Assembly: GCA_900765525.1 (NCBI GenBank)
Contig: CAAFRY010000081.1
Span: 1 to 31,678 of the forward strand
DNA from: an uncultured Blautia sp.
Lineage (GTDB): Bacteria > Bacillota > Clostridia > Lachnospirales > Lachnospiraceae
Direction of reading: 5' to 3'
DNA: 31,678 bases
Under the pieces are notes generated by a model that saw only the letters and a program-made list of their open reading frames with translations, made no database searches and was not told the origin of the DNA. Positions 1 to 31,678 of the stretch are shown in pieces (the stretch's first letter is position 1; every line of letters starts with the position of its first letter). Both the position numbers and the translations under genes were made by a program.

Positions 1-81
1 TGGATATTAGAAGCTAGGGAAGAAATGGGACTATTTCAACAAAAAGATAAATCAAAAAGAGAGTTGCCAACGATTACTTGA
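1..81 (+). CDS. C-terminal tail of an unidentified protein (partial)
   Basis: Frame 1 is open from the window edge for 26 codons and ends at TGA (79-81). The visible tail is polar and charged, ending RELPTIT. The stop lies 35 bases ahead of the next promoter, as expected for the end of an upstream gene. Too little remains to assign a family, and a chance open frame of this length cannot be excluded. Confidence 0.35.
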   Translation, partial: WILEAREEMGLFQQKDKSKRELPTIT

Positions 82-115
82 CAGTGACAATGAAATAAGA
101 GTTTTCCCTTTGCGC

Positions 116-144
116 TTGACACAGCAATTTCCTGACAGTAAAAT
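116..144 (+). promoter_or_regulatory. Promoter of the MarR-family gene
   Basis: A perfect -35 TTGACA (116-121) and a -10 TAAAAT (139-144) are separated by exactly 17 bases. Transcription would begin near 151. This places any start codon upstream of about 151, such as the TTG at 110, outside the transcript and decides the start of the MarR gene in favour of TTG 176. Confidence 0.7.
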
Positions 145-175
145 AATTTTGGATGTTCGGGAAAGGGTGAGGATA

Positions 176-610
176 TTGGAGAGAAGACGTCTGGGAAAAT
201 GTATATCGATTTTATATCGGCGGGAACAGAGATATGTGAACCAAATGGTGAAGGATTATGGCCTGGGCTATTCAGACTACAAGTTCCTGATGTATTTGTC
301 AACCCATGAGGGATGCAGCCAGAAAGAAATGAGCAAAAAAATGGTCGTGGATGAAGCACTGACGGTTAGAGTAGTGCGGAAGCTGCAAGAAAAAGGCTAT
401 ATTGTGCGAAAAAAAACACCGGAGAAATCCAGACATTATAAAATATATTTTACAGATAAGGGAAGAGCCTTAGTTCCTCAGCTGCAGGCCTGTCTTACTT
501 CCTGGTGGGACCAGATTATGGAGGGCATGGAAAAAGAGGAGCAGACAGAGCTGATACGGACCATGGAGTTTTTGACAAAGCGTTCGGAATCCTTAATGGA
601 GGAAATGTAG
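176..610 (+). CDS. MarR-family transcriptional regulator
   Basis: A 144-residue winged-helix regulator of the MarR type, the usual length for the family. The centre carries the typical recognition-helix and wing pattern: a short helix with SQKEMSKKM, then VVDEALTVRVVRKLQEKGYI, then the wing RKKTPEKSRHYKIYFTDKG. Such proteins are dimers that bind palindromic DNA and are released by small ligands or oxidation. The frame is open from TTG 110, but the promoter at 116-144 lies inside that extension; TTG 176 has a Shine-Dalgarno AGGGTGAGG just upstream and gives a protein starting MERRRLGK. No obvious partner is adjacent: the next genes are on the other strand and end convergently, so the target is not clear. 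Confidence 0.85.
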   Translation: MERRRLGKCISILYRREQRYVNQMVKDYGLGYSDYKFLMYLSTHEGCSQKEMSKKMVVDEALTVRVVRKLQEKGYIVRKKTPEKSRHYKIYFTDKGRALVPQLQACLTSWWDQIMEGMEKEEQTELIRTMEFLTKRSESLMEEM

Positions 611-685
611 AGAATGGCCGTACCCAAAGTAGAGTAAAAGCAGAATAGTATGAGAGACTCCGGCGGCATAATTCTGGAGACAAAA

Positions 686-719
686 AAGGTGGGCTGCGTA
701 TGAAAGATATACGCAGCCC
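686..719 (-). terminator. Rho-independent terminator of the RR/HK/ABC cluster (possibly bidirectional)
   Basis: GGGCTGCGTAT (691-701) pairs perfectly with ATACGCAGCCC (709-719) around a 7-base loop. Read on the minus strand the stem is followed by ACCTTTTTTG, a good U-tract. It lies 10 bases beyond the stop of the ABC permease and also follows the convergent MarR gene, so it may serve both, though the U-tract favours the minus strand. Confidence 0.85.
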
Positions 720-728
720 CCTTGCTGT

Positions 729-1409
729 TTAATCAAGCTGATTTATTTTGTGAGCAAGACTGTAAGATACACCAATCATTGTTATAAGCATGACAGCAAT
801 AACTAAAAACCAGGTTTCTTCAGGAATATTCGTTCCGGCCAAAATAAACTGCCTGATATAGCAGAGAACGATAGCACTGACAATTGTCATGGGAACAGAT
901 TTTTTTAACATTCCTATGATAAATGTCCAAAGGCCCAAGGAACAAAACATAAGGATTGTTTTTAATGCAGAGGGTATCCATTTAGATAAAATACTCATAT
1001 GAAAATCGCCAACCACAAGATTAAAATATTTATCGATTAAAATAATGAACAGTCCGCAGCAAATATATCCGATTATCATGGAGAGCAGCATAAGACTTGT
1101 GATAAGAGACAGCTTAGCTAAAATAAGTTTTTTGCGCTCTACCGGATAGGAGAACATGACTAAAATAGTTTTATGAGAATATTCGCTGAGAATATAGGCC
1201 ACAACCAGCAGGGAAAATAATATAATGTAGTAAAAACAGAAAATCAAGCCAATCATCTGGAATGTAACGTCATAATCATAGATAGAAGTTGAGGTATCAT
1301 TTAGCCCTACCAAGATAAAGAACATACCCAGTATGATTCCCAGGATAGAAAACAAAATGTATTTTAAAAGCCCCACTTTTTTCAGTTCTAATTTCATCAA
1401 ATGCGTCAT
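729..1409 (-). CDS. ABC transporter permease (ABC-2 / BcrB-like)
   Basis: A 226-residue integral membrane protein with about six hydrophobic segments: near residues 15-35, 52-75, 100-125, 148-167, 172-192 and 199-218. An N-terminal basic stretch (MKLELKKVGLLKY) precedes the first helix. The size and helix pattern fit single-unit ABC-2 permeases of the BcrAB/lantibiotic-immunity kind, which work with a separate ATPase to remove or detoxify membrane-active peptides. Its start ATG overlaps the ATPase stop (ATGA), so the two are translationally coupled. No sequence feature fixes the substrate; assignment to antibiotic peptide defence rests on the neighbouring two-component system. Confidence 0.85.
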   Translation of the reverse strand: MTHLMKLELKKVGLLKYILFSILGIILGMFFILVGLNDTSTSIYDYDVTFQMIGLIFCFYYIILFSLLVVAYILSEYSHKTILVMFSYPVERKKLILAKLSLITSLMLLSMIIGYICCGLFIILIDKYFNLVVGDFHMSILSKWIPSALKTILMFCSLGLWTFIIGMLKKSVPMTIVSAIVLCYIRQFILAGTNIPEETWFLVIAVMLITMIGVSYSLAHKINQLD

Positions 1410-2332
1410 ATAGTGTCCACCGCCTTTACGTCTGTAATCTGGAAAAAATAATCTTCTAAAGAATTTTGCTTACGGCCAATGCTGTTAATACCGATACCGT
1501 TTTGGATAAAGACGGAAGATATTTCTTTTGCGGTTTTCTCTAAATCATATATTTCAATCAGGCTTTCCGAAACGACCTTAAAATTTTGTGTTTTCAGCAG
1601 GTTCTCAAGGAGATAGCCGGCAAGTTCTACATTATCTACGTCAACCTCTATATAGCCTTTTAGATACTTGTGTATTTGTGACATAGATATTTCTTTTATC
1701 AGTTTTCCATCCTGGATAATTCCAATAGTATGGGCAATCTGCTCTACTTCTGAAAGAATGTGGCTGGAAATAAAGATGGTTGTTCCGTAATCTGTATTTA
1801 GTTTGCGGAATAATTCTCTCATTTCTCTGATTCCCTCTGGGTCCAGGGCGTTGATTGGCTCGTCAAGTATCAATAATTCCGGTCTTGTTAAAATAGCTCT
1901 TGCGATTGCAAGCCGTTGTTTCATGCCTAAAGAATATTGGGCTACCTTTTTGCCAGCATCTTTTAGTAAGCCCACACATTCTAACACTTCCTTTATGCGG
2001 TTCTTGTTATGATACCCCATGTATTCACAGTGTAAATCCAGATTTTGTGCTGCACTTAGCTTTTCATAAAAATAGGGATTTTCGATGATTGAGCCCATTC
2101 TTTTCAAGATTTCAAAATCATTGTCCATAACCTTGCGGCCAAAGAGTATGATTTCTCCAGAATCGGATTCTGTTAAATGGAGCAGCATTTTCATCAGTGT
2201 ACTTTTTCCTGCCCCATTAGGACCTACAAAACCATAAATTTCTCCTTTTTTGACATGGATATTTACATGGTCAACTACTGTTTTTCCTTTATATGCTTTT
2301 TTTAGCTGACGGGTTTCTATTGCATAATTCAT
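1406..2332 (-). CDS. ABC transporter ATP-binding protein (BcrA-like)
   Basis: A 308-residue ATPase. Near the N terminus is Walker A GPNGAGKST (about 38-46), then the signature SLGMKQRL, Walker B LLILDEP with the D-loop, and the switch histidine in ISSHILSEVEQ. The SLGM signature and a roughly 90-residue C-terminal extension are typical of drug and bacteriocin-export ATPases such as BcrA. The frame runs upstream to a TTG at 2353, but ATG 2332 is preceded by GGTGG at a good distance and is the better start. It overlaps the permease gene by four bases and follows the kinase gene after a 77-base gap that holds a candidate response-regulator site and its own promoter. Confidence 0.92.
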   Translation of the reverse strand: MNYAIETRQLKKAYKGKTVVDHVNIHVKKGEIYGFVGPNGAGKSTLMKMLLHLTESDSGEIILFGRKVMDNDFEILKRMGSIIENPYFYEKLSAAQNLDLHCEYMGYHNKNRIKEVLECVGLLKDAGKKVAQYSLGMKQRLAIARAILTRPELLILDEPINALDPEGIREMRELFRKLNTDYGTTIFISSHILSEVEQIAHTIGIIQDGKLIKEISMSQIHKYLKGYIEVDVDNVELAGYLLENLLKTQNFKVVSESLIEIYDLEKTAKEISSVFIQNGIGINSIGRKQNSLEDYFFQITDVKAVDTI

Positions 2333-2355
2333 TGTGACTCCACCTTTCTGCAAAC

Positions 2356-2409
2356 AGTATAAACCATAAAGTTCTCTTTTCTCTTTTTTAAATCTAACTT
2401 TTTTCTAAC
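2356..2409 (-). promoter_or_regulatory. Activator-type promoter of the ABC genes with an 11-bp-spaced direct repeat
   Basis: On the minus strand GTTAGA occurs at 2409-2404 and again at 2398-2393, exactly 11 bases apart, separated by an A-tract. OmpR-family regulators bind head-to-tail sites at this period. A -10-like TATACT lies at 2361-2356, but nothing resembling TTGACA lies 16-18 bases upstream of it, as expected for an activator-dependent promoter. Binding by the neighbouring response regulator is an inference. Confidence 0.5.
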
Positions 2410-3321
2410 TTATAAAACCAGAGTAAAAACAGTTTTTATATAAGGTATACTGTTTACCAGAATGGAAGCGCCCATAGAATTGGCAAGCCCCTGGGAAATA
2501 GCCAGACCAATTCCATTTCCGTTTTTTCTGTCTGAGGTATAGGCTCTTGTAAAAATATGCTTTTTATCTTTTTCGGATATTCCTGCTCCGTGGTCTTCCA
2601 CAGATATATAAATATGATTCTCTCTTTGGCAGAGGGAAATCCCTAAAAATTTTCCGTCTCCCCCATATTTGACAGCATTATCAATAAGGTTTTTAAGGAT
2701 GCGCTGCAGGGCCTCTGCATCAACCTTTCCATAAATTGGTTTTTCTTCCATATCAACTGCTACCTGGAAATTTTCTCTCTCCAACAAGTCATAAAATCCC
2801 AAAATAGTTTCATGGCAAAGCTGTGTCAGATTTACATTTTGAATCTTTAAGGCCATATCTCCGGATTGAATTTTTGCCATATCAAACAAATTGTTTATGG
2901 AATGGACCAGTTCTTCGGAATTGCGCTGCATTTTTTCAATGGTCATTTTCATGGAAGGGGATAATTCTTCTTTTTGGCTTTGCAGATAAAGTATTTCAAT
3001 ATATCCCTTTAAAACAGTAACAGGTGTTCTAAGGTCATGGGATATATTAGTCAATAGCTGCAGAATGGTTTTTTGTCTTCGGTTATAATCTATCTGCTGG
3101 CGATGAAACTTTTCAAGCAGGTTATTAAGGTTTTGGGCGGTTTCTTTTACAATAGGGATAGGAGTAGGAATCAGTATTTCGTTGGTTTCATCATGATTCA
3201 CAATGTCAGTAAGTCTTGTATTGATATAGTGATAATCCTTTTCCAGCTTTTTGTTTTTGCTGCGTTCTTTCCAATAAAGACCAAGTAGTATAAACAAAAG
3301 TATGATTAAAAAAATTTCCAT
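2410..3321 (-). CDS. Sensor histidine kinase, HisKA/HATPase_c, single N-terminal membrane helix
   Basis: A 303-residue kinase. Residues 3-17 form one hydrophobic segment; there is no second helix and no extracellular loop. A linker leads to the phospho-acceptor helix with NISHDLRTP (His95), followed by the ATP-binding domain with the N-box (LKNLIDNAVKYG), G1 (VEDHGAGIS), F-box (IFTRAY) and G2 (NGIGLAIS). The short sensor part suggests it reads a membrane event or the adjacent ABC transporter rather than binding a soluble ligand outside the cell. The start codon overlaps the response-regulator stop by one base (TAATG), so the pair is translationally coupled. Its partner is the regulator at 3321-4010. 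Confidence 0.93.
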   Translation of the reverse strand: MEIFLIILLFILLGLYWKERSKNKKLEKDYHYINTRLTDIVNHDETNEILIPTPIPIVKETAQNLNNLLEKFHRQQIDYNRRQKTILQLLTNISHDLRTPVTVLKGYIEILYLQSQKEELSPSMKMTIEKMQRNSEELVHSINNLFDMAKIQSGDMALKIQNVNLTQLCHETILGFYDLLERENFQVAVDMEEKPIYGKVDAEALQRILKNLIDNAVKYGGDGKFLGISLCQRENHIYISVEDHGAGISEKDKKHIFTRAYTSDRKNGNGIGLAISQGLANSMGASILVNSIPYIKTVFTLVL

Positions 3322-4010
3322 TACTCTTTCTCCATTTTATAGCCGATACCCCAAAGGGTTTTAATATAATTGTTTTTGTTCCCGTCAGGGGATAATTTAG
3401 TCCGTAATCTGTTAATATGTGTGTTTAACACATTTTCATTTCCGTAATAGACCTCTTTCCAAATAGTATTGTATAGCTGTTCTTTTGAAAAAGCATATCC
3501 CTGATTGGCTGCAAGCAGGCGGATTATTTCAAACTCCGTATGTGTTAAATTTAAATCTACACCATTTTTGGAAACCGTATGCTTCGAGACGTTGATTTCT
3601 AAATCTTTATACTGTATTATCCTATCATCAGAGGCTTCTGCAGCATTGTAAACGGTGGCACGGCGAATGTTTGCTTTGATTCTTGCTAATAATTCTACCA
3701 GAGAAAATGGTTTTGTAATATAATCGTCTGCACCAAGATTGAACCCAAGCATTTTGTCCGTATCGCTGTCTTTGGCAGTAGCGATGATAACGGGAATCAC
3801 ACTTACGCTTCTTATATATTTTAAAACATCTAATCCACTGGACTTAGGTAACATTAAATCTAGCAATACAATATCAAAAGGGCTGGCTTTAAATGTCTCA
3901 ATGGCTGTCTGTCCGTCCATAGCTGTTACCACAGTGAAATCCTCGCTTGTTAAAAAATCAGATACCATTTCACAGATTTTTTTATCATCTTCAACCAATA
4001 AAATCTTCAT
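3321..4010 (-). CDS. OmpR/PhoB-family response regulator
   Basis: A 229-residue two-domain regulator. The receiver domain (1-120) has the acidic pair EDD near residue 7, the phospho-acceptor Asp51 in LLDLMLP and the conserved Lys in ITKPF. The C-terminal winged helix (about 130-228) has the typical LTHTEFEIIRLL and a final RTLWGIGYKME-like strand, here KTLWGIGYKM. The open frame reaches 4160, but that extension runs through the promoter at 4057-4085; ATG 4010 has AGGAG ten bases upstream and gives the canonical MKILLVEDD start. It heads the regulator-kinase pair and very probably controls the ABC genes downstream. Confidence 0.94.
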   Translation of the reverse strand: MKILLVEDDKKICEMVSDFLTSEDFTVVTAMDGQTAIETFKASPFDIVLLDLMLPKSSGLDVLKYIRSVSVIPVIIATAKDSDTDKMLGFNLGADDYITKPFSLVELLARIKANIRRATVYNAAEASDDRIIQYKDLEINVSKHTVSKNGVDLNLTHTEFEIIRLLAANQGYAFSKEQLYNTIWKEVYYGNENVLNTHINRLRTKLSPDGNKNNYIKTLWGIGYKMEKE

Positions 4011-4043
4011 GATGTTTCCGCTCCTTTGAAATCCTTTAACCCA

Positions 4044-4085
4044 TGTGTTAACACACATAATATATCGGTTAAGAAAGTGTGTCAA
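4044..4085 (-). promoter_or_regulatory. Promoter of the response-regulator gene with palindrome at the transcription start
   Basis: On the minus strand TTGACA (4085-4080) and TATTAT (4062-4057) are 17 bases apart. Immediately downstream, at about the transcription start, lies the perfect 12-bp palindrome TGTGTTAACACA (4044-4055). The half GTGTTAAC recurs as GTGTCAAC overlapping the -35 box (4079-4086). The promoter is strong by consensus; the palindrome is a candidate repressor or autoregulation site. Confidence 0.75.
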
Positions 4086-4100
4086 CTTTATGGAAACAAG

Positions 4101-4141
4101 AAAAACGGGCTGCCCCGCTAATTTCTTAGTGAAGCAGCCCG
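4101..4141 (-). terminator. Rho-independent terminator of uxuA-uxuB
   Basis: CGGGCTGC (4106-4113) pairs with GCAGCCCG (4134-4141); the inner region can add a short CTAA/TTAG stem. Read on the minus strand the stem is followed by TTTTTCTTG. It lies 30 bases after the uxuB stop codon. Confidence 0.85.
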
Positions 4142-4170
4142 CTTTATGAATGAAAATCAAGGTTTGGAAA

Positions 4171-5778
4171 TTACATATATTTTTTCAGAGTAGCTCTTAC
4201 AGCTCCTGGACCTGCGATTTCTTCCAGGAACATTTCTTCTACTTTTTCTCCGATTCCGGCCTGGTAGAGGTCGATGCCGAAAATGTTTGCGTTTGAGAGG
4301 ATTCCCTTTAACTGTCCGGTGTAGGTCTCAGGCTTGCCAACTTCAATGCCTTCCAGAGCTTTTGTCAGTTCCGGAATCATGGGGTCTGCAGACAGTTCAA
4401 AGGTTTCGCCTTCATCGTTTACGCCCAGCAGATACCTGCACCATCCGGCAATGGCCAGAGGAATAGCAGTCAATTTTTTAGCGTCGCCGTATTTCTCTAC
4501 ATAAGACTTAATGGTTTCGCCGTAGCGGATACCTACCTTCTGAGAGGTATCTGTGGCAATACGCTGTGGTGTGTCAGGCATAAATGGATTTGGGATTCTT
4601 ACATTGATTACCTCATCCACAAATGCGGCAGGAGAAAGAATACCCGGGTCTGTTACTACCGGCATACCTTCAACAGGACCGATTTCATGAACCAGTTTGT
4701 TTAACTGCTCGTCCTTCATTTCGTCTGCAATCAGAGTGTAGCCAAGAACACATCCGTATACAGCCAGAGCTGTGTGAAGAGGATTCAGACAGGTTGTAAC
4801 CTTCATTCTCTCTACCTTGTTTACTGTGTCTCTGTCTGTCATGTAAACGCCGGCTTTTTCTAATGCAGGGCGTCCATTGGGGAACTTGTCCTCGATTACC
4901 AGATACTGAGGTCCTTCTGCATTTACGAAAGGAGCAATATAGGTTCTCTTGGATGTGATAACCGGTGCAATTTCTTCAACGCCGGCATTTTCTAAATCAG
5001 CGCATACAGAATCTGCTGGTCTTGGTGTGATTTTGTCAATCATGGACCATGGGAAGGAAACCTGTTTTTCGTCAGACAGATAATCTACGAAATCTTGTCC
5101 TACGAAGCCCTTTGCCTGCCATTCTTTTGCCATAGTGATAATGGAATTCTGCAGTTTTTCTCCGTTGTGAGAGCAGTTATCCATAGAAACTACAGCCAGA
5201 GGATATTTGCCGGCTTTGAAACGCTCAAAGAGCAAAGCGCATACAACAGCCATGGCTGCTCCAGGTTTTTCCGGACCGTTGTCAATATCAGCCTGGATAA
5301 ATGGGAAGTAAGTTCCGTCAGCACCTTTTAAAGCATAGCCTTTTTCTGTGATGGTAAAGGAAATCATCTGAAGCCCCGGATTTACAAAAATCTCTTTCAG
5401 GCGGTCCCAGTATTCCGGCACATTAGACTGAGCTTTGATTGCTTCGGTTAGAGAACCTAAAACTTTTTTGTCTGTAGAACCGTCAGCCTTTAAGGTGACA
5501 GCCAGAACCAGATTGTCGTAAGGTGTGTAGATTTTGTCTACTACGTCAAAGTCAAAGGTTTCCACACAGGTGATACCCTTGTCAGCTTCTCCTTTGGAGA
5601 GCAGGGTGTCAGCCAGTCCGCCGATGAAGATACGGAAGATATTTCCTGCACCGAAATGAACCCATACAGGAGCTTTCTTTGTATTTTCAACAACTTTTTC
5701 AATATCGTAGGAAGGAAGGGTAATGCCGGCGGCTTCCCATTCCTTTGCATTTTTAATACCTTCTAAAGTCAGTTTCAT
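4171..5778 (-). CDS. uxuB: Fructuronate reductase / mannitol dehydrogenase family protein
   Basis: A 535-residue cytosolic NAD-dependent enzyme of the long-chain polyol dehydrogenase family. It would interconvert D-fructuronate and D-mannonate in glucuronate breakdown. The N-terminal half has the nucleotide-binding loop VHFGAGNIFR (about 40-49); the catalytic region carries the family motif with Lys, Asn and His in MKVTTCLNPLHTALAVYG (about 324-341). The length agrees with UxuB. It starts 24 bases after the uxuA stop on the same strand with an AAGGGAAG ribosome site, so the two form an operon. Related enzymes act on tagaturonate or mannitol, but the pairing with mannonate dehydratase supports fructuronate. 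Confidence 0.92.
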   Translation of the reverse strand: MKLTLEGIKNAKEWEAAGITLPSYDIEKVVENTKKAPVWVHFGAGNIFRIFIGGLADTLLSKGEADKGITCVETFDFDVVDKIYTPYDNLVLAVTLKADGSTDKKVLGSLTEAIKAQSNVPEYWDRLKEIFVNPGLQMISFTITEKGYALKGADGTYFPFIQADIDNGPEKPGAAMAVVCALLFERFKAGKYPLAVVSMDNCSHNGEKLQNSIITMAKEWQAKGFVGQDFVDYLSDEKQVSFPWSMIDKITPRPADSVCADLENAGVEEIAPVITSKRTYIAPFVNAEGPQYLVIEDKFPNGRPALEKAGVYMTDRDTVNKVERMKVTTCLNPLHTALAVYGCVLGYTLIADEMKDEQLNKLVHEIGPVEGMPVVTDPGILSPAAFVDEVINVRIPNPFMPDTPQRIATDTSQKVGIRYGETIKSYVEKYGDAKKLTAIPLAIAGWCRYLLGVNDEGETFELSADPMIPELTKALEGIEVGKPETYTGQLKGILSNANIFGIDLYQAGIGEKVEEMFLEEIAGPGAVRATLKKYM

Positions 5779-5802
5779 CGCTTATCCACTTCCCTTTCTT
5801 GA

Positions 5803-6879
5803 TTATGCGTTTTTGGATTCTTTTTCAGCAGCTTCCCACAGACCTCTTAAATAAGCGGCGCCTAAAGCACGGTCATATAAGCCGTATCCCGGCATAGCTT
5901 TTTCACCCCACATCATGCGGCCATGGTCCGGACGGATAGGTCCGTTAAAGCCTGTGTCGTGAAGGGTCTTCATTACTGCATACATATCAAAGGTTCCGTC
6001 AGAGCTTAAATGAGCGCTTTCTTCGAAATCACGCATACCGTCGTTGAACCGCAGGTTTCTGACGTGAGCGAAGTGAATTCTGCCCTTTAACATTTTGATG
6101 GTGTCAATTAAATCGTTGTTTAAGTTGGTTCCATAGGAGCCCATGCAGAAGGTCACGCCGTTGTGTTTGTTTGGAACAGCGTCCATCATACGTTTCAGCT
6201 TAGCCTCTGTGGAGATGATACGGGGAAGTCCGAATACGCTCCAGGATGGGTCATCTGGATGGATAGCCATGTTGATGTCGTATTTGTCACATACAGGCAT
6301 GATAGCTTTCAGGAAGTATACCAGGTTTTCAAATAATTTCTCTTCGTCAATGTCTTTGTACAGAGCGAATAATTCTTTTACCTTTTCCATACGCTCTGGC
6401 TCCCAGCCTGGCATTACGGTTCCGTTCATATCGTTTTTAATGCTGTCGAACATTTTCTCCGGGTCCATCTGGTCAATGGTGTCCTGATTGTAAGCCAGAA
6501 CAGTAGTGCCGTCTTCTCTTTTACGTTCCAGCTCTGTTCTGGTCCAGTCAAATACAGGCATGAAATTGTAGCATACCATATGGATGTCAGCTTTTCCCAG
6601 ATTTTCCAGTGTTTCGATATAAGCGGCAATGTCTTTGTCACGCTCCGGTGCGCCTGTCTTGATGGCGTCGCTTACATTTACGCTTTCGATACCAGCCAGG
6701 TGAAGGCCTGCATCCTCAACCTCTTTTTTCATCGCCAGGATTTCGTCCAGGGTCCAAACCTCTCCGGGAAGCTTGTCATACAGAGTTGTGATGATTCCTG
6801 TTACATAGCAGCTCTGACGAATCTGCTCCAGGGTTACGGTGTCGTGGTCTTTTCCGTACCAGCGCATTGTCATTTCCAT
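5803..6879 (-). CDS. uxuA: Mannonate dehydratase
   Basis: A 358-residue TIM-barrel enzyme that removes water from D-mannonate to give 2-keto-3-deoxygluconate. The metal and active-site residues of the family are visible: His207 in IHPDDPSW, Cys245 in TFCMGSYG, His272 in FAHVRN, and Asp318-His319 in RPDHGRMMWG. The open frame extends upstream by 60 codons through the promoter region; ATG 6879, with AGAGAGG nine bases upstream, gives the expected MTMRWYG-type N terminus. It is the first gene of a two-gene operon with uxuB and is divergent from an AraC regulator. No uronate isomerase, KDG kinase or aldolase is present in the window. Confidence 0.95.
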   Translation of the reverse strand: MEMTMRWYGKDHDTVTLEQIRQSCYVTGIITTLYDKLPGEVWTLDEILAMKKEVEDAGLHLAGIESVNVSDAIKTGAPERDKDIAAYIETLENLGKADIHMVCYNFMPVFDWTRTELERKREDGTTVLAYNQDTIDQMDPEKMFDSIKNDMNGTVMPGWEPERMEKVKELFALYKDIDEEKLFENLVYFLKAIMPVCDKYDINMAIHPDDPSWSVFGLPRIISTEAKLKRMMDAVPNKHNGVTFCMGSYGTNLNNDLIDTIKMLKGRIHFAHVRNLRFNDGMRDFEESAHLSSDGTFDMYAVMKTLHDTGFNGPIRPDHGRMMWGEKAMPGYGLYDRALGAAYLRGLWEAAEKESKNA

Positions 6880-6913
6880 AATAAAATACCTCTCTTTCGC
6901 TTTATATGTCCTT

Positions 6914-6943
6914 ATTATATAATGAAAAACCAAAAAAATCCAA
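6914..6943 (-). promoter_or_regulatory. Promoter of uxuA-uxuB
   Basis: On the minus strand TTGGAT (6943-6938) and a perfect -10 TATAAT (6919-6914) are 18 bases apart, with a T-rich spacer. The predicted start leaves a leader of about 30 bases before the uxuA ATG. It lies back to back with the AraC promoter. Confidence 0.6.
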
Positions 6944-6964
6944 TTGATAAGGTTGTTGTGTATA

Positions 6965-6993
6965 TTGTAAAAGTTGCGGTTTCGTATTAAAAT
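6965..6993 (+). promoter_or_regulatory. Promoter of the AraC-family gene
   Basis: TTGTAA (6965-6970) and TAAAAT (6988-6993) are 17 bases apart, 42 bases ahead of the start codon. The match is moderate. Being only 20 bases from the divergent uxuA promoter, both could be controlled by one bound regulator. Confidence 0.45.
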
Positions 6994-7035
6994 AAAAATA
7001 GTGAACAAAGAACAGAAGGAGAAAGGGCAGGAAAC

Positions 7036-7917
7036 ATGAAAAAAAACCTGAAAACCCAATTTTTAAAGCGCCAGTATATGTTGTCCAGGGACTATGAAAT
7101 CTATTATTACAGTGATTCTCATATGGAGCCTGTAGACCTTCATGAGCATAATTATTACGAATTCTATTTTTTCCTGGAAGGGGACGTTTCTATTCAGATA
7201 GAGGAGAAGCTTTACGGTCTGCGTCTGGGCGACGTGGTGGTGATTCCCCCGGGGGTGCGCCACAGAGCTGTGATACATAATCCAAATCTTCCCTACAGCC
7301 GCTTTGTCTTCTGGATTAGCATAGACTATTATGAGCGCCTGAACATGATGTCGGAAGACTTTTTCTATACTATCCGCTGCGTCCGGGAAAAAGGCAGGTA
7401 CATTTTCCACAATGAGCCTGTAGGATTCAGCAGCATACAGTCCAGGATTTTTCATCTTATTGAGGAAATCCATTCTGACCGATTTGGGAAGGAATCCAGA
7501 ATATTTCTGGGAATCTGTGATTTATTCCTCCATTTAAGCCGGATGATTTATGAAAAGGATAATCCCAAGACACTGAAAGAGGACCGGGATTTGTATCAGA
7601 GCATTATTCAGTATATTGACGACCAGCTGGACCAGGATTTATCGCTGGAGCATTTGGCAGGAAAGTTCTTTGCCAGTAAATATCATATTGCCCATATTTT
7701 TAAAGAAAATACAGGAATTTCTATCCATCAGTATATTATGAAAAAAAGATTGGCAGCCTGCAGGGATGCTATTCTCAGCAATATCAGCATTACTAAGGCA
7801 TACCTGATGTTTGGATTTAAGGACTACTCCAGCTTTTACCGGGCTTTTAAGAAAGAGTATGGCATTTCCCCTAAGGAATACCGGGATATGAAGGTCCATA
7901 TAACACGGGAACAGTGA
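7036..7917 (+). CDS. AraC-family transcriptional regulator (cupin sensor)
   Basis: A 293-residue regulator. The N-terminal half (about 20-110) is a cupin-like sugar-binding domain with HEHNYYEFYFFLEG and the turn LRLGDVVVIPPGVRH. The C-terminal hundred residues are a double helix-turn-helix: LSLEHLAGKFFASKYHIAH then the second helix and the family signature GFKDYSSFYRAFKKEYGISPKEYR. Such proteins usually activate sugar genes when they bind their substrate. Divergent orientation and the shared 156-base promoter region make uxuA-uxuB the likely target, with a uronate or aldonate as ligand. The start has AGGGCAGG upstream; a second in-frame ATG at residue 15 is possible. Confidence 0.9.
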   Translation: MKKNLKTQFLKRQYMLSRDYEIYYYSDSHMEPVDLHEHNYYEFYFFLEGDVSIQIEEKLYGLRLGDVVVIPPGVRHRAVIHNPNLPYSRFVFWISIDYYERLNMMSEDFFYTIRCVREKGRYIFHNEPVGFSSIQSRIFHLIEEIHSDRFGKESRIFLGICDLFLHLSRMIYEKDNPKTLKEDRDLYQSIIQYIDDQLDQDLSLEHLAGKFFASKYHIAHIFKENTGISIHQYIMKKRLAACRDAILSNISITKAYLMFGFKDYSSFYRAFKKEYGISPKEYRDMKVHITREQ

Positions 7918-7930
7918 AGATAGATGCAAA

Positions 7931-7975
7931 AAGGGGGGTGCCGCATTAAGCAAAATACCTTTAATGCGACACCCC
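7931..7975 (-). terminator. Terminator between the convergent AraC and ABC-F genes
   Basis: GGGGTGCCGCATTAA (7935-7949) pairs with TTAATGCGACACCCC (7961-7975) with a single mismatch and an 11-base loop. On the minus strand it continues into GGs complement and CTTTTTGC, a fair U-tract for the ABC-F gene; on the plus strand it follows the AraC stop by 17 bases. A second, weaker hairpin (TTTCCCTGC 8043-8051 with GCAGGGAAA 8065-8073) lies directly after the ABC-F stop. Confidence 0.7.
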
Positions 7976-8080
7976 GCTTCAGGCTTTAGCAGCAGCCCCA
8001 AGAAAGGAAACAATCCTGTCTGACTGCTGCGGTAAGCTGGCTTTTCCCTGCAGCTCACTGCAAGGCAGGGAAATAAATTT

Positions 8081-9712
8081 TTAGTTGTCTTCCTGGGTCA
8101 TGGTGTATACCTGGCGTTTTCTGGCCATTTCGTCGCTGGCCAGATATTCATCGTAGGTAGTAATCTTATCAATAAGCACTCCGTTAGGAAGGATTTCCAT
8201 AATGCGGTTTGCTGTAGTTTCCACAATCTGGTGGTCATGGGATGCAAAGAGCAGTACACCGGGGAACTTTATCATACCGTTATTTAAGGCTGTGATGGAT
8301 TCCATATCCAGGTGGTTGGTAGGTTCGTCAAAAATCAGCACATTGGCTCCTGAAATCATCATTTTTGACAACAGACATCTTACTTTTTCTCCTCCGGAAA
8401 GCACCCGGACTTTTTTCACGCCATCCTCTCCGGGGAAAAGCATACGGCCTAGGAATCCACGGACATAGGTGGCATCCTTGATTTCAGAGTAACCGGTGAG
8501 CCAGTCTGCAATGGTTAAATCACTGTCAAATTCCTTGGTGCTGTCTTTAGGGAAGTAGGACTGAGAGGTAGTAACACCCCATTTATAATTTCCTTCATCT
8601 GGCTCCATTTCGCCCATGAGAATCTGGAAAAGAACAGTCTTAGCTCTTTCGTTTCCGCCTACAAAGGCTACCTTATCCTCACGGCCCAGGGTAAAGCTTA
8701 TGTTATCCAGAATCTTTACGCCGTCAATGGTCTTGGAGAGACCTTCCACCATAAGAACTTCATTTCCGATTTCACGGTTTGGACGGAAATCAATATAAGG
8801 ATATTTCCGGCTGGAGGGACGAATTTCGTCCAGCTGGATTTTTTCCAATGCACGTTTTCTGGAAGTGGCCTGTTTGGATTTAGAAGCATTAGCGGAGAAG
8901 CGGGAGATAAACTCCTGCAGCTCTTTGATTTTTTCTTCCTTTTTCCTGTTGGCTTCCTTCATCTGTTTGATAAGAAGCTGGCTGGATTCATACCAGAAAT
9001 CATAGTTTCCCGCATAGAGCTGAATCTTGCCGTAATCAATATCCGCAATCTGGGTACATACTTTATTTAAGAAATAACGGTCATGGGATACCACGATTAC
9101 CGTGTTGTCAAAGTTAATCAAAAACTCCTCCAGCCACTCAATGGCGTCTAAATCCAGGTGGTTGGTAGGCTCATCCAAAAGCAGGATGTCAGGGTTGCCA
9201 AAAAGCGCCTGGGCAAGCAGCACCTTCACTTTCTCACTGCCCTTTAATTCAGACATAGGCATATAATGGAGTTCTGTATCAATACCAAGACCGTTTAACA
9301 AGGTGGCAGCGTCAGATTCTGCCTCCCAGCCGTTCATTTCTGCAAACTCCCCTTCCAGCTCGCTGGCCCGGATACCATCCTCATCTGTAAAGTCCTCTTT
9401 GGCATAGATGGCTTCCTTTTCCTTCATAATATCGTAGAGCCGCTGGTTTCCCATAATGACGGTGTCCAAAACAGGATAAGCGTCATATTTGAAATGGTCC
9501 TGCTGCAAGAAGGAAAGACGCTGGCCCGGAGTAATGGTCACATCTCCCTTGGTGGTTTCCAGCTGTCCGGAAAGAATCTTTAAGAAGGTAGATTTTCCTG
9601 CGCCGTTGGCTCCAATGAGACCGTAGCAGTTACCTTCTGTGAATTTAATATTGACATCCTCAAACAGTGCTTTCTTACCGATTCGTAATGTAACATTATT
9701 TGCTGCTATCAT
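8081..9712 (-). CDS. ABC-F family ATPase (YbiT-like ribosome-associated)
   Basis: A 543-residue soluble protein with two ABC domains and no membrane part. The first has Walker A GANGAGKST (34-42) and Walker B ILLLDEPTNHLDL. A charged linker of about 80 residues (KEEKIKELQEFISRF) matches the P-site-tRNA-interaction segment of ABC-F proteins. The second domain has LSGGEKVR and VLIFDEPTNHLDM. Its Walker A is degenerate, GGNERAKT (about 349-356), a variation I recall from this branch of the family, and the first signature is also altered (LKGSEKVK). These proteins act at the ribosomal E site, in translation or antibiotic protection; no resistance context is visible here, so a housekeeping role is more likely. 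Confidence 0.92.
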   Translation of the reverse strand: MIAANNVTLRIGKKALFEDVNIKFTEGNCYGLIGANGAGKSTFLKILSGQLETTKGDVTITPGQRLSFLQQDHFKYDAYPVLDTVIMGNQRLYDIMKEKEAIYAKEDFTDEDGIRASELEGEFAEMNGWEAESDAATLLNGLGIDTELHYMPMSELKGSEKVKVLLAQALFGNPDILLLDEPTNHLDLDAIEWLEEFLINFDNTVIVVSHDRYFLNKVCTQIADIDYGKIQLYAGNYDFWYESSQLLIKQMKEANRKKEEKIKELQEFISRFSANASKSKQATSRKRALEKIQLDEIRPSSRKYPYIDFRPNREIGNEVLMVEGLSKTIDGVKILDNISFTLGREDKVAFVGGNERAKTVLFQILMGEMEPDEGNYKWGVTTSQSYFPKDSTKEFDSDLTIADWLTGYSEIKDATYVRGFLGRMLFPGEDGVKKVRVLSGGEKVRCLLSKMMISGANVLIFDEPTNHLDMESITALNNGMIKFPGVLLFASHDHQIVETTANRIMEILPNGVLIDKITTYDEYLASDEMARKRQVYTMTQEDN

Positions 9713-9768
9713 GTTTTATAATTCCCTCACTTCATACCTAAACAATATTTTTCTGCGTAATCTCTTCT

Positions 9769-9796
9769 ATTTTACCGTAAAACCGGGATTTTGCAA
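9769..9796 (-). promoter_or_regulatory. Promoter of the ABC-F gene
   Basis: On the minus strand TTGCAA (9796-9791) and TAAAAT (9774-9769) are 16 bases apart, leaving a leader of about 50 bases with a GTGAGGG ribosome site. Moderate consensus match. Confidence 0.4.
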
Positions 9797-9816
9797 GTGT
9801 TTCTTCACAAAAATAC

Positions 9817-9845
9817 TTGATAATTCCAGTACAGATAGGTATAAT
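9817..9845 (+). promoter_or_regulatory. Promoter of the Rrf2-family gene
   Basis: TTGATA (9817-9822) and a perfect TATAAT (9840-9845) are 17 bases apart, 33 bases before the start codon. This rules out the longer open frame beginning at 9639 as the true start. Confidence 0.75.
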
Positions 9846-9878
9846 GATTTCAATCATAAGATAGAAAGGGATTTATCC

Positions 9879-10289
9879 ATGTTAATTACAAGAGAATGTG
9901 ACTATGGCGTCAGGATTGTGAGGGCCCTGGCAGACGGGGATAAATTGTGTGTGAATCAGATTTGCGAGAAAGAAGATTTAACCCCTGCCTTTGTCTATAA
10001 GATATTGAAGAAGCTGGAGAAGAAAGACATTGTAAAAAGCTTTCGGGGAAGCAACGGAGGCTATGCCCTGAAGAAGTCGGTGGAGGAACTGACCCTTCTG
10101 GACATATATCTGGCAGTGGAGCCGGACTTTTATATGATAGAGTGTATGAATCCACAGAAGGCCTGCGTTCACAATAACTCGGACTGCGGATGCAAGGTAC
10201 ATAAGGAGCTGCGGCGGATACAGAAGCTGCTGGCCAGGGAGCTGTCGGCCAGGAGCATTGCCCAGATTATGGATTCCGGCCAGGAGTAA
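9879..10289 (+). CDS. Rrf2-family transcriptional regulator with candidate Fe-S cysteines
   Basis: A 136-residue regulator of the Rrf2/IscR/NsrR family. The winged helix is in the first 70 residues (RECDYGVRIVRALA, then FVYKILKKLEKKDIVKSFRGSNGGYAL). Cysteines 89, 96, 103 and 105 sit in the loop where IscR and NsrR hold a 2Fe-2S or 4Fe-4S cluster. The start at ATG 9879 follows GAAAGGG and the promoter at 9817-9845. It ends 187 bases ahead of nifJ on the same strand, so redox or Fe-S control of pyruvate:ferredoxin oxidoreductase is a reasonable guess. The cluster itself is inferred from cysteine placement only. Confidence 0.88.
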   Translation: MLITRECDYGVRIVRALADGDKLCVNQICEKEDLTPAFVYKILKKLEKKDIVKSFRGSNGGYALKKSVEELTLLDIYLAVEPDFYMIECMNPQKACVHNNSDCGCKVHKELRRIQKLLARELSARSIAQIMDSGQE

Positions 10290-10321
10290 AGAAAAAGCAG
10301 AATATTCCATAGAATTCTTTT

Positions 10322-10373
10322 GAGAATCGAATGTTTTTTTGTAAAAACATTCGATTTTCTTGGTTTTTACAAA
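10322..10373 (+). terminator. Terminator of the Rrf2 gene; long palindrome, possible operator
   Basis: AATCGAATGTTTTT (10325-10338) is followed by a 4-base loop and the perfect complement AAAAACATTCGATT (10343-10356). Wobble and extra pairs lengthen the stem to 17. A T-rich tract, TTTTCTTGGTTTTT, follows. It ends at or just before the nifJ -35 box, so it can act as terminator of the regulator gene and possibly also as a binding site. Confidence 0.7.
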
Positions 10374-10402
10374 TAGACATGCTTGGTAAATCGTGCTATA
10401 AT
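10374..10402 (+). promoter_or_regulatory. Promoter of nifJ
   Basis: TAGACA (10374-10379) and TATAAT (10397-10402) are 17 bases apart, leaving an untranslated leader of about 68 bases with a perfect AGGAGG (10461-10466). Confidence 0.75.
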
Positions 10403-10476
10403 TTCCATAGACTTCGGGATAGAAGTGAAATATTGTTTAAAACAAGTTTCAAATTTTTCAAGGAGGAAAAAATCAA

Positions 10477-13400
10477 ATGGCTAGAAAGATGAAAACCATG
10501 GATGGTAACCATGCAGCAGCTCATGCTTCATATGCTTATTCTGATGTTGCGGCTATCTATCCGATTACCCCGTCATCTGTTATGGCAGAAGCCACAGACG
10601 AGTGGGCAACACAGGGAAGAAAGAACATTTTCGGACAGGAAGTTCAGGTTACGGAAATGCAGTCCGAGGCAGGCGCAGCAGGTGCCGTTCACGGTTCTTT
10701 AGCAGCAGGCGCCCTGACAACCACATATACAGCATCTCAGGGTCTTCTGTTAATGATTCCAAACCTTTACAAAATTGCTGGTGAGCAGCTTCCAGGCGTT
10801 ATCAATGTATCTGCCCGTGCGTTAGCAAGCCATGCATTATCTATTTTCGGCGACCATTCTGACGTATATGCATGTCGTCAGACAGGATGCGCTATGCTGT
10901 GTGAATCTTCCGTACAGGAAGTTATGGACCTGACACCGGTTGCACACTGTGCTGCAATCAAAGGCAAAGTTCCTTTCATCAACTTCTTCGATGGATTCCG
11001 TACTTCTCATGAAATCCAGAAAATTGAGACATGGGATTATGAAGACTTAAAAGATTTAGTGGATATGGACGCTATTGACGCTTTCCGTAAACACGCTTTA
11101 AATCCAAATCATCCATGCCAGAGAGGTTCCGCACAGAATCCGGACATCTTCTTCCAGGCAAGAGAAGCATGTAATCCTTACTACGATGCTCTGCCAGCAT
11201 TAGTTCAGGAGTACATGGACAAAGTAAATGCTAAAATCGGTACAAACTATAAGTTATTCAACTACTACGGAGCAGAGGACGCAGAGCATGTAATCATCGC
11301 TATGGGTTCTGCATGTGAGACCATTGAGGAGACTATCGACTACTTAATGGCAGCAGGAAAGAAAGTAGGTCTTGTGACTGTACGTCTTTACAGACCATTC
11401 TGTGCAGAGGCATTAGTAAATGCTATTCCTGATTCCGTAAAACAGATTAGCGTATTAGACAGAACAAAAGAGCCAGGTTCTCTTGGTGAGCCTCTGTACT
11501 TAGACGTTGTAGCAGCTCTGAAGGGAACAAAATTCAATGATGTACCTGTATTCACAGGCCGTTACGGATTAGGTTCCAAGGATACTACACCGGCTCAGAT
11601 TGTTGCTGTATATGAAAACACAACAAAACAGAAATTCACAATCGGTATTGTGGATGACGTTACCAACTTATCTCTGGAAGTTGGCGCTCCTCTGGTTACT
11701 ACTCCGGAAGGAACCATCAACTGTAAGTTCTGGGGCTTAGGAGCTGACGGTACCGTTGGTGCTAACAAGAACTCCATCAAGATTATCGGTGACAACACAG
11801 ATATGTATGCACAGGCTTACTTTGATTACGACTCCAAGAAATCCGGCGGTGTTACAATGTCTCACCTTCGTTTCGGAAAGAGCCCAATCAAATCCACATA
11901 CCTGATTAAGCAGGCTAACTTTGTAGCATGCCACAATCCTTCCTATATCGATAAATACAACATGGTACAGGAACTGGTTGACGGCGGCACATTCCTGTTA
12001 AACTGCCCATGGGATGCAGAAGGCCTTGAGAAACATCTGCCAGGACAGGTGAAGGCATTCATCGCTAACCACAACATTAAATTCTATGTAATCGACGGTA
12101 TCAAGATTGGTAAAGAAATCGGTCTGGGCGGACGTATCAATACAGTTCTTCAGTCTGCATTCTTCAAACTGGCTAACATCATTCCGGAAGAGCATGCCAT
12201 CGAACTGATGAAGGCAGCTGCAAAAGCTACTTACGGAAGAAAGGGCGATGCTATCGTTCAGATGAACTATGACGCTATCGACGCCGGTGCTAAGCAGGTT
12301 GTTGAAGTACAGGTTCCGGAAAGCTGGAAAGACTGCGCAGACGAAGGTCTGGCTATGGCTCATGCTGAGAACGGACGCAAAGATGTTGTTGATTTCGTAA
12401 ACAATGTTCAGGCCAAAGTAAATGCTCAAGAAGGTAACTCCTTACCAGTATCTGCATTTACAGAATATGTTGACGGTACTACACCATCCGGTTCTTCTGC
12501 ATATGAGAAACGTGGTATTGCCGTAGATATTCCTGTATGGCAGCCGGAAAACTGTATCCAGTGTAACCGCTGTGCATATGTTTGTCCTCATGCTGTTATC
12601 CGTCCTGTAGCTATGACAGAGGCTGAGGTTGCAGCAGCTCCTGAGGGAATGAAGACCTTACCTATGACAGGTATGGCTGATTATAAATTCGTTATGACTG
12701 TATCTGCTTATGACTGTACAGGATGTGGTTCTTGTGCTAATGTCTGCCCAGGTAAGAAGGGTGCAAAAGCTCTTGTTATGCAGAACATGGAAGCAAATGC
12801 AGGAGAGCAGAAATACTTTGATTATGCTGTAGAACTTCCTGTAAAAGAGGATGTTATTGCTAAATTCAAAGAAAATACAGTAAAAGGTTCTCAGTTCAAA
12901 CAGCCTCTTCTTGAGTTCTCAGGAGCATGTGCAGGCTGTGGTGAGACACCATATGCAAAACTGATTACACAGCTGTTCGGTGACAGAATGTACATTGCAA
13001 ATGCTACAGGATGTTCCTCCATCTGGGGTAACTCTTCACCGTCCACACCATATACTGTAAATGCTAAGGGACAGGGTCCTGCATGGTCTAACTCTCTGTT
13101 CGAGGACAACGCTGAGTTTGGTTACGGTATGCTGCTGGCTCAGAAGGCAATCCGTGGCGGATTAAAGGCAAAAGTTGAGTCTGTAATGGCTTCTGCAGAA
13201 GCATCTGAAGAAGTGAAAGCAGCTTGCCAGGAATGGCTGGATACCTTTAACAGCGGTATTACAAACGGTGCGGCTACAGACAAGTTAGTAGCAGCATTAG
13301 AAGGCGTTGACTGTGACGTTTGCAAAGACATTGTTAAGAATAAAGACTTCCTGGCTAAGAAATCCCAGTGGGTATTCGGTGGCGACGGATGGGCTTACGA

Positions 13401-14016
13401 CATCGGATTCGGCGGTGTTGACCATGTATTAGCTTCCGGTCAGGATATTAATGTAATGGTATTCGATACAGAGGTTTACTCCAATACAGGCGGTCAGTCT
13501 TCTAAATCTACACCAACAGGTGCTATCGCTCAGTTCGCTGCAGGCGGTAAAGAGGTTAAGAAGAAAGATATGGCTTCCATCGCTATGAGCTACGGCTATG
13601 TATACGTTGCACAGATTGCTATGGGTGCTGACTTCAATCAGACTGTAAAAGCTATTGCAGAGGCAGAGGCTTATCCGGGACCATCTCTGATTATTGCTTA
13701 CGCTCCATGTATCAACCATGGTATCAAGAAGGGTATGAGCAAGGCTCAGACAGAGGAAGAACTGGCAGTTAAGTGCGGATACTGGCACAACTTCCGTTTC
13801 AATCCTGCTGCTGAGAACAAGTTTACTCTGGATTCCAAGGCTCCTGCAGCTGAAGGCTATCAGGAATTCCTGGATGGAGAGGTTCGTTACAATTCTCTGA
13901 AACGCTCTAATCCGGAAAAGGCAGCCAGACTGTTCGCTAAGAATGAAGCAGAAGCTAAAGAAAGATATGCTTACCTGAACAAACTGGTTACTCTGTACGG
14001 AAAGACAGAAGAGTAA
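10477..14016 (+). CDS. nifJ: Pyruvate:ferredoxin (flavodoxin) oxidoreductase, single chain
   Basis: A 1179-residue cytosolic enzyme converting pyruvate and CoA to acetyl-CoA, CO2 and reduced ferredoxin, full length for the family. In order: the pyrimidine-binding domain with AIYPITPSSVMAE (about 26-38); a central gamma-type domain with LRFGKSPI and the CNPSYI region (about 470-500); two 4Fe-4S clusters in CIQCNRCAYVCP (about 692) and CTGCGSCANVCP (about 747); and the thiamine diphosphate domain with GACAGCGETPY (about 815), GGDGWAYDIG (about 968) and YSNTGGQSSKSTP (about 1000). Codons are strongly biased (GCT, GTT, AAC, TTC), more than in neighbours, a sign of very high expression. It stands alone between its own promoter and terminator. 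Confidence 0.98.
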   Translation: MARKMKTMDGNHAAAHASYAYSDVAAIYPITPSSVMAEATDEWATQGRKNIFGQEVQVTEMQSEAGAAGAVHGSLAAGALTTTYTASQGLLLMIPNLYKIAGEQLPGVINVSARALASHALSIFGDHSDVYACRQTGCAMLCESSVQEVMDLTPVAHCAAIKGKVPFINFFDGFRTSHEIQKIETWDYEDLKDLVDMDAIDAFRKHALNPNHPCQRGSAQNPDIFFQAREACNPYYDALPALVQEYMDKVNAKIGTNYKLFNYYGAEDAEHVIIAMGSACETIEETIDYLMAAGKKVGLVTVRLYRPFCAEALVNAIPDSVKQISVLDRTKEPGSLGEPLYLDVVAALKGTKFNDVPVFTGRYGLGSKDTTPAQIVAVYENTTKQKFTIGIVDDVTNLSLEVGAPLVTTPEGTINCKFWGLGADGTVGANKNSIKIIGDNTDMYAQAYFDYDSKKSGGVTMSHLRFGKSPIKSTYLIKQANFVACHNPSYIDKYNMVQELVDGGTFLLNCPWDAEGLEKHLPGQVKAFIANHNIKFYVIDGIKIGKEIGLGGRINTVLQSAFFKLANIIPEEHAIELMKAAAKATYGRKGDAIVQMNYDAIDAGAKQVVEVQVPESWKDCADEGLAMAHAENGRKDVVDFVNNVQAKVNAQEGNSLPVSAFTEYVDGTTPSGSSAYEKRGIAVDIPVWQPENCIQCNRCAYVCPHAVIRPVAMTEAEVAAAPEGMKTLPMTGMADYKFVMTVSAYDCTGCGSCANVCPGKKGAKALVMQNMEANAGEQKYFDYAVELPVKEDVIAKFKENTVKGSQFKQPLLEFSGACAGCGETPYAKLITQLFGDRMYIANATGCSSIWGNSSPSTPYTVNAKGQGPAWSNSLFEDNAEFGYGMLLAQKAIRGGLKAKVESVMASAEASEEVKAACQEWLDTFNSGITNGAATDKLVAALEGVDCDVCKDIVKNKDFLAKKSQWVFGGDGWAYDIGFGGVDHVLASGQDINVMVFDTEVYSNTGGQSSKSTPTGAIAQFAAGGKEVKKKDMASIAMSYGYVYVAQIAMGADFNQTVKAIAEAEAYPGPSLIIAYAPCINHGIKKGMSKAQTEEELAVKCGYWHNFRFNPAAENKFTLDSKAPAAEGYQEFLDGEVRYNSLKRSNPEKAARLFAKNEAEAKERYAYLNKLVTLYGKTEE

Positions 14017-14037
14017 TTTAGTCTGTAAAATTAAGTC

Positions 14038-14067
14038 AAAGACCCCGATGCTTGCATCGGGGCCTTT
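14038..14067 (+). terminator. Terminator of nifJ
   Basis: CCCCGATGC (14043-14051) and GCATCGGGG (14054-14062) form a tight stem with a 2-base loop; one mismatch outward, AAAG pairs with CTTT. It lies 26 bases after the nifJ stop. The tail is only CTTTG, so termination may be imperfect. Confidence 0.75.
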
Positions 14068-14449
14068 GCCCTCGCAGCAATCGCCAAACGAGCAGGCAAG
14101 CCTGCACGTTTGGCTGGTTGCTTGCGGAAATAAATGTGTCCAAACGAGTGAAAGAGGGTGTAGTCGGATGACTCCGATTTAACCCTCTGATACAAAAAAA
14201 CTTTCCTGAAAGATTCCGGCATTTTTAAAGCCTTGAATTTAAGCAGGAAAGTTTTTTTATACTATAATACGGTTATTTATAGGTATATAAAACCTGACTG
14301 TTGATATTTACAATCACTATAATAACAAAAACAGAAAGATATTCGGTGGGTGTGCCCCTTCCCACATTTCTTTTGACCCAAAGGGTGCGTAGCAGCACAA
14401 TCTCTACTTCAAATATCTCTCTGCTTAGTGTATTTACATTATAGCGTTT
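14068..14449. other. Hairpin-rich non-coding interval
   Basis: No credible gene. Three structures follow one another. GCCAAACG (14083-14090) pairs with CGTTTGGC (14107-14114), with an inner stem GCAGG/CCTGC and loop CAAG. AGAGGGT (14153-14159) pairs with ACCCTCT (14182-14188) around an inner TCGGA/TCCGA stem. AAAAAAACTTTCCTG (14194-14208) pairs with CAGGAAAGTTTTTTT (14244-14258), a terminator-like stem that works on either strand. CCAAACGAG occurs twice (14084 and 14140 region). From 14260 to 14449 the sequence is AT-rich with no clear structure beyond a TATAAT-like string on each strand. Confidence 0.7.
14194..14262. terminator. Bidirectional terminator-like stem
   Basis: A perfect 15-bp stem (14194-14208 with 14244-14258) has seven A bases on its left edge and seven T bases on its right edge, so both strands would end in a U-run. 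The 35-base loop is unusually long. It could back up the nifJ terminator and stop transcription arriving from the convergent gene at 14450-14923. Confidence 0.55.
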
Positions 14450-14923
14450 TTATTCCTTTTTGTAAAGCACACTATCTTTGCCAAGCAAAATACTATTCTT
14501 TTCAATCATTTTTCTTAAATTCCGTTCTCTAATTCTATAAAATGTCATCACAGAATTTTTTAATCCTTTTTCATCTGTTTCAAGAGCCACCCTTACAACA
14601 ACATTTAAATTTGTGTCAGTCAGTTTTCTTATCATAAAAACAGTCCCTTTATTCTTCCCATCTCTGATTATGATATCCGGTTTCTGAACAGTTTCTACTC
14701 CGTATTTTTTGAATAATTCATAGTCTTCCGGGTGTCTTATTTTTATATGCTCTTCTCTCTCGCTTGTTATAATTATTTCGTTGGTATGAATTTTTCCAAA
14801 TTCTTTTTCTATAGCCTCTTTTTTTATTTTTCCCAAAAAACGTATCTTATCCAATGCCACTTCCTCTTTCTCACTCATTGAGTTAATTATATCAGAATTA
14901 GTATTCTTTTCAACAAAATCCAT
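14450..14923 (-). CDS. Orphan protein with a PBECR/BECR-type nuclease-like fold
   Basis: A 157-residue charged, soluble protein without signal peptide. Its core, a strand-rich region with EEHIKIRHPEDYELF (His59, His64), then QKPDIII, then MIRKL, LNVVVRVALE and NSVMTFYRIRERNLRKM, resembles the pattern of the phage/prophage Barnase-EndoU-ColicinE5/D-RelE-like (PBECR) nuclease domains. Those occur as toxins or as parts of phage proteins. Here it is a lone gene; no immunity or antitoxin gene is adjacent. It is more AT-rich than its neighbours and has no clear Shine-Dalgarno at ATG 14923; ATG at residue 16 is an alternative. Assignment is by motif memory, and the function could be different. Confidence 0.55.
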   Translation of the reverse strand: MDFVEKNTNSDIINSMSEKEEVALDKIRFLGKIKKEAIEKEFGKIHTNEIIITSEREEHIKIRHPEDYELFKKYGVETVQKPDIIIRDGKNKGTVFMIRKLTDTNLNVVVRVALETDEKGLKNSVMTFYRIRERNLRKMIEKNSILLGKDSVLYKKE

Positions 14924-15031
14924 AAGTAACTGCAGCCTGTATCTTCCGGAATAACTCTAAAGTGTCCAAAGGTCATACTTTTTGTAATCTAAAGAAAAAG
15001 AGTTGGAATATCATCTCTTGACTTAAACAAC

Positions 15032-15060
15032 TTGTCTGCAAAGGACAGCAGTGTTATCAT
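15032..15060 (+). promoter_or_regulatory. Promoter of the IclR-family gene
   Basis: TTGTCT (15032-15037) and TATCAT (15055-15060) are 17 bases apart, leaving a leader of about 31 bases. This excludes the frame start at 15032 and supports ATG 15098. Confidence 0.5.
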
Positions 15061-15097
15061 TACCTTACAGTATCAAGAAGGGATTGGAGTGATTAAC

Positions 15098-15856
15098 ATG
15101 AAAGAGCCAGAAGTTAAAGTAAAAAGCCTTCAGAAAGCCATGGAAGTATTAAATTGCTTTGCTGAAGAGCGGCGCACCTTGGGAGTTACGGAAATCAGCG
15201 AAAAATTAGGATTATATAAGAGTAATGTACATAATATTTTGATGACATTTAAGGCCATGCATTATCTGGAACAGGAAGAAGAAACAGGGAAATTCTATTT
15301 GGGAAGCGCTGTCTTAGGGCTGGCCAGAGCCTTCAGCGACAGCTACGATATATCGAAAATCGTGCTGCCCTATATGAGGAAAATTTCCCAGGAGGTTCAT
15401 GAGCTGGTGTATTTGGCTGTACCTTCCAGAGATGAGGTTATATATCTGGAGGCTGTTTACCCGGAGAAAAGCTTTTTTGTGGCCCCTTCTATCCGGGGAG
15501 AGCATGCAAAAATGTATTGTACCAGTGTAGGAAAGGCCATATTGTCCAGGATGCCGGAAGAAGAAATAGAAAAACGGATTCCCCATGAGTTGGTATCCTT
15601 TACAGACTATACCATTACAGACAGGGAAGAAATCAAGCGGCAGATTGCTCAGGCCAGAGAGAGGGGTTATGCTTTCGACAATATGGAGGTCACCTATGGC
15701 ATAAAATGTGTGGGGGTTCCCATTGTAAACCAGGAAGGGCATGTGGAAGCTGCACTGAGCATTAGTACCCCCTCCCTTCGTATGAGTGATGATAAAATAC
15801 CGGAGTTTGTAAATGTGCTGAAGAAATATGTGAGCGAGATTGAAAAAAGACTGTAG
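15098..15856 (+). CDS. IclR-family transcriptional regulator
   Basis: A 252-residue regulator with the two-domain IclR plan. Residues 5-70 are the winged helix: VKSLQKAMEVLNCFAEERR, then LGVTEISEKLGLYKSNVHNIL. The rest is the GAF-like effector domain, with YCTSVGKAIL, the linker to RERGYAFDNMEVTYGIKCVGVPI and VEAALSISTPSLRM. Family members are mostly repressors released by an aromatic or other small acid. ATG 15098 has GGAG upstream and the promoter just before it. It lies 205 bases ahead of the catabolic cluster in the same direction, and two repeated GAAC/GTTC boxes lie in that gap, so it probably controls the cluster. The effector may be the substrate or a 2-oxoacid intermediate; that is inference. 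Confidence 0.93.
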   Translation: MKEPEVKVKSLQKAMEVLNCFAEERRTLGVTEISEKLGLYKSNVHNILMTFKAMHYLEQEEETGKFYLGSAVLGLARAFSDSYDISKIVLPYMRKISQEVHELVYLAVPSRDEVIYLEAVYPEKSFFVAPSIRGEHAKMYCTSVGKAILSRMPEEEIEKRIPHELVSFTDYTITDREEIKRQIAQARERGYAFDNMEVTYGIKCVGVPIVNQEGHVEAALSISTPSLRMSDDKIPEFVNVLKKYVSEIEKRL

Positions 15857-15901
15857 TATATGTGAAAAATGCATAAAAAAGAGAAAAAACAAAGAAAAAT
15901 A

Positions 15902-15930
15902 TTGAAAAATGTGATATGTGGTGGTAAAAT
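15902..15930 (+). promoter_or_regulatory. Promoter of the amino-acid catabolic cluster
   Basis: TTGAAA (15902-15907) and TAAAAT (15925-15930) are 17 bases apart. The predicted transcription start near 15937 is only about eight bases before the first repeated box, so a bound repressor would block initiation or early elongation. Confidence 0.65.
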
Positions 15931-15944
15931 GAATTCAACAAATA

Positions 15945-15971
15945 AGAACGGAGTTCTACAATAGAGAACAA
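15945..15971 (+). repeat. Operator-like box 1 (three GAAC/GTTC half-sites)
   Basis: This 27-base box contains AGAAC, then GTTCT three bases on, then AGAAC after a further seven bases, so alternating half-sites form two overlapping inverted repeats. It agrees with box 2 (16015-16041) at 23 of 27 positions, the four changes all falling in the spacers. It begins just downstream of the predicted transcription start. Confidence 0.75.
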
Positions 15972-15977
15972 GAAAAG

Positions 15978-15999
15978 CCCGGTGAGGAACCGGGATTTC
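15978..15999 (+). other. Small hairpin between the two operator boxes
   Basis: CCCGGT (15978-15983) and ACCGGG (15989-15994) form a 6-bp GC-rich stem with loop GAGGA, followed by ATTTCTT. The tail is too poor in T for a strong terminator; it could be a pause site or weak attenuator in the leader of the first catabolic gene. Confidence 0.4.
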
Positions 16000-16014
16000 T
16001 TACAAGGTATATTG

Positions 16015-16041
16015 AGAACAGTGTTCTGTAATAGAGAACAA
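16015..16041 (+). repeat. Operator-like box 2 (three GAAC/GTTC half-sites)
   Basis: Second copy of the box at 15945-15971, exactly 70 bases later, with the same AGAAC, GTTCT, AGAAC order and the identical final run AATAGAGAACAA. It ends a few bases before the AAGGAGG ribosome site of the dehydrogenase gene. Its 70-base spacing (about 6.7 helical turns) would allow looping between regulator dimers or tetramers. Confidence 0.75.
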
Positions 16042-16061
16042 TAAAAAGGAGGATTTTTATT

Positions 16062-17234
16062 ATGGCAAACAAACCTTATGTAGTGGTGGAATGGAACGAT
16101 ACGGAGACAGATGCAAAGGGCTGGATGTGCGCTTACAACTTTGTAAACCATTATTGTGGCGGGGGTACCCGGATGCATCCTACAGTTACTAAGGAGGAAG
16201 TGATTCGGCTGGCCACAACTATGGGATATAAGTACAAAGCTTGTGAATCCCTTACCACCGGCGGATGTAAGGCTGGAATTGCTTATGATTACAAGGCTCC
16301 GGATGCCTTGGATGTATTAAGGAGATTTTTAACAGCTACAGCTCCCTATATCAATGCAGGAGTATCCATCGGAGGAGATTTGGGCGTGGATTATTCTGAT
16401 GTACTCCGTATTTTAGACGACCTTGGAATTGGTATTCCGCAGACAAAGGCCATGAAAGAAGACCCGGATATTCATCAGGGTATTGTAAATCATGATAGAG
16501 CGGAAAAAGAGCTGACCTATGACGGGTTTAAAATGTACGATATGATTACCGGTTACGGCGTAGCGGCTGCAGCAGACGAAGCATGGAAAATGAAAGGCGG
16601 AGCCGAAGGAGCTTCTGTAGTGATTCAGGGATTCGGATGTGTAGGCGCAAGCTGTGTTAATTCTTTATATAAAATGGGCTACAAAGTGGTTGGTATTGCA
16701 GATGTAAACGGACTTGTTTATTGCAAGGATGGTCTGAATATTCCGAAGCTGGTAGAAACCAGACTGCCAAAAGGCGAATTAAACCGGGAAGCCTTTGAAG
16801 AAAATTATGAGGTATTGCCTAACAGTAAATGGATTGAAATGGACTGCGATATTTTGATTCCGGCGGCTCTGGAAGACGTTATCAATGAAAAGAACGCAGA
16901 TTTGGTGAAAGCTTCCCTTTTGGTAGAGGCAGCCAACATTCCTACTACACCGGAAGCAGATGAAATCCTTCGGAAAAAGGGCGTGGATGTAGCTGTTGAC
17001 TTTATCTCCAATTTAGGAGGCATCCGTATCTACGAAGCAGTTATTTTCCGTATTGTAAAGATAGAAAATATGAATGACCAGGATGCGGCCGCCGCTATCG
17101 TAGATGATACAGTAAATCTGATTCGGAAACAGACAAAACTTGTATTTGAAGAATCTAAGAAAACAGGAGAATTCACAAGAGACGTGGCCAGAAGACTGTT
17201 TACACCAGATAAGTCCGATACCCCGGATATGTAA
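16062..17234 (+). CDS. Glu/Leu/Phe/Val dehydrogenase family, probably acting on a neutral amino acid
   Basis: A 390-residue NAD(P)-dependent enzyme that would deaminate an L-amino acid to its 2-oxoacid with release of ammonium. The catalytic set is present: Lys57 in MGYKYKACE, Lys70 in TGGCKAGI and Asp106 in GGDLGVD. The substrate segment is CGGGTRMHP (32-40): it matches the GGTRM signature of leucine dehydrogenase, and the lysine that binds the side-chain carboxylate in glutamate dehydrogenase (KGGLRF) is Gly33 here. The nucleotide-binding loop GFGCVGASC is followed by IADVNG, whose Asp suggests NAD. The C-terminal SNLGGIRIYEAVIF differs from ordinary GDH. It is the first gene of the catabolic cluster, after AAGGAGG. 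Confidence 0.88.
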   Translation: MANKPYVVVEWNDTETDAKGWMCAYNFVNHYCGGGTRMHPTVTKEEVIRLATTMGYKYKACESLTTGGCKAGIAYDYKAPDALDVLRRFLTATAPYINAGVSIGGDLGVDYSDVLRILDDLGIGIPQTKAMKEDPDIHQGIVNHDRAEKELTYDGFKMYDMITGYGVAAAADEAWKMKGGAEGASVVIQGFGCVGASCVNSLYKMGYKVVGIADVNGLVYCKDGLNIPKLVETRLPKGELNREAFEENYEVLPNSKWIEMDCDILIPAALEDVINEKNADLVKASLLVEAANIPTTPEADEILRKKGVDVAVDFISNLGGIRIYEAVIFRIVKIENMNDQDAAAAIVDDTVNLIRKQTKLVFEESKKTGEFTRDVARRLFTPDKSDTPDM

Positions 17235-17298
17235 TATCTCTGACAGATAACAGGAAACATACAGAACAACACGGAAAAACCGTATATCTGCCATGATA

Positions 17299-17340
17299 GG
17301 GAAGAGGCTGTCGCTGGAGTTTATGCGGCGGCTTCTTTCC
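17299..17340 (+). other. Wobble-rich RNA stem-loop between the dehydrogenase and MFS genes
   Basis: The 16 bases at 17299-17314 pair with 17325-17340 across a 10-base loop. Four of the sixteen pairs are G-U in the plus-strand RNA and would be A-C mismatches in the opposite RNA, so the structure belongs to the plus transcript. No T-tract follows. It may stabilise the upstream mRNA end, be a processing site, or partly terminate. Confidence 0.5.
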
Positions 17341-17372
17341 GTCTAAACCAGCAAGAAAGGAGAATAAAACCT

Positions 17373-18614
17373 ATGAATGGAAAGCTGAAAAAATATATTA
17401 CAGTAGTGGCCCTGGGATTGGCGGGCGGTTCCATTTATTTTTTGCCCTATATTAAATACGTTTTTTATGATGCACAGATTGCAGCCATGGGCATCAATAA
17501 CACACAGTCAGGACTTTTGCTGTCCATGTATACCATTGGAAATATGATTTTGTATATTCCGGGAGGAATACTGGCGGATAAGTTTTCGCCGAAAAAATCG
17601 CTAATTATATCTCTGTTAAGTACAGCGGTATTAACATTTATTTATGCATTTACTTTTGACTATACCATAGCTCTTGGCATTTGGTTCTGCTTATCCTTCT
17701 CCACGGCCTTTGTATTCTGGTCTTCTTTGATGAAGGCAGTGCGAATGATTGGAACGGAAAAAGAGCAGGGATTTATGTATGGTCTTTACTATGCATGCAA
17801 CGGACTTTCCGGTGCCCTGATACAGGCTGTAGCCCTGACGGTTTCCGGACAGGCGGGAGATATTGTAAGCGGATTCTTCCGGGCATGTATGGTTGGCGGT
17901 ATCTTTAATGTGATAGCTGCTGTAGCTCTTTTCTTCTTGCTGGATGATAAGCATGTGGCTCAGGGAGAGGCTTCAGAAGAATCCAGATTCCGTTTCAAAG
18001 ATGTGGGTGTCTTACTGAAAAGGCCTACAGTCTGGATGGTATCTTTGATTATCCTCTGCGGTTATGGGATTTATTCCAGCTCCTCCTACTTTACCCCTTA
18101 TCTGACAGATGTTATGGGGATTTCCGCTTCCAGCTCCGGATTGGTAACCGTGCTGAGAACTTATGTATTTATGCTCCTGGCTCCGGTGGGAGGACTGATT
18201 GCAGACAAAGTATTCAAGTCCACTTCCAAGTGGCTGGCATTGGCACTGACCATTTTGGCAGTTCTTTACGGAGGCGTTCTCCTTCTTCCTGAGGGAATCA
18301 GTTCTTCCATGGCTGTTTTGTATTCCTTGCTTCCGGGAGCCGTAGGCCTGATGATGTATGGTGTTGTGTTCTCTGTTGTCAGTGAGGCAGGAGTGTCCAG
18401 GGCCATGACGGGAACGGTTATTGGCCTGACCTCTATTATAGGCTATCTGCCGGATTTCTTTTATTCCGCCATGTTCGGAAGCTGGCTGGATAAAAACGGC
18501 AACGCCGGTTACAATCAGATTTTTCTATTTTTAGCGGCAACTGCTTTGCTGGGGGCCGTGATAGCATTCCTGGTAAGCAGAAACAGTAAAAAAACTGCAA
18601 AAGCAGGAGAATAG
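17373..18614 (+). CDS. MFS transporter
   Basis: A 413-residue membrane protein with about twelve hydrophobic segments. The cytoplasmic loop between helices 2 and 3 carries the MFS motif GGILADKFSPKKSLI, and a degenerate copy, GGLIADKVFKSTSKW, occurs in the second half, as usual for the duplicated fold. A hydrophilic central loop (about residues 195-215) separates the halves. It lies between the dehydrogenase and the oxidoreductase genes, with AAAGGAG ahead of its ATG and only 14 bases to the ferredoxin gene. It could import the amino acid or export the acid produced; neither can be told from sequence. Confidence 0.9.
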   Translation: MNGKLKKYITVVALGLAGGSIYFLPYIKYVFYDAQIAAMGINNTQSGLLLSMYTIGNMILYIPGGILADKFSPKKSLIISLLSTAVLTFIYAFTFDYTIALGIWFCLSFSTAFVFWSSLMKAVRMIGTEKEQGFMYGLYYACNGLSGALIQAVALTVSGQAGDIVSGFFRACMVGGIFNVIAAVALFFLLDDKHVAQGEASEESRFRFKDVGVLLKRPTVWMVSLIILCGYGIYSSSSYFTPYLTDVMGISASSSGLVTVLRTYVFMLLAPVGGLIADKVFKSTSKWLALALTILAVLYGGVLLLPEGISSSMAVLYSLLPGAVGLMMYGVVFSVVSEAGVSRAMTGTVIGLTSIIGYLPDFFYSAMFGSWLDKNGNAGYNQIFLFLAATALLGAVIAFLVSRNSKKTAKAGE

Positions 18615-18628
18615 AGAGGAAAAGAAAT

Positions 18629-18841
18629 ATGGGAAAAGAAAAAAAAGAAAAAGTGTATGTGAATCCAAACCGCTGCAAAGCCTGCGGATATTGTATCAAT
18701 GCCTGCCCCAGAGATGCGATTTCATTTTCAGATTATGTAAATCCCAAAGGCTACAATGGGGTACAGGTGGATGAGAGCAAATGTATTGTATGCGGTTCAT
18801 GCTACAGAGTATGTCCGGATTATGTATATGAAATTCGTTAA
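18629..18841 (+). CDS. 2-oxoacid:ferredoxin oxidoreductase, ferredoxin-like delta subunit
   Basis: A 70-residue protein with two 4Fe-4S motifs: CKACGYCINACP (about 16-27) and CIVCGSCYRVCP (about 52-63). This is the size and pattern of the small electron-transfer subunit of VOR/KGOR-type enzymes. It precedes the alpha gene by 15 bases to the preferred start and would carry electrons from the thiamine site in the beta subunit to free ferredoxin. A lysine-rich N terminus (GKEKKEKVYV) is present. Confidence 0.92.
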   Translation: MGKEKKEKVYVNPNRCKACGYCINACPRDAISFSDYVNPKGYNGVQVDESKCIVCGSCYRVCPDYVYEIR

Positions 18842-18856
18842 GGGAGGATGAGGATT

Positions 18857-19909
18857 ATGGCCAAGAGATTGATGAAAGGAAATGAGGCACTGGCGGAGGC
18901 GGCGCTGGCAGCCGGATGCCGTTTTTACAGCGGCTATCCAATTACCCCCCAGACAGAAATCCTGGAGTATTTATCCTGGAGAATGGATGAGGTTGGAGGA
19001 GAATTTATTCAGGCAGAGTCAGAGCTGGCAGGCGTTAACATGGTTCTGGGAGCCGCAGCGGCAGGAGCCAGAGCATTGACTACTTCCGCAGGTCCGGGAT
19101 TTTCCCTGAAGCAGGAAGGAATCTCCTATCTGGTAGCAGCAGACCTTCCGGCGGTAATCGTAGATGTTATGAGAATCGGAACCGGACTGGGGGATATTGC
19201 ACAGGGACAGGGAGACTATTGGCAGCTGACCAGAGGCGGCGGACATGGAGATTACCACACTTTAGTATTGGCGCCTGCGTCAGTTCAGGAAAATGCGGAT
19301 ATTATGGCAGAGGCCTTTGACCTGGCTGAGAAGTACCGCCATCCGGTATTGATTGCTTCAGATGCAGCTATCGGACAGATGATTGAAGCTGTGGAAATTC
19401 CTCCTTTTGTAGAGCATGATATTGATAAGTATGACTGGAGCATCAAAGGCTGTAAAAAGGGATGTGAGCAGAGAAAGATTCAAAACGTCTACTACACCCA
19501 TCCGGATTATGAAAATTATCTGAGAGATAAATATGCAAAAATGGAAGCAGAGGAACAGCGGTACGAAACTATTCAGGTAGAGGACGCACAGGTAGTCCTG
19601 GTTGCCTATGGCATCAGCTCCAGAGTATGCAGAGAGGCTGTGGAGACAGCCAGGGAGCAGGGCTTTGCCTTAGGCCTGATTCGCCCCATCAGCCTGTGGC
19701 CTTTCCCGGTAAAGGCATTTGAAAAAGCGAAAAAAGCAGAAGCTTTTCTGACTGTGGAGATGAACATCCTGGGCCAGATGGTAGATGATGTGAAACTGGC
19801 TACAGAAGGAAAATATCCGGTGGACCATTATGGTTCTATTTTTGAAATCCCTGAGACAGATGGGATTATTGCCAAAGCAAAAGCAATGTTGAAAAAGGAG
19901 GGTGTGTGA
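18857..19909 (+). CDS. vorB: 2-oxoacid:ferredoxin oxidoreductase, alpha subunit (VorB-like)
   Basis: A 350-residue subunit carrying the pyrimidine-binding domain (about 1-190) with YSGYPITPQTEILEYL and ESELAGVNMVLGAA, followed by the transketolase C-terminal-like domain (about 240-345). It lacks a fused gamma domain, which is a separate gene here. The frame opens at ATG 18848, but the GGAGG is then directly against the start; ATG 18857, eight bases beyond, has normal spacing and gives MAKRLMKGNEA. Sequence style is that of VorB/KorA proteins of Clostridia, used for branched-chain or other 2-oxoacids; distinguishing 2-oxoisovalerate from 2-oxoglutarate is not possible by eye, but the neighbouring dehydrogenase argues for a neutral substrate. 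Confidence 0.9.
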   Translation: MAKRLMKGNEALAEAALAAGCRFYSGYPITPQTEILEYLSWRMDEVGGEFIQAESELAGVNMVLGAAAAGARALTTSAGPGFSLKQEGISYLVAADLPAVIVDVMRIGTGLGDIAQGQGDYWQLTRGGGHGDYHTLVLAPASVQENADIMAEAFDLAEKYRHPVLIASDAAIGQMIEAVEIPPFVEHDIDKYDWSIKGCKKGCEQRKIQNVYYTHPDYENYLRDKYAKMEAEEQRYETIQVEDAQVVLVAYGISSRVCREAVETAREQGFALGLIRPISLWPFPVKAFEKAKKAEAFLTVEMNILGQMVDDVKLATEGKYPVDHYGSIFEIPETDGIIAKAKAMLKKEGV

Positions 19910-19910
19910 T

Positions 19911-20645
19911 ATGAGATTAGTAGCACCTGAAACAGTAACCTTTACCCAGAGTGGTTTTTGCCCGGGCTGCGGCCATGGTCTTGCCGTACGTCTGATTGCA
20001 GAAGTTATGGAAGAAATGGACCTTAGCGAGCAGCTGCTGGCAGTGGTAGATGTTGCCTGTGGTTCTTTAAATATTGATTCCTGGAGATTTGATACAGTAA
20101 TGGCCGCTCATGGAAGACCGATTGCCACGGCAGTGGGAATAAAAAAAGTGAGAAAAAATAATCCGGTAATGGCCTATATCGGTGATGGAGCCGCTTACTC
20201 TATCGGTATGGCAGAGACCATGCATACAGCTATCCGAAATGATAATGTGGTAACTATTGTAATCAACAACAGTCTGTACGGAATGACGGGAGGACAGTGC
20301 GCCCCTACTTCTCTGCCGGGACAGATTACTACTTCCACACCTTACGGAAAAGACCCGGAAAAATGCGGTATGCCCTTCCGGGTGGAGAATGCCTTTACCG
20401 GCCTGGATATTGCTTACCTGGCCAGAGGCTCCATGGCAGATGCCAAAGGAATGATACAGTGTAAAAAATACATAAAAAAAGCTTTTGAAAAACATATGCG
20501 GGGGGAAGGCTTCTGTCTGATAGAACTTTTGTCTCCCTGTCCCACCAACTTAAACATGAGCCCGGTGAAGAGTATGGAAAGAATCAAAACCGAAATGGTG
20601 AAATATTTTCCGCTGGGAGAATTTCAGGATAAGAAGGGGGAATAA
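19911..20645 (+). CDS. 2-oxoacid:ferredoxin oxidoreductase, beta (thiamine diphosphate) subunit
   Basis: A 244-residue subunit holding thiamine diphosphate. FCPGCGHG (about 17-23) provides the first conserved region, AAHGRPIATAVGIK follows, then the diphosphate/Mg motif GDGAAYSIGMAE (from about 91) with INNSLYGMTGGQ (from about 117). Together with the alpha, gamma and delta subunits it would form acyl-CoA and CO2 from a 2-oxoacid. A GTG at 19902 is in frame, but ATG 19911, one base after the alpha stop and nine bases after AAGGAGG, is the better start. The stop is three bases before the gamma gene. Confidence 0.92.
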   Translation: MRLVAPETVTFTQSGFCPGCGHGLAVRLIAEVMEEMDLSEQLLAVVDVACGSLNIDSWRFDTVMAAHGRPIATAVGIKKVRKNNPVMAYIGDGAAYSIGMAETMHTAIRNDNVVTIVINNSLYGMTGGQCAPTSLPGQITTSTPYGKDPEKCGMPFRVENAFTGLDIAYLARGSMADAKGMIQCKKYIKKAFEKHMRGEGFCLIELLSPCPTNLNMSPVKSMERIKTEMVKYFPLGEFQDKKGE

Positions 20646-20648
20646 AAA

Positions 20649-21188
20649 ATGGCAAAAGAAATTATTTGTGCAGGCTTCGGAGGACAGGGTGTCCTTACAG
20701 CAGGAATGCTTTTAATCAATGCAGGAATGGAGCAGGATAAGAACGTGCTGTTTTACCCCTCCTACGGTTCAGAAATGCGGGGAGGTACAGCCAACTGTAC
20801 GGTGAAAATCAGCGACAAACTGATTGCAAGCCCGGTGTCCAAACAGCCGGATATTTTATTTACTATGAATACCCCTGCTATTGATAAATTCGAGGAACGG
20901 TTAAAACCAGGCGGTCTGCTTCTGGTGAATTCTTCTATTGTACCGGAGGACAGGAGCTACCGGGAGGACATAAAAGTGGTAAAAATCCCTGCCACAGACA
21001 TTGCGGCAGAACTGGGAAATCCCAAAGGCGCAAACCTGGTAATGCTGGGGGCGCTTGCGGCTCACAGTGACTTATTTACTATTGAATATATGGAAACCGC
21101 TATTGTTTCCTTTTTTGAGAAAAAGGGCAAAGGCAAATATAATGAAAAGAATGTGGCCTGTTATCGAAGAGGTGTAGAAGGAAAATAA
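20649..21188 (+). CDS. 2-oxoacid:ferredoxin oxidoreductase, gamma subunit
   Basis: A 179-residue protein of the POR/KOR gamma family. It begins with the typical ICAGFGGQGVLTAGMLL and has YPSYGSEMRGGTANCTVKIS and the later NPKGANLVMLGALA, both characteristic. The domain helps bind CoA and completes the four-subunit enzyme. Its ribosome site (AAGGGGG) lies inside the end of the beta gene, implying coupled translation. It is followed after 16 bases by the acyl-CoA synthetase gene. Confidence 0.93.
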   Translation: MAKEIICAGFGGQGVLTAGMLLINAGMEQDKNVLFYPSYGSEMRGGTANCTVKISDKLIASPVSKQPDILFTMNTPAIDKFEERLKPGGLLLVNSSIVPEDRSYREDIKVVKIPATDIAAELGNPKGANLVMLGALAAHSDLFTIEYMETAIVSFFEKKGKGKYNEKNVACYRRGVEGK

Positions 21189-21204
21189 AGGGAGGTAGTT
21201 CAGA

Positions 21205-23307
21205 ATGGATTTGACAAAACTGTTAAAGCCAAAATCTGTGGCAGTCATCGGAGCCAGCGAAAAGAATGGATTTGGGGGAGATGTATGCAGAAACATCCTG
21301 ACCTATGTGGAAGATAAAAGCAGAATTTATTTTGTACATCCCAAAAGAGAGCAGGTGTTTGGCATACCCTGTCATAAATCCGTTACAGAGATACCGGATA
21401 CCATAGATTTGATGATTATCTGTACATCCCAGAAGACAGTCGTTCCCCTTTTGGAGGAGGGCAGTAAAAAAGGCTGCAAAGGCGCCGTTGTATTTGCCAG
21501 CGGTTACGGAGAAGTGGGAACAGAGGAAGGCAGAGAAAACGAGAGAATTCTACAGGAAACCGCCAAAAGATTAGACATAGCTGTCATGGGTCCAAACTGT
21601 GCAGGATTCGTAAATTGCGTGGATAACGTACAGGGATTTGCCTTTATTTCTGAGAAGAGAGACCGAAAAGGAAGTGTGGGCGTGGTATCCCAAAGCGGAC
21701 AGTTATGCTTATCCCTGATGGACTGTCCGGGAATGCGGTTTTCTTATATCATATCTGCAGGAAACGCAAAGATTGTGCAGATGGAAGATTACATGGAGTT
21801 TTTGGTGGACGATGAAGATACCAAAGTGCTCAGCATTTATATTGAAGGAGTAAAGAATGCGGAGAAATTCGGGGAAGTCCTGAAAAAAGCCGCTCTCAAG
21901 AGAAAACCGGTAGTCATCTTAAAGGCAGGAAGAAGCGCCAAAGGCGGTGCCATAGCAGCCTCCCATACAGGAAGTCTTTCCGGCTCTGATGCCTCCTTTG
22001 ATGCGGTACTGAAAAAGTTTGGAGCAATCCGGGTGGACGACCTGGAAGAACTGATGGCCATGTCCCTGATGCTCTCCACGCTGAAAAAGCTTCCGGAAAA
22101 ACCATCTTTTGCTTCTATGAATCTTTCCGGAGGAGAAACCGGTATCTGCGCTGACGTGGGAAGTATATATGGTATTCACTTCCCGGATTTTACAGAGGAG
22201 ACCCTGATTAAGCTGAAAAACCAGCTTCCGGATTATGCTTCTCCCAATAATCCTCTGGATATGACAGCCAGCCTGTCTTATGATGCAGATTTATATGCAG
22301 AGGCTCTTAGGACGGTTATGGAAGACTCCAATGTAGGCATGGTTTTGGTTGGGTATACACTGCTGCTGGAGATTGCAGACCCTGCCATTCATTATATGTA
22401 TGAAGGAATCGAAAAAGTAATCCGGGAAAAAGGAGAGGACTGTAAGCCTATTGCTATGATTCCCTTTGCGGAAAATACCAGAAACCCGGAATATCAGGAA
22501 AAACTGTTCCATATAGGAGTTCCGGTGCTTCCGCCTACGGTATATGCTTTTAAACTGTTGAAATACCTGTCAGATTTTATTGCTTATAAGCCGGAAGAAA
22601 AATCCCTTTCCCTGTGTCCGGGAGAAAAGAAGGCAGGAGAAACCTATGCTTTATCTGAACACAGCAGCAAGGAAGAATTAAGGAAATACGGTGTTCCATC
22701 TGCTGAAGAAATCATTGCCCAGTCAGAGGAAGAGGCAGTAAAATTTGCAGAAAAATATAATCAGCCGCTGGCTATGAAAGTGGAGTCCGCCGATATTCTC
22801 CACAAAAGTGATGTAGGGGGCGTGAAGCTGAACGTACAAGGCGGAGCGCAGGCAAAAGCCGCCTACCAAGAGATTATGGAAAATGTGAGGAAAAATCGCC
22901 CGGATGCAAAAATCAACGGAATTTTAATGGTTCCTATGCTGAAAAAAGGGATAGAGATGATTATCGGCGTCAATAATGACCCACAGTTCGGCCCTATGCT
23001 TATGGTGGGAATGGGAGGGGTTTTTGTGGAAGTCTTTAAAGATGTTTCCTTATACCCGGCTCCTGTGAACCGACAGGAGGCCATGGATATGCTGAAATCA
23101 TTAAAAGCCTTTAAACTGTTAAAAGGATACAGAGGCGCCAAGCCCTGCGATATAGATGCTCTGTGCGACACCATAATCGGTATCGGAAATTATGCGGCAG
23201 CCAATAAGGATGTGCTGAAAGAATTAGACATAAATCCGCTGTTTATTTATGAAGAGGGAGAAGGCGTAGGCCTGGCAGACGCTCTCATTGTAAAATATAA
23301 GGAATAA
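21205..23307 (+). CDS. ADP-forming acyl-CoA synthetase (acetate--CoA ligase family, ACD)
   Basis: A 700-residue fused enzyme that turns an acyl-CoA, ADP and phosphate into the free acid, CoA and ATP. The CoA-binding Rossmann domain comes first (VAVIGASEKNGFGGDV, about 13-28), then the succinyl-CoA-ligase-like domain with the phosphohistidine His254 in SHTGSLSGSD, a third domain to about 460, and the ATP-grasp domain at the C-terminal end with the second histidine His533 in ILHKSDVGGVKL. Both transferred-phosphate histidines are present, so it should be active. In archaea the same enzyme ends amino-acid fermentation after VOR, IOR and POR. It follows the oxidoreductase genes directly, with GGGAGG upstream. 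Confidence 0.93.
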   Translation: MDLTKLLKPKSVAVIGASEKNGFGGDVCRNILTYVEDKSRIYFVHPKREQVFGIPCHKSVTEIPDTIDLMIICTSQKTVVPLLEEGSKKGCKGAVVFASGYGEVGTEEGRENERILQETAKRLDIAVMGPNCAGFVNCVDNVQGFAFISEKRDRKGSVGVVSQSGQLCLSLMDCPGMRFSYIISAGNAKIVQMEDYMEFLVDDEDTKVLSIYIEGVKNAEKFGEVLKKAALKRKPVVILKAGRSAKGGAIAASHTGSLSGSDASFDAVLKKFGAIRVDDLEELMAMSLMLSTLKKLPEKPSFASMNLSGGETGICADVGSIYGIHFPDFTEETLIKLKNQLPDYASPNNPLDMTASLSYDADLYAEALRTVMEDSNVGMVLVGYTLLLEIADPAIHYMYEGIEKVIREKGEDCKPIAMIPFAENTRNPEYQEKLFHIGVPVLPPTVYAFKLLKYLSDFIAYKPEEKSLSLCPGEKKAGETYALSEHSSKEELRKYGVPSAEEIIAQSEEEAVKFAEKYNQPLAMKVESADILHKSDVGGVKLNVQGGAQAKAAYQEIMENVRKNRPDAKINGILMVPMLKKGIEMIIGVNNDPQFGPMLMVGMGGVFVEVFKDVSLYPAPVNRQEAMDMLKSLKAFKLLKGYRGAKPCDIDALCDTIIGIGNYAAANKDVLKELDINPLFIYEEGEGVGLADALIVKYKE

Positions 23308-23324
23308 GTCGGAAGGGAGGCCCT

Positions 23325-24503
23325 ATGGTACAGAAAATAATAAAAGACAGCATTGATATGTATTATGAAAAGGCAAAGGAATTAGGAGATTATCTTACCA
23401 ATCATCCGGAAATCAGCGGAAAAGAGGAAAATTCCTGCAAATATATTACAGAATTTTTGAAGACCCAGGGATATGAGATTACTGCTCCCTATGCAGGTAT
23501 GCCTTATTCCTTTCTGGCTGTGGATAAGAGAAGACAGGGAGACGCAGGAAAAAAGGCAGCGTTTTTATGCGAGTATGACGCCCTGCCGGAAGTGGGACAT
23601 GCCTGTGGGCATTCCTTTAGCTGTGGAATCAGCGTTCTGGCAGCTTTAGCTCTGAGAAATGCCTGCCCGGATTTGCCAATCCGCATGGATTTGGTGGGCA
23701 CTCCGGGAGAGGAGTTTGTTGGGGGAAAGTGCTATATGACACAGAACGGTGGTTTTGATGATTATGAATATGCAGCGATGGTACATCTTCACAATCAGGA
23801 TATTACTTATTTTCAGGTACTGGCCTCCAATGACAGATATTTTACTTTCCGTGGCAAAGCGGCCCATGCTTCCTCCGCACCGGAGGAAGGGCTGAATGCA
23901 TTAAATGCGGCCAGGCTCTTTATGGATGCCATGGATATGTGGAGGCAGCATATATCCAAGGATTGTCAGTTCCACGGCATTGTGGACAAGGGAGGGACTG
24001 CCCCAAATATTGTGCCGGATGAGGTCTGTCTTGACTATTATTACCGGGCGGCTACCATAGAGAATCTGTGGAAATTAAATAAGATTTCTGAGACCTGCGC
24101 CCAGGGTGCTGCAATGGCTACGGGGACCCAGGTGGAATGGCAGCAAAGGTATCCGGATTACGGAGAAATTTACTGGAATGACTATATGGACGGAATGATG
24201 AAAGAGCTTTATGAGAATGTGGGCAGAACTCCGGTGAAATCCCCGGGACCGGGAGGTTCTTCAGATATTGGAAATGTAAACATGAAGATTCCGGTATTTC
24301 ATCCTATGCTGGATATTACAGGAAATAGAAAAGAATATGTCATTCATGACCGGAAGTTTGAAGAGCTTCTCCACACGGAGGCAGCGGGAAAAGCGTTAAA
24401 GGACGGTGCCGCTGTTCTGGCTGAGCTGGCCTATAAGCTTGCCATGGAGCCGGATTCCCTGAAAAATATCAAAGAGGCCCACGCTGCCTACAGAAAGCTG
24501 TAA
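23325..24503 (+). CDS. M20 family amidohydrolase / metallopeptidase
   Basis: A 392-residue cytosolic zinc hydrolase of the M20D kind (AbgB, IAA-amino-acid hydrolase and aminoacylase relatives). The metal-binding region is CEYDALPEVGHACGHS (His92, Cys94, His96; the usual final Asn is Ser), followed by the catalytic glutamates in GTPGEEFVGGK and a later histidine in AMVHLHN. The lid domain starts FRGKAAHASSAPEEGLNALNAA, with APNIVPDEV behind it. Such enzymes cut amide bonds of N-acyl amino acids, aryl-amino-acid conjugates or dipeptides. It lies 17 bases after the acyl-CoA synthetase gene, which suggests it releases the amino acid fed into the pathway. Confidence 0.9.
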   Translation: MVQKIIKDSIDMYYEKAKELGDYLTNHPEISGKEENSCKYITEFLKTQGYEITAPYAGMPYSFLAVDKRRQGDAGKKAAFLCEYDALPEVGHACGHSFSCGISVLAALALRNACPDLPIRMDLVGTPGEEFVGGKCYMTQNGGFDDYEYAAMVHLHNQDITYFQVLASNDRYFTFRGKAAHASSAPEEGLNALNAARLFMDAMDMWRQHISKDCQFHGIVDKGGTAPNIVPDEVCLDYYYRAATIENLWKLNKISETCAQGAAMATGTQVEWQQRYPDYGEIYWNDYMDGMMKELYENVGRTPVKSPGPGGSSDIGNVNMKIPVFHPMLDITGNRKEYVIHDRKFEELLHTEAAGKALKDGAAVLAELAYKLAMEPDSLKNIKEAHAAYRKL

Positions 24504-24532
24504 ATCAGACGGAAAATACCAGGGGGAAACAT

Positions 24533-25672
24533 ATGATAGAAATTAAAAATGTTTCAAAATCTTACAGAGATAAGCTGATACTGCGAAATATTAACCTGGT
24601 TTTCGAGACAGGGCAGTTTATCGTCATTATCGGTTCCAGCGGCTGTGGGAAGACCACGCTGTTAAAGATGATAAATAAGCTTCTTCCCATGGATTCCGGC
24701 GATATTCTCATAGACGGGAAATCTATCCGGGAAATACCGGATACCAAGCTGCGAAGAAGGATTGGATATGTGATACAAGATGGAGGATTGTTTCCCCATC
24801 TTACGGTAAGAGAAAACCTGGAAATCATGTTGAAAATAGAGGGAATGCCTCCGGAAAAGCGGGAAAAAAGGGTGCTGGAGCTGCTGGATATGGTAAATTT
24901 GAACCCGAAAATTTATTCCAACAGTTATCCCTGCCAGCTGTCCGGAGGCCAAAAGCAGAGAGTGGGAGTGGCCAGAGCTTTTGCCGCTGATACGGACTTG
25001 ATTTTAATGGACGAGCCTTTTTCGGCTTTGGACCCTCTTACCAGAGAAGAGCTGCAAAATGAGATAGTAAAGCTGCAGAAAAGGTATAAGAAAACCATTG
25101 TTTTTGTCACCCATGACATGGACGAGGCCATTAAATGTGCGGATAAGATATGCGTGATTCAAAACGGACAGGTCATACAGTTTGACCAGCCGGAGAAAAT
25201 TTTAAAATATCCCCAGAATGATTATGTGGAAATGTTTATCGGGAAGAACCGTCTATGGGGAAATCCTTCCTATATCCGGGCAGGAGATATTATGTGCCGG
25301 GAATCTTTCCAGCTGTCAAAGGACCGGACGGTTTTGCAGGCCCTGCAGATTATGCGGCAGAACATGATTAACAGTGTGTTGATTACACATGGGAACTCCA
25401 GGAAGCTGGACGGGGTTGTGTGGCTGGAAAACATCCGGAAGCTGCCGGATTCCCAGCTTGGAATGCCGATTCAGCAAATCATGAGCCAGGACTATAAGAC
25501 CGTATATGAGGAAACAACGCTTCAGGAAATCATCAATACCATTGATTATAAAAAATCCGGTGTTATTCCTGTTTTAAATCAACGGGGAGAATTAAAGGGT
25601 ATATTGACAAAAAGTATATTGCTGTCGGTATTGAGCAAACGTTACAGACAGACAGAGGGGGCTGAGGAATGA
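24533..25672 (+). CDS. OpuC/ProV-type ABC transporter ATP-binding protein with CBS domains
   Basis: A 379-residue ATPase. Walker A is GSSGCGKTT (34-42), the signature LSGGQKQR, Walker B LILMDEP and switch histidine THDMDEA. After about residue 245 two CBS domains follow (ICRESFQ... and IQQIMSQDYKTVYE...), the regulatory unit that lets OpuA/OpuC-type systems respond to ionic strength or nucleotides. The family usually imports quaternary amines such as glycine betaine, carnitine or choline, and in EgtUV-type systems ergothioneine. The gene overlaps the permease gene by four bases (ATGA), so both are made together. Confidence 0.93.
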   Translation: MIEIKNVSKSYRDKLILRNINLVFETGQFIVIIGSSGCGKTTLLKMINKLLPMDSGDILIDGKSIREIPDTKLRRRIGYVIQDGGLFPHLTVRENLEIMLKIEGMPPEKREKRVLELLDMVNLNPKIYSNSYPCQLSGGQKQRVGVARAFAADTDLILMDEPFSALDPLTREELQNEIVKLQKRYKKTIVFVTHDMDEAIKCADKICVIQNGQVIQFDQPEKILKYPQNDYVEMFIGKNRLWGNPSYIRAGDIMCRESFQLSKDRTVLQALQIMRQNMINSVLITHGNSRKLDGVVWLENIRKLPDSQLGMPIQQIMSQDYKTVYEETTLQEIINTIDYKKSGVIPVLNQRGELKGILTKSILLSVLSKRYRQTEGAEE

Positions 25673-27246
25673 ATGGATTGTTAGACGTTTTTTATCAGAG
25701 AAAAGAAGAGCTGTACCAATTATTCCTTCAGCATATGGAGATGACAGCCATTGCGGTGCTGCTTTCTGTCTGTATAGGAATTCCTCTGGGAATTCTTATT
25801 ACAAAGAATAAGAAAGCTTCGGGAATTGTCATAGGAACGGCCAATTTGATGCAGTCTATCCCAAGTATAGGACTTCTGGCCTTTTTAGTTCCTATCGTAG
25901 GAATCGGGGAAAAGCCGGCAATTATTATGGTGATTATTTACGCCTTGCTTCCTATTATCAAAAATACTTATATCGGTATTACGGGAATTGACCCCTTGAC
26001 CGTAGAATCTGCCAACGGAATTGGATTATCTAAAATGCAGTCTTTATTTCAGATTCAGATTCCCATTGCCATGCCTTATATTATGGCAGGCATACGGATT
26101 TCTGCCGTTACCGCCGTTGGAACAGTGACCATCGCCGCCTTTGCAGGTGCAGGAGGCCTGGGCTGGTTTATCAATTTAGGCTTAAATGCCAATGACCCGG
26201 ATTTAGTGCTTTTGGGAGCCATTCCGGCCTGTCTTTTGGCTCTGGTGGTGGATTTTATTTTGGGAAAAGCAGAAGCTGTCCTTACTCCTGAGGGTCTAAA
26301 GGCAGCAGACAAAATACATTACCGCACACGAAAGGAGCAAAATCGGCGAATTGCAGGAGCAGTTGTATTTTTCGTGATTATATTCTTGTTTCCTGTGGTT
26401 CATACCCTTGTGGCAAACCTTCGGGAAAAACAAGATACTCTTGTAGTGGGAAGCGAAAATTTTACAGAAGCCATTATACTGGGAAATATTTACAGCCAGC
26501 TTATCCAGAATCAAACAGATATTCAGGTGGAAGAACGATTTAATTTAAATGGAACCATGATTACCATGTCTGCCATGGAAAACGGGGACATTGATACTTT
26601 TACAGATTATACCGGCGTTCTGGCGCCTAATGTGCTGGGACTCAGTTTGTCAGAAAATCCGGAAAATCTCTATGAAACAGTAAAGGAAAAAATGCTGCAG
26701 GAATACAGTATGGAGGTTTCACAGCCTTTAGGGTTCAGCAATACTTATGTCTTTGCGGTGACAAGGGAAACCTCGGAGAAGTATGGAATTACCAAGCTTT
26801 CCCAGCTGTTGGAACAGGCAGGGGAGCTTCGGCTGGGCTGTACAACAGCCTTTACCCAAAGAGAAGACCTGCTTCCTAAATTGCAGACAGAATACCAGAC
26901 TGAATTTAAAAGCGTGGACGGTTTGGAAGGAAATATCCGCTATCAGGCCATCAGCTCCGGAAAGGTAGAGGTGGTGGATGCCTTCGAGACAGACGCTATT
27001 TTGATGGATATGGATTTGGTGAAAATAGAAGACGACATAGAATATTTTCCTCCTTATGAGGCGGTTGCAGTGACTAGGGAAGACAGCTTCCAGAAGTTTC
27101 CGGAGCTGAGAGAAGTCATGGAAACCCTGGAGGGAGAAATTTCTACAGAAGACATGACAGAAATGAATTATAAGGTGGATATAGAAGGCAAGACTCCTAA
27201 AGAAACAGCAATTGAGTTTCTGAAGGAGAAAAATCTTATAGAATAA
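25669..27246 (+). CDS. OpuC/EgtU-type permease fused to its substrate-binding protein
   Basis: A 525-residue fusion. Residues 15-215 form a BPD-type permease with about five or six helices and the EAA-like loop (ANGIGLSKMQSLFQIQIPIAMP). One more hydrophobic segment (about 228-247) anchors a C-terminal OpuAC-type binding domain (about 258-525) outside the cell, starting VGSENFTEAIILGNIYSQLI. It has the family's TDYTGVLAP, GFSNTYVFAV, FETDAILMD and FPPYEAVAV segments. The family's usual PEYTGT and EFxxRxDG stretches are changed to TDYTGV and AFTQREDLL, hinting at an unusual ligand. Fusion of permease and binding protein is the plan of pneumococcal EgtU and some OpuC systems. It is the last gene before the terminator. 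Confidence 0.92.
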   Translation: MNGLLDVFYQRKEELYQLFLQHMEMTAIAVLLSVCIGIPLGILITKNKKASGIVIGTANLMQSIPSIGLLAFLVPIVGIGEKPAIIMVIIYALLPIIKNTYIGITGIDPLTVESANGIGLSKMQSLFQIQIPIAMPYIMAGIRISAVTAVGTVTIAAFAGAGGLGWFINLGLNANDPDLVLLGAIPACLLALVVDFILGKAEAVLTPEGLKAADKIHYRTRKEQNRRIAGAVVFFVIIFLFPVVHTLVANLREKQDTLVVGSENFTEAIILGNIYSQLIQNQTDIQVEERFNLNGTMITMSAMENGDIDTFTDYTGVLAPNVLGLSLSENPENLYETVKEKMLQEYSMEVSQPLGFSNTYVFAVTRETSEKYGITKLSQLLEQAGELRLGCTTAFTQREDLLPKLQTEYQTEFKSVDGLEGNIRYQAISSGKVEVVDAFETDAILMDMDLVKIEDDIEYFPPYEAVAVTREDSFQKFPELREVMETLEGEISTEDMTEMNYKVDIEGKTPKETAIEFLKEKNLIE

Positions 27247-27295
27247 AAGGATAGGATACCAGGGTTAAATACTGTTTTGCCCTCAACATCACGAT

Positions 27296-27360
27296 ACAAA
27301 GAAGGACTGCTCCCCCTTTGCGAAACCATTGGTTTATGCGGGGGAGCAGTCCTTCTTGTT
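27296..27360 (+). terminator. Terminator of the catabolic cluster
   Basis: AAGAAGGACTGCTCCCCC (27299-27316) pairs perfectly with the 18 bases at 27340-27357. The 23-base loop holds a second palindrome, AAACCATTGGTTT. The right arm ends CTTCTTGTTGT. It lies 53 bases after the last stop. In the rest of the 250-base gap a further stem, ACAAGGGGC (27442-27450) with GCCCTTTGT (27455-27463), is visible; nothing else. Confidence 0.85.
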
Positions 27361-27496
27361 GTATAGTATATATCCAACGCAAAATTTAACCTTTGCAACC
27401 ATGTGTGCCCTTGTTCAGAGAGGGTAAGTATACCGCAGCGTACAAGGGGCCTTTGCCCTTTGTAATGTTTAGGCAACGGCCTGGATTTTTCCTATG

Positions 27497-28822
27497 TTAA
27501 GCTTCCAGACTGCCGGATGTTTCCTCCTGCTTTACCAGAGTCACCAGAGTCTCTCCGATTCTGTGGTTGACAACGGTTTTTACCTGGATTTTCATAGTTT
27601 CTGTCTGACAGGTGAAGGTTTCTCCGTTGCCGGGAACTCGTCCGATTACGTCACAGATATAGCCGCTGTAGGTGTCAAAATCATCGGTGGGAAGCTGGAT
27701 GCCCAGGGCTTCCGCTACATCGTCTAAATCTGCAGAGCCTTGAATTTCCCAGGTGCTGTCATCAATCTGCTGGATTTCCGGCGCCTGAATGGAATCTTCC
27801 AGTTCATATAAGTCTCCTACCAATGCCTCGATTAAATCGTGAAGAGTGATGAGGCCGGACATGCCGCCGTACTCGTCTATGAGAACAGCAATATATTTAC
27901 GGGAAGCTTTCATTTTCTGGAACAGTACGTTGGCCTTCATGTTTTCCGGTACGAACCAGGGTTTGTCCAGGCAGGTTTTAATCACCTGCTGTTTGGATTT
28001 CCTTTCAGAACGGAAATAATCTTTCGTGTTTAAAATTCCCACTATGTTATCTGTATTCTCTCGATACACAGGATAGAAGGTGTGACGGCTTTCAAAAATA
28101 ACGCCGTCCCAGGTGTCCAAAGTATCGGCTATATCCAGAGAGGTTACATCAATTCTGTGGGTGCATATTTGTTCTGCAGAAATATCGTTAAAATCAAAGA
28201 CATTCTGGATAATTTCGGTTTCGCTTTTGTCAATAGTACCCTGCTGGCTGCCCTCTGAGAGCATCATACGAATTTCTTCTTCAGTTACCTGCTCATCACT
28301 TTCCTCAGGATTGATACCCATAAGTTTCAGCACACCATTGGTGGAAGCGGTAAGGAGCGCTACCAGAGGAGTAAAAATTTTTGAGATGGCGTAAAGCATT
28401 CCTGCCATGGAAAGGGCCAGAGAGTCGGACTTTTTCATAGCAATCCGCTTGGGAACCAGCTCGCCGAAAACCAGGTTAAAGTAAGACAGGACAACCGTGA
28501 TAATAATCACAGATACGGAACTTAAAACACTTACCGGTACGGGAACGCCCAGTCTTACAAAAACATCAACCAAAGGCTCTGCAAAATAATCTGCAGCAAA
28601 AGCACTGTTCAGGAAACCGGCCAGGGTAATTACTACCTGGATAGTGGCCAGGAATCGGGCCGGCTGTTCTGTGAGCCGGGTAAGTTTTATGGCTTTTTTG
28701 TTTTTTTCTTCCGTAAGCTTTTTCAGCTTGGATTCATTCATTGAAATAACAGCTATCTCTGCGCTGGCAAAGACGGCGTTTAAGAAAATTAAGATAATAA
28801 GTAAAATTATAGAACCAATCAT
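27497..28822 (-). CDS. CNNM/CorC-HlyC family membrane protein (DUF21, CBS pair, CorC_HlyC)
   Basis: A 441-residue protein in the order: DUF21 membrane domain (about 1-190, with helices at the N terminus, near 60-80, 100-125 and 135-155, and the acidic LNAVFASAEIAV motif), a CBS pair (about 205-330) and a C-terminal CorC_HlyC domain (about 345-430). Bacterial relatives take part in Mg2+/Co2+ export or resistance rather than haemolysis, despite older naming. The frame continues upstream to 28915, but that part runs through a terminator hairpin; ATG 28822, with AAGGAG about twelve bases upstream, gives MIGSIILLIILIF. It is monocistronic, and its leader holds a small ORF and a terminator. Confidence 0.9.
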   Translation of the reverse strand: MIGSIILLIILIFLNAVFASAEIAVISMNESKLKKLTEEKNKKAIKLTRLTEQPARFLATIQVVITLAGFLNSAFAADYFAEPLVDVFVRLGVPVPVSVLSSVSVIIITVVLSYFNLVFGELVPKRIAMKKSDSLALSMAGMLYAISKIFTPLVALLTASTNGVLKLMGINPEESDEQVTEEEIRMMLSEGSQQGTIDKSETEIIQNVFDFNDISAEQICTHRIDVTSLDIADTLDTWDGVIFESRHTFYPVYRENTDNIVGILNTKDYFRSERKSKQQVIKTCLDKPWFVPENMKANVLFQKMKASRKYIAVLIDEYGGMSGLITLHDLIEALVGDLYELEDSIQAPEIQQIDDSTWEIQGSADLDDVAEALGIQLPTDDFDTYSGYICDVIGRVPGNGETFTCQTETMKIQVKTVVNHRIGETLVTLVKQEETSGSLEA

Positions 28823-28872
28823 TTCTGCTAAAAACTCCTTAAAATTAGTATACTTAGAAATTAAAAATACGC

Positions 28873-28934
28873 AAAAAGGGACAGCCACACAGCTTTCCGG
28901 AAATTGCTTCCGCAAAGCTGTGCAGCGTCCCTTT
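28873..28934 (-). terminator. Terminator hairpin in the leader of the CNNM gene
   Basis: On the minus strand AAAGGGAC pairs with GTCCCTTT, then CACAGCTTT with AAAGCTGTG, then CGGAA with TTCCG around a small loop: a long stem with one internal loop, followed by TTTTTGCGTATTTTT. It lies between a small ORF (28933-29016) and the CNNM gene start, so it either ends a separate small transcript or works as an attenuator. Confidence 0.75.
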
Positions 28935-29016
28935 ATGTATTCATAATAATTTCCATGGGCTGATATACAAATTTACAACAATCATTGTCAGGCTCGTCGT
29001 CCATGAAAAATTTCAC
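28933..29016 (-). CDS. Small leader ORF upstream of the CNNM gene (27 codons)
   Basis: On the minus strand GTG 29016, with AAAGG just upstream, or ATG 29004 four codons later, opens a 27- or 23-codon frame that begins MKFFMDDEPDNDCC and ends MEIIMNT at TAA (28933-28935). It is acidic, has a Cys-Cys pair and does not look like a membrane peptide. The stop codon is within the first bases of the terminator stem, so a ribosome ending there would cover its base. The long distance from AAGG to ATG and the very short one to GTG leave the start uncertain. It may be a leader peptide, an independent small protein, or chance. Confidence 0.4.
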   Translation of the reverse strand: MKFFMDDEPDNDCCKFVYQPMEIIMNT

Positions 29017-29038
29017 ATCCTTTCTGATTGGTATTAAA

Positions 29039-29065
29039 ATTATCATATCTTCTTTGGGTTGTCAA
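29039..29065 (-). promoter_or_regulatory. Possible promoter of the small ORF / CNNM leader
   Basis: On the minus strand a perfect TTGACA (29065-29060) precedes GATAAT (29044-29039), but with a short spacer of 15 bases. A second possible promoter for the CNNM gene alone, TTGCGT with TATACT 16 bases on, overlaps the end of the terminator. Confidence 0.35.
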
Positions 29066-29093
29066 GAATCTTCTTTATTTTATGATAAAATCG

Positions 29094-29102
29094 TGATATA
29101 AT
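29094..29102 (+). promoter_or_regulatory. Extended -10 promoter of the phosphoribosyltransferase-like gene
   Basis: TGATATAAT (29094-29102) is a perfect extended -10 (TG, one base, TATAAT). No good -35 lies at the usual distance, which extended -10 promoters tolerate. The leader would be about 65 bases. Confidence 0.5.
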
Positions 29103-29173
29103 CGAATTATCAGAAAATTCAAGAACCGGTGGGAACGGGAAGGAACCGGTTCGGAAAAAGAGGAGGTAGTATT

Positions 29174-29821
29174 ATGGAATTGGAAGCAAGAATGTTTAAG
29201 GCATATGCAAAAGGGGATGATAAAATCCAGTTGAAAATTATCCCCGGACATTTCGTTACATCTCAGTCTCATATTACCCATTACCTGGATATGACTACCA
29301 TGAAGACCAGATGCGCTGAGGCTTCCAGGATTGCCAAGCTGCTGTCTGCCAGATATGAGACCACCACTCCTGTGGATACCATTATCTGTATGGATGGTCT
29401 GGAGGTAATCGGTGCTTTTTTGGCAGAAGAACTGGCAAAGGCCGGGGTTTTGTCCATGAATGCTCATAAGACGATTTATATTGTTACTCCGGAGTTTAAT
29501 CCAAACGGTCAGATGATTTTCCGGGATAACATTCAGCATATGGTACGGAAGAGAAATGTAGTTATTCTCATGGGCTCCATTACCACAGGAACTACTTTGC
29601 AGCAGTGTATGGAAAGTGTGCTGTACTATGGCGGAATCATTCAGGGCGTGGCAGCTATTTTCAGCGCAGTAAATAAAGTTGCAGGTCTGGATATTAACGC
29701 TGTATTTAAGAAACAGGATATTCCAAACTATGAATCTTATGCTGCAGATAAGTGCCCTATGTGCCAGAGACAGGAGAAAATAGATGCCATTGTCAATGGC
29801 TACGGATATTCTAAGCTGTAA
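29174..29821 (+). CDS. Phosphoribosyltransferase-like protein (orotate PRTase family) with altered PRPP loop
   Basis: A 215-residue soluble protein of the type I PRTase fold. The fold-typical segments are visible: VDTIICMDGLEVIGAFLA (about 67-84) and the PRPP-loop region VVILMGSITTGTTLQQ (129-144). Active orotate or adenine PRTases have two acidic residues in that loop (VDDVITTG); here they are Met133-Gly134, while the TTGTT diphosphate part is intact. The C-terminal end adds CPMCQR (194-199), a possible half of a metal knuckle. The frame opens 15 codons earlier, but ATG 29174 has AGAGGAGG upstream. Databases probably call it orotate phosphoribosyltransferase; it lies far from any pyrimidine gene, so a regulatory or salvage role is as likely. 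Confidence 0.75.
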   Translation: MELEARMFKAYAKGDDKIQLKIIPGHFVTSQSHITHYLDMTTMKTRCAEASRIAKLLSARYETTTPVDTIICMDGLEVIGAFLAEELAKAGVLSMNAHKTIYIVTPEFNPNGQMIFRDNIQHMVRKRNVVILMGSITTGTTLQQCMESVLYYGGIIQGVAAIFSAVNKVAGLDINAVFKKQDIPNYESYAADKCPMCQRQEKIDAIVNGYGYSKL

Positions 29822-29907
29822 AGCGGACAGAAAGGCTGCATTAAATATGTATTAAGAATAATTATACATTTTATGCGTGTCTTCTGCTATACATAAAGGC
29901 CTTTTAT

Positions 29908-29950
29908 CGGGGATTGCCGTGTATATCACATGGCAGTCCCCGAAATTTTT
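29908..29950 (+). terminator. Terminator of the PRTase-like gene
   Basis: CGGGGATTGCC (29908-29918) and GGCAGTCCCCG (29932-29942) form an 11-bp stem with one G-U pair and a 13-base loop, followed by AAATTTTTGT. It lies 86 bases after the stop codon. Confidence 0.8.
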
Positions 29951-30051
29951 GTATTGGTTCAGCCGGGGGATTCAGGAAAAAAATTACGCCTGGTTCTGTT
30001 ACGAAATTTTTTGTCACCCGCTGAAAAGTTCTATCTTCCGGAAAAAAACTA

Positions 30052-30060
30052 TGTTATACT
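30052..30060 (+). promoter_or_regulatory. Extended -10 promoter of the M16 protease gene
   Basis: TGTTATACT (30052-30060) fits the extended -10 pattern, with TATACT as the hexamer. There is no convincing -35. Confidence 0.4.
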
Positions 30061-30242
30061 TATGTTTTGAAGATTACGGGAACAGGCAGTGTGAAGCAGA
30101 AATCCATACCTGCATGGAAAAGAGAGGGATAGAGACAGCTTTCCCGGATGATAATAAAGGATAAGAGAAAAGATTATAAAAATAAGAAAAAGACAAGGAA
30201 AAAGTAAAAGCAAGAGAAAGAACAAAAACAGGAGGAACTGGT

Positions 30243-31678
30243 ATGAAAATAGAAGCAGTACCGGCCTATGAGCTGGTGATGTGCCAGGATATTTCGGACA
30301 TTCATTCTACCGGATATTTGCTGAAGCACAAAAAAAGCGGAGCCAAAGTTATGGTCATAGAGAATGAGGATGACAATAAGGTATTTAATATAGCCTTTCG
30401 TACACCTCCGGCCAACAGCACGGGAGTGGCCCACATTCTGGAACACAGTGTTCTCTGCGGTTCCAGACATTTTCCTTTAAAGGACCCCTTTGTGGAGCTG
30501 GTAAAGGGCTCTCTGAATACTTTTTTGAATGCTATGACTTATCCGGACAAGACCATGTATCCCGTGGCAAGCTGCAATGATAAGGATTTTAAGAATTTAA
30601 TGCACGTTTATCTGGACGCTGTGTTTTTCCCTAATATATATGAAAGAGAAGAAATTTTCCGCCAGGAGGGCTGGCATTATGAGCTGGAAGACCTGGAAAG
30701 CCCGGTAACCCTTAACGGGGTTGTCTACAATGAGATGAAGGGAGCTTTCTCCTCACCAGAAGATGTGCTGGACAGGGAGATTTTCAATTCGCTGTTTCCG
30801 GACACTCCTTATGGCGTAGAGTCTGGGGGCGACCCTCAATATATACCGGATTTGAAATATTCTGAATTTTTAGATTTTCACAGCAAATACTACCATCCGG
30901 CCAACAGCTATATTTATCTTTACGGAAAAATGGATGTGGAGGAAAGGCTGAACTGGATGGACAAGGAATATCTGTCCCAGTTTGATGCTATTCCTGTGCA
31001 GTCGGAGATTCCTATGCAGAAACCTTTCCAACAGGTTAAGGAGCTGGTGATGGAATATCCGGTTTCTGAGAATGAGCCTACGGAGGAGAATTCTTATCTG
31101 TCCTACAATCTGGTAGTAGGTGACAGTCTGGACGTGGAAAAATGTACGGCCTTTGAAGTGCTGGATTATGTGCTTTTAAGCGAACCAGGTGCGCCTTTGA
31201 AGCAGGCTCTTTTAGATGCAGGACTGGGAAAGGATATTCTTGGCTCCTATGAGGATGGGATTTACCAGCCCTTCTTTTCCATAGTGGCGAAAAACGCCAG
31301 GCCGGAGGACAAGGACAGATTTGTGGACCTTATTAAAGAAACTCTTGAGAAGATTGTAAAAGAAGGTATTGACCAGAAGGCTGTGGCCGCAGGTATCAAT
31401 TATATGGAATTCCGCTTCCGAGAAGCAGATTTTTCCTCTTTTCCCAAGGGCCTGATGTATGGTATTGATGTATTTGACAGCTGGCTCTATGATGAGGGGC
31501 GTCCCTTTGACCATCTGAAAAAGCTGGGGATTTTTGATAAGCTGAAAAAGGAAGCAAAGACAGGCTATTTTGAAAATCTGATAGAAGAATATTTCCTTAA
31601 TAATACCCACGGTTCCGTGGTGGTGGTGAATCCCAAAAGAGGCCTGGCCGCCCAGAGAGAGAAGGAGCTGGAGGAGAA
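30243..31678 (+). CDS. M16C family zinc metallopeptidase, PreP/insulinase-like (partial, 3' end outside window)
   Basis: An open frame of 478 codons that reaches the window end without a stop. The inverted zinc motif HILEH (HxxEH) lies at about residue 64 in GVAHILEHSVLCGS, followed by FPLKDPFVELVKGSLNTFLNAMT and the distal glutamate in VVYNEMKGAFSSP. This is the pattern of presequence-protease-like M16C enzymes, about 970 residues long, which close as a two-half chamber and degrade unfolded peptides up to some tens of residues. No signal peptide is seen, so it should be cytosolic, recycling peptides. Start ATG 30243 has GGAGG eight bases upstream. The second half lies beyond the window. Confidence 0.94.
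   Translation, partial: MKIEAVPAYELVMCQDISDIHSTGYLLKHKKSGAKVMVIENEDDNKVFNIAFRTPPANSTGVAHILEHSVLCGSRHFPLKDPFVELVKGSLNTFLNAMTYPDKTMYPVASCNDKDFKNLMHVYLDAVFFPNIYEREEIFRQEGWHYELEDLESPVTLNGVVYNEMKGAFSSPEDVLDREIFNSLFPDTPYGVESGGDPQYIPDLKYSEFLDFHSKYYHPANSYIYLYGKMDVEERLNWMDKEYLSQFDAIPVQSEIPMQKPFQQVKELVMEYPVSENEPTEENSYLSYNLVVGDSLDVEKCTAFEVLDYVLLSEPGAPLKQALLDAGLGKDILGSYEDGIYQPFFSIVAKNARPEDKDRFVDLIKETLEKIVKEGIDQKAVAAGINYMEFRFREADFSSFPKGLMYGIDVFDSWLYDEGRPFDHLKKLGIFDKLKKEAKTGYFENLIEEYFLNNTHGSVVVVNPKRGLAAQREKELEE

Follow-up and report, generated by a model that had tools for sequence, protein, structure and literature searches.

In Pyrococcus, peptides are fermented by VOR/IOR enzymes and then by an ADP-forming ACS, and the locus studied here likewise encodes a 2-oxoacid:ferredoxin oxidoreductase (OFOR) followed by an ADP-forming acyl-CoA synthetase (ACD). 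The archaeal VOR/IOR-ACS fermentation is not known to be encoded in a single operon together with a dedicated importer and regulator. In anaerobic bacteria, the available part of a published report already notes clusters of OFOR and ADP-forming ligase genes, together with tyrosine oxidation by HpdDEFG-HpdJ-HpdK in Clostridium scatologenes (PMC13285125). Compared with what that part describes (PMC13285125), our locus shares a four-subunit OFOR, the yield of ATP and reduced ferredoxin and the setting in a cluster of an anaerobic Firmicute, but it has an ACD where Hpd uses a transferase and a kinase, it adds a dedicated dehydrogenase, an onium-type importer, a PM20D2-like hydrolase and a pair of IclR operators, and its substrate is probably not aromatic. 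As a kind, OFOR-ACD modules are already known; the present cluster is a new variation on them.

The first enzyme named for the formation of delta-valerobetaine (TMAVA), DavB, is a monooxygenase that should need O2, which is scarce in the gut lumen. According to the available parts of two papers, DavB, a lysine 2-monooxygenase, and DavA convert trimethyl-lysine to delta-valerobetaine, and associations with obesity, fatty liver and heart disease are described for this gut-microbial product (PMC8976029, PMC11773067). We found no DavB/DavA-type lysine 2-monooxygenase or amidase among the profiled genes of the window (the whole stretch of 31,678 nucleotides that was analysed, from an uncultured Blautia sp.), and no oxygen-independent trimethyl-lysine route was recognised among the matches listed from the CC-licensed PMC literature, at the level of titles and abstract beginnings. 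If the substrate of our locus is trimethyl-lysine, the overall conversion would be that of DavB/DavA as described in those parts (PMC8976029, PMC11773067), but the route would be anaerobic and ATP-yielding.

By profile searches, every gene named in the first-pass annotation was found on the + strand between 15098 and 27246: IclR regulator, dehydrogenase, MFS carrier, four-subunit OFOR, ACD, M20 hydrolase and OpuC-type importer (see the table). The gap between the IclR and dehydrogenase genes is 205 bp and that between the dehydrogenase and MFS genes 138 bp; from the MFS gene to the end of the cluster, genes are spaced by at most 29 bp or overlap. All the steps do lie in one bacterial cluster, as had been claimed, but this arrangement is less unusual than proposed since OFOR and ADP-forming ligase clusters are already in print (PMC13285125, available part).

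Table. Features of the cluster, with positions in the window
Feature	Position	Strand	Evidence
IclR-family regulator, 252 aa	15098..15856	+	PF01614, PF09339 above cut-off; in-frame ATG at 15098
Promoter-like site TTGAAA-17-TAAAAT, just 5' of operator copy 1	15902..15930	+	consensus scan, 10/12 matches
Operator copy 1 (predicted), AGAACGGAGTTCTACAATAGAGAAC	15945..15969	+	conserved element matched exactly
Small hairpin then T-rich stretch, between both operator copies	15978..15994	+	terminator-like scan
Operator copy 2 (predicted), AGAACAGTGTTCTGTAATAGAGAAC	16015..16039	+	conserved element, also in relatives
ELFV-superfamily amino-acid dehydrogenase, 390 aa, without GDH glutamate side-chain contacts	16062..17234	+	
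MFS carrier, 413 aa	17373..18614	+	PF07690, 106 bits
OFOR delta, 2x[4Fe-4S] ferredoxin, 70 aa	18629..18841	+	CxxCxxCxxxC motif twice
OFOR alpha, VorB type	18857..19909	+	NF005507, 460.7 bits vs cut-off 399
OFOR beta, TPP domain	19902..20645	+	PF02775 above cut-off; GDG...NN motif
OFOR gamma	20649..21188	+	PF01558; TIGR02175, 88 bits vs cut-off 81.1
Fused ADP-forming acyl-CoA synthetase (ACD), 700 aa	21205..23307	+	PF13380, PF13607, PF13549 above cut-off
M20 metallohydrolase, PM20D2-related, 392 aa	23325..24503	+	closest solved structure 7yh4
ABC ATPase with CBS domain, ProV/OpuCA type	24533..25672	+	TIGR01186, 362.8 bits vs cut-off 326.6
Fused permease and substrate-binding protein, OpuC/EgtU type	25669..27246	+	PF00528 and PF04069

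Separate genes of one predicted operon encode the alpha, beta and gamma subunits of the OFOR and its 2x[4Fe-4S] delta subunit, as expected of a four-subunit VOR-type enzyme. Alpha and gamma pass the NCBIfam subfamily cut-offs and beta falls below its own (TIGR02177, 108.5 bits vs 261.9); the closest solved structure to alpha is 1yd7 (208 bits). The score of alpha on NF005507, a subfamily model, does not by itself assign a preference for 2-oxoisovalerate. A separate PFOR is encoded at 10477-14016 (TIGR02176, 1813 bits vs cut-off 911), confirming that the OFOR is a second oxidoreductase encoded apart from it. The ACD combines CoA-binding, Succ_CoA_lig and ATP-grasp_5 domains with the two catalytic histidines, His254 and His533. 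The role of His254 is taken from its counterpart His292 in the dimethylsulfoniopropionate (DMSP) lyase DddX (PMC8163506, available part). With the OFOR upstream of the ACD, acid formation is expected and not activation. As for the acid itself, each NCBIfam equivalog model for a named acid scores the ACD below its cut-off.

The OFOR-ACD core is present in 13 loci including the window (L009 and L010, with distant ACDs only, were left out of the locus counts). L001 and L002 have the complete set with hydrolase and importer, and in ten further loci (L003-L008, L026, L027, L028 and L037) the set is shortened or altered, so the gene order is shared beyond one genome. Elsewhere the front end consists of a serine-dehydratase-like enzyme (L005), threonine-dehydratase-like PALPs (L004) or a D-2-hydroxyacid dehydrogenase (L007), and among the first eight relatives examined four have the M20 gene and four do not. 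Judged by these comparisons, the constant parts are OFOR and ACD; hydrolase, importer and even dehydrogenase are interchangeable, so a conjugate or dipeptide, which the first-pass annotation had suggested as the particular substrate, is not the constant feature. What it had said of an oxidative 2-oxoacid pathway that should yield reduced ferredoxin and ATP is supported, the unit being conserved in relatives. An MFS gene lies 5' of the OFOR in seven of the first eight relatives; this carrier may export the acid product or act as an importer.

We propose, with a probability of about 0.5, that the cluster is an IclR-controlled operon dedicated to one onium amino acid, of quaternary-ammonium or sulfonium type, which it would ferment by oxidation. 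The ABC system would import the amino acid itself or else a small conjugate, which the PM20D2-like M20 hydrolase would then open, and the NAD(P)-dependent dehydrogenase would strip the alpha-amino group. The OFOR would convert the 2-oxoacid to acyl-CoA, CO2 and reduced ferredoxin, the ACD would turn acyl-CoA into acid with formation of ATP, and the acid would leave the cell via the MFS carrier. On sensing the substrate or the 2-oxoacid, IclR would release the AGAAC-N3-GTTCT operators. The likeliest member of the class, tentatively, would be N6-trimethyl-lysine, giving TMAVA. An anaerobic, energy-yielding gut route from trimethyl-lysine to delta-valerobetaine (and also from 3-hydroxy-trimethyl-lysine, via the dehydratase versions of the relatives) is just as tentative a suggestion. 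If true, the operon would ferment a carnitine precursor for energy to host-active TMAVA, using an onium importer and an IclR switch of its own, and its carriers, among them Lactonifactor longoviformis DSM 17459, could be counted in metagenomes. Even with another compound the set is modular in design, with a 2-oxoacid-to-ATP core, mostly one operator and exchangeable importers and front-end enzymes.

The transporters point to the onium class. Of the 12 loci that are informative here (L026, whose contig ends within the ACD, was left out of this count, of the ACD segment comparison and of the ACD tree), seven have one of this type 3' of the core: the ABC system in the window, L001 and L002, and a BCCT in L003, L005, L008 and L027. 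In L004, L006, L007, L028 and L037 the core has no adjoining onium transporter. Such transporters are scarce: the 11 genomes searched have 0-3 BCCT genes each, and apart from that of the cluster neither G001 nor G002 has a strong OpuAC match; in G004, G005, G008 and G1098, strong OpuAC genes lie away from the cluster. The four cluster BCCTs form one clade with the aromatic TM8 motif, 56-79% identical mutually and 25-32% identical to the four other BCCTs compared, a comparison made without L055, L056, L059 and L060, where the regular-expression motif is missing.

The closest solved structures to the binding protein are acetylcholine/nicotine-sensor binding proteins and EgtUC. As in the ergothioneine ABC transporter EgtU, according to the available part of its description (PMC9732360), a permease-SBD fusion is paired with a separate ATPase, and an aromatic cage, defined as in that paper, with a carboxylate-binding Arg; unlike in EgtU, Lys242, Gly244 (invariant there), Thr296 and Glu375 are replaced by Glu, Phe, Val and Ala in the window, all sites being placed by motif. 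Ergothioneine was thus rejected as the ligand, which is probably another onium compound. All 36 orthologues at least 60% identical among the matches listed (120 of 3130, minus 2 of at most 480 aa) retain the cage of four aromatics and Asn typical of OpuC/EgtU-kind QAC-binding proteins (Tyr314, Asn358, Tyr360, Phe/Tyr439, Tyr463) and the carboxylate Arg398. Since Tyr314, Asn358 and Tyr360 also occur in 80-82 of the 82 more distant transporters among these matches, the cage marks the family and not a specific ligand.

The main rival, which we consider unlikely, is that ordinary amino acids (alanine, 2-aminobutyrate, serine, threonine, valine, leucine) supply pyruvate, 2-oxobutyrate or a branched-chain 2-oxoacid for oxidation, the onium transporters serving osmoprotection or standing there by chance. 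The dehydratase-like genes and D-2-hydroxyacid dehydrogenase of the relatives also fit pyruvate or 2-oxobutyrate, the alpha subunit passes a 'VorB' model, and at L031, L032, L033 and L038 dehydrogenase paralogues or paralogous modules stand together with carriers for amino acids (AgcS, or a BcaP-like one that scores below cut-off). However, a PFOR already adjoins the cluster, and onium-type transporters are scarce in the genomes, with chance roughly estimated at 0.3-1.4% for each genome, genomes being taken as independent and the distance set post hoc. The ACD itself also differs from paralogues: the segment GYTLLxE[IV]xDPxIHYM is found in all nine unbroken cluster ACDs (window, L001-L007 and L027), which come from clusters with differing front-end enzymes, and is absent from the three paralogues compared (L069-L071). 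Paralogues L029, L030, L032 and L038 were included in the ACD tree and left out of the segment comparison; L008, with a broken ACD frame, was left out of both. In this tree L007, without the cluster dehydrogenase, is nested within the dehydrogenase-M20 group.

The dehydrogenase has the fold, the catalytic Lys/Lys/Asp and the GxGxxG of the ELFV superfamily. In glutamate dehydrogenase (GDH), the gamma-carboxylate is held by Lys89 and Ser380 (C. symbiosum numbering); these sites hold Gly33 and Tyr324 in 114 of 114 dehydrogenases among the matches listed (120 of 508, minus 7 of at most 370 aa), the Ser380 equivalent being placed by eye with a gap close by. Both contacts are missing and glutamate was rejected as substrate. 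Residue 325 is acidic in the same 114 listed sequences, and these features count in favour of the onium reading. Among eight paralogous dehydrogenases, Gly33 occurs in three, Tyr324 in three, an acidic residue 325 in two and Lys33 in none, and the pocket is only partly distinctive.

This invariant acidic residue would also suit a cationic, non-quaternary amino acid (lysine, ornithine, arginine or ectoine-derived 2,4-diaminobutyrate) going to 5-aminovalerate, 4-aminobutyrate, 4-guanidinobutyrate or beta-alanine, which we consider improbable. The hydrolase is related to human PM20D2 (7yh4, E 2e-53, residues 10-384; TIGR01891 142.6 bits, below the cut-off of 153.75), named 'Xaa-Arg dipeptidase' in the PDB, and PM20D2 favours basic residues; this kinship also counts in favour of the onium reading. 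NhaC-type carriers stand at L006 and L037 (341 on the ArcD model vs cut-off 650 for L006), and some BCCT and OpuC members also carry ectoine or proline. Yet the complete cage and the cage-bearing BCCT indicate a methylated onium group, and ectoine degradation was rejected, since none of the cluster genes encodes an ectoine hydrolase and the score on the ectoine deacetylase model is 28 bits vs 550.

More improbable still is the conversion of S-methylmethionine to DMSP by the same steps. The BCCT of L005 has the DMSP carrier DddT as closest solved structure, and DddX, according to the available part of its description (PMC8163506), is likewise an ACD-superfamily enzyme, with BCCT or ABC transporters adjoining dddX in several genomes; our ACD matches it with 302 bits and keeps the phosphorylated His. 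But the ACD is nearer to the 4-hydroxybutyrate-CoA ligase 8wzu (382 bits), an OFOR lies upstream, and in the alignment the cation-pi Trp391 site is Thr354 and the site of catalytic Glu432 is non-acidic, only the Phe435 site remaining aromatic (Tyr); a DMSP lyase was rejected. The PM20D2-like hydrolase and the hydroxy-amino-acid-type front ends would also be left unexplained. The product first proposed, an aryl or branched acid from an N-acyl amino acid or dipeptide, is very improbable: alpha is VorB-type and an aryl-active C. difficile ligase is associated with an OFOR (PMC13285125, available part), but the importer, with its cage kept, and the BCCTs belong to families known to carry onium compounds of quaternary-ammonium or sulfonium type, and half of the first eight relatives lack the hydrolase.

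Returning to the control proposed for an onium-fermenting operon, IclR orthologues 50-72% identical occur in L001-L004, L007, L008, L026 and L027 (the query, of 251 aa, started one codon late). All nine clusters whose IclR is at least 50% identical have the predicted operator upstream, whereas none of the 4 others does. Within the window, 3 matches with at most three mismatches were found vs 0.07 expected; matches with two mismatches are close to noise, the backward control giving 3 across 12 genomes. Since the scanned region has 41 promoter-like sites vs 26.5 in shuffles, the site at 15902 is by itself no evidence of function. Hairpins of differing sequence, judged by eye, stand at the equivalent place in the relatives.

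A cluster on one strand, running from an IclR regulator to an OpuC-type importer, had been proposed in the first-pass annotation to oxidize an amino acid or amino-acid conjugate, and ORF calls and profile searches recovered the named genes. From the MFS gene through the last cluster gene, neighbouring genes overlap or are separated by gaps of at most 29 bp. The separate PFOR reported nearby is indeed present and complete, so the four-subunit 2-oxoacid:ferredoxin oxidoreductase (OFOR) of the cluster is not obliged to serve pyruvate. The proposed pathway logic stood, but a branched-chain or aryl acid as the class of product was unsupported. A 2026 article (PMC13285125) already notes clusters of an OFOR with an ADP-forming ligase; the cluster type is therefore known and that of the window is a variant.

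Coordinates of the features in the window
Feature	Position	Strand	Basis
VanR-like regulator and kinase (two-component pair), with lantibiotic-protection-like ABC ATPase and permease	729-4160	-	pair scoring under named-family cut-offs
Complete PFOR	10477-14016		
Skipping-rope RNA family match	14338-14417	-	60.5 bits (gathering 36.7)
Small protein, PBECR2-type nuclease domain	14450-14923	-	32 bits (cut-off 27)
IclR regulator	15098-15856	+	ORF calls, profile searches
Predicted operator pair, enclosing a hairpin and T-rich tail	15945-16039		
ELFV dehydrogenase	16062-17234	+	ORF calls, profile searches
MFS	17373-18614	+	ORF calls, profile searches
OFOR delta-alpha-beta-gamma	18629-21188	+	ORF calls, profile searches
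Fused ADP-forming acyl-CoA synthetase (ACD)	21205-23307	+	ORF calls, profile searches
M20 hydrolase	23325-24503	+	ORF calls, profile searches
ABC ATPase with CBS domain	24533-25672	+	ORF calls, profile searches
Permease-binding-protein fusion (binding domain at about residues 251-525)	25669-27246	+	ORF calls, profile searches

The window ACD, used as query in one contig scan of genomes, returned ten loci, eight of which have the OFOR-ACD core. OFOR and ACD are present in 8/8 of these related loci (L008 with a disrupted ACD reading frame), an MFS gene lies upstream of the OFOR in seven, and an IclR gene is found upstream in seven, 28% identical in L005 and 52-72% in the other six. The ELFV dehydrogenase and M20 hydrolase were observed in 4/8 (L001-L004) and the ABC importer in two (L001, L002). 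Genomes were also searched with the dehydrogenase (E <= 1e-80) by taxonomic rank around Lactonifactor longoviformis; matches were obtained in 5/397 family, 4/392 order, 1/391 class and 3/398 phylum genomes, counts that include L. longoviformis each time and some paralogues of about 50% identity. In four loci from these searches (L026, L027, L028, L037), an orthologue 65-92% identical adjoins OFOR and ACD, the L037 OFOR being merely 47-57% identical. The gene order, for which a search in other Lachnospiraceae had been proposed, is thus not unique to this genome, though rare. The ACD of the VE202-21 cluster (L008:10001-12114) is split into two overlapping ORFs, by assembly error or decay, and the L037 MFS gene is likewise split over two ORFs.

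Around the core, the parts are exchanged. L003 carries a GNAT and a BCCT gene downstream of M20, and L004 has two threonine-dehydratase-like genes (PALPs) and a second dehydrogenase upstream, with a GNAT gene preceding M20. In L005, a BCCT gene is followed by a fused, divergent serine-dehydratase-like protein (13717-15309), below serine ammonia-lyase cut-offs; L008 has a BCCT 79% identical to that of L005 and a protein (13706-15295) assigned as serine-dehydratase-like by length and position alone. NhaC is found in L006, a D-2-hydroxyacid dehydrogenase with MFS and SSF carriers in L007, a BCCT in L027, and an aldehyde dehydrogenase with an NhaC-type carrier in L028 and L037.

In a tree of 20 ACD sequences, without L008 and L026, the cluster ACDs including that of L037 form a single group (support 1.0), and the ACD of L007, a locus without the dehydrogenase, groups inside it with L002 and L003 (support 1.0). 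L. longoviformis possesses six ELFV dehydrogenases of the cluster type and seven ACDs. These are spread over a number of modules, part of which include AgcS, BcaP-like or YfcC-like carriers; the species is possibly a specialist fermenter of many amino acids. Its modules (G004; L029-L032, L069-L071) are separate OFOR-ACD units with differing carriers, L069 having a distant BCCT.

Between the IclR gene and the first gene of the cluster, we observed two copies, at 15945 and 16015, of the predicted operator AGAAC-N3-GTTCT-N2-A[AT]TA-N2-GAAC; at up to three mismatches the window contains 3 matches versus 0.07 expected. Pairs are present in L001, L002, L003, L007, L026 and L027; L008 has a single copy, and the pair of L004 is imperfect. 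Among 13 loci examined, the window included, the operator occurs in 9/9 whose IclR shares 50% identity or more and in 0/4 others: L005 (IclR 28%), and L006, L028 and L037, which have no such adjoining IclR. From this co-occurrence we infer that IclR is the protein that binds it. In 12 whole genomes, matches with 0-1 mismatch are confined to this cluster. One copy with two mismatches begins 55 bp upstream of the L004 PALP genes and another lies upstream of the L003 IclR gene, but matches this loose are also seen at other sites, and the control produced 3 across 12 genomes. As one operator type precedes differing front-end enzymes, this suggests that these clusters respond to a common effector. 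In the window, the two copies are separated by a small hairpin that ends in a T-rich stretch, and relatives have hairpins of differing sequence at the equivalent position (compensatory stems judged by eye). Regulation by IclR may therefore be supplemented by transcription attenuation; alternatively, the repeats may function as RNA.

Trimethyl-lysine, a naturally occurring amino acid whose quaternary group is distal, would be compatible with a Lys/Arg-type dipeptidase. It may be the substrate of the operon, which would then give delta-valerobetaine as product, and hydroxy-trimethyl-lysine could reach the same 2-oxoacid via dehydratase-type front ends. Several observations were counted against such an onium compound: an onium transporter (OpuC/EgtU-type ABC system or BCCT) is absent from 5/12 loci, the site of Trp391 in DddX, the DMSP lyase of the ACD superfamily, is Thr in the cluster ACD, and the front-end enzymes of the relatives are also compatible with pyruvate or 2-oxobutyrate. 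The main rival, plain amino acids as substrate, seems to us rather unlikely. As for the trimethyl-lysine proposal, passages of two articles credit DavB, a monooxygenase, and DavA with delta-valerobetaine formation (PMC8976029, PMC11773067). Among the matches listed, mostly non-subscription literature, titles and abstract openings mentioned no anaerobic trimethyl-lysine route (searched with ferredoxin oxidoreductase; anaerobe, gene cluster or gut; BCCT or betaine).

Elsewhere in the window, the skipping-rope RNA match lies between the PFOR and IclR genes, and the PBECR2-type domain is a phage Barnase-EndoU-ColicinE5/D-RelE-like nuclease.
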